A stretch of DNA of 53,679 nt. Origin: Bacteroidales bacterium. GTDB lineage: Bacteria; Bacteroidota; Bacteroidia; Bacteroidales; WCHB1-69. The notes under the pieces are model-generated. The model was not told the DNA's origin and made no database searches. It saw only the letters and a list, made by a program, of their open reading frames with translations. Positions 1 to 53,679 of this stretch are shown here, in pieces; position 1 is the first letter of the stretch; each line of letters starts with the position of its first letter. Made by a program: the position numbers and the translations under genes. The stretch is from NCBI GenBank assembly GCA_017525245.1, contig JAFXTE010000023.1, positions 1 through 53,679 on the forward strand. The letters are read 5' to 3'.

Positions 1-1375
1 AGATATAGTCGCGGGTCTGGATGGTCACGTCCATGCGGCCGCGGCTCGTGTGACGCTCCACCTGCACATACAACCCCATCAGCTTGAAGATGACCGACAA
101 CGTGTTCTGGAAATAGATTTCCAGCTTCCCCATCACCTGGTAGTCGCCGTCGGCGAACAATGCTTGCAGACGAGTCATGAAGCCTTCTATGTCGCCGCGC
201 TCCACCTCTCTGACGAAATTGTTGATGGTGAACGAGCCGTTCATACCGCCAGCAAAGTAGTAGGTGGCCAAAAACTGAGCGAAGCCCCGCTCCACTTCCT
301 CATTAGGGAATCCGAGATGATAGCTTTGGAAACGCTCATTGTATTCCTTGATAGTGAGATAACCGCTTTGGAACAGCAACGGAATGGGGTTGCTGTACAT
401 CATATCGACGCTGTCCATCGTGCGCACATCTACTTCCTCGGTGGTAAGCCGGTCGAGCGGGTAGTCGGTTTGCTGTAGAACTTCCACCAGGAACGTGGGC
501 GTGCCCGTGGCGAACCAAAAGTCGCGAAAATCCTTGCTGTCGAGCGCGTTCAACAGACTGAACGGATTATACATTCCGACAGACTGCTTACTGAAATGAT
601 AACCGTCGTAGCTTTTCTTGAGACGTTGGTAACACTCGTCTTTTGTGATGGCATTAGCATCCGCCATCAAAGACACCTCCTCGTCAAAATTTCTATGGAT
701 TTCCTCTTCTGACACACCGCATATTTCAGAGAATCTGTCGTCCAGCGTAATGTCTTTCAAGTTATTCAAATCGCTGAAGATGCTCACCTTCGAGAACTTG
801 GTCACCCCGGTGAAGAAGGCGAACCGGATGTGGGAGTCCATGGTCTTTTCCACCCCGTAAAACGATTTCAGAATTTTGCGGTATTCATTCTGCAGTTCCG
901 TGTTACCGATGGTCTCCAACAATGGTTTGTCGTACTCGTCCACGAGAACGACCACCTTTTGGCCCGTCTGCTCGTACGCGCGCGAAATAAGCTCTTTGAA
1001 TCGGTCGGAAAGCGAAAGGCTTGCCTTGTCAATACCAAACCGTTGCTCTAACTTAAGGAGCTGGTAGTCTATGGTCGAGTTAAGTCCTTCCAGATTGGTG
1101 TACAACCCGGTGTTGAAGTCGAAATGGAAAATGGGATACTCCTTCCATTCCTTCTCCAGCCCAGCCATCGCCAATCCGTCAAACAGTTCCTTCTTGCCCT
1201 GAAAGTAGGCCTTCAGGGTGGAGAGCAGCAGGCTCTTGCCGAACCGGCGGGGACGGCTGAGGAAGTAGCAAGAGCCTTCTGAGACAAGCTTATATACCAA
1301 CTGGGTTTTGTCAACATAGGCGTAGCCTTCCGTGCGAATCTTCTCGAATGTCTGTATGCCGATAGGGTATTTCAT
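1..1375 (-). CDS. AAA-ATPase-like protein with PD-(D/E)XK nuclease-type C-terminus, partial at the left window edge
   Basis: The frame reads from ATG at 1375 to the window edge with no stop, so the C-terminus is missing. The first 50 residues carry the family hallmark YVDKT followed by SRPRRFGKS, a Walker A variant with GKS at residues 46-48. A Walker B-like VVVLVDEYDKP lies near residue 140. The rest matches the 'AAA-ATPase-like domain plus PD-(D/E)XK nuclease superfamily' proteins that occur in many copies in Bacteroidales genomes. Their biological role is not established; mobile-element or defence links have been suggested. The ATG lies about 20 nt downstream of a TATCTTTG box, which supports the start. 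The assignment rests on motif recognition, and the nuclease part is only partly visible. Confidence 0.85.
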   Translation of the reverse strand, partial: MKYPIGIQTFEKIRTEGYAYVDKTQLVYKLVSEGSCYFLSRPRRFGKSLLLSTLKAYFQGKKELFDGLAMAGLEKEWKEYPIFHFDFNTGLYTNLEGLNSTIDYQLLKLEQRFGIDKASLSLSDRFKELISRAYEQTGQKVVVLVDEYDKPLLETIGNTELQNEYRKILKSFYGVEKTMDSHIRFAFFTGVTKFSKVSIFSDLNNLKDITLDDRFSEICGVSEEEIHRNFDEEVSLMADANAITKDECYQRLKKSYDGYHFSKQSVGMYNPFSLLNALDSKDFRDFWFATGTPTFLVEVLQQTDYPLDRLTTEEVDVRTMDSVDMMYSNPIPLLFQSGYLTIKEYNERFQSYHLGFPNEEVERGFAQFLATYYFAGGMNGSFTINNFVREVERGDIEGFMTRLQALFADGDYQVMGKLEIYFQNTLSVIFKLMGLYVQVERHTSRGRMDVTIQTRDYI

Positions 1376-1395
1376 AACGGATGATTTTTCGGCGG

Positions 1396-1403
1396 CAAAG
1401 ATA
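1396..1403 (-). promoter_or_regulatory. Bacteroidetes -7 promoter box for the AAA-ATPase gene
   Basis: The minus strand reads TATCTTTG, a full match to TAnnTTTG, about 20 nt before the ATG at 1375. I see no clear -33 TTTG box. Confidence 0.5.
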
Positions 1404-1411
1404 GACAAAAT

Positions 1412-1537
1412 TCACGAAACCTCATAAATCACCTTCCAGGTCACGTTGCCATTGGTGTAAAAGATCTTCTTCCCTTCCCATTCCATCTCTATGGCAAAGC
1501 CACCGTATTTTTCATTCAACTGTAATATACTTCGCAT
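1412..1537 (-). CDS. 41-residue ORF, probable tail of a lost gene
   Basis: An ATG at 1537 opens a 41-codon frame. Its C-terminal part reads KYGGFAIEMEWEGKK, then IFYTNGNVTWKVIYEVS and a stop, which has the composition of real protein. It overlaps the last codons of the upstream kptA copy in another frame. I do not recognise the family. The short length and the overlap suggest the 3' end of a larger gene left behind after a rearrangement, with kptA joined to it. Confidence 0.4.
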   Translation of the reverse strand: MRSILQLNEKYGGFAIEMEWEGKKIFYTNGNVTWKVIYEVS

Positions 1538-2045
1538 CCACAAAATCGGTCATCCAAACGCCGTTACGGCTTACGAGAAACTTGATTCCATCATCGCTCA
1601 TCCTACGGGCGTCGATTTCCAAAACAGTGGGTTCTCCATGCCGTTTGCCCACTTTAATTGCTTCTTCAACATTTGCAGACAGATGGACATATAATCGGCT
1701 CTTTTTCAGGATGCCCTGCTGTTGTATAGATTCAACAAAACGCTTGGCTGTTCCGTGATACAGGACAGGAGGCGGAACAGCTTCCGGCAGTTCAACATCC
1801 ACATTTACGCTGTGTCCGTACCTTGCCCGCACAAGAAGTTGTTGTTCATCGAAGAATTCGAAGCGGCCCTTGTCATCCGTGGCCACTATTTCACACAGTT
1901 CTTCCTTTGCAAACCCATGATTGGTCACTAAATCATTCACATCCCGATATCCATGCTCCAAAAAGGCATACGTCTTGTCATGCCTCAGGAGAAACGCAAG
2001 GGTTCTGGATCTTTCTTCGATATAATTTTCATCCTCGTTTTCCAT
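1512..2045 (-). CDS. kptA: RNA 2'-phosphotransferase (Tpt1/KptA family), copy 1
   Basis: KptA/Tpt1 enzymes remove an internal RNA 2'-phosphate in two steps through an ADP-ribosylated intermediate, using NAD+. In bacteria the physiological substrate is unclear. The 177-residue product has the whole family pattern: LAFLLRHD near the N-terminus (Arg-His of the active site), RFEF...VRARYGHS, LYHGT, SRLYVHLS, VGKRHGEPTVLEIDA and NGVWMTDFV near the end. Length is normal for the family. I chose the ATG of MENEDENY at 2045; the frame is open further upstream, but that extension has no family similarity. It lies 28 nt after the secreted-protein gene. A second copy sits at 4726-5259; by eye the two proteins differ at 18 of 177 positions. 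Confidence 0.93.
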   Translation of the reverse strand: MENEDENYIEERSRTLAFLLRHDKTYAFLEHGYRDVNDLVTNHGFAKEELCEIVATDDKGRFEFFDEQQLLVRARYGHSVNVDVELPEAVPPPVLYHGTAKRFVESIQQQGILKKSRLYVHLSANVEEAIKVGKRHGEPTVLEIDARRMSDDGIKFLVSRNGVWMTDFVDAKYITVE

Positions 2046-2073
2046 AATATATCCTTTTCTCTGATCTTCAGTG

Positions 2074-3603
2074 TTAAAACTGTCCCCGCAGCTCCTGTGA
2101 CACCACGTCGAAGACATATTCTTCGTTTCCCTGGTTGAAGTGGTACTCGTTCTTTGTTGCATCAAACCGGCCTTGGGTGAGGATATGGTCGGGGACGGAG
2201 GAGAACATCCTGTCTTTCTTCCACAAAAGCAACCGATAGGAGCCGTTCGCAACGCTGTCAACCCGGACAATGGAATCGCCCGTTTCAAACTCCGCCAGCA
2301 GCCAACCGGGTTCCGGCAGATGCTTCGCCAACGCAGGGTTGAATTCCAACTGTCTGTAGCGGAACTTGTTGCCGTCCCATGTAAAGCGGTGGTAAAAGTC
2401 CGTCATGAACTCTCCCCCAACCGGTCCCCTCAGATTGGCAAATTGGGGCATATAGAAATCCTTTCCCGTCAGTTCAAAGAAAAAATTGTCTGACCAGCCG
2501 CCTTCCAAATAGAGTGACGGCGGTTCAGGGCTACAATAAGCGGAGAGATTGTCTGAAAAGCCCGCCGCTTTGTTGTGAAGTTCGGGAATGCACTCGAAGA
2601 TGTCGGCAGGTTGTAGAGTACCTGTCTTGTCCATCGTAAACGCATCAACACCAATATCGTATGACCATCCGCCCTCTCGAAAGAAGTACTCCACGAGAAA
2701 GACAGCTCCATCCGAAGATTCCAGCTGATACAATTTCCTCGGTTCCCGGTAATAGTCCTCCATAAACACCGCACGGAACTCCTCATTTTGCTTGGTTTGA
2801 TAGAGGGTATGGAAGCTTATTGTACTACCGAGATCCCCATCCTCCCAGCTATAGATTTTCACTTTCCCATCCGGCGACGTAAGAAGCGATATCCGCAGTT
2901 TGTCCAATTTCGCAGACAAGTCCGCATCGAAAGTGGTTTCATCGTGCTGCAGCCTCTCAACGAAGTTTACCAGCTCTTTGGCGTACGCTTTTCTCTCGGG
3001 GGAATCGTCCTCGAAGATGAAGAAGTATTTTGTGGGGTCAGAAGATTCTTCGGTACGTTCGTTTACATTTCCCAGGTCTGAATCCAGAAGTTCCACCTTG
3101 CTGAAGTCCATTCTCACGGGTGTCACGTTTTGCCATCCGCCCATGGGGAAGAAGAGGGTGCCGGTGACGCGGATGCGTTTGTGGGCATACTTGGCCGCAA
3201 AATCTTTATAGGAAAAAGATTCAAACACCTCCCAATCCGGCACAATCATAAACTCGGACTGCAGTGTTGTGCCTGCGTAATCTTTCAGGGCCTCAATACC
3301 TTCTTTGTCAAGATATTGAGTCATGTCTATTTTCTTGTCCGTCTTGAGGATGAAGGCAATCATAGAGCCCTCACCGGTCTCGCGGTAGCGATCCACTTCC
3401 TGCATTTTGTCACCATAATTGGTGACAAGGTAGAGGTGGAGGGTGCCTTCGATGGTGGGTTGGGATAATGTGGATTGTGCGCCTATGGTGCCAATGCATC
3501 CTATGAGCAAAAGAAAACCTGACATTGCTGTAATGATGACGGATAGCGCACGCTTTGTCCGTTTTTGACGGAGAGTACCGGCTTGGTTTCTGAATATCTT
3601 CAT
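2074..3603 (-). CDS. secreted protein of unknown function, 509 residues
   Basis: The N-terminus has a basic stretch and then a hydrophobic segment (VIITAMSGFLLLIGCIGTIGA, residues about 22-42) that looks like a signal peptide or membrane anchor. A Cys within that segment is not a convincing lipobox. The body contains an OB-like stretch (KRIRVTGTLFF) and aromatic-rich beta regions, but I do not recognise a named family. A paralogous fragment lies at 4068-4233: both share AFxLKTD and QSEFM(I/L)VPD. The gene precedes kptA copy 1, and the sequence around its stop codon resembles the region around the mraY stop, as expected if a block containing kptA was duplicated to here. Confidence 0.75.
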   Translation of the reverse strand: MKIFRNQAGTLRQKRTKRALSVIITAMSGFLLLIGCIGTIGAQSTLSQPTIEGTLHLYLVTNYGDKMQEVDRYRETGEGSMIAFILKTDKKIDMTQYLDKEGIEALKDYAGTTLQSEFMIVPDWEVFESFSYKDFAAKYAHKRIRVTGTLFFPMGGWQNVTPVRMDFSKVELLDSDLGNVNERTEESSDPTKYFFIFEDDSPERKAYAKELVNFVERLQHDETTFDADLSAKLDKLRISLLTSPDGKVKIYSWEDGDLGSTISFHTLYQTKQNEEFRAVFMEDYYREPRKLYQLESSDGAVFLVEYFFREGGWSYDIGVDAFTMDKTGTLQPADIFECIPELHNKAAGFSDNLSAYCSPEPPSLYLEGGWSDNFFFELTGKDFYMPQFANLRGPVGGEFMTDFYHRFTWDGNKFRYRQLEFNPALAKHLPEPGWLLAEFETGDSIVRVDSVANGSYRLLLWKKDRMFSSVPDHILTQGRFDATKNEYHFNQGNEEYVFDVVSQELRGQF

Positions 3604-3625
3604 TGTTTTAGCTCTAAAATATTTG

Positions 3626-3633
3626 CAAAAGTA
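3626..3633 (-). promoter_or_regulatory. -7 promoter box for the 509-residue secreted protein
   Basis: The minus strand reads TACTTTTG, a TAnnTTTG match, 22 nt before the ATG at 3603. No clear -33 box is visible. Confidence 0.45.
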
Positions 3634-3713
3634 GCATTTATCTTGATATTTGTTTTGCCACAGAGAGGATTATTGTATGAAATAGTGGGGTTGGCGTATA
3701 AAGTAATGGAAAA

Positions 3714-3944
3714 CTATCCTGCTGCCCAAACATACCGTGTGGCGCGGGCATTGCCGTGTTGCGAGAGAAGGTGATAGCGACACAACTTTTCTATCAATGT
3801 GCGGACCTGCTTTTGGGACAGAGTGCCGTCAAAAACCTCAACAAATTCGCCCATTGCTGCCTCACCGTTGCGCTTTATAACATAATACACGCGTGTCAGC
3901 ACCACAGGCTCTACGTCCTGAGCCAAAATACGAATTATTATCAA
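3714..3944 (-). pseudogene. winged-helix-like C-terminal remnant, about 76 residues
   Basis: The frame begins only at a TTG and has no ATG of its own at a plausible place. The stretch GEFVEVFDGTLSQKQVRTL followed by IEKLCRYHLLS looks like a winged-helix segment of the kind found at the C-terminus of AlbA_2/divergent-AAA regulators in Bacteroidetes. I read it as the tail of a decayed gene. Its first codons overlap the repeated terminator module at 3943-4024, so the deletion junction may lie there. A very short intact regulator cannot be excluded. Confidence 0.35.
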
Positions 3945-3972
3945 TTGGGCGAGATTCCTTACCGCAAATATT

Positions 3973-4018
3973 AAAAAAAAGCCAACTAAAGCTATATCTA
4001 ATTGATTTTCAGTGGGCT
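3973..4018 (-). terminator. intrinsic-terminator-like hairpin, copy 1 of a repeated module (3943-4024)
   Basis: On the minus strand AGCCCACT pairs imperfectly with AGTTGGCT, followed by eight T. The surrounding 82 nt are related to 13490-13572: both begin (plus strand) AATTGGGCGAGATTCCTT, and exactly 55 nt after that block both read GGCTGATTT. Confidence 0.45.
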
Positions 4019-4067
4019 GATTTTAACGGCAAATTCTTTTCAAATATTGGGATAAAGTTGTTCACCA

Positions 4068-4233
4068 TCAATCCGGCACCAGCATGAACTCCGACTGCAT
4101 CACAGTGCCTTCGATGTCCACGAGTGCCTGTAGCTCGTCGCGGTCGAGGAAGGGCGACACATCGACGGGGGTGTCGGTCTTGAGGACGAAAGCGAGGTAC
4201 TCGCCGTCGCCCGCGGCCAGTCGGTAGGCAGTT
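4068..4233 (-). pseudogene. fragment paralogous to the 509-residue secreted protein
   Basis: The minus strand encodes about 54 residues, from TAYRLAAGDGEYLAFVLKTD to TVMQSEFMLVPD and a stop. This lines up with residues from about 80 (GEGSMIAFILKTD) to LQSEFMIVPD of the intact protein at 2074-3603. No start or downstream part remains. The GC content is higher than in the intact paralogue, so this is an older divergent copy and not a recent duplicate. It shows that this locus once held at least two members of this family. Confidence 0.7.
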
Positions 4234-4254
4234 GGTTGACTCTCTTAATGCTAT

Positions 4255-4716
4255 TTATTCCTTAAACAAGTCTTCCAACAAAACCTCGCTATGGACGATG
4301 CCAGAATGCGCACCGTTGGCTACGCCAAAAGTTGTGACGAAGGTGTGTACCAACGATTTCTTGCTATGGGTCTTTTCGCGGAACAGTTCCATCCTGTCGC
4401 GGAGTTTTTTCTCATAATCTGCCGTGATTCGGTATTCCCCTTGGCTGAATTTCATTTCACAAAGGTGGATGATTCTGTCGGCCCGCTCTATGATAAGGTC
4501 GATTTGACTGCCTTTGGTTTCTTTTTGTCGGTCGGCCTTGTCGAACCAAGCGGAAACCTCGGTTGCCACTCCGCCTATGCTTAACGCTTGGCGTATTTGT
4601 GGGATATGCATCAGGCAAAGCAGCTCAAAGGCCAGCCCTTGCCACGACTCAACGCTGTGCAAACTTTTTTCCGCATTTTTGAACCTGCAAAATACGACTT
4701 TTTCAAGTGGGCTCAA
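4255..4716 (-). pseudogene. N-terminally truncated ATPase, nuclease-like tail only (DUF234-type)
   Basis: About 153 residues remain. SWQGLAFELLCLMHIPQIRQ, GSQIDLIIERADRIIHLCEM and KFSQGEY match the C-terminal PD-(D/E)XK-like half of archaeal-type/DUF234 AAA ATPases, with the D-(I/L)-hydrophobic and CEMKF core residues present. Family members are usually 380-480 residues and start with a Walker A domain, which is absent here. The frame starts at a TTG a few nt after the kptA copy 2 stop, so the junction probably removed the ATPase half. I consider it non-functional. Confidence 0.7.
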
Positions 4717-4725
4717 TATGTATTC

Positions 4726-5259
4726 TCAGATCTGCCGAATGTATTTTGGCTCCACAAAATCGGTCATCCAAACGCCGTTACGGCTTACGAGAAACCTAAT
4801 TCCATCCTCGCTCATCCTACGGGCATCGATTTCCAAAACAGTGGGTTCTCCGTGTCGTTTGCCCACTTTAATGGCTTCTTCCACAGTTGCGGACAGATGG
4901 ACATATAATCGGCTCATCTTCAGAATGCCCTGCTGTTGAATGGATTCAACAAAACGTTTTGCTGTTCCGTGATACAGGACTGCAGGCGGAACTGCTTCAG
5001 GCAGTTCAACATCAACCTTCACGCTGTGCCCGTATCTTGCCCGCACAAGAAGTTGTTGTTCGTTGAAGAATTCAAAACGGCCCTTGTCATCCGTGGCCAC
5101 TAACTCACGCAATTCTTCCTTTGTAAACCCATGATTAGCCACTAAATCATTCACATCCCGATATCCGTGCTCCAAAAAGGCATACGTCTTGTCATGCCTC
5201 AGGAGAAATGCAAGAGTTTTGGATCTTTCTTCGATATAATTTTTATCCTCGTTTTCCAT
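4726..5259 (-). CDS. kptA: RNA 2'-phosphotransferase (Tpt1/KptA family), copy 2
   Basis: This 177-residue product is the twin of the protein at 1512-2045 and keeps every family motif: LAFLLRHD, RFEFF, VRARYGHS, LYHGT, SRLYVHLS, VGKRHGEPTVL, NGVWMTDFV. It starts 11 nt after the mraY stop and so is probably co-transcribed with mraY. The last four residues (IRQI, against ITVE in copy 1) differ where the sequence runs into the truncated ATPase. DNA similarity to copy 1 continues about 50 nt upstream of the ATG into the end of mraY. This suggests the mraY-linked copy is the ancestral one and copy 1 the duplicate. Confidence 0.92.
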   Translation of the reverse strand: MENEDKNYIEERSKTLAFLLRHDKTYAFLEHGYRDVNDLVANHGFTKEELRELVATDDKGRFEFFNEQQLLVRARYGHSVKVDVELPEAVPPAVLYHGTAKRFVESIQQQGILKMSRLYVHLSATVEEAIKVGKRHGEPTVLEIDARRMSEDGIRFLVSRNGVWMTDFVEPKYIRQI

Positions 5260-5270
5260 ATCATATCTTT

Positions 5271-6542
5271 TTATCTGATCTTTAGTGTCAAAACTGTCAA
5301 CGCAGCGAGAATGAGCGTGACGATGCAAAAACGCAGCACAATTTTCACCTCGTGATGCTTTTCATTACTCCCTTTGAAAATAACCGCGCATTGGGGATCC
5401 CTTCTCCGCACATCATCCATAGAGGTGCGGAAATGGTCGTGAATGGGGGTAGCTTTCCAGATTCGCCCACAACGTCCGTGTTTTTTACAATACTTGTAAT
5501 ACCTCGTTTGCAGAATCACCGAAACGCTCTCCATCAGGAAAACGCCGCAAAGGAGTGGCATCATCAGTTCCTTGTGGATGACCATCGCGCACACCCCGAT
5601 GATGCCGCCGATAGTCAGGCTGCCCGTGTCTCCGAGAAACACCTGTGCGGGAAATCCGTTCCACCACAGGTAGCCTACCAGCGCCCCGACAAACGAGGCG
5701 AGGAAGACCACAAGTTCTTCGGACCCGGGAATATACATCACATCGAAATATTGCGCCCATACAACACTGCCGCTCATATAGGCCAGCAAAAGCAATGTTA
5801 TGGCGATGATGGCAGAATTGCCCGCGCACATGCCATCCATTCCGTCGTTGAGGTTGGCTCCGTTGCTCAACGCCGCCACCACAAAGGCAGTCAGCAGCAC
5901 GAAGAAGATCCATCCTGCGCGGTACATGTTCTTCTCTCCAAGCCACGAAAAAAGGTCGGCGTAGTTGAAATTGTGGTGCTTCACGAACGGGATGGTAGTT
6001 TGGGTCGATTTGATTTCCGGACTCTTTTCCACCACCACGGTATTGTCCACGATGCGGCTGCTCACCACCTCGTTCATCGTCACGGCGGGACTGAAGCGGA
6101 GGGTCAGTCCGACGATCAGCCCGAGGGTCACCTGTCCGGCGATCTTCAGCCATCCGTTCAATCCGTCCTTGTTTTTGCGGAAAGTCTTGATGAAGTCATC
6201 CGCGAAACCGAGTGCGCCCATCAGCACGGTGGTTGCCAAAAGCAGGATCATGTAGATGTTCGACAGCTTGCCCAACAGCAGACAGGGTACAAGAATAGCT
6301 GCAATGACGATGAGCCCGCCCATCGTCGGGACATCTTTTTTGTCCTTGCCCGCCGGATCGATTTTTTCATCGCGCTGCGTCTCGCTGATGTGGTGGCGTT
6401 TCATCCAGCGGATGAACCACTTCCCGAACCAGATGCTGATGCACAGCGCCAGCACCCCGGCGATGATGGCGCGGAAGGAGATGTAGGTGAACAGGCGCGC
6501 ACCGGGAAAATGGCGGAAATGGGTGAAAAGGGAATAGAGCAT
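5271..6542 (-). CDS. mraY: phospho-N-acetylmuramoyl-pentapeptide-transferase
   Basis: MraY transfers phospho-MurNAc-pentapeptide from UDP to undecaprenyl phosphate, giving lipid I at the cytoplasmic membrane. The 423-residue polytopic protein shows PTMGGL, the catalytic pair in LGFADDFIK, NLNDGMDGM, and PAQVFLGDTGSLTIGG. The loop that usually reads PIHHHF reads PIHDHF here and is followed by an extra stretch; I do not know whether this is normal for the lineage. The length, longer than the roughly 360 residues of E. coli, fits Bacteroidetes MraY. It is usually found among mur/fts genes, but here it stands alone with kptA. Confidence 0.95.
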   Translation of the reverse strand: MLYSLFTHFRHFPGARLFTYISFRAIIAGVLALCISIWFGKWFIRWMKRHHISETQRDEKIDPAGKDKKDVPTMGGLIVIAAILVPCLLLGKLSNIYMILLLATTVLMGALGFADDFIKTFRKNKDGLNGWLKIAGQVTLGLIVGLTLRFSPAVTMNEVVSSRIVDNTVVVEKSPEIKSTQTTIPFVKHHNFNYADLFSWLGEKNMYRAGWIFFVLLTAFVVAALSNGANLNDGMDGMCAGNSAIIAITLLLLAYMSGSVVWAQYFDVMYIPGSEELVVFLASFVGALVGYLWWNGFPAQVFLGDTGSLTIGGIIGVCAMVIHKELMMPLLCGVFLMESVSVILQTRYYKYCKKHGRCGRIWKATPIHDHFRTSMDDVRRRDPQCAVIFKGSNEKHHEVKIVLRFCIVTLILAALTVLTLKIR

Positions 6543-6587
6543 GGTTAACGTTTTTTATGCTTGACGATGACTGATTGAAAACGGCGG

Positions 6588-6595
6588 CAAAAATA
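6588..6595 (-). promoter_or_regulatory. -7 promoter box for mraY-kptA
   Basis: The minus strand reads TATTTTTG, matching TAnnTTTG, 45 nt before the mraY ATG. Confidence 0.5.
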
Positions 6596-6731
6596 GTGAT
6601 TATTTCTAATCGGCTTTTGTTGTGAGCCGACTCTCTGTATTAAGTAGGCAATTTGATATATAAAATAAGTGAATTAACAAGTACTTTAGAGGACAATTTT
6701 CAAGATTAACAAATAGCGATGGCCGTGAACG

Positions 6732-7094
6732 TCAAAGCGTCTCCTTTGCCTGTGCCGTTGTCGTAATTAGTTCTGTTTCGAAGTATTGTTCTTGGAACTT
6801 TACCAGTTCCATGATTTCTTCACAAGTGAAACTCTTCTCTAAAGGACAAACCACCCACTTGTCTTCTACGTCATTCTTTCTGTGGATGATGGCCACAACT
6901 TTTCCTGTAAAAGCCTCAACTGGCTCGTCCACACCTAAGATGTATGCATCCTGTTCTTCGCCATCGGGAGCCAAAATCCCTTTTACATACCCATAGTTAA
7001 CAGGATAGCGCAGGTTCTTATGCGTAGGATGGCAACTTCCCAGAGGTCTGTCAACGGTTACGGTTAGTATTTTTCCGAGGATGTCTGATTCCAT
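6732..7094 (-). CDS. small inorganic pyrophosphatase-like protein, 120 residues
   Basis: Residues from GKILTVTVDRPLGSCHPTHK to YPVNYGYVKGILAPDGEEQD match the short branch of family I soluble pyrophosphatases, in which the usual DGDPLD metal loop is degenerate (here DGEEQDAYILGVDEP). Full-length PPase is about 175 residues; short homologues of about 115-120 residues occur in Firmicutes and Bacteroidetes. Whether these hydrolyse pyrophosphate or another phosphoanhydride is not known to me. It is a single gene, with the lipoprotein gene upstream and mraY downstream, and has no obvious functional link to either. Confidence 0.7.
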   Translation of the reverse strand: MESDILGKILTVTVDRPLGSCHPTHKNLRYPVNYGYVKGILAPDGEEQDAYILGVDEPVEAFTGKVVAIIHRKNDVEDKWVVCPLEKSFTCEEIMELVKFQEQYFETELITTTAQAKETL

Positions 7095-7137
7095 TGTTCA
7101 ATGAATTATAGAGGTTATTGCAATAATCGAGTAGTTG

Positions 7138-8061
7138 TCAATGCTGGTTTATGTTGTCAACAGTTCCCTTCAACAGAAATTTCTCACCGCTCCAGACGTA
7201 TTTCCAATAACGGTTTGTCAAATATGGCGAACATCCACTTTCAAGCCTCTCTCTTAGTCTGAACTCTCGGATATAAATCGCGGATTCTTTCTTGTCAAAA
7301 TAGACCAGGGATTTCAAATCCACATCATTATCTGTTTTGTAACATTCACCAACAACCGTAAATAGACTTTGTTCGTTTCCTAAACCATCCGACTCTGGGT
7401 GTTCTTTTTCAAAAACGAACGCTGGATGAAGACCAATGCTGTCCAACTCGTAGGCGCACAACCTGTAACTGTCCCCGCTGCCCGTATATCCATTGTATCC
7501 CCAGACAAAATACAGTGTGGAATAACCTGTATAAAAAGTGTAAATGGTGTCAGGCCGTAAGCAATAGTAGCAATCCTCGGCCCGTTTGGGTTCATCTGCC
7601 TTGTGTACTTTGCCATTCATCCTGTAATAGGCCAACATCATAGGCATCTCATGCGCTGAATGAGGGAATAATCCATAACATCGTATATTTCCATCATCGG
7701 AAGTGACAGGTGGAAAAATATCGCAAAAAAATTTTTCATTACCGAAAAGTGAATCGAACGGGTAATCCATTGATGAAGGATCGGACAGGAGTATTTTTTC
7801 AAAATCCTCATACGAACAATTGGGCACAAGATGCACCAATTTCCATTCCACTTCTTCCATAGAATAGAATGTGATTTCCGTGGAATCGCTGGCACCGTAG
7901 TGAACCCACACGCTCTTTTGAGGGAATTTTTGTTCGAACTCGGGCATGTTTTCACAGCCGCCTGGTTGTTTGGGTTTGTTTTGGCAGGAAAACAGCATCG
8001 CAACTGCAATGACAATAAAGGCAAAGAAGCATTTTCTTTGTTTGATTACATCTTTTCCCAT
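7138..8061 (-). CDS. lipoprotein of unknown function
   Basis: I place the start at MGKDVIKQRK (8061). A hydrophobic stretch then leads to the lipobox-like AMLFSC, so the mature protein should begin at that Cys and be lipid-anchored. An in-frame start eight codons upstream is possible. The mature region is rich in aromatic residues and has paired motifs such as YYCLRPDTIYTFYTGYSTLY, but no family is recognised. It lies 213 nt downstream of the putative peptide precursor on the same strand. A role in that cassette (immunity or export) is possible but not shown by the sequence. Confidence 0.7.
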   Translation of the reverse strand: MGKDVIKQRKCFFAFIVIAVAMLFSCQNKPKQPGGCENMPEFEQKFPQKSVWVHYGASDSTEITFYSMEEVEWKLVHLVPNCSYEDFEKILLSDPSSMDYPFDSLFGNEKFFCDIFPPVTSDDGNIRCYGLFPHSAHEMPMMLAYYRMNGKVHKADEPKRAEDCYYCLRPDTIYTFYTGYSTLYFVWGYNGYTGSGDSYRLCAYELDSIGLHPAFVFEKEHPESDGLGNEQSLFTVVGECYKTDNDVDLKSLVYFDKKESAIYIREFRLRERLESGCSPYLTNRYWKYVWSGEKFLLKGTVDNINQH

Positions 8062-8274
8062 GTTTTTTCGTTTTATTTTAAACAATTAATAACTGATTCT
8101 CAAACTGCTGCACAAAGTATTATTTCAGAAATATGCTTTTGCTGTGCATTAATCTTGGACTTGAAGTAAAGAAACTTAAAGGAAAGAAAAGGAAAGGCCA
8201 AATAAACATCCCCCTCTTGTTGCCAAAAGGGAGATGTTAATAGATTTTGCTTGTATGAGAGATGTCTCTCACAA

Positions 8275-8397
8275 TCAACCACCAAAGCCAGTACAATTAC
8301 AATAATCGTCAACAATTGTGTTTTGGGGTTCTTGATTTTGAGCAACTAACTCATTCAAACGATCTAACGTCGCTTTTGAAATTTCAAACTTTTCCAT
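8275..8397 (-). CDS. putative RiPP precursor peptide, 40 residues
   Basis: ATG at 8397 opens a 40-codon frame ending in TGA at 8275. The product starts MEKFEISKATLDRLNELVAQ, a charged, probably helical leader-like half, and ends VDDYCNCTGFGG, a short Cys/Gly-rich core-like tail. It begins 5 nt after the stop of the radical SAM gene, so the two are almost certainly one transcript. The leader/core layout and the neighbour are what one expects of a substrate for a radical SAM peptide maturase. It does not match the classical GG-Bacteroidales precursor pattern I know, in which the GG is internal. Being a substrate is inference; that the gene is real rests on position and composition. Confidence 0.6.
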   Translation of the reverse strand: MEKFEISKATLDRLNELVAQNQEPQNTIVDDYCNCTGFGG

Positions 8398-8402
8398 AAT
8401 GA

Positions 8403-9488
8403 TTAGGTTTTAATTTGTTGATAATAATTTTGAATGGATTTGATTGTTAACGTATCTTCATACGTTATTTCTTTTTTATTCACGATTCGATTGGCTATTG
8501 TATACATTGCAGCATGAATACGCATCTTCATCAATTTACATCTTTGTTTTGAAGGTGTATACAAATCTCCTGTTTCTGTATAATTTTCAGCATAGCACAC
8601 ATTACACACGCGAGAAAACGCACATGTATTAAAACAGACAGTTTTTCTTATTCCAATTATATCTAATTGTTTTTGTAACTTTGCATCAATTGTTCGGGAT
8701 GATATGTTTGAAAAATACGAACATGGCGATGTTGTTCCATCAGTATTTACCACCACAAGTTTATCTGTCCCTAAATTACAAATTCTACGTTTAGGGTCAA
8801 GTGGCAAAGATAATAGATGCAAAGGAATATTTAAGATTGGTGCCATTTTATTCGCAGGATTCGAAATGTAATATTCCGCTAATAGTTTTAATTGTTCTTC
8901 AATTATTCCAAATTCATCTTCCGTAAATGCCCCTTCCCCAACAGCGAAATTGCATCCACGTATATCAAATCCTTGTTCTTGTAACCAAACAACATCATCT
9001 TTTATAGAACCGATATTACGCCTGCTTATGGTCATTTTCACAGGTATGTTCGGCCATGTTGCGCGGAAAAAAGCTATATCAATACTGTCAAAACTATTGT
9101 TTCTGTTTTTATTGTGAGTTTCACGTCCTCCATCAAGGCTTAAGCAGACACCTATTTTCTCTTTGTTCTCACTGAACCATTGTTTCATCTCTGCATTCAT
9201 CAGAGTTCCATTGGTTTGTAACAAGAATTTGTAAGATTTTTGCCATTCTTGTTTCCATGTCCATTCGCAGATACGTTTGACCAAAGGATATTGTAGCAAT
9301 GGTTCTCCACCGAACAAACAAATAAACCAAAAATCATTGTCACAACTATTAAGACACTTTCTAATCCATTCTATTGCACACTCAAAACTCATCACAAATG
9401 TGTCTTTTTGTTCGTAGCAATAAACACAATTCAAGTTACATGAATTTGTCAAGAATAGAGTTAGTTGTGCTTTGTCGTTATGTTCCAT
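8403..9488 (-). CDS. radical SAM/SPASM-type peptide-modifying enzyme
   Basis: The 361-residue protein has the radical SAM signature SCNLNCVYCYEQ with Cys17, Cys21 and Cys24 for the [4Fe-4S] cluster that cleaves S-adenosylmethionine. FGGEPLL follows, with the usual glycine-rich SAM contact. The C-terminal third has many cysteines (RRICNLG, SPCSYF, VCFNTCAFSRVCNVC, RCKLM), the pattern of a SPASM or twitch domain carrying auxiliary clusters. Such enzymes often install thioether, carbon-carbon or epimer modifications in ribosomal peptides. It lies 6 nt after the formyltransferase and 5 nt before the 40-residue peptide, which is its likely substrate. The chemistry cannot be read from the sequence. 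Confidence 0.85.
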   Translation of the reverse strand: MEHNDKAQLTLFLTNSCNLNCVYCYEQKDTFVMSFECAIEWIRKCLNSCDNDFWFICLFGGEPLLQYPLVKRICEWTWKQEWQKSYKFLLQTNGTLMNAEMKQWFSENKEKIGVCLSLDGGRETHNKNRNNSFDSIDIAFFRATWPNIPVKMTISRRNIGSIKDDVVWLQEQGFDIRGCNFAVGEGAFTEDEFGIIEEQLKLLAEYYISNPANKMAPILNIPLHLLSLPLDPKRRICNLGTDKLVVVNTDGTTSPCSYFSNISSRTIDAKLQKQLDIIGIRKTVCFNTCAFSRVCNVCYAENYTETGDLYTPSKQRCKLMKMRIHAAMYTIANRIVNKKEITYEDTLTIKSIQNYYQQIKT

Positions 9489-9494
9489 GATTAT

Positions 9495-10349
9495 CTATAT
9501 TTTGCAATATTTCTTAAGTTTGAGAATTCCCTCATGGCATTTAATGAGTTTTTTTGAGTCATACTCTAAGACCACACTGCCTTCTTTGAAAGAACTCATC
9601 TTTCCCAAGATATATTCGTTAACAACCTGTTCTGCATCATATATGACATACCTTATTCCCTTGATGTTTGCATAACATCCTTCTCCTTCTATACCATAGG
9701 CTCGAACATGGCGCACACAATCTGCAGCTGTCATTTTTTGAAAATCAAGTTCACGCAAATCAGAATCATTTTTGAATAGAGGATATTTAACCGTATCTAT
9801 TTCAGCACCTACATATTGGTAATCAGACTCTTCTAACACTTCTAAAGCCCGTCTAAACACCTTCTCTTCCAAAGTATATGAGATAAAGTAACATAAGCCC
9901 AAATCCAAATCCGGCGTTAAATCCACTTTCTCTTGATATATGATATTACCACCATCTATTTTGTCAGACATGCAATAGGTAGTGGCTCCTAAGGGATAGT
10001 CATACAATAAACATCCATTAATGGGAGTTTTTCCACGCAAATAGGGCAAATATGTTGGATGTGTATTCAATAATATCTTTCCTGAACTCTTAAGGAGTGA
10101 AGCAGGCAAAACAAATGGACAACCGTTGACAATCAAAATCTCATACGAAAGATTAATCAGCAATTGAATGACATAATCATTATCTAATTCGGTAATAATC
10201 TCACATTCTGAATGTTCCCTTTCAAGAAAACGCTGAAGGGCGCAGTCTGAGAAGGTTAATATCTTAACAATTTCATACTTGGGATTGTCCCGTATGACCT
10301 TGTAACAGATATCTCTGTTTCCTAAATATACAATCCTTTTCTTGTCCAT
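9495..10349 (-). CDS. formyltransferase-fold enzyme in the peptide cassette
   Basis: The stretch LLNTHPTYLPYLRGKTPING, then GATTYCMSDKIDGG, is the catalytic core of N10-formyltetrahydrofolate-dependent formyltransferases (the Fmt/ArnA/sugar N-formyltransferase fold). The classical Asn-His-Asp triad is present as Asn95, His97 and Asp132 when counted from the ATG at 10349. The C-terminal part (VRAYGIEGEGCYANIKGIRY) resembles the small C-terminal domain of these enzymes. I chose MDKKRIVYLGN because formyltransferases begin there; a GTG at 10439 would add 30 residues overlapping the small zinc-ribbon-like gene. It is not a housekeeping fmt. In this operon it may formylate the peptide or a small-molecule building block. 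Confidence 0.8.
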   Translation of the reverse strand: MDKKRIVYLGNRDICYKVIRDNPKYEIVKILTFSDCALQRFLEREHSECEIITELDNDYVIQLLINLSYEILIVNGCPFVLPASLLKSSGKILLNTHPTYLPYLRGKTPINGCLLYDYPLGATTYCMSDKIDGGNIIYQEKVDLTPDLDLGLCYFISYTLEEKVFRRALEVLEESDYQYVGAEIDTVKYPLFKNDSDLRELDFQKMTAADCVRHVRAYGIEGEGCYANIKGIRYVIYDAEQVVNEYILGKMSSFKEGSVVLEYDSKKLIKCHEGILKLKKYCKI

Positions 10350-10368
10350 TGAATATAAATGGTGCCGA

Positions 10369-10491
10369 TCATCTCCCTCGTTGTAATCCAGCTTGATAGT
10401 GTGCTGGGCAACAATATCCTCCAAATTTCGCGAGTACACTTAACGAAAAATATAATCCACACCACTTACACTGCCCCATTTGTTCACTCAT
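10369..10491 (-). CDS. 40-residue zinc-ribbon-like small protein
   Basis: ATG at 10491 opens MSEQMGQCKWCGLYFSLSVL and runs 40 codons to TGA at 10369. The segment CKWCGLYF...KFGGYCCPAHY has the spacing of a small zinc-binding fold: Cys8 and Cys11 as one knuckle, Cys27/Cys28 and His31 as the other. It is the first gene of the cassette, 19 nt before the formyltransferase ATG. It could be an accessory zinc protein, but a second Cys-rich peptide substrate cannot be excluded. No named family is recognised. Confidence 0.55.
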   Translation of the reverse strand: MSEQMGQCKWCGLYFSLSVLAKFGGYCCPAHYQAGLQRGR

Positions 10492-10551
10492 CTTATTTTC
10501 GCCGTGTTATATCCCATCCGGCTCCGTCGGGTCCTGTTCTTATTTAAAGTG

Positions 10552-10559
10552 CAAAAATA
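10552..10559 (-). promoter_or_regulatory. -7 promoter box upstream of the peptide cassette
   Basis: The minus strand reads TATTTTTG (TAnnTTTG), 61 nt before the first small gene. The IS21 element inserted about 100 nt further upstream, so this box was probably left intact. Confidence 0.45.
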
Positions 10560-10780
10560 CTCCCGAAAATGTATTCCGCGATTTTACGTTTTGTAATAAT
10601 TTTCAAGACACTATTAGATTCGCCGCCAAGACGTCGATCTGGTATTAAGTGTGCGAACTGGAAAAAACGGAGCATGTCCACCCAGTTGAGGCGGCCAAAA
10701 CCGTTCGTCAGGAGGGGATGATTGCCGCCAAAAAGGCTTGAAAAAACGGAGCAAATCCGTTCACTTCCGACTCGTTTTCC

Positions 10781-10788
10781 TACCTTTG
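10781..10788 (+). promoter_or_regulatory. -7 promoter box of istA
   Basis: TACCTTTG matches TAnnTTTG, 31 nt before the istA ATG and inside the left end of the element, so the IS carries its own Bacteroidetes-type promoter. Confidence 0.5.
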
Positions 10789-10819
10789 CGTCAGAGAATC
10801 GAACCAAAGACGCAAAGCT

Positions 10820-12388
10820 ATGGCAGGAAAAACGAAAAGTATGAGTCAGATCAAACAACTACTGCTGCTCAAAAAGCAGGGCCTCTCCAACCACAAGGCC
10901 GCCGGCATGGCGGGCATGGACAAGGAGACGGTGAACAACTATGTGCGCAAGGCCAAGGCCGACCCGCTGGGCATCGACGGGCTGCTGAAGCTCGACGACC
11001 CCGTGCTGGAACACCGCCTCAAGGGCGGCAACGCGGCATACCCCGACCGTCGTTTCGAGCGCTTCAAGGAGCTTCTCCCCCATCTGGAGGAGGAAATGGC
11101 GCGGCGCGGAAAGACCCACGTGACGCTCAAGCTGCTGTGGGAGGAATACCGGCGTGAGAACCCCGGCGGCTACAGCCTCACCCAGTTCCGCTACCACTAC
11201 AGACAGAACAACCTGGCTTCCAAGCCAGAGAGGGCGTCCACCATCCTCGCGGACCTTCATGCAGGTGGAGAGAAGGCCTTTCTGGACTATGCCGGCGACA
11301 CGCTCGGCTACATCGACATGGAGACGGGTGAGCTTGTCAGGGTGCAGACCTTCGTGGCCTGCCTGCCGGCGAGCGACTACGGGTACGCGCTGTGCGTGCC
11401 CTCGCAGCGGACTGAGGACTTCGTGCATGCCGTCACCCTGTTTCTCAAGCACATAGGGGGCGTGCCAAAAATCCTCGTGCCCGACAACCTGAAGGCGGCT
11501 GTGGTCAAGACAGACCGTTACGAGCCCGCCGTGAACAGGGTGCTGGAGGACATGGCCAACCACTACGGGTGCTTCGTCCAGCCCGCCCGTCCGCTGCACC
11601 CGAAGGATAAGGCTTTGGTGGAGGACCACGTGAAGCTCGTCTACCGGCGGGTCTATGCCGAGCTCAGGAACCGCGTCTTCCACTCGCTGAAGGAACTCAA
11701 CGAGGCGGTGGCGGAGAAGATGGCGGCGCATAACCGCAAGCGCATGCAGCAGCATCCCTACACCCGCGAGGAGCGGTTCCTGGCCGTGGACAGGCCCAAC
11801 CTGCTCCCGCTTCCGGAAACGGACTTCAAGATACGCTGCTACACGGACCTGAAGGTCTCCCCGAACTGCTGCATATACCTTGGCCGTGACCGGCACTATT
11901 ACAGCGTCCCCTTCAGACTTGTCGGCCGGCAGGTGCATGTGGAGTACACGCGCACGCTGGTGAAAGTGTACTCGGAGGGCGAGCTGGTGGCCACGCACGG
12001 GCGGGACAGCACCCCGGGGAAATACACCGTCGTGAACGAACATCTTGCCAGCAACTCGCTCGAATACAGGAACTTGAGTCCTGACAGGTACGTGGAGCGC
12101 GGCGGGCGGGCGCTGCCGGAACTCGGCGAACTGTTCAAGCAGATGTTCATGACGTCAAGGATGCCACCGGAGATGCACTACAAGACCTGCGACGGCCTGC
12201 TGGCCCTGCAGCGGCACACTGACCCTGACCTCTTCAGGACGGCCTGCCTGACGGCAGTCCGGTTCGGCAAATACAACTACCACTTCGTGCTCCAACTCGT
12301 CAAGAGCCGGTGCGAGGGGCTGCGCCAGCAGGATCCGCAGTGCCCTCCAGACCACGCCAACATACGGGGCCCGGAGCAGTTCTCCTGA
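10820..12388 (+). CDS. istA: IS21-family transposase IstA
   Basis: IstA is the DDE recombinase that cuts and joins the IS ends. The 522-residue protein starts with a helix-turn-helix (KKQGLSNHKAAGMAGMDKET), followed by the RNase H-fold core: LDYAGDTLGYID with the first acid, KILVPDNLKAAV with the second, and HPKDKALVEDHVKLVYRRV with the last Glu. A C-terminal beta-rich segment (DRHYYSVPFRLVGRQVHVEY) is typical of the family. Length is normal and no frameshift is seen. istB follows after 51 nt. Confidence 0.95.
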   Translation: MAGKTKSMSQIKQLLLLKKQGLSNHKAAGMAGMDKETVNNYVRKAKADPLGIDGLLKLDDPVLEHRLKGGNAAYPDRRFERFKELLPHLEEEMARRGKTHVTLKLLWEEYRRENPGGYSLTQFRYHYRQNNLASKPERASTILADLHAGGEKAFLDYAGDTLGYIDMETGELVRVQTFVACLPASDYGYALCVPSQRTEDFVHAVTLFLKHIGGVPKILVPDNLKAAVVKTDRYEPAVNRVLEDMANHYGCFVQPARPLHPKDKALVEDHVKLVYRRVYAELRNRVFHSLKELNEAVAEKMAAHNRKRMQQHPYTREERFLAVDRPNLLPLPETDFKIRCYTDLKVSPNCCIYLGRDRHYYSVPFRLVGRQVHVEYTRTLVKVYSEGELVATHGRDSTPGKYTVVNEHLASNSLEYRNLSPDRYVERGGRALPELGELFKQMFMTSRMPPEMHYKTCDGLLALQRHTDPDLFRTACLTAVRFGKYNYHFVLQLVKSRCEGLRQQDPQCPPDHANIRGPEQFS

Positions 12389-12439
12389 CAGACAATCAAT
12401 CAACTTTTTTATTATTCATCCACCCAAAAAAGTAACATT

Positions 12440-13192
12440 ATGGACGAAATCTCAACCAACCTCAGAAGCCTGAAGATGCCCGGGATGGCGCACTTCTGGC
12501 AAACCCTACAGGAAACCCACCGCCACGACGAGCTCTCCCTGAAGGACGGCCTGCAGATGATGATACAGGCCGAGCTTGACAACCGCACGATGAGCCGCAA
12601 CGCGAGGCTCCTGAAGAGGGCCCGCTTCCGCTACCAGGCCTCCGTCGACCAGCTCATCTTCGACCCCGCCCGCGGTCTGGACCGCCAGACGGTGCTCAAC
12701 CTGGCCACCTGCGACTACATCAGGCACGGTGTCGCGGTCAGCATCACCGGCGCCGCCGGCACCGGCAAGAGCTGGCTCGCATCCGCCCTCGGGCACCAGG
12801 CCTGCATGAACGGCCTGAAGGTGGCCTACTTCAACCTCTACCGGCTCTTCGAGGAGATAACCCTGGCGCGGGTGTCGAGCAGCCTGCACCGCTTCTTCGA
12901 CAGGCTGGCGCAAACCGACCTGCTCATACTCAACGACTTCGGCATGAAGGTCCTTGACAGTCAGCAATTACTTGACTTTATGGAGATTATCGAAGACAGG
13001 CACGGGAAGAAAGCTACCATCATAGTCTCGCAACTCCCGGTCTCGGACTGGTACGACATTCTCCAGAAAAACACCACTGCTGCCGACGCGATACTCGACA
13101 GGCTCGTGCACACGGCGGTGCGTGTCGAGCTCAAGGGCGACAGTATGCGGAGGAAAAAAACGGGCAAAGAAAACGCGGACAAGGAAAAATGA
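12440..13192 (+). CDS. istB: IS21-family helper ATPase IstB
   Basis: IstB is a DnaA/DnaC-related AAA+ ATPase that selects target DNA and stimulates IstA. The 250-residue protein has Walker A GAAGTGKS, Walker B LLILNDFGMK, and the usual N-terminal segment (LKMPGMAHFWQTL). The Lys/Glu-rich C-terminus ends close to the right end of the element. It appears intact. Confidence 0.95.
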   Translation: MDEISTNLRSLKMPGMAHFWQTLQETHRHDELSLKDGLQMMIQAELDNRTMSRNARLLKRARFRYQASVDQLIFDPARGLDRQTVLNLATCDYIRHGVAVSITGAAGTGKSWLASALGHQACMNGLKVAYFNLYRLFEEITLARVSSSLHRFFDRLAQTDLLILNDFGMKVLDSQQLLDFMEIIEDRHGKKATIIVSQLPVSDWYDILQKNTTAADAILDRLVHTAVRVELKGDSMRRKKTGKENADKEK

Positions 13193-13282
13193 TTATTTTT
13201 GCAGCGCCTTTAGGATAAGCGAGTCAGAAAAAGTGAACGGATATCCCCGTTTTGGGTGGGTGGATATCGGCCGTTTTTTGCA

Positions 13283-13491
13283 TGCGAACGATCCCTCTTG
13301 AGTTTGTGCTGCAAAAGTCGGTGATGTTTGAGGATGGGGACAGGTCGGCAATAAGGGATGCAGCGGGGGCATTTAAGGCAATGTCAACATTGACATCTTT
13401 GAGCAGAACCCAAGTGTTGTGCCGAGGATTTCAACTATTCAAGCACTTCTCTGTCGCGAAAGATGCAGTGTACGAACAGGATTGTTTTTAA
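13283..13491 (+). pseudogene. ORF remnant interrupted by the IS21 insertion
   Basis: If the IS and one target repeat are removed, a plus-strand frame open from 10618 continues across the junction through TIPLEFVLQKSVMFEDGDRS and ends at 13491. No start codon in good context and no family are recognised, so this may be chance. An apparent ATG at 13252 lies inside the IS end and is not a real start. Confidence 0.2.
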
Positions 13492-13520
13492 TTGGGCGAG
13501 ATTCCTTGAGAGAATCATTC

Positions 13521-13554
13521 AAAAAAGGCCAATCACAATCATATCTTATTGGCT
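13521..13554 (-). terminator. intrinsic terminator downstream of the two-TM gene, copy 2 of the repeated module (13490-13572)
   Basis: On the minus strand GCCAAT pairs with ATTGGC, followed by CTTTTTT, starting about 70 nt after the stop of the 251-residue gene. The surrounding 80 nt are related to 3943-4024 with conserved spacing. Confidence 0.65.
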
Positions 13555-13621
13555 TTCAAATGGCTGATTTAAAACAGATATTAAGTTGACGCCGTGAGCA
13601 ACGGAAGAACTAAGTTCGCGA

Positions 13622-14377
13622 TTATTTCACCCACTCCAGACGATAAAAATATCCTACCTCTGGATTCGTAAGAACATATTCGTAACTTTTGGAATAAGAG
13701 TTGAAAGTTACTGTTTCCAATATCTGATAATCAGTTGGGACCCCACTATTAATGGGCTTGCGCATAAATCGGGCTTTTTCGGAAAAGTTGGCATCTTTAT
13801 ATGCCAGTATCACCCGAAAATCCACAACGCTAATGGGTTCTTCAACTTTGACATCAAGGTGCGGCTGTGCAGTGTTGTCCACATCATCCATACTTGCATG
13901 AAAATGCACTACAGCCGATTCATTGTAAGACAGTGCCTTTTTGAATTTAAGGACAACGTGATCATAGTCGTTTGATGTGTTTTCAATTATTGTCCCATCA
14001 CAATTCTGAAGAGTTGAACTAATAATCGGCGGTTTTGACCCCGTCCACTTAAAAGCCCATTTGATATTCGACAGAAAAGCACGTTTTGATTGAATCAGAC
14101 GATACCCATCATATACAATATGCGTTTGGTCGATGTGTTCGTATTTCGTGAAAAACGAGAGTTTTAAATATTCCCTGTCAAATTCTTTATGAACAATCTT
14201 ATGGATAGCATACCATACAGAAAGTAGCAGTGCCACAAGGAAGACGATGATGGCAATTAACACTATAATCACCTTGTTTTTGTCCGAACTCAAGGCAACA
14301 AAAAAACCTGCGATAGAAGCAATACCACTCAGAATCGCAAGCCAAAACAACAGGGTCTCTTTTGTTTCTCCCTTCAT
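13622..14377 (-). CDS. two-TM, beta-rich membrane protein, 251 residues
   Basis: Two transmembrane helices lie close together at the N-terminus (LLFWLAILSGIASIAGFFVA and VIIVLIAIIVFLVALLLSVW). About 180 residues follow that look beta-rich and end GYFYRLEWVK. No catalytic motif is seen. The layout, two N-terminal TM helices plus a beta domain, resembles 2TM-beta effectors of CBASS-type defence systems (the Cap15-like group), but I see no sequence signature that proves membership. It has its own TATCTTTG box, so it is probably transcribed separately from the upstream HTH gene. It closes the large envelope/GTPase cluster on the same strand. Confidence 0.6.
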   Translation of the reverse strand: MKGETKETLLFWLAILSGIASIAGFFVALSSDKNKVIIVLIAIIVFLVALLLSVWYAIHKIVHKEFDREYLKLSFFTKYEHIDQTHIVYDGYRLIQSKRAFLSNIKWAFKWTGSKPPIISSTLQNCDGTIIENTSNDYDHVVLKFKKALSYNESAVVHFHASMDDVDNTAQPHLDVKVEEPISVVDFRVILAYKDANFSEKARFMRKPINSGVPTDYQILETVTFNSYSKSYEYVLTNPEVGYFYRLEWVK

Positions 14378-14445
14378 ATCTTTTTGATATTTAATCAGTT
14401 CCCATATCGAATGTTATTATAATATACAACTTATATTTTAATGTG

Positions 14446-14453
14446 CAAAGATA
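14446..14453 (-). promoter_or_regulatory. -7 promoter box for the two-TM gene
   Basis: The minus strand reads TATCTTTG, 68 nt before the ATG at 14377; a TTTG lies roughly 15 nt further upstream. Confidence 0.45.
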
Positions 14454-14520
14454 CAAAAAGTTTTGTTACAAACAACGTACTATACAAATATTTTTCACGA
14501 TTCAAAACACTCTCTCAAAT

Positions 14521-14811
14521 TCATTTCCCCACTTGCACATCGGTCACCGTGTATTGGCCGTTCTCTGCAATCTCCACCGTGACCGAAAACTTGAGCGTCT
14601 TTTTGGAACCTTTTGCAGCATACAATTCCGTGACGAAGTCATGCTCCAATACCTTGGAGATGCGCTGGAGCAGAGGCAAGTCTATATCCTGACGTTTGAA
14701 AATGTCATAGACGTTTTGCCGATGGCAATTTAGCCTTCGTGCAAACTCGCTTACGCTCAATCCCGATGCGTCAAACACTTCTTTCACTCTTTCTCCAGCG
14801 TGCTTTTTCAT
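14521..14811 (-). CDS. small HTH (XRE-like) regulator, 96 residues
   Basis: Residues about 17-40 (LSVSEFARRLNCHRQNVYDI) form a lambda-repressor/XRE-like helix-turn-helix. The C-terminal half (LKFSVTVEIAENGQYTVTDV) is a short beta-hairpin-like region of a type common in small Bacteroidales regulators. DNA binding is likely; the target is unknown. The gene follows the PP2C gene after 54 nt on the same strand, so it may be the last gene of that operon or a monocistronic regulator of it. Confidence 0.75.
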   Translation of the reverse strand: MKKHAGERVKEVFDASGLSVSEFARRLNCHRQNVYDIFKRQDIDLPLLQRISKVLEHDFVTELYAAKGSKKTLKFSVTVEIAENGQYTVTDVQVGK

Positions 14812-14865
14812 TTTTGTTTAATTTTTAGTTTGTTTGTTCAACTCGTAAGAGATCTTATTCGGCTT

Positions 14866-16308
14866 TCATTTGTTGTTAGGCAGTTCATCGTAATAGATGC
14901 TCACTATTTTACCCTCTTTGTCAAGGATCACATGATAATGAAGGACGTAATCCGATTTCTTCGATTTTGTTGAATCTACTATGTCATTCTTGTAATCCTC
15001 AATAAAATCGACTAACATTTCACCATTGGGTAATAGTTCTGTCTTCCAAGTTTCCCACCTGATATTCACATGTTTACCGGAAACACCGAATTTCCGGTCG
15101 TAATTCTTAAAATCCCTAACCACTTTCGCATTACTAATGTCGGTTGCCTTGAAATACCGTCGGACTTGAGCCGCGTATGATTGCGAGATGGTCTCAAAAT
15201 CATTCTCTTCAATAGCTTTCGAATAAAGGGCAATCGCCCTTACTGGATTTATAGTCGAAACAGAATCAATTAAAGTGTCCGTCTGCGCTTCAGCACTTGA
15301 TTCGGATTTCGATTTTGCCAGTGCCAGTCGTATCATCTGTTCTTCAAGTTTATGCATTCTTTCGTCTTTTGCCTTTAAAGACACGAGCAAAGCGATACAA
15401 ATACCCAAGAGAAGAACTGAAATGACTGTCAAAATCGGAATCATCATGTTGATTTTCCTCTTTTTCGTATCTGGTGTGTCGGGCAAAGTTTCCTTTTGTT
15501 GTTCCTCAATTTGCGAGTCGTCGTTTTCTATTATCGGACTTTCAACCTCTTCCGCTTGGTATTCCACCAACACCACCGTGACATTGTCTTTTCCTCCTGC
15601 GTCGTTGGCGGCATCAATCAAAGCCTGCACTTTTTCTTCAAGCGAAATGGGTTGCTCCAATATCGCTACAATCTGGTGTGAGGTGACCAAATCCGTCAGG
15701 CCGTCGGAGCAAAGCAGAAATGTGGAATTGGGCAGTAGCGGGAATTCTGCCGCTTCGAGAAAGTCAGGGTCGCCGACCTCGTGACGATCTGAACCCACAA
15801 CGCGGCTTATCACATTGCGTTGCGGATGATGCATGGCCTGTTCTTCCGTCAAATCACCGATCTCTTCACGGTAGCCAATCAGGGAATGGTCGTGGGAAAT
15901 CTTCCTGAGTTCACCGTGATGATATTGGTACATACGGGTATCGCCTACGTGTACCATGTCCACCACCTTCCGCCCCGCATCTATCAACGCGGCGGTGAGC
16001 ACACAGCTCATGTCCGGGCGTGCCGTGTCAAGCCGCCGCCGGTCGTAAATGGCGTTATTCGCACAGACGGCAGCCTGTTTCAGCAGTTCCAAACACTCGC
16101 CACGGGTAAACTCTTTCAGATAGGCAGGTATCTCCTTCTGTGCCATCTCGGCAGCCACCTCTCCCCCTTCATAGCCGCCCACACCATCGATAGCGACAGC
16201 AAGGACAGTGTGTTCATCCAACTGTTCAACCACAAACGCATCTTCGTTGCTGGTGCGCTGATGGCCTACGTCGGTTTGGCCGTAAAACATTATTTTTTCA
16301 TCATTCAT
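14866..16308 (-). CDS. membrane-anchored PP2C-family Ser/Thr phosphatase
   Basis: The N-terminal 250 residues are a PP2C (PPM) phosphatase, which removes phosphate from Ser/Thr with Mn/Mg. Visible motifs are VAIDGVGGYEGGE (metal-binding DGxGG), MVHVGDTRMY, LLCSDGLTDLV and GGKDNVTVVLVEY, so the active site looks complete. A Glu/Asp-rich linker leads to one TM helix (residues about 286-311) and then about 165 residues that should lie outside the cytoplasm and resemble an NTF2/SnoaL-like fold. The start lies 24 nt after the transpeptidase stop. No Ser/Thr kinase is encoded nearby, so the phosphorylated partner must come from elsewhere or be unconventional. Confidence 0.88.
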   Translation of the reverse strand: MNDEKIMFYGQTDVGHQRTSNEDAFVVEQLDEHTVLAVAIDGVGGYEGGEVAAEMAQKEIPAYLKEFTRGECLELLKQAAVCANNAIYDRRRLDTARPDMSCVLTAALIDAGRKVVDMVHVGDTRMYQYHHGELRKISHDHSLIGYREEIGDLTEEQAMHHPQRNVISRVVGSDRHEVGDPDFLEAAEFPLLPNSTFLLCSDGLTDLVTSHQIVAILEQPISLEEKVQALIDAANDAGGKDNVTVVLVEYQAEEVESPIIENDDSQIEEQQKETLPDTPDTKKRKINMMIPILTVISVLLLGICIALLVSLKAKDERMHKLEEQMIRLALAKSKSESSAEAQTDTLIDSVSTINPVRAIALYSKAIEENDFETISQSYAAQVRRYFKATDISNAKVVRDFKNYDRKFGVSGKHVNIRWETWKTELLPNGEMLVDFIEDYKNDIVDSTKSKKSDYVLHYHVILDKEGKIVSIYYDELPNNK

Positions 16309-16332
16309 AACAGTTATCTGGTAATGTGATTT

Positions 16333-18951
16333 TTATCGTTGTCCAAATCTCGTTCTTGTCAACCAACAGAATCTTTGTAGCCTTTGTGGATTTGCAGAGA
16401 AAAAATCCCGTGCATGATGAGACCACAAACCATCTGCATTATCTTTTTTAGTAGAAATCCTTGTGATTCGAATCACACACACTATGCCGTCGCCAACACC
16501 TTCGTCTTTTATGGAATTGTACGCGCCCCTTGTCATCAATCCCATGCAATAAAGCCCCACGTCATATCGAAGTTTAGTGTTGTCTATATTCAGATATTCT
16601 TTCCAATCATAATTGGCTGGGGTACCGGTTTTAGAAAAAAGCATCAAACGATTATTACCTATAAGATGCATATTTTCATTAACATTGGTTACCACATCAT
16701 ACATTGAGCTTAACAATCCATAGTTATGGTCTTTTTGTGCAGCCGCTAGGGTATCGAGAAAGCGATCCCATAAATCGTAATCGTAGTCCGGAATAATAGC
16801 AGGGGTGTTTTCAGTTGGATTTGTTATGCATACTTGGATTTTTCGTTTGGTGAGCATCCGACACCAAGCTTCTGCTAGTTTTAAGCAGCTCCACGAGTTA
16901 CTACCCTGCCCTAATACCCAAGGCCTAAGATTTCCGCTTACCGTATATGGTGGTTTATCAAAGTCTTCGTAGTGCATCACAGTCATGTCAGGACTTACTA
17001 TATCTACAGAATGTGTTTGGTCTTCATCGAGACGCCCCCAGCCTGGTATATTTCGCCAAATATAACGTTCCATCTTATAATTGGCATCATTTTCGTTTTC
17101 ACTTTCAGTATAGGAGTTAATATCGTATAGTTTTGCGAGATTTCTCATCAGCTGCATGTTGTTCCAATGAAACCGTCCGCTTTCTCTTTCGCTATAGTAT
17201 CCAAGATGCCCATCTTGCCCCCGTGCTGTAAAAACATCAGAATTAGCATTCGGCCTCGGCTGTCGATTCCCATTCAACGCTAACACCGTCATGGCAACAG
17301 GATATACATCGCACGATGCCGCAAGAAATTGCTCAATCGAACATCTACCCCACCAATGGGGAACAGATCCCCAGTATTCAACTGGGAATCCAAACATTTC
17401 TGCATTTCCGACATCACGCAAGCCATACATACGATTACTTACAGTATTTAAATCCATCAAGTTCGGTTCCGTTTGGACAGCAGCTAAAGTGAGTAATGGT
17501 TTGAACGTTGACCCTATATAACGTCTCGTCAATGCTGGGTTTTTACGACTTAATGCAACCTCCAGTGGAAGATTATCGTCTTCACTCCGATAATACGGCA
17601 TAGCAATAATAGCTCCAGTAGACATATCGATCACAGTAACTGACATCTCCCATCGGTCATCAGGTCTTCCAATTCCCCGACTTATAATATCGGATTTTAA
17701 CCCCTTGGTATATGTTTTTATTTCCTCCTCAAGCCATTTCGACAAGTACGGGTCAAGAGTTAATTGCACAGCAGAATCTATTCCGTTGTCAACAAGCATA
17801 TTGTACACTCCTCTCACTGCTTGCTGCGTAAACCTATCCGTCAGACTTGCATCTATCGCATATCGGCTAAGACCTTGATTGTTTCGTGTTGGACTTGACA
17901 TAGTAAAGATAGGGTTATGATGTGTAAGCATCATTTCGGCAACCTTTTTGTTTGTGTGGTCATAAAATGCAATTTTCAAATCTCTTGAAAAATCAACTGT
18001 GTCATAATTACCACCAGCAGAAGTCGGGTTGATATACGAAGGGCCTTCTCCTATTGCATAGAAGATGCAACGCAACCGGTCATCTGTTTTTGTGTACAAA
18101 GTCGTCTCATCAATGTACTTCAAGGTAAGTGTACCAATCCGTGTTCCTTGAGCATTCTGCAAGAAAAGTCCCACCTCCCTTGGCGAACATCTATAATCAT
18201 CCATCGAAAGGTTGACCATATTTATCGGGGCGTTTGCATGCAAGAACTCATGACCAGACAAATCTGCTGTAAAATAGATAGGCCTTGAACCCGAACATTG
18301 TTTGATTGGCAGAATATTTTTACCAAAAGAAAGGAAACAAAAATTATTTTCAGGAAACAAACCATAATCCGTTGCCATAATAGAACCTTTCCATATTTTT
18401 TTGTCGTGATACACACGGAAAAGAGAAGTTATGAGTCTAATGTCCCGTATTCTAATTTGGCCATTTTCTTTCTTGAATCTGATTTTGAAAAAATTAATGC
18501 TTGGGTCACTTCTCTGCTTTTCAAGCAAATTTTGCAGATTGCTGTTATAGAAATGTTCCTTGTCTTTTTCGTCTTTTATTTTAGTGGGATCAATGTCCGT
18601 AAGTCGGATATCCGATGTGTGTATAAAAGATGATTCGCTGAATTCGATATCGTCAGCATACGGTAGGCTGAAAGTCAGGGCTTTATATCGCCTGTTCAAG
18701 TCTTGAAGATTTTTTATTGAAACCACCGAGGTGTCCTCTATCAACAACAAATCCGCCAACAACTTGTTCGTTTTTTGAACGCCTTCCGAATCTTTTGACA
18801 AATTATAGGTTTGTGGCTTAGCTTCTTTACCTGAAGTGCTTTTGTGTAATACAATCGGTCCTACAACAAAAACACATAAAGCCACAATGCCAGTCAAACA
18901 CCAGCTAAATATCTTGTAGTTACTGTCTATTTTTGATGAAAAGTTTTGCAT
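16333..18951 (-). CDS. penicillin-binding-protein-like transpeptidase, 872 residues
   Basis: One N-terminal TM helix (IFSWCLTGIVALCVFVVGPI) anchors a large extracytoplasmic protein. The C-terminal half has the transpeptidase motifs: SxxK as STFK with Ser481, KTG in FSKTGTP at 774-776, and between them SCD at 546-548 where SxN is usual. The spacing fits a class B PBP. I see no glycosyltransferase domain; about 400 residues before the active site are of unknown fold. I chose the ATG at 18951 because it lies 10 nt after the previous gene; a start at 18990 would overlap that gene. Paired with the SEDS-like gene of the same operon, it suggests a dedicated cross-linking enzyme. It is clearly diverged from FtsI/PbpA. 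Confidence 0.82.
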   Translation of the reverse strand: MQNFSSKIDSNYKIFSWCLTGIVALCVFVVGPIVLHKSTSGKEAKPQTYNLSKDSEGVQKTNKLLADLLLIEDTSVVSIKNLQDLNRRYKALTFSLPYADDIEFSESSFIHTSDIRLTDIDPTKIKDEKDKEHFYNSNLQNLLEKQRSDPSINFFKIRFKKENGQIRIRDIRLITSLFRVYHDKKIWKGSIMATDYGLFPENNFCFLSFGKNILPIKQCSGSRPIYFTADLSGHEFLHANAPINMVNLSMDDYRCSPREVGLFLQNAQGTRIGTLTLKYIDETTLYTKTDDRLRCIFYAIGEGPSYINPTSAGGNYDTVDFSRDLKIAFYDHTNKKVAEMMLTHHNPIFTMSSPTRNNQGLSRYAIDASLTDRFTQQAVRGVYNMLVDNGIDSAVQLTLDPYLSKWLEEEIKTYTKGLKSDIISRGIGRPDDRWEMSVTVIDMSTGAIIAMPYYRSEDDNLPLEVALSRKNPALTRRYIGSTFKPLLTLAAVQTEPNLMDLNTVSNRMYGLRDVGNAEMFGFPVEYWGSVPHWWGRCSIEQFLAASCDVYPVAMTVLALNGNRQPRPNANSDVFTARGQDGHLGYYSERESGRFHWNNMQLMRNLAKLYDINSYTESENENDANYKMERYIWRNIPGWGRLDEDQTHSVDIVSPDMTVMHYEDFDKPPYTVSGNLRPWVLGQGSNSWSCLKLAEAWCRMLTKRKIQVCITNPTENTPAIIPDYDYDLWDRFLDTLAAAQKDHNYGLLSSMYDVVTNVNENMHLIGNNRLMLFSKTGTPANYDWKEYLNIDNTKLRYDVGLYCMGLMTRGAYNSIKDEGVGDGIVCVIRITRISTKKDNADGLWSHHARDFFSANPQRLQRFCWLTRTRFGQR

Positions 18952-18961
18952 AACCTTAACT

Positions 18962-21961
18962 CTATTTTTTTTGATAGGTTTTAATCTCATTCAATTGCTG
19001 AATAATCCATAGGTAGTAGTCAGTTCGTCCCAATGTCCGCAAATGCCCATTTTTTCGCTCAAAATCTGTATTGTCAATAACTCTCCCATTACAACTCACA
19101 ACATTACATCCTTGCAACGTATCATTTGCCAAGATTTGCATCATTAGAGGGTTTGTGCTGCTGACAGAAACATTGATGGTATCTCTCGGATGTTTGCTAT
19201 CAATGCATTTTAACCGTAACGAAATAGTGTCGGCTGATGATTTATGTAAATTGTCCAACGCAAAACTGTAATATTCCACAAGGGGTCTCAAGCGTGAAAT
19301 GAACCAAATGCTATCGGAACTAATATGAAGACAGAATGTCGAATCCACATTTGAAACTTTCATTTCAACGAAAGCGGAAACATCGTGTTGGTACAGCGAA
19401 TCAAGATATTTGTTCGCAAACAACAGTATTGGATGTATGGAGTCTAACGGAACACAATTCCATCCTAAAGAATCAGAGACAGTATCGTTTATCAACATTT
19501 TGTAGTAAAGAGTATCGATTGGCAAAGCTGGGGGTTGTGGATCCAGAGGTGTCGGGAGCGATTTATCACAGCCCCTCATCAGTATCACCAAAGAGATAGC
19601 GATCCCCACAATAACTGCAAGTGCAACGATACAAAACATAATCCATTTCCTGCCCCAACCCTTTATTGTTTGTACCAACCTATTGAATAAGGATTTCGGC
19701 ATTGACGATTTCAAGCAATCTGCCTCGTTCTCACGTCCTGTGTTTTTAAGTAATGCCATGAGGTTTTTTGTGGAATGCTTTAAGAATAGTTTCGCTTCAC
19801 GAGAAATATTCTTGCTCTTTTCGGCAGTGTTGAGATGGGTATAGTAATCAATGTATTTTGAGCACAATTTTTTCTTATCCTCATCGCCGAGTTCAAAAAT
19901 TCTATTTGCTATCAATTCAAACCACTTGGAAACACACGTTTGAGGCTTGTCAAGAAGTTTCCAAAATGACATTTTATCCAAAGAGGTCTCCGACAGTAAT
20001 TCCTCACGAATATATCTGACGGCCATGCCATTTAATACTTTGTCACGTTTGTCAACAACTCGTTTTTCCTTTATATTGTACAAATCCTGAAGATATACGA
20101 CTATTTGATTACCACTTGTTCTGTCATCAGATTTGATTATTTGGTTGATTCTGTCGCCTGTAATTGCATTTAATACGAAATCGGAACAACCATCTTTGAG
20201 GGTTGCAATCAAACCGCTCAAGTCGTTCATCTTAAGAGAGAAGTATTTTTCCGAAAGTAATACACCGATTTCTTTGGACTCAAAGGAATTCAATAACGAA
20301 GATAAATCTTCCTCGAATTTTCTGCTGTCAACAGGTCGCGATGCATTGTCAATATCATCTTTAATTGACGGGAAGAATCTTCTGCCGTAGCGACATGCGA
20401 TATCAGCATAATCATTCAATGTCGCCCTTAGAGGAGCAACTTTATCATATAGTATTTTACAATCGTCTTCTGTGAATCGCTTTTGTATTTTTTTGAAAAG
20501 TTCCGGAGGAATCCTATCAACCCAATTGACGTTGAATGGCAATTTGATAATATCTCGACGATTATTCATTTTGCCAAACAGTCGATTGAAGTCCGCCCAG
20601 TTCTTAACAACGAACGATTTTTCCAAAGAGAGACCAAAATAGGGATTGTCCAAGCGGGCGATTTTCTCGTCCTCTGTCCATTTTTTTGCTGAGTCTTTGA
20701 TTTTATCCTGTAGATTCTTTGACAAATCTGATCTGGGGTTGTCAGCACAAGCATCAACAAGTCTGCTATCTGCCAACACCTTTCCTTCGATGACTTTGCG
20801 AATTTCGGAAATATCTTTATTGTTGTCGTAAATATCAGACAATTGTTGAAAAGAACCTGATTTGTTCACATTATCCTTAAGCAGAGTGATGTAAGTATTG
20901 TCGTTTCTCAAATCAGGGTATTCCTTAAAAACAGCTTTGCTAAATGTTTTTGTCATCCCCAGCACCGAAAGCCATAACATTCGAAGTGACACATCCTTGT
21001 GCAAATAAGAGTGGTTGCCAGCGTTGAACCACCTTTCAATAGCCACAACATCAGTGGTTGAAAGAGATTTAGCTTTGTCCACCGTAAGACAAGGAAAATC
21101 GTCTATCTTTTTTCCCACCGTGCCCACAAGAGTGGAAAAATCTCTAGTTGACAACACCCTATCGGTATTGTACACTGACATTAACCTATCAAAAACAGCC
21201 ATTTCCCGTTCATCAACAGCTCCGAACTTTCCACAAATAGTGTCAGTTCTCCAATCAACAGTTATGGCATCAGCCGCCCACTCTCCCCAATCGGAAACAT
21301 CATCGAAAATGGCAAATACAACTATTTCAGTTGCTATTTGATCATAGACCCTTGACTTGTTCTCAACACCGTATGCCACCGACACATATCGTCGCCAAAA
21401 TTCAGGCAGTTGGGACACAGCTGCAAGTATGGTCTTCAACTTGGTGGCATTACGAACGGCGTCCCCTTTCACCTTATCTCCATCACCCAGCTTGACGAAA
21501 ACTTTTTTGTTCCCCAAAACACCTTGAATAATAGCATTTTTAAGAAGTTGTACATCTCCACTCATTGAAACAATCGGGGTTGTCAATGGCACCTCCACTT
21601 CATTGGAAGCACCATAGTATCGGGATGTATATTCCTTGAATTTGTCTAATGACGGCAACAAAGTTGAATACGAGTATTGTATTTTCTCAAACTCCGATGG
21701 GCTAAGCTCATATAACGCACGTTCATCGTACCAACGGTTATGCTCAGGAAAGGCCGTGAATTTCGCCTGATAATGCATAATAGTATAAAGACCAGTACTT
21801 GGATAGAGGAAAAACAACATCGAAGCATAGTCTTCAGAGGCGAAAAAATCAGACATCAATATTGCTCCTCGTTCCGAAACTTTATTAGTAACGGAAAGTA
21901 TACCATCCGCCCTATCGTTTACCGTGGAGCCCAAGACCTTATGTTCAGCAATAATAATCAT
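18962..21961 (-). CDS. GTPase-associated protein 1 (GAP1)-like protein with C-terminal TM helix, 999 residues
   Basis: The N-terminal 250 residues (KVLGSTVNDRADGILSVTNK, then FRLSPSE-like YELSPSEFEKIQYSYSTL, LPEFWRRYVSVAYGV) have the layout I associate with GTPase-associated protein 1, the usual partner of double-GTPase proteins in predicted conflict systems. The middle is mostly helical. A TM helix at about 772-797 (WIMFCIVALAVIVGIAISLV) is followed by roughly 200 residues outside the membrane. It is thus a large cytoplasmic scaffold tied to the envelope. It lies 10 nt after the GTPase gene and 10 nt before the transpeptidase. The family call is from memory of pattern, not a profile search. 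Confidence 0.6.
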   Translation of the reverse strand: MIIIAEHKVLGSTVNDRADGILSVTNKVSERGAILMSDFFASEDYASMLFFLYPSTGLYTIMHYQAKFTAFPEHNRWYDERALYELSPSEFEKIQYSYSTLLPSLDKFKEYTSRYYGASNEVEVPLTTPIVSMSGDVQLLKNAIIQGVLGNKKVFVKLGDGDKVKGDAVRNATKLKTILAAVSQLPEFWRRYVSVAYGVENKSRVYDQIATEIVVFAIFDDVSDWGEWAADAITVDWRTDTICGKFGAVDEREMAVFDRLMSVYNTDRVLSTRDFSTLVGTVGKKIDDFPCLTVDKAKSLSTTDVVAIERWFNAGNHSYLHKDVSLRMLWLSVLGMTKTFSKAVFKEYPDLRNDNTYITLLKDNVNKSGSFQQLSDIYDNNKDISEIRKVIEGKVLADSRLVDACADNPRSDLSKNLQDKIKDSAKKWTEDEKIARLDNPYFGLSLEKSFVVKNWADFNRLFGKMNNRRDIIKLPFNVNWVDRIPPELFKKIQKRFTEDDCKILYDKVAPLRATLNDYADIACRYGRRFFPSIKDDIDNASRPVDSRKFEEDLSSLLNSFESKEIGVLLSEKYFSLKMNDLSGLIATLKDGCSDFVLNAITGDRINQIIKSDDRTSGNQIVVYLQDLYNIKEKRVVDKRDKVLNGMAVRYIREELLSETSLDKMSFWKLLDKPQTCVSKWFELIANRIFELGDEDKKKLCSKYIDYYTHLNTAEKSKNISREAKLFLKHSTKNLMALLKNTGRENEADCLKSSMPKSLFNRLVQTIKGWGRKWIMFCIVALAVIVGIAISLVILMRGCDKSLPTPLDPQPPALPIDTLYYKMLINDTVSDSLGWNCVPLDSIHPILLFANKYLDSLYQHDVSAFVEMKVSNVDSTFCLHISSDSIWFISRLRPLVEYYSFALDNLHKSSADTISLRLKCIDSKHPRDTINVSVSSTNPLMMQILANDTLQGCNVVSCNGRVIDNTDFERKNGHLRTLGRTDYYLWIIQQLNEIKTYQKK

Positions 21962-21971
21962 TTGTGCAGAT

Positions 21972-24218
21972 TTAGTTTCTGTCTGTTCCCCTAATAAAAT
22001 TCAGAAAATCACCAATAGCATCCAAACTTTGCGGAAGCATCCTTCCTCTGTTTTTCATAACATCCTCCATAAGCTGAAGTGAGCCGAAAAAGCACCTAAG
22101 GCGTGCATCTTTAGAACGTCCCATAATACCCTCCTCCCCGAATTCATCAATGGTATATTTATCATCTACTGGAGTTGCAATAAAATATGTATGTTGAGGT
22201 ATATTGCAAAGGGTGCTTTCTCCTATTATTCCTTTAAATATATCTAATGCGTCTTCAATTTTTTGCTTAGCTTTGGCATCTATATTAACAATGTTAAGAG
22301 GTGGGGTTATATTTTTGCAATTTTCACACATAGTTCTGCAAGCAACAAAACAACTTGGTATTTCCTCATTCTCTTCACCTATAGTTTTGCCAACAGAGGC
22401 TGCCGCTGCCGAATAGATAATATTATGGCAATGCTTTTCTTCTATCCTTATATTCTCATAATAGGATTTAAACACATCCTTATCAAAAAATGTATCGGCA
22501 CCTTTTATTCCCAAATAAATATTCTTGCCTAAATCCCTTAATGGTCTGAGACTGATGGCATCATTAAACCACTGCTCCGATTCTTGTTGTCCGACAGAAG
22601 AATTGTTTAATATTTTATCAATAAGCACTATATCTGTTGCGTTAAACAAAAAATGGTAGAAATAAAAATTATATGCAACGTGTGTTTTGTAGAGTTCTTC
22701 ATTTATTCCTAATCTTATGTTATTTATATCAAGATCGGGAAACAAATCCACTAGGGCGTTGTATATCGAATCCGCATCAAAGTCATAAAAATTATTTATA
22801 AACTCCTCCCCTGTTATTTCATCGCTATGATCACATTTGTATTTGGTCTCCATATACGATAGTACATCTTCCTTCGTGGCATATTCACGGTGCCTAACAA
22901 CATTTATTGCTTTTGTTTGATACGTGTTGGAAAGAGTATTCGTAGGACTATTATTAGATTCACTATCCTCAGGATTATGATTTGTTTTCCCATTAAGCTC
23001 AATTGTCTGCACTTGATTCTCGTGTGAGTCTTTCCATGTTTTCGCAATAAAAAGTTTCTTTTTAGATTTCTTCAAACCATCATACAAAAGGCTGCATAAC
23101 GCGAAACGATCTATCGTGACTTTTTCGTTGTTAATAGTTGCTTCTTCTTTTTTTACAGCCTCACCAGGTATATCTAAAAAACTGAATTTAAAAGTTTTCG
23201 TTCCGTCAGAAAATTCCGAACAATAATGATTTTTATGACGGCAGGCATAGTTAGGTGTTTGAGGAGTCAGACGATACCCTGGAGCTTCTGTATCGGCCTT
23301 AAAGACGCTAAAAGGCCTGAACCTACCTATATTCGAGTCCACTCTCCTATAGTTCAAAAATTTTCCATTGGTCAAAAGACTGACAACATCTTCCAAAAAA
23401 TATGTTTTTCCAGCAGCAGGAGTACCCACCACTGCCAAACGGATATCGTTTTTATCCGTCTTGAACAAATCTCGTAATTTCAATTTCATAACTATTATAT
23501 TATTATGGTTATTAAATAAGATTTTTTTACTTCCTATTATTCTCATATTACACTTTCCTGCCATCCTGTTAACGATCTCCGCCAAAAGAGGTTCGTAAGC
23601 AGGAGCAAAATCCAAATCGCAAAGCAAATTTATGGGCATGGAAAAAGTCCTCCCTGTATCACGATGCTTATATTGGCAGCTATCCTCGCCGTAAAGAGGC
23701 AACAAAAATGATGGTCCCTTGAGTTTCGTTTTGCTACTGTATGGAGAACCCGTCAATGCGGAATAGATGGCAACAGCCTTTTCGGTATCATTCCGACATT
23801 CTCCGATTGTTTCCATCACATTCTCCACAGCGGTGAGCACAAGAATGCTGTCGTTTCTTCGCTTTTCTTCCATCATCACATTACGCACCCGCAGAATGTC
23901 AATTCTGTTTTCCTGATATTCGTCAGCAGGACATATCATAACAATTAACTCGTATTTGTTTGCCCATTCGCGCAAGGTGCCAAGATTATTGCAGTCGCCG
24001 CTGTATGGCTCGTACACCACAACAGCAGTAAATTCTTTTTCCTTACCCTTTATGTTTTTACTCACCGTCAACATATTACCCTTGGCAGAAACCGCGAAGC
24101 CGCAACACTTTTTGGACCAACAACTGGTATACACCTCCGCCAATCGTGTCGCAAAAACGTTCACATCACGATTTGGAAGATTCCCAAAATACAATATGTT
24201 CACGATGAGATCAGGCAT
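21972..24218 (-). CDS. P-loop GTPase resembling double-GTPase (DO-GTPase) proteins, 748 residues
   Basis: LAVVGTPAAGKTYF gives a Walker A with Lys271, and FSFLDIPGEAV near residue 347 fits the G3 DxxG motif with the PGE extension seen in DO-GTPases. TDIVLIDKIL may serve as the G4 region. Residues 1-250 form a separate domain without a P-loop (LREWANKYELIVMICPADEY, LVLTAVENVMETIG) and could be a degenerate nucleotide-binding domain. A Cys cluster (CRTMCENC) may bind metal. The gene is 3 nt from the upstream membrane protein and 10 nt from the GAP1-like gene. It is probably the nucleotide-driven switch of the system. GTP rather than ATP specificity is inferred from the G3 motif. Confidence 0.7.
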   Translation of the reverse strand: MPDLIVNILYFGNLPNRDVNVFATRLAEVYTSCWSKKCCGFAVSAKGNMLTVSKNIKGKEKEFTAVVVYEPYSGDCNNLGTLREWANKYELIVMICPADEYQENRIDILRVRNVMMEEKRRNDSILVLTAVENVMETIGECRNDTEKAVAIYSALTGSPYSSKTKLKGPSFLLPLYGEDSCQYKHRDTGRTFSMPINLLCDLDFAPAYEPLLAEIVNRMAGKCNMRIIGSKKILFNNHNNIIVMKLKLRDLFKTDKNDIRLAVVGTPAAGKTYFLEDVVSLLTNGKFLNYRRVDSNIGRFRPFSVFKADTEAPGYRLTPQTPNYACRHKNHYCSEFSDGTKTFKFSFLDIPGEAVKKEEATINNEKVTIDRFALCSLLYDGLKKSKKKLFIAKTWKDSHENQVQTIELNGKTNHNPEDSESNNSPTNTLSNTYQTKAINVVRHREYATKEDVLSYMETKYKCDHSDEITGEEFINNFYDFDADSIYNALVDLFPDLDINNIRLGINEELYKTHVAYNFYFYHFLFNATDIVLIDKILNNSSVGQQESEQWFNDAISLRPLRDLGKNIYLGIKGADTFFDKDVFKSYYENIRIEEKHCHNIIYSAAAASVGKTIGEENEEIPSCFVACRTMCENCKNITPPLNIVNIDAKAKQKIEDALDIFKGIIGESTLCNIPQHTYFIATPVDDKYTIDEFGEEGIMGRSKDARLRCFFGSLQLMEDVMKNRGRMLPQSLDAIGDFLNFIRGTDRN

Positions 24219-24221
24219 TTT

Positions 24222-25562
24222 CTATTCTTTTCGGCGTTTGGTGTAGGCTACAAATATGCTGAGCAGAAGGGGCAGCACATCAATGGTTGCACTAAGCATT
24301 ATGCTGAGATAAAGCAAGCGGCTTTCAAACTGGCGGTCGTATCTTATAAAAGGATTCTTTTCTTCGGCAGCCACAATTTCCTTTCCATCTTCATTTGATG
24401 AAGTGACAACACCTTGGAATGCTCCAAGAAGTTTGTTGATGGACGAAAACCTATCGTCGCGCGTTTTCTTGAGGCGGTTTATTGCCCAACAAACAGTATC
24501 GTTAGAATTGTCAAAAGTGTATTTTTTCGCCACACACAACGAATCCTGATTGATTCGTGCAATGTTAGCATCGAGATCAAAAATGAATCTGGTTAACGTG
24601 GAAAGGTCTTGTTTCGTAAAATTGTCTTTATCGTTTTGGTATGAATTACACATCTGGGTGATGGAATCTTGTGTGTCATACATATTTTCAGCTGTTACAC
24701 AAATTCCTCTTAAGACATTCAGAGCGTTTCTTTCTTTCTCTATTCCTTTCTCCTTTTTTGACGCTTGAATTCTCAAAGCATTTGCTCTTGAATAATAATT
24801 GTTCCGTGCTCTATAGTTTTCTTCATTATTCATCACTTTTGCCTTATTGTCATAATCCTCTGCCCTATCATTAAGATTGTTTATATCCGACAAAACGCCC
24901 GATAAACTTTCTGAAATGTCAACGGTGTCTTTAATTACTGATTCACGAATATGGCTTATAACCGGTCCTTGCTGTCTTATATACATCTCGCACGCCTGAA
25001 CATCCCTACTCATATTCTGCGTGTCGCTAATATTGTCGTAAAAATGGATGAAATTGAAGCTAAATGCCGTCGCGATGTCAAACAGGATATAAAAAATACT
25101 ATATGCCACGATGTGTTTTCCGGCCGATATCATCAATAAGCAGAACAAAAGTGCCAGGCATATCAGTGTCGAAAATGCCAACAAGAAGAATCCCCCTTTC
25201 CCTGAGACATAAAGAAATTTCAACCCTTTTAGAGTGGCCCAAAATGTAAGACCAAGGAATCCTATCACAACCACATAATACAGCAGGCTCAACCATGACA
25301 TTTCATTAAACAGTTCCCTAAAAGAGAAAACCTTGTGTTCTTCGGAATCTATTCTCACAATATCTATGTCGTCAACCCTATTTCGCCATTTTTTATAGAT
25401 CAAACCTGTTATTGCTCCCGTCAACAGCAATATCATAAAAATGATTACCGTATGGAATTGGGGGTAACCATAGAGAAAGTATATTGTCAGGAATGTGGCC
25501 GGCAGTATCCAAAACAGATTTGGGATAGCCCAGGAAAGCAAAAATTCCAAAAACTTTTTCAT
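24222..25562 (-). CDS. polytopic membrane protein with central coiled coil, 446 residues
   Basis: Four or five hydrophobic helices fill the first 170 residues (for example LLYYVVVIGFLGLTFWATL and HIVAYSIFYILFDIATAFSF). A charged helical stretch of about 200 residues follows, of coiled-coil type (NNLNDRAEDYDNKAKVMNNE), and one further TM helix near the C-terminus (LLYLSIMLSATIDVLPLLLS) leads to a short basic tail. The shape resembles membrane proteins with a long extracytoplasmic or cytoplasmic coiled coil used as a spacer. No family is recognised. It is coupled to the GTPase gene with only 3 nt between them, which argues for a joint complex. Confidence 0.75.
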   Translation of the reverse strand: MKKFLEFLLSWAIPNLFWILPATFLTIYFLYGYPQFHTVIIFMILLLTGAITGLIYKKWRNRVDDIDIVRIDSEEHKVFSFRELFNEMSWLSLLYYVVVIGFLGLTFWATLKGLKFLYVSGKGGFFLLAFSTLICLALLFCLLMISAGKHIVAYSIFYILFDIATAFSFNFIHFYDNISDTQNMSRDVQACEMYIRQQGPVISHIRESVIKDTVDISESLSGVLSDINNLNDRAEDYDNKAKVMNNEENYRARNNYYSRANALRIQASKKEKGIEKERNALNVLRGICVTAENMYDTQDSITQMCNSYQNDKDNFTKQDLSTLTRFIFDLDANIARINQDSLCVAKKYTFDNSNDTVCWAINRLKKTRDDRFSSINKLLGAFQGVVTSSNEDGKEIVAAEEKNPFIRYDRQFESRLLYLSIMLSATIDVLPLLLSIFVAYTKRRKE

Positions 25563-25583
25563 TATATTGTCTTTATTGGTGCT

Positions 25584-26048
25584 CTAATCATCTAAAAGCA
25601 AATTCAACATGTTTTGTGCGCTTTCGCTTCCTTGTTCAGCGGCTTTGCGATACCATTTTATGGCTTCATCACGGTTTTCCTTCACACCTAATCCATAATG
25701 GTACATGGCTCCGAGACTGTCTTGCGCCGCCGCATAACCTTGCTCAGCGGAAAGGAGATACCATTTCAACGCCTGTGAAATATCTTTCACACAACCTTCT
25801 CCAAAATAAAACATATAGCCAATGTGGAATTGGGCTTTGGCATCTCCTTGTTCAGCGGCTCTACTGTACCATTTCAATGCCTCTGCATAATTCTGCTCCA
25901 CATCCACTCCTTCGTAATACAATTCACCAACCATTATTTGGGCTCTGGCATCTCCATTCTCTGCTTGCTTTAGTAAGGCAGCCCATAACAGTTTCTTTGC
26001 CTCCATAGTCACATTGTCGTCTTTAACTTTTAAATCATTATTTTTCAT
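25584..26048 (-). CDS. Sel1-like repeat (TPR-type) protein, 154 residues
   Basis: At least three Sel1 repeats are visible, each about 36 residues with the core AxxxLGxxYxxGxGVxxNxxEAxKWYxxAAEQG: ARAQIMVGELYYEGV, AKAQFHIGYMFYFGEG and AAAQDSLGAMYHYGLG. Such repeats form a protein-binding solenoid. There is no signal peptide, so it should be cytoplasmic. It lies between the SEDS-like gene (43 nt) and the coiled-coil membrane protein (21 nt), and is probably an adaptor within the complex. Confidence 0.9.
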   Translation of the reverse strand: MKNNDLKVKDDNVTMEAKKLLWAALLKQAENGDARAQIMVGELYYEGVDVEQNYAEALKWYSRAAEQGDAKAQFHIGYMFYFGEGCVKDISQALKWYLLSAEQGYAAAQDSLGAMYHYGLGVKENRDEAIKWYRKAAEQGSESAQNMLNLLLDD

Positions 26049-26091
26049 AACTCTATCTTATTAAACTTTAATAAACATTTTTATTTCACAT

Positions 26092-28932
26092 TTAGCTTTC
26101 ACCTCTTTCTTTATAAGGATTGGACGCCAACATAAAAGCAATTAGTATTGACGTTTCAAGGGCTTCGCCCACAGAATCCACACCAAATCCAGGATTAAGC
26201 CGTCCTGTGAAAGGCAATACCCCACAATACGACAAGAAAAGGTACAAGGATGTGCCTACCCACATAAACATGGCAAGGGTTCGCCAATACACCCATCGCC
26301 CAATACCAATATTAATATTCTCCCGCTCCCCCTTACTTAACGAAACCACGGGGTACACGGCGTTCTTGACAATCAACCAGCAAAGAAGTGCCAATAATCC
26401 GAAATAGACAACGTATGTACTCCAACCGTATGCCCCCAAAAAGCAACCCTGTATTGAAACGTCATTCTGAACCACAGAAGCTTGCCCAGTGGAGACTGAC
26501 GGGTGAAGGATGTGTTCATCATTAGATAAAGGATCTGAAGCGATGCACTCTTTTCCGTTGAACATGTAGTGTTGCATCACACGCACAAACTCCGCATCGC
26601 TTTCTGCATAACGTTTTCCTGATTGGGAGTATTCTTCCCAATTCACAAGTAGATTGACACGTCTTTGCGACCTATTTGAATTAATATCAGAATACGAAGT
26701 AATTAACCATGTCACAAAATAAAACAACAATACCACTACAAGAGTTGTTAGAAATGCCACCCATCCTTCCTTTTCGGGTTGAGGGCCTTTATTTGCACCA
26801 TAAGTTTTCTGTGTTATAATGTACACAAAAAAAATAAAGAAAATAAATCCGACAAAATTTGTAATGTAGCCGAAATCATGACCTCCCCAACAAGAAACAA
26901 TTATAAAAGAAAGGCTTATTCCAAGATAACAAACCATTGCTTTGCTGAAACTCATACCCTCTCCGAGTTTCACTGTACGAAAAGCTCCGCTCATAAATAC
27001 AATTACTAAAAATGTTATAAATGCGGTAGCAAAGTTACCTGAGAGAAACCTTAACAAAAGAATAGCGACAACCCCAACAAGCATTTTCTTCCACCAATCC
27101 CATTTCTCAAAAGTTTCTGAACCCCGTTCAACAACCTCACACAACTTTTCACGAAAAACAAGAACAAGTACAGTAGTTACAAGCATAATGAAATTAGCCA
27201 GCAGAAGTGCATATGGTATATTGAAAAAAGTGTCATTCATGCCATTCATCTTCCCCCATTTACAAATCTTCCAACTTGAGAATGATAACACTTCGGTATT
27301 TACATCACCTGGAAGATAGGACCTTAATACAGAATAAAAGTGAGTGTCGTTCATCTTATCAAAGACGGCACACATTACAATTAAACCCACTAAATACAAA
27401 ACCGGGAATAACCAAGGCCAATTTTTTCTCCATATCGGTTTTGAAAAACTCCTATCCGCCACAATAAATTTCCAATTAATAATGGAAGAAATTCCTAAAA
27501 CCAACAACAACATTAGACAAACTGAGACCATATTCACCCCAAACACATTTTCAAAATAAGGATAAGTAAAGCCAAGTTTCATTGCTATCATTACCTTGCA
27601 AATAATGTATGCAAAATAAATCAAGAATATAGCTGGCATGTATGTTGGCAAAGAATCCATCCAACGCCCCTCATGTTCTTTGGTATTATCATAATTAATT
27701 TTTGGAAGAAGCATCAAAAGCATTAAAACCACACATAAAAACAGGAAAAATAAAGGAACCGTGATGCATGACCATAAAAAAGGTCCATCCAACAATCCAA
27801 CACGCACACTTATCTCACCATTAACTCCCGCTGTGGCTTTTTCAAAAGTTGGGAAACAGTGAGAAGAACGTAACGGTCTGTTATCGCAAAAGATTGTATC
27901 TCCCGAAAATCGCAAGTTGCAGATGTCCGCCGAAACTTGGCTGGAAAACGCTGGAATGGAAAGCATATTGCTCGTTGGAAAGCCACCGTCATCTTGGCGG
28001 TAGGTCAGCAACCCTGAACTTTTTTCAGAGGCACTCTTCAATTCTTCCACACGTTCCACGTATGTGATGGGTTTCGGAAAATAGCAGATCAATTTATCTT
28101 CCTCATTGCGTTCAACCAATACGTGTCCAGCCCCCCATTCAGTTGAAACCACCACAGGCTTGGCTATATAATTGACACTTTTTATGGCAAAATATTCCCT
28201 TTTAACTTTCTTTTCCATGTATGCGGCGGGAGTCATTCTGAAAAATTGCACCTTGGCTTTGCCTCCGAATCGGGAATCGGATCCCGTCATTGCGTACCTT
28301 ATTTCTTTGTTATCGTGATACAATGTGGTCCGGTCATCCAGAATCACAAGTTGACATTTTCCCAGCTTATTGTCCAAAAGGCCTTCTTTATTTCGATAAA
28401 CAAACGATTTAATACCCCTGTCTTTAAAAAAATCATATCCTTGTTGAAATGTCGTATCTAATTCCACCTGCTTTTTCCCGAGAACATAGCGTAACATTAC
28501 ATATTGGTTATCCACCCCTTTGAGCATTTCGGATATGTCTCGAACAGTAATAACAGCGGCTTCTGATTCACCATCTGAGAACGATATGGTAATCCGATCG
28601 TCCTCGCTCAAATCATGTAAATTGGGATTTTTATCATTAATTTTGTAATACCAAAGGCTGTCCGTATTCCTGTATCTTTCGTTAACCTGCCACCTTATGG
28701 AGTCCTTCTCCACAAACACTTCCAAATAGTCATGCGGAACTTTATCAAAACACACATCTGATTCGTCACCAACTGTGAAAGCTTGTGTATTACTTGTCAT
28801 CTCGAAATTGTCAACATGCATCACAACACGGTCATCAATTTGCATAAACATGCTAACACAGATGACAATCAGAATTATTGCCACTGCACAAATTACAGTA
28901 TTCCAAATCTTCACTTTCGTTATTATATCCAT
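26092..28932 (-). CDS. FtsW/RodA/SpoVE (SEDS)-like polytopic protein with large N-terminal soluble domain, 946 residues
   Basis: SEDS proteins polymerise lipid II into glycan strands together with a class B PBP. After one TM helix (residues 12-30) come about 350 soluble, beta-rich residues, then about 12 TM helices. The C-terminal part carries the SEDS pattern: VVQNDVSIQGCFLGAYGWST resembles the TDFxFAxxxEExGxxG segment, with Asp824 at the place of the conserved Asp, and SYCGVLPFTGRLNPGFGVDS followed by VGEAL resembles the GxxPxTGxPLPFxSxGG segment. Ordinary FtsW/RodA are about 400 residues and lack the N-terminal domain. It is the first gene of the operon, with the matching transpeptidase five genes on. 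I judge it a diverged paralogue, not the housekeeping enzyme. Confidence 0.8.
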   Translation of the reverse strand: MDIITKVKIWNTVICAVAIILIVICVSMFMQIDDRVVMHVDNFEMTSNTQAFTVGDESDVCFDKVPHDYLEVFVEKDSIRWQVNERYRNTDSLWYYKINDKNPNLHDLSEDDRITISFSDGESEAAVITVRDISEMLKGVDNQYVMLRYVLGKKQVELDTTFQQGYDFFKDRGIKSFVYRNKEGLLDNKLGKCQLVILDDRTTLYHDNKEIRYAMTGSDSRFGGKAKVQFFRMTPAAYMEKKVKREYFAIKSVNYIAKPVVVSTEWGAGHVLVERNEEDKLICYFPKPITYVERVEELKSASEKSSGLLTYRQDDGGFPTSNMLSIPAFSSQVSADICNLRFSGDTIFCDNRPLRSSHCFPTFEKATAGVNGEISVRVGLLDGPFLWSCITVPLFFLFLCVVLMLLMLLPKINYDNTKEHEGRWMDSLPTYMPAIFLIYFAYIICKVMIAMKLGFTYPYFENVFGVNMVSVCLMLLLVLGISSIINWKFIVADRSFSKPIWRKNWPWLFPVLYLVGLIVMCAVFDKMNDTHFYSVLRSYLPGDVNTEVLSFSSWKICKWGKMNGMNDTFFNIPYALLLANFIMLVTTVLVLVFREKLCEVVERGSETFEKWDWWKKMLVGVVAILLLRFLSGNFATAFITFLVIVFMSGAFRTVKLGEGMSFSKAMVCYLGISLSFIIVSCWGGHDFGYITNFVGFIFFIFFVYIITQKTYGANKGPQPEKEGWVAFLTTLVVVLLFYFVTWLITSYSDINSNRSQRRVNLLVNWEEYSQSGKRYAESDAEFVRVMQHYMFNGKECIASDPLSNDEHILHPSVSTGQASVVQNDVSIQGCFLGAYGWSTYVVYFGLLALLCWLIVKNAVYPVVSLSKGERENINIGIGRWVYWRTLAMFMWVGTSLYLFLSYCGVLPFTGRLNPGFGVDSVGEALETSILIAFMLASNPYKERGES

Positions 28933-29000
28933 TTTTATGCCATATATTCTTTACATACTCAACTTCGCACATTCGCATTGTTAATCTTTACAACACCGCA

Positions 29001-29038
29001 CAAAAAGAAAGTGGAGCTTCAGTTCAACAGTCTCCACT
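29001..29038 (-). terminator. intrinsic-terminator-like hairpin upstream of the SEDS-like gene (possible attenuator)
   Basis: On the minus strand AGTGGAG pairs with CTCCACT (29010-29038), followed by TTTCTTTTTG. A second GC-rich hairpin (GGGGTC...CTCCCC, 29043-29058) lies directly before it. The position, about 70 nt before the operon start and about 240 nt after a promoter box, suits an attenuator or the end of a small RNA. Confidence 0.55.
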
Positions 29039-29244
29039 CGGTGGGGTCTGGACTCCCCGTTAGTAAGATACTGAAGAACAAGCCCCACCTGTTTGTATTT
29101 GGCAATAAATACTCACAAGCAAGCTTGATTTCCGATATCCGTACTAACATTCGCGAATTGTCCAGATTCACCGAGACGGATAAGCGAAAACTCGCTTTCT
29201 TTTCAATAAAAACCGCTGCCCTGCCTTTCGGCAAAACAACGGTG

Positions 29245-29252
29245 CAAAAATA
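29245..29252 (-). promoter_or_regulatory. -7 promoter box of the envelope/GTPase operon leader
   Basis: The minus strand reads TATTTTTGCACCG, a full TAnnTTTG match in the context seen at other starts in this window. It lies 313 nt before the SEDS-like ATG. The -33 region is not convincing. Between it and the ATG I see no credible gene, only a 78-codon frame without protein-like composition. Confidence 0.45.
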
Positions 29253-29291
29253 CATAAATTACGAATATACACAGACAGATGAAATTGACAC

Positions 29292-29321
29292 TGTAGAGAC
29301 GTTTCATGAAACGTCTCTACA
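29292..29321. repeat. perfect 30-bp palindrome
   Basis: TGTAGAGACGTTTCA is followed directly by its exact reverse complement, with no loop. It lies between the uvrA 3' end and the leader promoter. The TGTAGAGACG...CGTCTCTACA outline resembles dispersed REP-like palindromes I know from several bacterial genomes. Confidence 0.85.
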
Positions 29322-29423
29322 ATTTCAGAGGAAAGACACAAAAAAATCCTTCCTCTTGAGTTTTTCCCAAAATCACCCCGAAAACGACAGTTTTGGAAAA
29401 AAACTCGGATAGGAGTATTTCAC

Positions 29424-29451
29424 GCTAACTACTAACTGCTAACTGCTAACC
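29424..29451. repeat. 7-nt-period array (CTAACTA/CTAACTG) at the uvrA 3' end
   Basis: Units CTAACTA, CTAACTG and CTAACTG follow each other. Read on the minus strand they provide the last codons (Val-Ser-Ser) and the TAG stop of uvrA. Confidence 0.8.
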
Positions 29452-32270
29452 TTTTCCCGCAGCCACTCCGCCGTGTAGCTCCCCTCGCACTTTACCAACT
29501 CCTCCGGCGTGCCCTCGAACACGATGCTGCCGCCGCCGTCGCCGCCCTCGGGACCGAGGTCGATGATCCAGTCGGCGCACTTGATGAGTTCGGTGTTGTG
29601 CTCAATGACCAAAACCGTGTTGCCGTGCTCGATCAGCCGGTTGAAGGCATCGTAGAGTTTATGGATGTCATGGAAGTGAAGACCTGTGGTCGGCTCGTCG
29701 AAGATGAAGAGTTTGCGCTGCTTGTCGTCGTCCTGTGCCAAGAAGTTGGCCAATTTCACGCGCTGCGCCTCACCGCCGGATAGGGTGGAGGAGGGTTGTC
29801 CTAACACCAGGTACTCCAGCCCCACGTCTTTCAACGGCTGCAGACGGCGCAAAATATTCGCTGTGATATCATTGGGAGTCAGACTGTTGAAGAAGTCCAA
29901 CGCCTCGTTTACCGTCATGTTCAAGATGTCGTTGATATCTTTGTCGGAAACCTTGATGTCCAAGGCGTCGTCGCGGAAGCGCTTGCCCTGACACGACGGA
30001 CAGACCATCTCCACATCGGCCATGAACTGCATGTTGATATGGATGATGCCCTCGCCTTCACACTCCTCGCAGCGGCCGCCCGCCACGTTGAAGGAGAAGA
30101 ACCCCGCCTTGTAGTTGCGCTGCTTGGACAACGGCTGGGCCGCGTAAAGCTCACGTATATAGTCGAAAATCTTGAGGTAAGTGGCAGGATTGGAGCGAGA
30201 GGAACGCCCGATGGCATCCTGATCGACCATCACCACGCCGTTGACCTTGGTCATGTCGCCCGACACGCCGCCGCAACGGCCCGGCCTCGGCGCATTGGCA
30301 TCACCCAACAGTCGCGCCACAGACGGATAGACGACGTCCGTCACTAACGAGCTCTTGCCCGATCCGCTCACGCCCGTCACCACCGTGAAACACTCCAACG
30401 GAATCTTCACGCTGATGTTCTTGAGGTTGTGCTCGCGGGCATTCTGCACCTCTATATAGTTGCGCCACTTCCGGCGGTATTTCGGCAACGGAATGCGCAT
30501 CACATCTTTACCTTCGGCATCCGGCACCATACCTCGCAAATAGCTGGCTGTCAGATTCTTTTTCTGCGACAACAGCTTGTCGAAAGTGCCAGAGAAGACC
30601 ACTTCACCGCCAAACTGCCCGGCCATGGGACCGATATCGACAATGTAGTCAGCGGCTTTGATGATGGCTTCGTCGTGCTCGACCACAACCACCGTGTTGC
30701 CGATGTCACGAAGCCGTTTCAGCACGTTGATAAGGTTCTGGGTGTCACGTGGATGCAGCCCAATGCTCGGCTCATCAAGGATGTAGAGCGATCCCACGAG
30801 ACTGCTGCCTAACGAGGTAGCGAGGTTGATGCGCTGCGATTCACCGCCCGACAATGTGGAGCAGTTACGGTCCAAGGTCAGGTATCCGAGTCCCACCTCG
30901 TCCAACAGTCCGATACGGGTGGTCAGCTCGCGCATCAGGATCTTGGCGATTTCTTTTTCATTATCGTTTTGATATTCAAAGTTCTCAAAGAATTTCTTCA
31001 GTTCCGAAACCGGCATGTTCTGCAATTCGGCGATGGACTTGCCGTTGACCTTCACGTACTGCGCGTCCTTGCGCAAGCGCGTGCCGTGGCATTCGGGACA
31101 GAGTTCGCGCCCGCGATAGCGCGCCTGCATCACCCGGAACTGGATCTTGTATGTGTTCGCGGCCACGAAATCGAAGAACTGTGTGATGCCATGCACATCG
31201 TGCTTCACATCGCCGTACCAAAGCAGGTTGTACTCCTCTTCGGTAAGGTCGTCGATGGCGCGATAGACAGGGAAGTCGAGTTTGGAGGCATAACGGATGA
31301 AATGGCGTTTCCACTCGCTCATGACCTCGCCGTGCCAGCAGGCCACCGCGTCCTCCGCCACCGACAACGAGCGGTCGGGGAAGACCAGATCGGGGTTCAC
31401 GCCTTCCACCATGCCCGTGCCGGAACAGGTCTTGCACGCCCCGTAAGGATTGTTGAAGCTGAACATGTTCACCGTCGGCTCCTCAAACGTCATGCCGTCG
31501 GCCTCGAAAAAGTTGCTGAAGGACTTCAACACGCTCTTTTTCCCTTCGCGGAGCACCGCACACACGCCCTTTCCTTCCGAAAAAGCCACGTTCACCGCAT
31601 CGGTTACGCGGGTCTGCTGCGCCGCCAAATTGTCGGACTTGAAACGGTCCACCATCACATACAGCTTTTTCGGATCGGGTTCCTTTTCGAACTTGATAAC
31701 ATCATCAATTTCAAATAGTTGCCGATCATACACCATTCTATTGAAGCCCTGTTGCCGGAGAATCAGCAGCTGGTCGCCGACGGAACGCCCTTCGGGAATT
31801 ACCATGGGGGCAAGCACATAAACGCGCTCGCCTTCAGGGGTTTGCATGATGAAACGCAACACATCTTTAACGTCGTGGCGTTTCACCTCCTGTCCGCTCA
31901 CCGGCGAAAAGGTGTGGCCGATGCGGGCGAAGAGCAGCTTCAGGTACTCGTAAATCTCCGTCACGGTGCCCACGGTCGAGCGCGGATTCCGCGACAGGAT
32001 CTGCTGCTCAATGGCGATGGCCGGCGGGATGCCGGTAATGGATTTCACATCGGGCTTCTTCATGCGTCCCATGAACTGCCGGGCATACGAGCTGAGGCTC
32101 TCCACATAGCGCCGCTGCCCCTCCGCGTAGAGTGTGTCGAAGGCCAGCGAAGACTTTCCGGAGCCAGACAACCCCGTGATTACCACGAACTTATTGCGCG
32201 GAATATCCAAATCAATATTCTTCAGGTTGTTGACCTTCGCGCCACGTATGGAAATTTTTTTCTCTTTCAT
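29439..32270 (-). CDS. uvrA: excinuclease ABC subunit A, canonical
   Basis: UvrA is the damage-sensing ABC ATPase dimer of nucleotide excision repair, which loads UvrB. The 943-residue product has the N-terminal [20 protein letters not shown] Walker A, the UvrB-binding and insertion region, zinc modules ([16 protein letters not shown]), [12 protein letters not shown], a second [13 protein letters not shown], the C-terminal zinc finger (CEECEGEG...CPSCQGKR) and [12 protein letters not shown]. Length is standard for UvrA1. The last residues come from the heptamer array and are not part of the conserved protein. Confidence 0.97.
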
Positions 32271-32358
32271 AATTTGAGGGCGCGAAAATACGATTTTTTT
32301 GAAGTGGAATTTTCCCTACAGAGAGAAATTACGGAAACAATTGCTGTACCACACTTGC

Positions 32359-32631
32359 TTATTTGTCAGAATAATGACCTCGAAGTGACAATATAAGAAT
32401 GTGTTGCCTTTCTTCTATAGGTTGATATATGATCCTGTTCTGTTTGTCTATGCGACGAGACCAACACCCAGACAAGTTTCCTTTCAAAGGTTCAGGGTGT
32501 CCGATCCCTTTTCTATAATTTTCTTTTATGGAAGCCAATAGTTTGGAAATTTTCTCTTTAACACGTATATCACCTGATTGTTGCCAAAAATCCAAGTCTA
32601 TTTTGGCTGAAGGTAATAGAACTATTTCCAT
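32359..32631 (-). CDS. yoeB: YoeB/Txe-family toxin
   Basis: YoeB toxins are ribosome-dependent mRNA endonucleases with a RelE fold. The 90-residue protein keeps the family signature: IGHPEPLKGNLSGCWSRRID and the terminal RGHYSDK. These contain the usual catalytic Glu (in PEPLKG), Arg (in SRRID) and penultimate-region His. Its ATG lies inside the last codons of the antitoxin gene (10-nt overlap), so translation is coupled. Confidence 0.92.
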   Translation of the reverse strand: MEIVLLPSAKIDLDFWQQSGDIRVKEKISKLLASIKENYRKGIGHPEPLKGNLSGCWSRRIDKQNRIIYQPIEERQHILILSLRGHYSDK

Positions 32632-32831
32632 AAATTATCCAAATCCAAAATTTCATAATCACCCTTTTGGTAAGCAGCTCTCCCTTCTTCCACTTTACGA
32701 ACTATATCAGGATTATATTCAACATCATCGGAATTGTCAATTGACACAACTGCTCCGAGCTTCTTAATGACAGATAGGAGCAAATCTATTTCATGTCTGT
32801 TTTTTGTATAGGTTATCGTTGCGGTACACAT
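32622..32831 (-). CDS. antitoxin of the YoeB-type pair
   Basis: The 69-residue protein (MCTATITYTKNRHEID...) ends with an acidic, amphipathic stretch (ILDLDNLWK) suited to wrapping the toxin. I do not see a clear YefM/Phd sequence pattern; it is assigned mainly by its overlap with yoeB. I chose the ATG at 32831 because a TATTTTTG box lies 22 nt upstream, while an earlier in-frame start at 32864 would lie upstream of the transcription start. Confidence 0.75.
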   Translation of the reverse strand: MCTATITYTKNRHEIDLLLSVIKKLGAVVSIDNSDDVEYNPDIVRKVEEGRAAYQKGDYEILDLDNLWK

Positions 32832-32853
32832 AACTGTTCTTTTTATTACGCTG

Positions 32854-32861
32854 CAAAAATA
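32854..32861 (-). promoter_or_regulatory. -7 promoter box of the toxin-antitoxin operon
   Basis: The minus strand reads TATTTTTGCAGCG, 22 nt before the antitoxin ATG. Confidence 0.55.
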
Positions 32862-33009
32862 CAATATATATGGGACTTGGTCACTATTTGGAGTCGCTTT
32901 TTTTTAGAAAAGTGACAAACAACACGATTCAAATATGTTTTTTGTATTATTCAAATGTTTTTTAGCATGATTTCTAAATAAACAACATTCTGCGGATATG
33001 TATTGTTAA

Positions 33010-34029
33010 TCAGTTATTGATTTCACTTCTTCCGAGCACGTCCACTACCGGCACGTCAAACACCCCCTCCATCGCTTTGACGAGGATGTCGGACGGGAGT
33101 GTAAACCCGCTCGGGGCTACGGGATTAACTGTAACAGCCAATAAATTAGGACGTTTCAACACGCGAAGTCGGCCTCCTTTGCTCAGGAAAAGCTTCAGGT
33201 TCATCGGAGAGACGAACACTTTAGTGAAATCTTTGACGACGACCACACAATTCTTCACTTCGGGTTGCATACGCAAGAAATTCAGCATTATGTCGGTGAG
33301 GATGCCGCTGAGGAAAAGGTGATTGCCGTGCGAGAAAAGTTCGGCCTTGTATTTATCTGACAACAAAGAAGATGGAATATTCAGGGAAACAGGATTCCCG
33401 TCTTCCAAGGCGAAGATGCCATTTTCGATCTGCAAAAGTTCGTCGGCTTTGGAAGTCTCATATTCAGGGAGTTGCATCAGATCATGCAGCTCGGAGGTCT
33501 TCTTCACGATGGTATTGAGGTCGGGGGCAATTGCCGCACCTGTGGAGAGAATCAGCCCGTCAGCGATGGCCGGCGAGGCGTGGCTCTTGCGCGACAACGC
33601 CCCATCCACGATGGTGAGGTCAACGCCATACTCGCTCATTCTGTCCAACAATCTGCGAACGCCGCCCGTGGTCGCCGGTCCCGACAAGATCACCTTGCCC
33701 GCTTGTAACACCCGCGCTGTCACCAAACGCCCTAACGAGGTGCTCTCCTCTGAGAGATCCAATATTTCCGAAAGCAACAAGCGTTGCCGGTAATGGTATT
33801 CCGAAGTCACGAAAATTGTCCCTTCATAGAGCTCGATTTCCGGCTTCTCCGTCTGCGTAACCTGATCCGTCTTCTCCCCGTCAATGCCGATGGAAGTCAC
33901 CGCAGCAACTTTATGTAACACTTTAAGCTGCTCAAGCAAATAATTGAGCGTCACCGTCTTGCCGGTATTTTTTGCCATACCGGTAATGGAGAGGGTGCGA
34001 CAGCGGAGGATGTTATCTATTAATGACAT
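33010..34029 (-). CDS. P-loop protein of unknown role, 339 residues (KamB-like?)
   Basis: Close to the N-terminus LSITGMAKNTGKTVTLNYLL is a P-loop, followed by VTSIGIDGEKTDQVTQTEKP. Further on are VILSGPATTGGVRRLLD and VDLTIVDGALSRKSHASPAI. This pattern reminds me of the P-loop subunit (KamB) of the reactivating factor for B12-dependent lysine 5,6-aminomutase in lysine-fermenting anaerobes. No aminomutase or other lysine-pathway genes are in the window, so that specific role is only a possibility. A nucleotide-dependent chaperone or regulator is the safer reading. The whole length is open with no sign of decay. Confidence 0.55.
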   Translation of the reverse strand: MSLIDNILRCRTLSITGMAKNTGKTVTLNYLLEQLKVLHKVAAVTSIGIDGEKTDQVTQTEKPEIELYEGTIFVTSEYHYRQRLLLSEILDLSEESTSLGRLVTARVLQAGKVILSGPATTGGVRRLLDRMSEYGVDLTIVDGALSRKSHASPAIADGLILSTGAAIAPDLNTIVKKTSELHDLMQLPEYETSKADELLQIENGIFALEDGNPVSLNIPSSLLSDKYKAELFSHGNHLFLSGILTDIMLNFLRMQPEVKNCVVVVKDFTKVFVSPMNLKLFLSKGGRLRVLKRPNLLAVTVNPVAPSGFTLPSDILVKAMEGVFDVPVVDVLGRSEINN

Positions 34030-34051
34030 TGAAAAAATGGTTGTTATCGAA

Positions 34052-34087
34052 TTAGTTAGTAGTTAGCGGTTAGTAGTTAGCAGTTGC
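34052..34087. repeat. 7-nt-period array (GTTAGTA/GTTAGCG)
   Basis: Units ATTAGTT, AGTAGTT, AGCGGTT, AGTAGTT and AGCAGTT lie between two minus-strand genes. The array supplies the last codons and TAA stop of the four-helix-bundle gene. Confidence 0.8.
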
Positions 34088-34459
34088 TTTTTCGAAACAT
34101 TGTTGGGATTTGGGATATTTTTGGGTTTTCGTTATCGCGGATAACATTTTTACAAGTTCTAAATTGTCATTCTTAATGCTTTTATATTGGAAATCAGTAA
34201 TATATCCATTGTCAAACAGCATATCAATCCAATATAACGTTTCTGAAGATTCTTTGTATGCGATATACATTTTTGCATAAAAGTCTTTTCTCGATTGAGC
34301 ACATAACGCCTCGCTTATATTGGCACCAATGCTGGTCCCTGAACGCAAAAGTTGTTTCGACATAACAAACTCCCTTTTTTGTTGCTGTAGATATTGATAC
34401 ATCTTTATGATTCTTGACGCAAAACGCCGACTCTTCTCTTGAACTATACTATGTTTCAT
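34070..34459 (-). CDS. four-helix-bundle protein (S23-intervening-sequence type), 129 residues
   Basis: The residues EFVMSKQLLRSGTSIGANIS, then EALCAQSRKDFYAKMYIAYK, then ESSETLYWID, match the 'four helix bundle protein' family first found within 23S rRNA intervening sequences and now known as free-standing genes in many Bacteroidetes. The function is unknown; binding of nucleic acid or pentamer formation has been proposed. The final five residues (TANY region) are encoded by the heptamer array and are not conserved. Another array lies about 110 nt upstream, so this gene is bracketed by repeats. Confidence 0.88.
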   Translation of the reverse strand: MKHSIVQEKSRRFASRIIKMYQYLQQQKREFVMSKQLLRSGTSIGANISEALCAQSRKDFYAKMYIAYKESSETLYWIDMLFDNGYITDFQYKSIKNDNLELVKMLSAITKTQKYPKSQQCFEKATANY

Positions 34460-34570
34460 GCTTAATTATTTTCTTTTTATTTTCAATTGATTTGCAAAAC
34501 TAAAAAGAAAAACGATTCGCCCACCAAACATCACAAAGAAAGTTCCAACACCCAACAGTTCAAAACCTCC

Positions 34571-34602
34571 AACTACTAACTGCTAACTACTAACTGCTAA
34601 CC
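34571..34602. repeat. 7-nt-period array (CTAACTA/CTAACTG) at the aminopeptidase 3' end
   Basis: Alternating CTAACTA and CTAACTG units; on the minus strand they provide the final Gly codon and TAG stop of the M24 peptidase gene. Confidence 0.8.
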
Positions 34603-35883
34603 GCGCATTCTCGCTTCAATTTCTTCGGCTTCCACGGGCACATCCGCCATGAGGTCGATGGGGTTGTCGGCGACGACCACGTCGGTTTCGATGCGGACAC
34701 CGATGCCTTCCTCGGCGATATAGATGCCGGGTTCGCAACTCAGCACGTTGCCAGGTTGGAACACCCAATCGCGCTGGCCTACATCATGCACATCCAACCC
34801 GATGAAATGGCTGGTATTATGCATGTAGTACTTCTTGAAGCAAGGCATCGCAGGATCTTGATTGTCAACATCTTCCTGCGTATATAACCCCAGCTTGATC
34901 AACTCCTCGTCCATCCGTTTAAAAACGTAATCGTTAATTTTGTGGATGGTCATGCCGGGCTTGAAAAGCAGGATGGTCTCCTTGTAAATAGAAAGTACCG
35001 CTTCATAGACCGCCTTCTGTCGCGGGGTGAACTTGCCGTTCACGGGAACGGTGCGGGAGCAGTCGCCGGCGTAGTTGGCGTACTCCGCGCCGAAGTCCAT
35101 CAGCAGCAGGTCGCCGTCGCGCATCTGCTTGTCGTTCTTGATATAGTGAAGGATGCAAGTGTCAGGACCGGCGGCGATGATGGGAGCGAACGAATGTGTG
35201 GTGGCGCCATTGCGAATCACCTCGTAGGTCATCTCCGCCTCGATCTCATACTCGTATTTCCCAGGTGCGATGGCAGATAACGCCCTCGCAAACATCTTGC
35301 CCGTAATCTCGCACGCCTTCTTCATCGCGGCCAATTCCTCGGGCTGCTTGACGTTGCGCAGCGGATATAGAATCGGAGCGAGACGGCGATAGTCGTGCAG
35401 CGGGTAGTTCTCCTTCAGCTGCTTGGCGAAGCGGATCTCGCGGGTCGGAAGTTCCTGTCGGAAACGTGGGTCTTCGGGAATATGGAGATAGACATGTTCC
35501 GACTGCACCATCACGGCGTTGAGGACGCTCTCGAACTCCTCGTTGAACATCACGTTCCGCACGCCGGAGAGTTTCTTGGCATCCTCTTTGGAAAGCCGAT
35601 GCCCAAACCAGACGATTTTCTCTGGCGACGGGTTCTTGATGAAAAGCACCTCGCGGTAGTCCGGGTTCGGGTGCCACGGGGCGAGGAGCAAGGTGGTCTC
35701 TTCCTGATCAATGCCACACAAATAGAGCAGTTCGGAGTTCTGCCGGAAAGGATGCGTGGTGTCGCCACAGCGAGGATACTCGTCGTGAGAAACGAGCAGA
35801 GCCACAGAGTTTTCCGCCATCTCGCCGACCACATTGTGGCGGTTGCGAGTGTAAAATTCAGCTGATAAAGGTTGGTAACGCAT
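34597..35883 (-). CDS. pepP: Xaa-Pro aminopeptidase (M24B)
   Basis: Aminopeptidase P removes an N-terminal residue that precedes proline. The N-terminal domain (RYQPLSAEFYTRNRHNVVGE) is the creatinase-type domain. The C-terminal pita-bread domain shows the five metal ligands: Asp in LLMDFGAEYANYAGD and its second Asp in DCSRTVPV, His in HNTSHFIGLDVHD, Glu in LSCEPGIYI and Glu in VRIETDVVV. The 428-residue length is normal. I chose the ATG at 35883 because a TATCTTTG box sits at 35902-35909; an earlier in-frame start at 35904 would lie within that box. Confidence 0.93.
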   Translation of the reverse strand: MRYQPLSAEFYTRNRHNVVGEMAENSVALLVSHDEYPRCGDTTHPFRQNSELLYLCGIDQEETTLLLAPWHPNPDYREVLFIKNPSPEKIVWFGHRLSKEDAKKLSGVRNVMFNEEFESVLNAVMVQSEHVYLHIPEDPRFRQELPTREIRFAKQLKENYPLHDYRRLAPILYPLRNVKQPEELAAMKKACEITGKMFARALSAIAPGKYEYEIEAEMTYEVIRNGATTHSFAPIIAAGPDTCILHYIKNDKQMRDGDLLLMDFGAEYANYAGDCSRTVPVNGKFTPRQKAVYEAVLSIYKETILLFKPGMTIHKINDYVFKRMDEELIKLGLYTQEDVDNQDPAMPCFKKYYMHNTSHFIGLDVHDVGQRDWVFQPGNVLSCEPGIYIAEEGIGVRIETDVVVADNPIDLMADVPVEAEEIEARMRG

Positions 35884-35901
35884 AATCGGTAATTTAAGCG
35901 G

Positions 35902-35909
35902 CAAAGATA
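35902..35909 (-). promoter_or_regulatory. -7 promoter box of pepP
   Basis: The minus strand reads TATCTTTG, 18 nt before the chosen ATG. Confidence 0.55.
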
Positions 35910-35925
35910 TGATTTTTATGAATTA

Positions 35926-38316
35926 TTAAAACCCTCTCGTGGTGCGGGTACCTCCACCTACCACGCTGGTGCGCGGGCGCGCAGAGCCGGAAGATGCCGG
36001 GCGGGCGACGGTGGCCGAGGCACTGCTGCTCTTGGTCGAGGTTGTGGAGTGGGATCCACCTGAAGGCTTCCCTGCGGATGAGGGACTTCCGCTGGTAGAG
36101 GGTCTGACACTGGTCGCAGGTTTATGACTGGTGGACGGAGTGCCGCCCGAAGAAGGCCTTGTACTTGAGGAGGGTTTTGCACTCGTCGTCGGTGAACTTG
36201 CGGAAGGTCTTTCGGACGCCGGAGGGACATTCGCCTGCGCCAAAGGAGCACCGCCACCCGAACGCTTGTAGTTCGTGGTACTGCCCACACGGCTGATCCG
36301 AGAGGAGATGTTGTGACCGCCAGTGGTGTTCAAGTCGTTGAACGTCACAATCACTGATGGCGTTTTTAGGTAGCGGCCGCCGCTGTTTCGCAGATTGCCC
36401 ACGAAATAGTCCCGCACCTTCGCCAAATCGATGCCTAACAGGGGAAGGTTGTTTTTCCCGATGTGCCGCAGCAACTTGTTGACCTTCTGCGCCCTGAGCA
36501 TTCGGTCGTAGGTCTCGCGACTGTTGACCGTCGTGCCACGCGGATAGGCAAGATAGCGCACCAGTTTCGTATATTCTTCCTCGGAAAGTCCATTCAACAT
36601 TGAACGCACTCCACGAAATTCCGCTGCCAAATCAGCCTTCTCATGCTGGTTGACATCCCGGTAAATGGCCCGCTCATGCTCGTCAGTGTAAGTGAAGTTG
36701 TAGTCGCGCTCGTTCTGTCGCAACTGTTTGTTGACTTGCTCTTCCCCATACGCGGCAAAGTGAAGATTCGTGAGCGTATCAGAAAGCTCGTTTATCTTGT
36801 TGTCGGTCAAGTTTTTGAGGATATCCAGCAAGTCTCGACAGGGCTTGGCCAACAGATAAGGTTTGTTCGAGGGAAACGCGGAATGCAATAATTTGCCCTT
36901 ATAGGTAATGCCGTTATCCATAAACAGCTGGTAAAGAGCGACATACTGCACCACACGGGCAATATCGGTGTTACCGCAGTTGGCGAAATAGTTGCCGGCT
37001 TGCCGCTCGTACTGCGCCCCAACACTGGTGCCGCTGCTCTGCGAATGGAAATAGGAGACCGGCAACGCTCCCGTGCGGTTGAGCGTATAGATGGTATATT
37101 CGGGCAAATCAATGGCGTACATGGTGTTGGCCGTGTTCCAGTTATAAACCAACTCGTTGAGTCCCAACTTCTTGAACAGCGGTCTGTCGAAGGGGAAACG
37201 TCCCGGCGAGGGATATTTATAGCAGGCCTCTTGGATGGTGCCGTTCTCCGACCAGTCTTTGAGCAGCACATCAGTGATGGTGAGCAGATGACCCAGTTCG
37301 GTGTTCTCCAACTCACGGCTGAGGTAGGTGGGACACCAATCTCGCCCGTTGCCCATCTTGCCGGCCATGCAGTCGTTGATGTCGAGGCTCTGTGAAAGCT
37401 CCTTGCTGCTGATGGACGCGACAAGGAGGACTGTCTCCACGCGCAGGGGCGGCAACGTCTCTAACGAAGCCTCGCGCTCGCGACCGATGACCACTAACGT
37501 GGTGGAATCCCGCAAGGCACCGAGGATGAGGTCGGCGTCGAGGGCGAACCGGCGAATGTCGCTCACCTGCTCGGAGAGGTCGCTGTCACGACGGATGCTC
37601 CACGCCACCAAACCCGGCTCGCGACTGAAGAAGACCCCGCGCCTCTTCTGCTGAAACATATCGCTGACTGTCAAATCATTGGCTGTGTCAGACTCATCAA
37701 TAAAAGCTTCCCCTGCAGTGAAAAACCAGTCATCAAACTCGCCTAACGTGATTTGGTAGTCAAGATTATCGCTCGTAAAATAGTGCCGTTTATCACCGCC
37801 CAGCAGATTTATCGCATTCGGTTTATAATCAGAAAGATACAGTTGCTGCGAAATTTTCGCCACCAAGTTGTCAAGGTTCTCGGTGGTGGCGTTGCCCAAC
37901 ACGACGGCCATATCCGCGACATGCCCGTCGTAGCCGATTTTGAAGTTATGCCGCGAGGTCTGGTGGGTGAAACGGCTGCAAATCGCCTCCAGACTGTCGG
38001 GCTCGAAAAACGGGGCTGGTTCGGCAATGAGGATGATGCGACTGCTGTCAGGGAAGGTGGCCGTGGCGATGGTCTGGTAATGCATACGGAATTGTTGCCG
38101 GAACGCGTCATAGACGGAATCCAGCCGCTGGAACGCCAAGGTCGATTCCATATCCACGTTTTGATTGGGGATGTACTCTTTCTTGAGGAGGACGGCGGTC
38201 TGCTGCTTGATGCTCTCCGCTACCTTGGTATGCCTCCCGAAAATAGCGAACAGGGCGACAGCGAGGAGGATTACCCCGCTAATCACAGCCGCTGTTCTCT
38301 TTGCTGTCTTGGTCAT
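35926..38316 (-). CDS. envelope protein of unknown function with Ser/Pro-rich tail, 796 residues
   Basis: One N-terminal TM helix (AAVISGVILLAVALFAIFG) suggests an inner-membrane-anchored protein facing the periplasm. Residues 50-680 are of mixed composition without a family I recognise. The last 110 residues are low complexity, rich in Ser, Thr, Pro, Gly and Lys (for example TSAKPSSSTRPSSGGTPSTS), ending in GGGTRTTRGF. Such tails often span or contact the cell wall or are exposed and disordered. The gene lies just upstream of pepP on the same strand but each has its own promoter box. Confidence 0.75.
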   Translation of the reverse strand: MTKTAKRTAAVISGVILLAVALFAIFGRHTKVAESIKQQTAVLLKKEYIPNQNVDMESTLAFQRLDSVYDAFRQQFRMHYQTIATATFPDSSRIILIAEPAPFFEPDSLEAICSRFTHQTSRHNFKIGYDGHVADMAVVLGNATTENLDNLVAKISQQLYLSDYKPNAINLLGGDKRHYFTSDNLDYQITLGEFDDWFFTAGEAFIDESDTANDLTVSDMFQQKRRGVFFSREPGLVAWSIRRDSDLSEQVSDIRRFALDADLILGALRDSTTLVVIGREREASLETLPPLRVETVLLVASISSKELSQSLDINDCMAGKMGNGRDWCPTYLSRELENTELGHLLTITDVLLKDWSENGTIQEACYKYPSPGRFPFDRPLFKKLGLNELVYNWNTANTMYAIDLPEYTIYTLNRTGALPVSYFHSQSSGTSVGAQYERQAGNYFANCGNTDIARVVQYVALYQLFMDNGITYKGKLLHSAFPSNKPYLLAKPCRDLLDILKNLTDNKINELSDTLTNLHFAAYGEEQVNKQLRQNERDYNFTYTDEHERAIYRDVNQHEKADLAAEFRGVRSMLNGLSEEEYTKLVRYLAYPRGTTVNSRETYDRMLRAQKVNKLLRHIGKNNLPLLGIDLAKVRDYFVGNLRNSGGRYLKTPSVIVTFNDLNTTGGHNISSRISRVGSTTNYKRSGGGAPLAQANVPPASERPSASSPTTSAKPSSSTRPSSGGTPSTSHKPATSVRPSTSGSPSSAGKPSGGSHSTTSTKSSSASATVARPASSGSARPRTSVVGGGTRTTRGF

Positions 38317-38341
38317 TGTTTCATTCTAATAAATGCGGCTG

Positions 38342-38349
38342 CAAACCTA
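38342..38349 (-). promoter_or_regulatory. -7 promoter box of the 796-residue protein gene
   Basis: The minus strand reads TAGGTTTG (TAnnTTTG), 25 nt before the ATG at 38316. Confidence 0.45.
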
Positions 38350-38441
38350 CAATTTTTTCGGATTCACCGCGCCACCGCTATTCATCGTTATGAATCGCTA
38401 TTCATCGTTTTTTCATCGCATCATCGTAGGTTATAATTTCG

Positions 38442-38449
38442 TATTTTTG
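38442..38449 (+). promoter_or_regulatory. -7 promoter box of the lipid kinase-UvrA2 operon
   Basis: TATTTTTG, 17 nt before the ATG at 38467. It is back to back with the minus-strand box at 38342. Between them is a stretch with repeated CGCTATTCATCGTT units, which includes the small palindrome ATTCAT-CGTT-ATGAAT. Confidence 0.5.
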
Positions 38450-38466
38450 CCGCCTAAAACGAGAAC

Positions 38467-39435
38467 ATGGAACATCTTCAAGTGAAGGAATACTGTTGGC
38501 ATATCTTACTCAATATCAATGCCAACGAGAAGAAATGTGAAAAGAGATGGCAACCCATTGCCGTGAAGCTTCAAAGCCTTGGAATCCAGTTCGAGCTTCA
38601 CAGGCTGACCAAACCCGGTGACGGCATCGCCACCGCCAAATCGTTGTGCGAAAACGGGATACGGCATCTTGTAGCTGCCGGCGGCGACGGCACCCTCAAC
38701 GAGGTGGTGAACGGCATCTTCACCTCCGGTGTCAACACTAAAGAAGTCTGGCTCGCCGTCTTGCCCATGGGCCGCGGCAACGACTGGATTCGCACCCACC
38801 ATTACCCCAAAACGCCCGAGGAAACGATAGATCTGTGGACAAAAGGACAGTTCATGCAACATGATATCGGGCTGGTGACCAGCACAACACCCGACCAACA
38901 GGTGTACGACCGCTATTTCATCAACATTGCAGGTTTCGGTTTCGACGCTGACGTGATTTACGATGTCACTTACCATCCGCCACATCTCTTCGGATTTAAC
39001 GTTTACGTCCTTTCGCTTTTAAAATCGTTGCTTTCCCATAAACCCAAAGCCATACAAGTATCCGCCGATGACGGATTTTCTTTTAACGGGAAGGTCTTTA
39101 TGGTGATTGCAGCTATTTGCCAGTACAATGGCGGTGGTATCCGTGAAGCCAAATACGCGGTTCCCGACGACGGCAAAATCGACCTGATCGTCGTCCCTGC
39201 AATGCGTATTCCTAAAGTGCTCAAAAACATGAAGGACATGACATCAGGAGATCATATCGACAAAATCAAAGAGATCAGAATGACTTTAACCACCCAGGCG
39301 GAAATCCATTCCGATCAGCTTCTCCGCGCCGAAACCGAAGGAGAGCTCCTAAAATTCGGTGACTATCACATCAAACTGATTCCCAATTCGTTGAATGTGT
39401 TGACAGCCATCAGCTTCTCCCAACAAACCGCTTAA
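38467..39435 (+). CDS. diacylglycerol kinase-family lipid kinase
   Basis: The motif LVAAGGDGTLNEVVNGIF is the nucleotide-binding signature of the DAGK catalytic family (DgkB/YegS). VLPMGRGNDWIRT is the second conserved loop, and the C-terminal region (YNGGGIREAKYAVPDDGKID) completes the domain. At 322 residues it is a normal bacterial member. Substrates in this family include diacylglycerol, sphingoid bases and other lipids, so the exact lipid is open. It is followed 42 nt later by the second UvrA gene, probably in the same transcript. Confidence 0.88.
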   Translation: MEHLQVKEYCWHILLNINANEKKCEKRWQPIAVKLQSLGIQFELHRLTKPGDGIATAKSLCENGIRHLVAAGGDGTLNEVVNGIFTSGVNTKEVWLAVLPMGRGNDWIRTHHYPKTPEETIDLWTKGQFMQHDIGLVTSTTPDQQVYDRYFINIAGFGFDADVIYDVTYHPPHLFGFNVYVLSLLKSLLSHKPKAIQVSADDGFSFNGKVFMVIAAICQYNGGGIREAKYAVPDDGKIDLIVVPAMRIPKVLKNMKDMTSGDHIDKIKEIRMTLTTQAEIHSDQLLRAETEGELLKFGDYHIKLIPNSLNVLTAISFSQQTA

Positions 39436-39477
39436 AGGGAGTGTACGCTCCATTAATCTTGTAACCATTTGCTTTAT

Positions 39478-42024
39478 ATGGAAATGAACAACAAGGATTT
39501 ACTTGACTCATCCGAAAAAGAACCATCTCATATCCGAATCCGGGGTGCGCGTGTTCACAATCTCAAAAACATTGATGTGGATGTGCCGCTGCATAAGATT
39601 GTGGCCGTGGCGGGAGTGTCTGGCTCCGGCAAGTCGTCGCTGGCGTTAGGCGTGCTCTATGCCGAAGGGTCACGCCGCTATCTTGAGTCGCTTTCGACTT
39701 ACACACGTCGCCGCATGACCCAGGCCGCGAAGGCAGACGTGGACGAGATTCTCTATGTACCCGCCGCCCTCGCCCTGCACCAACGCCCTGGAGTGCCCGG
39801 CATCCGATCCACCTTTGGCACAGGCACCGAACTCCTTAACAGTCTGCGCCTTATGTATTCCCGTTTGGCAAGCCACCGCTGTCCCAACGGGCACTATCTT
39901 GAACCCTCTTTGGCTGTGGCTGCTGGTCAGGAACTGGTCTGCCCTGAGTGCGGCGAACATTTCTACGCTCCCGGTGCGGAAGAGTTGGCCTTCAATAGCC
40001 AAGGCGCGTGCCGCTGCTGCGGAGGCACGGGCATGGTGCGAACCGTCGATAAGAGCACCCTTGTACCTGACGAGTCGCTCACCATCGACCAGGGAGCCGT
40101 CGCCCCGTGGAACAGCCTCATGTGGTCGCTCATGACCGATGTGTGCCGTGCCATGGGTGTGCGCACCGACGTGCCGTTCCGCGAACTCACTGACGAAGAG
40201 AAAGATATCGTTTATAACGGTCCCGCTGTGAAGAAGCACATCTTTTTCAAATCCAAGACCACCAACGAAGCCGGCGAACTCGACTTCACCTACTTCAACG
40301 CCACATATACCGTGGAGAATGCCCTTTCTAAAGTAAAGGACGAAAAGGGGATGAAGCGTGTGGAGAAGTTCCTGAAAGAGGATGTCTGCGCGGAATGTCA
40401 CGGCACGCGGCTGTCGGAGGGCGCCCGCGCCCCGAAGCTGCGCGGCATCGGGCTTGATGAGGCCTGCCAGATGACCCTGGCACGACTCACTGAATGGGTG
40501 GATGGCGTGCCCGCCTCGCTGCCCGAGGAGATGCGCCCCATGGCCGAGAGTATCTGCGAGTCGTTCCGCACGGCCGCCAAGCGGCTGATGGACTTGGGGC
40601 TGGGCTACCTTACCCTCGACCGCGCCGCCTCCACGCTCTCCACTGGTGAACGGCAACGAATGCAGCTCGCCCGTGCCGTCCGCAACCGCACCACCGGCGT
40701 GCTCTACGTCCTCGACGAACCCTCCATCGGTCTTCACCCTTCCAATATCGTGGGACTCAACGGCGTGATGCACGACCTCGTGGCCGACGGCAACACCGTG
40801 CTGCTCGTCGATCATGACACGCAGATCCTGCAGGAGGCCGACTGGCTCATCGAATTGGGTCCCGATGCCGGTGCAAAGGGCGGCCGTATCATCGCCGAGG
40901 GCACCATTCAGGACATCATCCGCAACAGTGCGTCCCGCATCGGACCGTTCCTCACCCCCGAAAACGAGCACGGATGGAGCGAGCCCGACAAAGACCGACT
41001 ATTCGAATTTGGCAATATCCATCTGTCAACCAAAGAGATACACACGGTAAAACCGTTGGAAGTTGAGATTCCCAAAGGGCGGCTCACCGTGGTGACAGGA
41101 GTCTCCGGATCCGGCAAGACAACCCTGATTTTGGAGAGTCTCGTGCCTGCGCTGGAAGCCATCACCCTCGGCAAGCGGATGCCCGACCACGTCACGGACA
41201 TCCTCGCGGAGGGCATCGAGCACGTGAAGCTCATCGACGCCACGCCCATCGGCATCAACATCCGCTCCACGGTGGCCACCTACGCCAACGTCCACGACGA
41301 GCTGCGCAAGCTCTACGCCCGCACGCCCGACGCGAAGCGGCACGGCTACAAGGCCGGCGACTTCTCCTACAACACCGGCGACCTGCGCTGCCCCGTCTGC
41401 GACGGCACCGGTGCCATCAGCCTCGATGTGCAGTTCCTCCCAGACGTGGATATTCCCTGCCCCGAATGTCGCGGTTCGCGTTACGCGAAGGCGGCTTACG
41501 CAGTGCGACACACCAACAAACGCAACGAAACCCGCTCGCTGCCCGAGCTAATGGACATGGACGTGAGCTCCGCTCTCGAGTTCTGCCAAGAAATGAAAAC
41601 GGTGTTTCCCAAGTTGGAAGTGCTGCAAAGTCTTGGTTTGGGTTACCTTACACTTGGCGAGGAAACCCCGAGTCTGTCGGGTGGCGAGGCGCAGCGACTG
41701 AAATTGGCCACCGAAATGGGACGACTGCAGCATGATTCGGTGTTCGTGTTCGACGAGCCCACTATCGGGTTGCACCCGTTGGACGTGCGCACGCTTTTGC
41801 AAGTTTTCGACACGCTGATCAAGAACGGCGCTACAGTCATCGTCATCGAGCACGACTTGGATGTGATCCGTGCCGCCGACTACATCATCGACATGGGCCC
41901 CGGCGGAGGTGAGGATGGCGGCCGCATCGTGGCCACCGGCACCCCACAGGATGTCGCAAACAACAACGAAAGTGTGACGGGAAGTTTTTTGGGAAAAACG
42001 GCCAAAGGCGAAAGACCCCAATAA
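39478..42024 (+). CDS. uvrA2: UvrA2-type ABC ATPase, 848 residues
   Basis: This is a second UvrA-like protein with two ABC cassettes: [32 protein letters not shown] (signature with Thr in place of Gly), GVSGSGKTTLILE and [12 protein letters not shown]. Zinc modules are CPECGEHF, CRCCGGTGMV, CAECHGTR and CPVCDGTG...CPECRGSR. It is about 95 residues shorter than canonical UvrA and, by position, the missing part is in the UvrB-binding region, as in class II UvrA proteins linked to drug or DNA-damage tolerance. I chose the ATG at 39478 over a TTG at 39469. It ends 2 nt from a convergent gene. Confidence 0.88.
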   Translation: MEMNNKDLLDSSEKEPSHIRIRGARVHNLKNIDVDVPLHKIVAVAGVSGSGKSSLALGVLYAEGSRRYLESLSTYTRRRMTQAAKADVDEILYVPAALALHQRPGVPGIRSTFGTGTELLNSLRLMYSRLASHRCPNGHYLEPSLAVAAGQELVCPECGEHFYAPGAEELAFNSQGACRCCGGTGMVRTVDKSTLVPDESLTIDQGAVAPWNSLMWSLMTDVCRAMGVRTDVPFRELTDEEKDIVYNGPAVKKHIFFKSKTTNEAGELDFTYFNATYTVENALSKVKDEKGMKRVEKFLKEDVCAECHGTRLSEGARAPKLRGIGLDEACQMTLARLTEWVDGVPASLPEEMRPMAESICESFRTAAKRLMDLGLGYLTLDRAASTLSTGERQRMQLARAVRNRTTGVLYVLDEPSIGLHPSNIVGLNGVMHDLVADGNTVLLVDHDTQILQEADWLIELGPDAGAKGGRIIAEGTIQDIIRNSASRIGPFLTPENEHGWSEPDKDRLFEFGNIHLSTKEIHTVKPLEVEIPKGRLTVVTGVSGSGKTTLILESLVPALEAITLGKRMPDHVTDILAEGIEHVKLIDATPIGINIRSTVATYANVHDELRKLYARTPDAKRHGYKAGDFSYNTGDLRCPVCDGTGAISLDVQFLPDVDIPCPECRGSRYAKAAYAVRHTNKRNETRSLPELMDMDVSSALEFCQEMKTVFPKLEVLQSLGLGYLTLGEETPSLSGGEAQRLKLATEMGRLQHDSVFVFDEPTIGLHPLDVRTLLQVFDTLIKNGATVIVIEHDLDVIRAADYIIDMGPGGGEDGGRIVATGTPQDVANNNESVTGSFLGKTAKGERPQ

Positions 42025-42026
42025 GA

Positions 42027-42662
42027 CTATCGCTCGAATGCGAAAATCGCAGTCAATTGCTTGTTTTCAAGAATGTCCGAGCAAAAGACCAACTCGGGAA
42101 ATAGCGGAAGATGATGCCGCCGACCCTCGGATAAATCAACATTGAGGGTCTGTTGGTATAGAAGCCATACCAGCTCTGTACAATATAAAGAAACTGTGTC
42201 TTCAAGGTCAAACTGGCCGTCGAAAAGCGGATGACGGCCATACAGTTGCAGTCCATCATGAAGAAGCCTCATGGTATCGTCTGGTGTGAGTGGATATCGG
42301 TAAATGCCGCCCATCAAAGCACGGTCACTGCGGAAAAAAACACCAATGGGCTCTAGTTTCACGCTGTCTTTTTCCTTTTTTGTGGCACGCTCGTTGGGTA
42401 CGGCGTGAAGAACCATCCAACGTCCGTCCACATTCATCACCATCCCAACATGTGTATAGTCGCTCTTGCGGTCAAAGGTGGTGACGGCGCGACTCTCACG
42501 ACTCTCCCCGCGGCGGAAAGCAAGGTCGCCGGTTTGCAACAGCACAGTGTCGGGCAATATGAATTCAGTCGCCTGTTCACTACGGCGGCAACCTGTTGTC
42601 GTCAGGCATATTACAAAAAATAAAGGTAGAAACAGCCCGTAAGCCATTCCTACCTTCTTCAT
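42027..42662 (-). CDS. YiiX/YebB-like NlpC/P60-related cysteine hydrolase, lipoprotein
   Basis: A signal region ending in the lipobox-like CLTTTGC suggests lipid anchoring. The catalytic layout of the permuted NlpC/P60 (YiiX) family is visible: TGDLAFRRG near the start, SDYTHVGMVMNVDG with the His, and SLYCTELVW with the Cys. Members hydrolyse amide or ester bonds in cell-wall peptides or lipids; the substrate here is unknown. I chose the ATG of MKKVGMAYG, 14 nt after the DUF4878-like gene, with which it is probably co-transcribed. Confidence 0.85.
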   Translation of the reverse strand: MKKVGMAYGLFLPLFFVICLTTTGCRRSEQATEFILPDTVLLQTGDLAFRRGESRESRAVTTFDRKSDYTHVGMVMNVDGRWMVLHAVPNERATKKEKDSVKLEPIGVFFRSDRALMGGIYRYPLTPDDTMRLLHDGLQLYGRHPLFDGQFDLEDTVSLYCTELVWLLYQQTLNVDLSEGRRHHLPLFPELVFCSDILENKQLTAIFAFER

Positions 42663-42676
42663 CCTGAAACAGGGGT

Positions 42677-43051
42677 TTAGATACTGATTTTCCACTTGCC
42701 GTCAACTTTTGACAATTTGACCTTGTCAGTTGTTTCCTTCGGTTCCTTGTTCATGGAGTTTGTTGTAGTTCTTTTCACCTCAACCACAGCGGTTTCACCA
42801 TCCTCAGAGATGGTTTCAGAGAGAACCTCATAACTTAGCACTTTGTATTCAAAGTCTTTCAGTTTTTTTGCATAGCCGTCAAGATCCTCCTGAGAGGTCA
42901 GGGTTGTATAGGTGACAGCTTTTTCGTAATCTCCTGAAGACAAAGCATCGTGATAGGCTTTCACAACTCCTGTCGGGGTAGAGGTGGAATTGCAGGATGC
43001 CAAGCAGAAAACGGCAACCAGCGCACATAAAATAACGGATAATTTTTTCAT
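42677..43051 (-). CDS. DUF4878-like lipoprotein, 124 residues
   Basis: The signal peptide ends in FCLASC, a good lipobox. The mature part (TPTGVVKAYHDALSSGDYEK ... KVDGKWKISI) is a small cystatin/NTF2-like fold of the DUF4878 group, common as surface or periplasmic lipoproteins in Bacteroidetes with no known function. It is the first gene of a two-gene unit with the YiiX-like hydrolase. Confidence 0.85.
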   Translation of the reverse strand: MKKLSVILCALVAVFCLASCNSTSTPTGVVKAYHDALSSGDYEKAVTYTTLTSQEDLDGYAKKLKDFEYKVLSYEVLSETISEDGETAVVEVKRTTTNSMNKEPKETTDKVKLSKVDGKWKISI

Positions 43052-43077
43052 AAAAATTTTATTTAGTGAACAATAAT

Positions 43078-43339
43078 GGTTATTGGTTATAGGTTATGGG
43101 TTATTGAAGCTTGGGATTAGTGATAAGTGATTAGTGATAAGTGATTAGTGATAAGTGATTAGTGATTAGTAATTAGTGATTAGTAATTAGTGATTAGTAA
43201 TTAGTAATTAGTGATAAGTGATAAGTGATTAGTGATTTGCGATTAGTAAATTGATTTTTTTTGTATCCAACATCCCCTTTTCATCATTCTACATTCATCA
43301 TTCAGCATTCATCATTCAGCATTCATCATTCATCATTAT
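43078..43339. repeat. three adjacent 7-nt-period arrays with different units
   Basis: 43078-43110 is built from GGTTATT/GGTTATA/GGTTATG and ends in GAAGCTT. 43115-43247 is built from ATTAGTG/ATAAGTG/ATTAGTA. 43281-43339 is built from TTCATCA/TTCAGCA. The arrays fill nearly the whole space between the DUF4878-like gene and cdd, leaving only a T-rich stretch unexplained. They are far too short-unit to be CRISPR repeats. Confidence 0.85.
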
Positions 43340-43824
43340 TTAGGCAGGAACCCTTCGTGGAAAGTGTAGGGTAGGAGGGTCGCCACATTCTGCAGGTGGT
43401 AGATTTGTCCTTCTTGTCCTGCGAGGACAACTTCTATCGGATGGCCGAATTTCTGTTCGTATTCGAAAAGCACTTGCCTACAGCTGCCACAGGGGGAGAC
43501 TGGCACCTTAAGCGGCTCGTCGGGGTTGATGGCGGTGATGGCGATTTTGTTGAACGGTACTTCGGGGTACATGGCCGAGGCCGAAAACGCCGCGACGCGC
43601 TCCGCGCAGAGTCCGCACGGATAGACCGCATTCTCCTGGTTGCTGCCGGTGACAATCTTGCCGTTGTTCAGAAGAATGGCCGCTCCGACCTGAAAATGGG
43701 AGTATTTCGCGTAAGCGCGAGTGGCCGCATCCTCGGCATGGCGCAGTAACTCTTGCAAATCCTCGGGCAACTCCTCTCGATTGTCGTAAACCCTCATCTC
43801 TGTCTCTAACGTGATTTTTCTCAT
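43336..43824 (-). CDS. cdd: cytidine deaminase
   Basis: It deaminates cytidine and deoxycytidine to uridine forms in pyrimidine salvage. The 162-residue protein has the zinc site GLCAERVA (Cys plus catalytic Glu) and SPCGSCRQVL (two Cys), together with YSHFQVGAA and the substrate motif TGSNQENAVYP. The length is slightly above the homotetrameric type because of a C-terminal extension, as in other Bacteroidetes. The ATG at 43824 lies 24 nt after a TATATTTG box. Confidence 0.95.
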   Translation of the reverse strand: MRKITLETEMRVYDNREELPEDLQELLRHAEDAATRAYAKYSHFQVGAAILLNNGKIVTGSNQENAVYPCGLCAERVAAFSASAMYPEVPFNKIAITAINPDEPLKVPVSPCGSCRQVLFEYEQKFGHPIEVVLAGQEGQIYHLQNVATLLPYTFHEGFLPK

Positions 43825-43848
43825 AAATTCCTGTTAAAAATGCAGGCG

Positions 43849-43856
43849 CAAATATA
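43849..43856 (-). promoter_or_regulatory. -7 promoter box of cdd
   Basis: The minus strand reads TATATTTG (TAnnTTTG), 24 nt before the cdd ATG. Confidence 0.5.
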
Positions 43857-43879
43857 CAAAATTTATTTGATTGAGATAA

Positions 43880-43955
43880 GACTTCAGACTTCAGACTTAT
43901 GACTTAAGATTTAAGACCTATGACTCATGACTTACGACTATAACTTATGACTATC
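43880..43955. repeat. 7-nt-period array (CTTCAGA/CTTATGA type)
   Basis: Units such as ACTTCAG, ACTTATG, ACTTAAG and ACTCATG run in phase for about 75 nt between cdd and the beta-helix gene. They are more diverged than the other arrays. Confidence 0.75.
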
Positions 43956-43972
43956 GGTTATCGAAAAAAAAG

Positions 43973-43980
43973 TATTTTTG
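43973..43980 (+). promoter_or_regulatory. -7 promoter box of the beta-helix protein gene
   Basis: TATTTTTG, 34 nt before the ATG at 44015. Confidence 0.5.
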
Positions 43981-44014
43981 CATTTTTTAACATTTTAAGG
44001 CGGGTTTCATACTT

Positions 44015-46012
44015 ATGATACATAATAAAAGACCAGAATCAATTGGGATACTGAAAGTTACAGTTCTAATATTCGTTATAGTCACCAGTATGATGAATAT
44101 GGCTTTTGCACAAAGGCACGACAAATCAGACACGGTTCGTTACATTTCCCCGTTCGATTTCGGTTTGGCAGAGGCTGAGACCGACAGTGCGCGCTACGAA
44201 GCTCTGTACGCGACGCACGCGAAAGCCGTTGAGACGGGTGCGGAAGTGTCTTATCAGGGCATCGGAACTTTGGTCATTGAAGTGACGGAAAGTTCGCGCC
44301 CGATCCCGTTGACACGCCACAACGACTTTGCAGGGCTGCATCTGATTGTGAAGAACAGCGACAAAACGCAGTGCCTTTTCACAATGGTGGACACTTTGTG
44401 GCAAAGCGTTGAGTTGACCCCTTCTGCTGTTGATTCCGGTGATTTCACGGCAAATCCTATGTTGTCAGAAGGTATATGGATGCTTCTGGTAGAAGACGAG
44501 CACCCGTGGGTCAGCAACCGGTCCGGCCACAATTACGGCGCTATGAGGAAAGACATCTTTCTTGTTCGAAACGGCTTGTCGCAGAACAAGCCAATCTCCT
44601 CTTACGCCACTGATTCCACAATCATGACGGCCAAAGTGCATGTTGCGGACAATTCACCGAAAGTTATCACTGATCTCACGATTACCAGAGACACATCCTC
44701 TACTGCCAAAACCTACTGCTTCAATATTCGTGGGATTAATAATATGAAAATAAGCAAATTAAGGATCAACACTCCGGACACCAAGGATCTCTACGCCGAT
44801 GCCGCCATCAACATCGAGAACTGCACAAACGTCGTGCTTGAAGATGTCACCATTGAGGGTACCTATTCCCGCCCCAATAAATATGGTTACGGTATCCAAA
44901 TGAACAACGTGTGGAACAGTCTGTTTTTGCGTCTCACAGCCCATGCCAACTGGGGCGTTTTCGGTACCAACAACCTAAGCAACACCACGTTGAAAAACTG
45001 CGACATCAACCGTTTCGACATCCACTGCTATGGTCGCGACGTGTTTGTTTACAATTGCCAATTCAACAAGTTGTACAACCAGCTTTCCTCTGTTTTCGGA
45101 ACCGTGCGGTTTGAGGATTGCCGCTTCACCGAATTTGTTCCGGTTCTTTTTGAACCCTCCTACAACGCTTACACTCCTTTCGACCTCATTTTTAAAAATT
45201 GCATTCTTGATGCCATGCCGTCTCGTAACTACTTGATTTCAACGGGTCAATTGGACAACAACATCAACTCCCGCCCCGAGCTCACGCAAAAATGCTGGCC
45301 GAACATTGACATTCAGAACCTTGTCGTAAACATACCCGCCAATGTCTCGAAAATTACCCTCTTCAACACCAAAAAAGCAACGCCGGGTGTACAAGTCCAC
45401 TATATAGAAAACATTAAAATCAACGGTTTGCGTTTCGAGTACTCGGACACGGCCCGTTTGGCTGATTTCATCATCTCCAACTCGCCGGTAACCACCGTGA
45501 AATCCGTTAACTATGACATCCGGAAGGCCTACTTGATTCCTGCTACGGACAGAATGAGAGTGCAGTCGGTCACGAAGAATGTTTACCAGGGCAGCATGAC
45601 CTTCAACTTGCGAAACAGCAAGAACGATGTCGTAAATATTGAACAGTCGCGACTCAACTATAATGTCAAGGAAAATTGCCAATACAAAATCAATTACAAT
45701 GCCTGCGATATCGGCATGATCCGTTACAATTCCACGAACAATGGCACCATGCGCAAATACGACCGCTGCAACTTGTACTTGAACAATAGTGATGACGCGA
45801 GGTATTATATTGACAATCACGCCACCTATTTTAAATGCACGTTCATTCCTTGCAGCGAGAAAATGTTTGTCAGCTTCTATGGCACAGACAATGACGTGAC
45901 CATCAAAAACTGCAAAACTACCCGTACAGGAAAACTCTTTTACCAAGGGCATGATGATAACATTGAGCTGAAAGGGTACGTGGTGAAAGGGAACGAGAAG
46001 TATTGGCGATAG
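44015..46012 (+). CDS. secreted right-handed beta-helix protein, 665 residues
   Basis: A signal peptide (ILKVTVLIFVIVTSMMNMAF, then AQ) begins the protein. Residues about 210-620 show short alternating strands with Asn/Cys ladders (NIENCTNVVLEDVTIEG, TLKNCDINRFDIHC, VRFEDCRFTEF), typical of pectate-lyase-like parallel beta-helices. Catalytic residues of a lyase or hydrolase are not evident, so it may be a polysaccharide-binding or structural surface protein. No secretion tag (type IX CTD or similar) is obvious at the C-terminus. It is monocistronic. Confidence 0.78.
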   Translation: MIHNKRPESIGILKVTVLIFVIVTSMMNMAFAQRHDKSDTVRYISPFDFGLAEAETDSARYEALYATHAKAVETGAEVSYQGIGTLVIEVTESSRPIPLTRHNDFAGLHLIVKNSDKTQCLFTMVDTLWQSVELTPSAVDSGDFTANPMLSEGIWMLLVEDEHPWVSNRSGHNYGAMRKDIFLVRNGLSQNKPISSYATDSTIMTAKVHVADNSPKVITDLTITRDTSSTAKTYCFNIRGINNMKISKLRINTPDTKDLYADAAINIENCTNVVLEDVTIEGTYSRPNKYGYGIQMNNVWNSLFLRLTAHANWGVFGTNNLSNTTLKNCDINRFDIHCYGRDVFVYNCQFNKLYNQLSSVFGTVRFEDCRFTEFVPVLFEPSYNAYTPFDLIFKNCILDAMPSRNYLISTGQLDNNINSRPELTQKCWPNIDIQNLVVNIPANVSKITLFNTKKATPGVQVHYIENIKINGLRFEYSDTARLADFIISNSPVTTVKSVNYDIRKAYLIPATDRMRVQSVTKNVYQGSMTFNLRNSKNDVVNIEQSRLNYNVKENCQYKINYNACDIGMIRYNSTNNGTMRKYDRCNLYLNNSDDARYYIDNHATYFKCTFIPCSEKMFVSFYGTDNDVTIKNCKTTRTGKLFYQGHDDNIELKGYVVKGNEKYWR

Positions 46013-46033
46013 GACGGCTATTGTACTTAGTTT

Positions 46034-46188
46034 TAGGTTTCAGGTTTCAAGATTCAAATAGTACCGAAACTTGAAACCTGAAACTTGAAACCTGAAACTT
46101 GAAACCTGAAACTTGAAACCTGAAACTTGAAACCTGAAACTTGAAACCTGAAACTTGAAACCTGAAACTTGAAACCTGAAACTTGAAA
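46034..46188. repeat. 7-nt-period arrays in opposite orientation (GGTTTCA / TGAAACC and TGAAACT)
   Basis: A short array of GGTTTCA units is followed, after about 15 nt, by about 18 units alternating TGAAACC and TGAAACT. The first array is the reverse complement of the second, so a hairpin can form. Located directly upstream of the M13 peptidase promoter. Confidence 0.85.
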
Positions 46189-46192
46189 ACCC

Positions 46193-46224
46193 TTGCCGAC
46201 CGTATCAGAATTTGTGTATCTTTG
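46193..46224 (+). promoter_or_regulatory. promoter of the M13 peptidase gene
   Basis: TTG at 46193-46195 and TATCTTTG at 46217-46224, 21 nt apart, fit the Bacteroidetes -33/-7 promoter. The ATG follows 61 nt later. Confidence 0.5.
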
Positions 46225-46284
46225 CCACCCCTTTGAGTGAGGGTGATTTTTGTTTTTATAGTATTGATTTTAAGAAATTTACGA

Positions 46285-48351
46285 ATGAAAAGTAACCTTA
46301 TGATGACGAGTGTTATGGCACTCGGCTTTGTTTTTTTAGCTTCAACAACGAGTATGGCGACCCCTGCAAAACCCCAAAAACCGAAAAAACAGACTTCAGG
46401 CATTACAGCCAGTAACTTAGACAATTCGGTGAAACCCACCGCAGACTTTTACCAGTATGCCTGTGGCGGCTGGATGGCCAACAATCCGCTGGGCGACGAA
46501 TACGCCCGTTTCGGCAGCTTCGATGTGCTGGGCGAGAACAACCAGGCGCAACTCAAAGACTTGGTGACCAAGATTGCTGCGCAAAAGAACACCCCTGGCA
46601 CCGTTGAGCAGAAGATCGGTGACTTCTACAACACGGCCATGAACACGGAGGTCATCAACAAACAAGGCGCACAACCTCTGCAACCGGAACTCCAGAACAT
46701 TGCCAAAATGCATCGCAACGACTTGTCTGTCAAGATGGCCCGGATGCTGATGGACGGTTCCACCCCGTTCTTCGCCCTGTTCGGCTCCGCCGACCCCGAC
46801 AACAGCAGCATGACCATCGCGCACATCTGGCAGTCGGGACTTGGCATCGGTGACCGCGACTACTACCTCGACAAAGACCAGCAGAACATCCGCGATGAAT
46901 ACGTGAAGCTGATGACCAAGATGTTCAGCATGTCAAATTATAGCGCCATCGCCGGTTTCAAAGGCAAAGAGAACGAGATGGCCAATCGCGTGATGGCTCT
47001 GGAAACTCTGCTGGCACAATACGCCATCGACAAGACCGTGCTGCGTGACCCCTACCAGACCATCCACAAATGCACGCCTGCGGAATTCCAGAAGATGATT
47101 CCCGCCATCAACGTGCAACAATACCTCAAAACCCTGAATCTGAAGCTTGACACACTCAACGTGAGCCAGCCCACCTATATCCAAGGTGTCAACAACATCC
47201 TCGAAGTCACGGACTTCGACGTGATCAAAGCTTATCTCGCTTGGAACGTCATCCGCGGCGCCGCCTCATACTTGAGCGACGAATTCGTGGATGCCAGCTT
47301 TGATTTCTACGGCAAGACCCTCTCCGGCCGTAAGGAGAACCGCCCGCGCTGGAAACGGGTCATCGACAACGTTGACGATTGCCTTGGTGAGGCTGTTGGC
47401 CAGATGTACGTGAAGAACTACTTCCCTGCTGAAGCCAAACAGCGCATGGAACAGTTAGTCAAGAACCTGCAATGGGCTCTGGGCGAACGCATCAAGGCTT
47501 CCACCTGGATGACCGACCAAACCAAGAAGAACGCCCTTGAGAAGTTAGCCGCCTTCACGGTGAAAATCGGCTATCCCGACAAATGGCGCGACTACAGTGC
47601 ACTGACGATCGGCACGGAGAGCTACTACGCCAACGTGATGAACTCCCGCCGTTTCGATATGGCTTACAACATGAGCAAAATCGGCAAGAAAGTCGATCCT
47701 ACCGAATGGCAGATGACCCCGCAGACGGTGAACGCCTATTATGACCCCACCACCAATGAGATCTGCTTCCCTGCCGGCATCCTGCAACCGCCGTTCTTCG
47801 ACATGAACGCGGATGACGCCGCCAACTACGGTGCCATCGGCGTGGTTATTGGCCACGAGATGACCCACGGCTTCGACGACCAGGGCCGTAATTACGACAA
47901 AGACGGCAACCTCGCCGACTGGTGGACCGAAAAGGATGCCGCCACCTTCAAGGAGAAAGCCCAACTCATCGTTGATCATTTCAACAGCATTGAGGTCGCC
48001 CCTGGCGTTTTTGGCAACGGTGAGTTCACTTTGGGTGAGAACATCGCCGACAACGGTGGTCTGAACGTGTCTTACACGGCTTTCCAGAAAGCCAAGAAAG
48101 ACGGTCAGATCAAGGGGGAAATGGACGGTTTCACGCCAGAGCAGCGTTTCTTCTTAGCTTACGCTGCTGTATGGGCCGCCAACATCCGCGAGGCTGAAAT
48201 CCTTCGCCGCACCAAAACCGACCCGCACGCCCTCGGCCGCTGGCGCGTGAACGCCACCCTACGCCACATAGACCCCTTCTACGAGGCCTTCAACATCCAA
48301 CCCGGCGACCCGATGTACATGGCACCCGAGAAACGGTCGCACATCTGGTAA
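46285..48351 (+). CDS. M13-family zinc metallopeptidase (PepO/neprilysin-like), secreted
   Basis: M13 enzymes cleave oligopeptides outside the cytoplasm. From the ATG at 46285 there is a signal peptide (MMTSVMALGFVFLASTTSMA). The N-terminal domain begins KPTADFYQYACGGWM, typical of the family. The catalytic part has NAYYDPTTNEICFPAGILQP, the zinc helix VIGHEMTHGFDDQG (HExxH) and FTLGENIADNGG, with the third zinc ligand Glu. The C-terminus HIW resembles the C-x-x-W end of the family. Length of 688 residues is normal. A GTG at 46237 was rejected as the start because it precedes the signal peptide without homology. Confidence 0.95.
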   Translation: MKSNLMMTSVMALGFVFLASTTSMATPAKPQKPKKQTSGITASNLDNSVKPTADFYQYACGGWMANNPLGDEYARFGSFDVLGENNQAQLKDLVTKIAAQKNTPGTVEQKIGDFYNTAMNTEVINKQGAQPLQPELQNIAKMHRNDLSVKMARMLMDGSTPFFALFGSADPDNSSMTIAHIWQSGLGIGDRDYYLDKDQQNIRDEYVKLMTKMFSMSNYSAIAGFKGKENEMANRVMALETLLAQYAIDKTVLRDPYQTIHKCTPAEFQKMIPAINVQQYLKTLNLKLDTLNVSQPTYIQGVNNILEVTDFDVIKAYLAWNVIRGAASYLSDEFVDASFDFYGKTLSGRKENRPRWKRVIDNVDDCLGEAVGQMYVKNYFPAEAKQRMEQLVKNLQWALGERIKASTWMTDQTKKNALEKLAAFTVKIGYPDKWRDYSALTIGTESYYANVMNSRRFDMAYNMSKIGKKVDPTEWQMTPQTVNAYYDPTTNEICFPAGILQPPFFDMNADDAANYGAIGVVIGHEMTHGFDDQGRNYDKDGNLADWWTEKDAATFKEKAQLIVDHFNSIEVAPGVFGNGEFTLGENIADNGGLNVSYTAFQKAKKDGQIKGEMDGFTPEQRFFLAYAAVWAANIREAEILRRTKTDPHALGRWRVNATLRHIDPFYEAFNIQPGDPMYMAPEKRSHIW

Positions 48352-48358
48352 TCATAAT

Positions 48359-48392
48359 GGTTATGGGTTATTGGTTATTGGTTATTGAAGCT
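48359..48392. repeat. 7-nt-period array (GGTTATG/GGTTATT), same family as 43078-43110
   Basis: Four units run GGTTATG, GGTTATT, GGTTATT, GGTTATT and end in GAAGCTTG, exactly as the array at 43078 does. Confidence 0.8.
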
Positions 48393-48422
48393 TGTTAATA
48401 GATCATAAACGGAAAGAAATAT

Positions 48423-49373
48423 ATGTCAGAAAAGAAAAAACTCGCCGTCATCGCATTCGGCGGCAACGCATTACTGAAAAGCAAACAGAAAGGCACCTAT
48501 CAGGAGCAAATTGACAACGTCACGGAGACCTGTCGCAACCTTATTCCCCTGATAGAGAACGGTTACAACATCGTCATCGGGCATGGCAACGGCCCGCAAG
48601 TGGGCAACGTCATGCTGCAGCACAAGGCCGGCAAGGAAACCTTCCAGGTGGAGGATATGCCGCTGAACTTCTGCGTCGCGGAAACGCAAGGCTCCATCGG
48701 CGCCCTCATCGAAGAAGGCTTGCGCCACATCTTCGCCGAGAAAGGCTGGGAGAAGAGCACCGTCACGATGCTCACCCACGTGGAGGTTGATGCTAACGAC
48801 CCGCTGTTCCAAAACCCGACAAAGCCGGTAGGTCCCTACGTTTCCCGTGAGGAGGCCGAACAATACCACGAAGAGACCGGTGACATCTACCGCGAAGATC
48901 CCAAAGGCAACGGCTGGCGCAAGGTGGTGGCCTCTCCGAAGCCGCTGCGTATCCAGAACGTTCAGCTGGTGAAGCAGTTGGCCGAACAGGGCATCATCGT
49001 GGTGACTGTCGGTGGCGGCGGCATCCCCGTGGCCATGAAAGACGGCTACCTCAAAGGTGTGCAGGCGGTCATCGACAAAGACTTAGCCTCCGCGCTCACG
49101 GCTGTGGAAATCGGAGCCGATGAGTTCTACATCCTCACTGACGTGCCGAAAGTCTATATCAACTTCCGCAAACCTGACGAGAAAGCGTTGGACACCATCA
49201 CGGTGAGCGAAGCCAAGAAATATCTGGAGGAGAAGCACTTTACCGAAGGCTCCATGGCACCGAAGGTGCGTGCCGCCATCCAATATGTCGAGAAAAGCGG
49301 CAAGACCTGCATCATCACCGAGGCCGGCAAGCTGCACGACCCGAACTGCGGCACGAGAATCATCGCGGGGTAA
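48423..49373 (+). CDS. arcC: carbamate kinase
   Basis: It makes ATP and carbamate from carbamoyl phosphate and ADP, the last step of arginine or agmatine/citrulline fermentation. The 316-residue protein starts KKKLAVIAFGGNALLKSKQK and has IVIGHGNGPQVGNVML, FCVAETQGSIG, VVTVGGGGIPVA and EIGADEFYILTDVPKVYINF, all hallmarks of the amino-acid kinase fold in ArcC. No arginine deiminase or ornithine carbamoyltransferase lies beside it. A strong terminator follows. Confidence 0.96.
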   Translation: MSEKKKLAVIAFGGNALLKSKQKGTYQEQIDNVTETCRNLIPLIENGYNIVIGHGNGPQVGNVMLQHKAGKETFQVEDMPLNFCVAETQGSIGALIEEGLRHIFAEKGWEKSTVTMLTHVEVDANDPLFQNPTKPVGPYVSREEAEQYHEETGDIYREDPKGNGWRKVVASPKPLRIQNVQLVKQLAEQGIIVVTVGGGGIPVAMKDGYLKGVQAVIDKDLASALTAVEIGADEFYILTDVPKVYINFRKPDEKALDTITVSEAKKYLEEKHFTEGSMAPKVRAAIQYVEKSGKTCIITEAGKLHDPNCGTRIIAG

Positions 49374-49402
49374 ATTCTCCGCTGAATCTCTTAGAGACAA
49401 AG

Positions 49403-49437
49403 ACGCACGGATATCGAAGGATGTCTGTGCGTTTTTT
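49403..49437 (+). terminator. intrinsic terminator after arcC
   Basis: A 13-bp stem (ACGCACGGATATC with GATGTCTGTGCGT, two G-T pairs) closes a GAAG loop and is followed by six T. Confidence 0.92.
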
Positions 49438-49502
49438 GTACAGATGGGTGGCTTCCTTCTACTAGTACATAAAATAGTAATCCTTTTATGTCAAAAAAAA
49501 TG

Positions 49503-49510
49503 TAAATTTG
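49503..49510 (+). promoter_or_regulatory. -7 promoter box of the C10 peptidase gene
   Basis: TAAATTTG (TAnnTTTG), 69 nt before the ATG at 49580. The region just upstream is A/T-rich, with no clear -33 box. Confidence 0.5.
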
Positions 49511-49579
49511 CACTTTTATTTTAAAATTCAAGATTTTACCATAAAAGTTGCGCCCGGCACGTATTCAGGGTATGATTCA

Positions 49580-52500
49580 ATGAAAAAATGTTTACTGTTT
49601 TTATGGCTTTGTTTGCTGACAATATGTTTGTTTGCGCAAAACGGCACACGGAACAATGTCCAAAATTCATCAGCGGAAAGACCCACCCACGTGAGTGTGG
49701 CCCAGGCGCTTGAAGTCGGATACACGTTTATGCGCACAAACGGGCATGACCGAGGCAATGGAAACGTGCGCAAACAGGCGATGCAGCTTGTTTATACGGG
49801 TGCAGTCACCGACAGCCTCACACGGACAGTCACCGATTGCTACTATGTGTTCGCCTTGCAGCCCATGGGGTTTGTGATGGTGTCGGCCGACGAACGCGTG
49901 AAACCGATTTTAGGCTATTCCTACAGCAACGATTTCGTGGTTGAAGACATGCCAGACAATATCCTCTTTTGGCTGGATAACTACAAAAAGCAGATTAAGG
50001 CAGTGGTGGATAACGACTATCAAGCCGATCCGGCGACCATAACTTCATGGTCTTTGCTGAAATCAGGGCAGTCCGTGGCTTTTAGGAGTGGCACCTCCGT
50101 GAATCCGTTGCTGCAGACGACCTGGAATCAAAACTGCTACTATAACCAGCTTTGTCCGGAGGATGCAGCCGGACCGTGTGGTCATGCTTATGCGGGCTGT
50201 GTGGCCACGGCAATGGCGCAGGTCATGCACTATTGGGGATGGCCGACTCAGGGTTTCAACAGCCATAGCTACACCTGCGATTATGGTACATTGTCAGTGG
50301 ATTTCAGTACAGCCACTTATAATCACGGCAATATGCCGAATGCGCTGACCTACAGCACCAGCGCCTCGCAAAAAGAGGAGGTGGCCAAGTTTATTTACCA
50401 TTGCGGCGTGGCTGTGGATATGGGTTATGGGGCTGACGGAAGCGGTGCTTACTCAAGCGACGTGCCCTCGGCTTTATACAACTATTTCGCCTATACGGAC
50501 AACGGCACCTATCGTTCAAAGTCCAACTATTCAGAAAGCGGTTGGACGAACCTCATCAAACAGGAGTTGAATAATATGAGGCCTGTGTATTATGCGGGAC
50601 ATGGTACCGGCGGTCACGCTTTTGTGTGCGACGGCTACGATGAAAACAACCTCTTCCATTTCAATTGGGGATGGAGCGGTTCTAATGACGGCTATTTCGA
50701 ACTGTCCACGCTGAACCCGTCATCCTACAACTTCTCTGAATCCCAAGCCGCTGTCACTGGGGTTACAGCAGGAACGTTTATCCGGTGCTCGGAATCGGAG
50801 TTGTCGTTCTCTGCCCGCGTCGGTGAACAAAGCTCCGCGAAATCGATTACGGTATGCGCCCATGGGTTGAGCGGAAGTATCAGTGTTGCTGTCGGCAACG
50901 GCTTCAAAGTCAGCAAAAACGGCATCTTGTACTATACCAGCCTGACGCTTCCCGCGTCAGGTGGTACACTGTATGTGAAATACGTTCCCACACAATCCGG
51001 TGACGTTTTGGATTCCCTGACCTTGACTTCCGGCAGCTGTTCTGCCCGCGTTTACTTAAACGGCACAGACAATGTGATTGTGGGTGACGGTCCAGCCACG
51101 AGCATCTATCTTCCCAGCCACTCGTATTACAAATACGCTCTGACCCAGCAGATTTACACTCCGGCGGAAATCGGGACATCCGGTTATATCCGCAGCATTG
51201 CTTTTTACAACAGCGGCACCGAGAAAACCCGCAATTATGACATGTACCTCGTACTCACGGACAAGGACACCTTCGCTAACGGCACCGACTGGATTGCGGT
51301 CTCCGAGGACGACAAAGTCTTCAGCGGCGAGGTCACCATGGCAGAGGGAACTTGGACGACATTCCAGATAGACAATTTCCCGTATGACGGTGTGAGCAAC
51401 CTTGCCCTCATCATGGATGACAACACCGGTTCCTATTCGAGTGGCATGGCCTGCAAGGTCTTCAATGCCGAAAACAGGACACTCCGTATTTACAGCGATG
51501 GCACGAACTATGATCCAGTAAACCCTGGCGCTTACACGGGAACTGTTGACGACCAAAAGAACCAGATTAAAATCGACATTAATCCTTCCGCAGTCGTGAT
51601 TTGTGAGAAACCGAAAAACCTGGCGTTCTCAAATCTCACTCAGACTTCCGTCTCTGTCTCTTGGAGCAATGGAAGCGGCAATTTCGGGTATGAGTACAAG
51701 AAGACTTCCGAAACCGAATGGACTGTGGGTTGTGCTGGCAATTGCGGCTTCAACTGCAACCTCACCGGCCTCACTCCGAACACGTCCTATCAGTTCAGAG
51801 TACACTCGATTTGTGCGGATAGCACCACCAGCGGATGGCTCACCGGCAGCTTCAGCACTCCTGCGGGCATTCCCCTTGTGGAACCGTTTGACAATACAAC
51901 CAAACCAGATGGCTGGCTACTTTATACAGGCTTGCTGAACAACGTGATGGAAGGAACAGCCACCTTGGCGACCGCTACATCAGGCTGGACTTTCGGTACT
52001 GGCAACGGGGTGTTCAACAGCCATGCCCGCACAAATATCTATGGAACTTCTTGGTATAAGTGGCTTGTAACCCCGACTTTGTTGATGGAGGACAATGTGC
52101 AGCTCAGCTTTGACCTCGCACTGACCAAATATTCCGGCAATCTCCAACAACCCGTGGACACCCTTCAGCAGGATGACAAATTCGTGGTGCTGATCACATC
52201 AGACAATGGCGCCACATGGGAAATCCTTCGCCAGTGGGACAACACTGGTTCGGAATACGTCTATAATCACATTGTGTGTTCCGCCAATGGCGAGTTTGTG
52301 ACAATCGATTTGAGCGGTTATGCCGGCAGAAATATCGCGGTCGCTTTCTATGGCGAATCAACGGTTTCAGGTGGTGACAACAACCTGCACATCGACAATG
52401 TGCGTATTGACTACATCCCCACTTGTGAGGCACCCACTGCTTTGACGGTTACGGATGTTACCGCCCACACCGCTTCGTTGAGTTGGGAATCCGATGCCAT

Positions 52501-53679
52501 CAATTGGCAGATTTGTCTCAACGGTGACGAGACCAACCTTATCAATGCCACATCTGATTCATACACATTCACGGATTTGATTCCGGAAACAGTCTATACC
52601 GTCAAGGTGCGCGCCAACTGCATTATGGGATTGCAGAGCCCGTGGAGTGAGGAAGTCAGTTTCATGCCTACTTATAGAGTGGTCATCGGTTCCGGCACAG
52701 GTACCAACAGCTACCTGCCTACGAACGTCAATAACAAGTATTCCCTTACCCAGCAGATATACACCGTTGCCGAATTAGGCGAGGCCGGTAACATCGTGAG
52801 CATCGATTTCCACAAGAACAATAACGAGGAGTGTGCCCGCAACTTGGATATCTATATGGTTTCTACGGATAAAGGCAGCTTCACGGGAACTAATGACTGG
52901 ATTCCCGTCACGGATGCCAACAAGGTGTTCGGTGGTACGGTGAATTTCGCCGACAATGACTGGACGACCATCACACTTGACAGGCCTTTCAGCTATGATG
53001 GTACAAACAATATCGCCATTATGGTGGACGACAATTCAGGCAGAACCGTTTCCGCCACGCCGTTCCTTGCATTCCCTGCCGGAAACCAGGCCCTCCGCAT
53101 TTGCGGCCGCACGACGAATTACAGAGCGACCACGGGTAGCTATACCGGAACAATCGAATCGTCCAAGAACCAGATCCGCATTATGAAGGTTGATTATGCC
53201 CTCATTTGCGATGCTCCCGCCGATCTTACCGTTTCCGAAATCGACCATCAGGGTGCGACAGTGAATTGGAACGGCGAGGCCGACTCCTGGATCGTGGCCT
53301 ACAGACCTGCGAATGCGGAACTGTTCACGGAAGTCAATGTCAACACGACCTCATATACCCTGACAGGTCTTGACGCTTCGACGAACTACACGGTGAAAGT
53401 GGCCGCGAAATGCGGTAACGAGACCGTTTGGGGCGAAGATGTCAATTTCACCACGCTTTCAACTCCTTGCCCAGTCATCGTGCTGGATAACAATGGCACC
53501 TATACGGAGAATTTCGACCATTACACGCCGAGCACAACCGCCGCAACGGGCGTGGAACCCGATTGTTGGGAGGTGATCAACGAAGATGTCGCGCTCACCG
53601 AAGCCACGATGCCCCAGGTGTATTACAACGCCAATTTTGCGACCAGCGGCAGCTACACGTTGCGCATGAAGAACCGCTG
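49580..53679 (+). CDS. secreted C10 (streptopain-like) cysteine peptidase with repeated adhesin-type and Fn3-like modules, partial at the right edge
   Basis: The frame stays open from ATG 49580 to the window end (over 1,360 codons). A signal peptide (MKKCLLFLWLCLLTICLFAQ) is followed by an inhibitory propeptide and the SpeB-like catalytic domain: catalytic Cys207 in YAGCVATAMAQVMHYWG, His346 in GGHAFVCDGYD, and FNWGWSGSNDGYF. The downstream part alternates short Fn3-like domains (LAFSNLTQTSVSVSWSNGSG; LTVTDVTAHTASLSWESDA; LTVSEIDHQGATVNWNGEA), two copies of a roughly 150-residue module (YKYALTQQIYTPAEIG; NKYSLTQQIYTVAELG) and a gingipain cleaved-adhesin-like unit (LVEPFDNTTKPDGWLLY). A surface or secreted protease is likely. 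The missing C-terminus probably carries the sorting signal. Confidence 0.9.
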   Translation, partial: MKKCLLFLWLCLLTICLFAQNGTRNNVQNSSAERPTHVSVAQALEVGYTFMRTNGHDRGNGNVRKQAMQLVYTGAVTDSLTRTVTDCYYVFALQPMGFVMVSADERVKPILGYSYSNDFVVEDMPDNILFWLDNYKKQIKAVVDNDYQADPATITSWSLLKSGQSVAFRSGTSVNPLLQTTWNQNCYYNQLCPEDAAGPCGHAYAGCVATAMAQVMHYWGWPTQGFNSHSYTCDYGTLSVDFSTATYNHGNMPNALTYSTSASQKEEVAKFIYHCGVAVDMGYGADGSGAYSSDVPSALYNYFAYTDNGTYRSKSNYSESGWTNLIKQELNNMRPVYYAGHGTGGHAFVCDGYDENNLFHFNWGWSGSNDGYFELSTLNPSSYNFSESQAAVTGVTAGTFIRCSESELSFSARVGEQSSAKSITVCAHGLSGSISVAVGNGFKVSKNGILYYTSLTLPASGGTLYVKYVPTQSGDVLDSLTLTSGSCSARVYLNGTDNVIVGDGPATSIYLPSHSYYKYALTQQIYTPAEIGTSGYIRSIAFYNSGTEKTRNYDMYLVLTDKDTFANGTDWIAVSEDDKVFSGEVTMAEGTWTTFQIDNFPYDGVSNLALIMDDNTGSYSSGMACKVFNAENRTLRIYSDGTNYDPVNPGAYTGTVDDQKNQIKIDINPSAVVICEKPKNLAFSNLTQTSVSVSWSNGSGNFGYEYKKTSETEWTVGCAGNCGFNCNLTGLTPNTSYQFRVHSICADSTTSGWLTGSFSTPAGIPLVEPFDNTTKPDGWLLYTGLLNNVMEGTATLATATSGWTFGTGNGVFNSHARTNIYGTSWYKWLVTPTLLMEDNVQLSFDLALTKYSGNLQQPVDTLQQDDKFVVLITSDNGATWEILRQWDNTGSEYVYNHIVCSANGEFVTIDLSGYAGRNIAVAFYGESTVSGGDNNLHIDNVRIDYIPTCEAPTALTVTDVTAHTASLSWESDAINWQICLNGDETNLINATSDSYTFTDLIPETVYTVKVRANCIMGLQSPWSEEVSFMPTYRVVIGSGTGTNSYLPTNVNNKYSLTQQIYTVAELGEAGNIVSIDFHKNNNEECARNLDIYMVSTDKGSFTGTNDWIPVTDANKVFGGTVNFADNDWTTITLDRPFSYDGTNNIAIMVDDNSGRTVSATPFLAFPAGNQALRICGRTTNYRATTGSYTGTIESSKNQIRIMKVDYALICDAPADLTVSEIDHQGATVNWNGEADSWIVAYRPANAELFTEVNVNTTSYTLTGLDASTNYTVKVAAKCGNETVWGEDVNFTTLSTPCPVIVLDNNGTYTENFDHYTPSTTAATGVEPDCWEVINEDVALTEATMPQVYYNANFATSGSYTLRMKNR

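Follow-up and report, generated by a model that had tools for sequence, protein, structure and literature searches.

SEDS-bPBP pairs are known for growth, division and sporulation. In RodA-PBP2 and FtsW-FtsI, a polytopic protein with a long outer loop that carries conserved Arg and Asp residues, and with an LPxTG-like loop, is joined by a single-TM D,D-transpeptidase; SxD as the second transpeptidase motif is a PBP2 trait. Dedicated sporulation pairs are reserved for one task, as for example the dcw-encoded synthases of C. difficile, for which the excerpts of PMC10693644 used here name no P-loop or GAP1-like partners. The DO-GTPase/GAP1 predicted conflict systems (Kaur et al., 2020; PMC7159879) are of a different kind: in the sections of that source drawn on here, P-loop proteins stand directly upstream of a large partner, and membrane-linked versions are described. 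In its main text the words FtsW and penicillin occur 0 times, PP2C and Sel1 once each, and peptidoglycan 9 times.

The operon described here, from a gut-type Bacteroidales bacterium, shares features with these systems. It encodes a strongly diverged polymerase-like protein together with its own PBP partner and predicted nucleotide-binding switch proteins, and its core recurs in relatives beside a wall-cutting enzyme; as judged from sequence, this suggests a hitherto unstudied machine that builds wall under the control of a switch. Among the open-access titles and abstract starts listed, none concerned an operon of this kind; most subscription papers and bioRxiv preprints fall outside that scope. 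The window, that is the whole stretch of 53,679 nucleotides that was analysed, is the entire contig C3 of a 3.68 Mb assembly in 111 contigs (94.3% complete, 6.5% contaminated). Its uvrA gene (29439-32270, named by reading and matches) encodes a protein that shares 69-74% identity with the UvrA proteins of three genomes from the same genus, and two further genes of the window (46237-49373) show 73 and 84% identity to genes of genome G218; since all three resemble same-genus genes, the contig fits the genus.

As the first-pass annotation had proposed, and as the ORF coordinates confirm, the operon comprises seven minus-strand genes with gaps of 3-43 nt, running from 28932 down to 14866 and encoding, in order, proteins of 946, 154, 446, 748, 999, 885 and 480 aa. 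The successive spacings are 43, 21, 3 and 10 nt, a 29-nt overlap (a 10-nt gap if the 885-aa transpeptidase starts at an inner ATG and has 872 aa), and 24 nt. The likely upstream boundary is a terminator-like hairpin of 14 pairs after uvrA (29212..29243, minus strand), one of 10 such sites in the scanned region, which is fewer than in shuffles (mean 15.7). An ORF of 251 aa with N-terminal TM segments (13622..14377, minus strand) lies 488 nt downstream and is a doubtful member. The seven genes have a GC content of 0.38-0.47, as against 0.54-0.56 in uvrA (0.56) and three other window genes measured; low GC is also found in other stretches of the window. The neighbourhood of uvrA differs in 3/3 same-genus genomes, so that an empty site at uvrA is not demonstrable. 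An IS21-type pair (istA-like and istB, 10820-13192, plus strand; istA-like GC 0.62) lies directly downstream of the low-GC operon, and a second UvrA-like gene (39469-42024), 33-34% identical to same-genus uvrA, lies 7 kb upstream of uvrA. A further low-GC stretch (0.36; 7500-10440) encodes radical SAM and formyltransferase-like proteins near a PF00953 glycosyltransferase, and is perhaps a surface-glycan locus.

Surveys of genomes with single proteins made the operon appear a singleton: the SEDS-like protein was found in 1/393 genomes of the order, the transpeptidase in 1/104 of the family and the P-loop protein in 1/395 of the class, in each case the window's own; a contig scan with the transpeptidase gave no relative. 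This was overturned when patterns from the C-terminal region of that SEDS-like protein were run against the contigs of 84,980 species, yielding at least seven related loci (50-54% identity), a lower bound because the scan used six exact peptide patterns. They come from one Muribaculaceae (rumen source; the RUG isolates are presumably rumen MAGs), one Prevotella, four uncultured Prevotellaceae and one Porphyromonadaceae. An eighth relative, G436, belongs to the window's own family and was found with the SEDS-like profile A1 in 104 family genomes; its gene (L155:215-3163), at a contig end, looks acquired, with a GC content of 0.345 where the remainder of the contig has 0.459. Profile A5 gave no match besides the window's own in 188 genomes of the order. 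No relative was found in viral contigs; plasmids gave no match to four window proteins or to the SEDS-like protein of locus L145, and phages none to the latter.

Five loci (L145, L146, L147, L148 and L150) span the whole operon; L144 starts inside the SEDS-like gene and then shows the same order, and L149 contains the SEDS-like gene and a fragment of the next, GA. The relatives' operon encodes a 4-TM protein (268-281 aa), a membrane GTPase-like P-loop protein K with a TM (604-615 aa), the SEDS-like protein (1006-1071 aa), two adjacent P-loop proteins, GA and GB, the GAP1-like protein (841-916 aa), the transpeptidase (915-932 aa) and a GH25 muramidase with an N-terminal TM (258-271 aa); the order from the SEDS-like gene to GH25 is the same in 5/5 spanning loci and in the two partial ones as far as they reach. 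GH25 follows the transpeptidase immediately in 6/6 loci that extend there (assigned by Pfam on L145, the muramidases of the other loci being 55-85% identical to that of L145). Intergenic gaps are mostly below 35 nt and reach 63, with some overlaps. The transpeptidase gene of L148 (16436-19095) is frame-split between open neighbours, through assembly error or decay. Of the profiles built on these loci, A1 includes partial proteins from L144 and L149, and A5 one from L149; A2 omits L148 (frame-split) and L149 (contig ends), A3 omits L149, A4 omits L148 and L149, and A5 omits L144 and L146.

Against the relatives' profiles, the window's SEDS-like protein scores 5.7e-200, its transpeptidase 4.6e-137, its P-loop protein 7e-41 (GA) and 3.7e-25 (GB), and its GAP1-like protein 4.5e-19, while in the window's operon the profiles of the 4-TM protein, K and the muramidase have no significant match. 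As only these profiles match, the core consists of the SEDS-like gene, the P-loop gene or genes, the GAP1-like gene and the transpeptidase gene, and the rest is exchanged. The first annotation had taken all seven genes as one unit that should travel together: this stands for the SEDS-like/bPBP pair with the P-loop protein and the large single-TM protein, co-ordered in all five spanning loci, a recurrence beyond chance, but not for the PP2C, Sel1 and coiled-coil proteins, for which the operons of the relatives offer no equivalent. In turn, the muramidase, K and the 4-TM protein occur in the relatives only and could not be seen from the window; GH25 was not found in the window's genome. The flanks of L145, L147, L148 and L150 (nine proteins scanned) differ, except for a GYF/CD225 gene common to L147 and L150, and the upstream sides of L145 and L146 look alike by ORF sizes. 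The GYF_2 and CD225 (interferon-induced transmembrane family) proteins are encoded upstream on the opposite strand (L147:2432-3496 and L150:1732-2643).

The SEDS-like protein (946 aa; 26092..28932, minus strand) is called SEDS-like from its topology, motifs and structural alignment. It has a single N-terminal TM, then a predicted outer domain of about 350 aa, which RodA and FtsW lack, and finally a polytopic part, in which a long loop (about 745-836) carries R754-x-x-R757 and D824; LPFTGRLNPG is also present. R754, R757, R758, D824 and T909-G910 are invariant in 7/7 proteins, the conserved Arg and Asp residues lie between predicted helices, and these residues, LPFTG and GNFATA occur in SEDS order. 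E. coli FtsW requires R243, R246 and D297, according to the portion of PMC8765783 used here; R754, R757 and D824 were equated with these by eye, and the R-x-x-R/G-Y pattern occurs in 0/33 canonical SEDS proteins. Unlike in RodA and FtsW, the Y-G-G of ECL5 is lost, being replaced in 8/8 members. A two-motif SEDS signature is found in 8/9 family proteins, 13/33 canonical SEDS proteins, 0/507 control ORFs and 5/8400 block shuffles; patterns of three or four motifs fit 7-8/9 of the family but 0/33 canonical proteins, so that patterns of two motifs alone count as evidence for SEDS.

Profile comparisons are negative throughout: neither the 946-aa protein, which has no Pfam match at all, nor its L145 counterpart matches PF01098, its score against a profile of 33 canonical SEDS proteins is not above shuffles, and hhalign against canonical SEDS reaches at most 4.6%. 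In VIA-align, FtsW occupies rows 1 and 2 for the model of the protein, as a weak best structural match; Foldseek returns mostly adenosine receptors, with a best E-value of 0.057. The original SEDS call thus holds as far as motif order and a weak structural match to FtsW support a SEDS-like protein, not a proven SEDS protein. The same assembly also carries three canonical SEDS loci (L001, L002 and L003), by reading one RodA-like and two FtsW-like; the third may stem from the 6.5% contamination or be a true extra copy. The protein might alternatively be another lipid-linked glycan polymerase or ligase of the GT-C(B) type, Wzy- or WaaL-like, in an operon that builds or anchors a surface polymer. 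This is unlikely, given Asp rather than His at the presumed loop position, the SEDS-type LPFTG and GNFATA motifs, a structural ranking that places FtsW above WaaL, and the co-encoded D,D-transpeptidase, joined by a muramidase in the relatives.

The transpeptidase (16333..18990, minus strand) has an N-terminal TM and the motifs S494-T-F-K497, S559-x-D561 and K787-T-G-T; it thereby shares with PBP2 the SxD form of the second motif and, with both classical pairs, the single-TM layout of the partner. It matches PF00905 above cut-off (5.6e-6, 26.2 bits against 22.1), whereas the L145 protein, taken singly, stays below it at 20.2 bits. S494, F496, K497, S559, D561 and K787-T-G-T are invariant in 6/6 aligned proteins, and the sole PDB match of the profile at E-values up to 0.01 is FtsI (0.0085). 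By its sequence, then, this is a real transpeptidase with the SxxK, SxN/D and KTG domain of class B PBPs, as first annotated. The pair could also be part of a sensory or scaffold system, in which a catalytically dead SEDS-like protein and the transpeptidase, with the outer domains, sense the state of the wall and report it to the P-loop proteins. The lost YGG motif, the large outer domains of several members and the outer domain of the window's PP2C would suit such a sensor, which we nevertheless regard as distinctly improbable: R754, R757, R758 and D824 are invariant, and the motif residues of the transpeptidase are kept at 32-33% identity.

The P-loop protein PL748 (748 aa; 21972..24218, minus strand), a predicted NTPase switch with GTPAAGKT and DIPGE motifs, is the single-gene counterpart of the adjacent GA and GB; its first 245 aa match no assigned domain. 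In 11/11 P-loop members, the G and K of the P-loop are unchanged, as is the IPGE stretch; by eye, the fourth motif is atypical. The only Pfam match of PL748 is PF19993 (DO-GTPase2), at 22.1 bits and 1.3e-4, below the cut-off of 27; 3/11 members match this family at E-values up to 0.1, with 1.3e-4 the best. In hhalign against a profile of ten DO-GTPase1 proteins, profile A4 reaches 87% (E 3.7e-6), GA alone 31.5% and GB 77.9%; five controls that lack a P-loop, including two profiles from the same transpeptidase family, stay at or below 1.4%. In a single-sequence control, A4 reaches at least 20% with 3/14 DO-GTPases as against 19/30 other P-loop ORFs. A specific kinship to DO-GTPases is accordingly not supported for the core proteins, since other P-loop ORFs match them at least as well; they can be placed among the P-loop NTPases but in no narrower family, and may use GTP.

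The GAP1-like protein (999 aa; 18962..21961, minus strand) consists of a long N-terminal region, a single TM near 776-796 and about 200 aa after it. Its gene occupies the position held by GAP1 in published systems, but its GAP1 membership is putative: the Pfam domain is absent in 7/7 members, and hhalign against ten GAP1-N1 proteins gives 3.2%, with controls at most at 0.3%, in a test that is insensitive, since a Pfam-positive GAP1-N2 protein scores only 0.2%. The AlphaFold model has a pLDDT of 39.8. Neither the double-GTPase nor the GAP1 assignment of the first-pass annotation was borne out by these comparisons.

Among the operon proteins, a long DO-GTPase2 match is found only in the relatives' extra protein K, which aligns in hhalign to a 473-aa DO-GTPase2 protein of locus L039 at 96% over 255 columns; the best of 30 P-loop controls reaches 74.5% over 29 columns. 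This best match of K lies in an SrfC-type/subtilase operon of Bacteroidota, where it adjoins a 4-TM protein of like layout to that of the relatives. Unlike the relatives' operon, L039 has no transpeptidase or SEDS Pfam match in the ten proteins scanned, and its 4-TM protein shows no significant match to theirs (0.8%). The L039 operon encodes an SrfC-type (Virul_Fac) protein, a subtilase, the DO-GTPase2 protein and the 4-TM protein.

The accessory proteins of the window are a Sel1-repeat protein (154 aa; 25584..26048, minus strand; PF08238, 3.4e-34) and a PP2C phosphatase with a TM and an outer domain (480 aa; 14866..16308, minus strand; PF13672, 1.5e-15), whose Pfam matches agree with their initial naming, and a membrane coiled-coil protein (446 aa; 24222..25562, minus strand). 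The last has an N-terminal TM cluster, a long helical part and a C-terminal TM, a layout like that of the relatives' 4-TM protein, to which it has no sequence match. The PP2C with its outer domain suggests a phosphorylation input; the window's assembly has five kinase matches elsewhere. In a survey, 65/295 genomes of the order, the window's own included, match this PP2C; in 40 such regions, some of only 3-6 kb and 38 of them containing the PP2C ORF, none of the SEDS-like, transpeptidase, GAP1-like, P-loop and coiled-coil proteins had a phmmer match at E-values up to 10. Two neighbours with 9-10 TMs in these regions, considered as SEDS candidates, were read instead as TPR-tailed membrane proteins.

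These data also bear on whether the operon could serve in conflict with phages or other bacteria, as a device of the DO-GTPase/GAP1 type whose effectors are the wall enzymes and in which attack triggers wall synthesis or cutting; we judge this quite unlikely. It would fit the sole, if sub-threshold, match of the P-loop protein to PF19993, the match of K to a DO-GTPase2 protein, the low GC and patchy occurrence, and the match of the PP2C to the PADLOC candidate-defence model PDC-M21C (7.5e-8). The two P-loop genes directly upstream of the GAP1-like gene in the relatives are likewise as in the described systems, which can carry TM and peptidoglycan-binding parts (PMC7159879, in the sections used). 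However, none of the remaining PADLOC matches, from eight proteins of the window and eight of the relatives, is better than 1e-3 (1.3e-3 in the relatives), so that the defence option in the earlier annotation finds no direct support. GAP1, GASH, FNIII and the usual nucleotide or pore effector domains are absent from the Pfam matches of the eight window and eight L145-operon proteins, the core P-loop proteins resemble other P-loop ORFs no less than they do DO-GTPases, and the operon GC of the relatives is close to that of their flanks. A polymerase and a transpeptidase, moreover, would be unusual effectors, and having wall enzymes as partners sets the operon apart from the DO-GTPase/GAP1 systems.

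The explanation we favour, tentatively and as a little short of an even chance, is a self-contained peptidoglycan-synthesis module under nucleotide control. At the outer face of the inner membrane, the diverged SEDS-like protein would polymerise lipid II into glycan strands, which its dedicated PBP2-like transpeptidase would cross-link. The P-loop switch, two genes in the relatives and one longer gene here, would act through the single-pass GAP1-like protein as a relay, whose long, presumably cytosolic part would meet the switch and whose outer part could reach the synthase pair; such partners set the operon apart from RodA-PBP2 and FtsW-FtsI. In the relatives, the anchored GH25 muramidase could open the wall at sites where new wall is inserted, and in the window the accessory layer is a different one (the PP2C and Sel1 proteins and another membrane coiled-coil protein). 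The envelope machine of the first annotation is thereby retained in its private SEDS-like/bPBP pair, conserved with P-loop and single-TM proteins, and not in its link to defence.

It is possible, though rather doubtful, that the operon represents a further SEDS-type machine, distinct from the elongasome, the divisome and spore-specific synthases. Its polymerase would belong to a new GT-C(B) family and come with a dedicated transpeptidase (in the relatives also a muramidase), and paired P-loop switches would govern it through a GAP1-like TM relay; a nucleotide signal, in place of MreB or FtsZ, would then direct the building or reopening of peptidoglycan. As the residues of the ECL4-like loop are kept and ECL5 is rebuilt, the operon provides a natural test of which residues a SEDS protein cannot do without. 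With its own diverged pair and P-loop switch, complemented by a muramidase in the relatives, it would constitute a portable wall-building unit.
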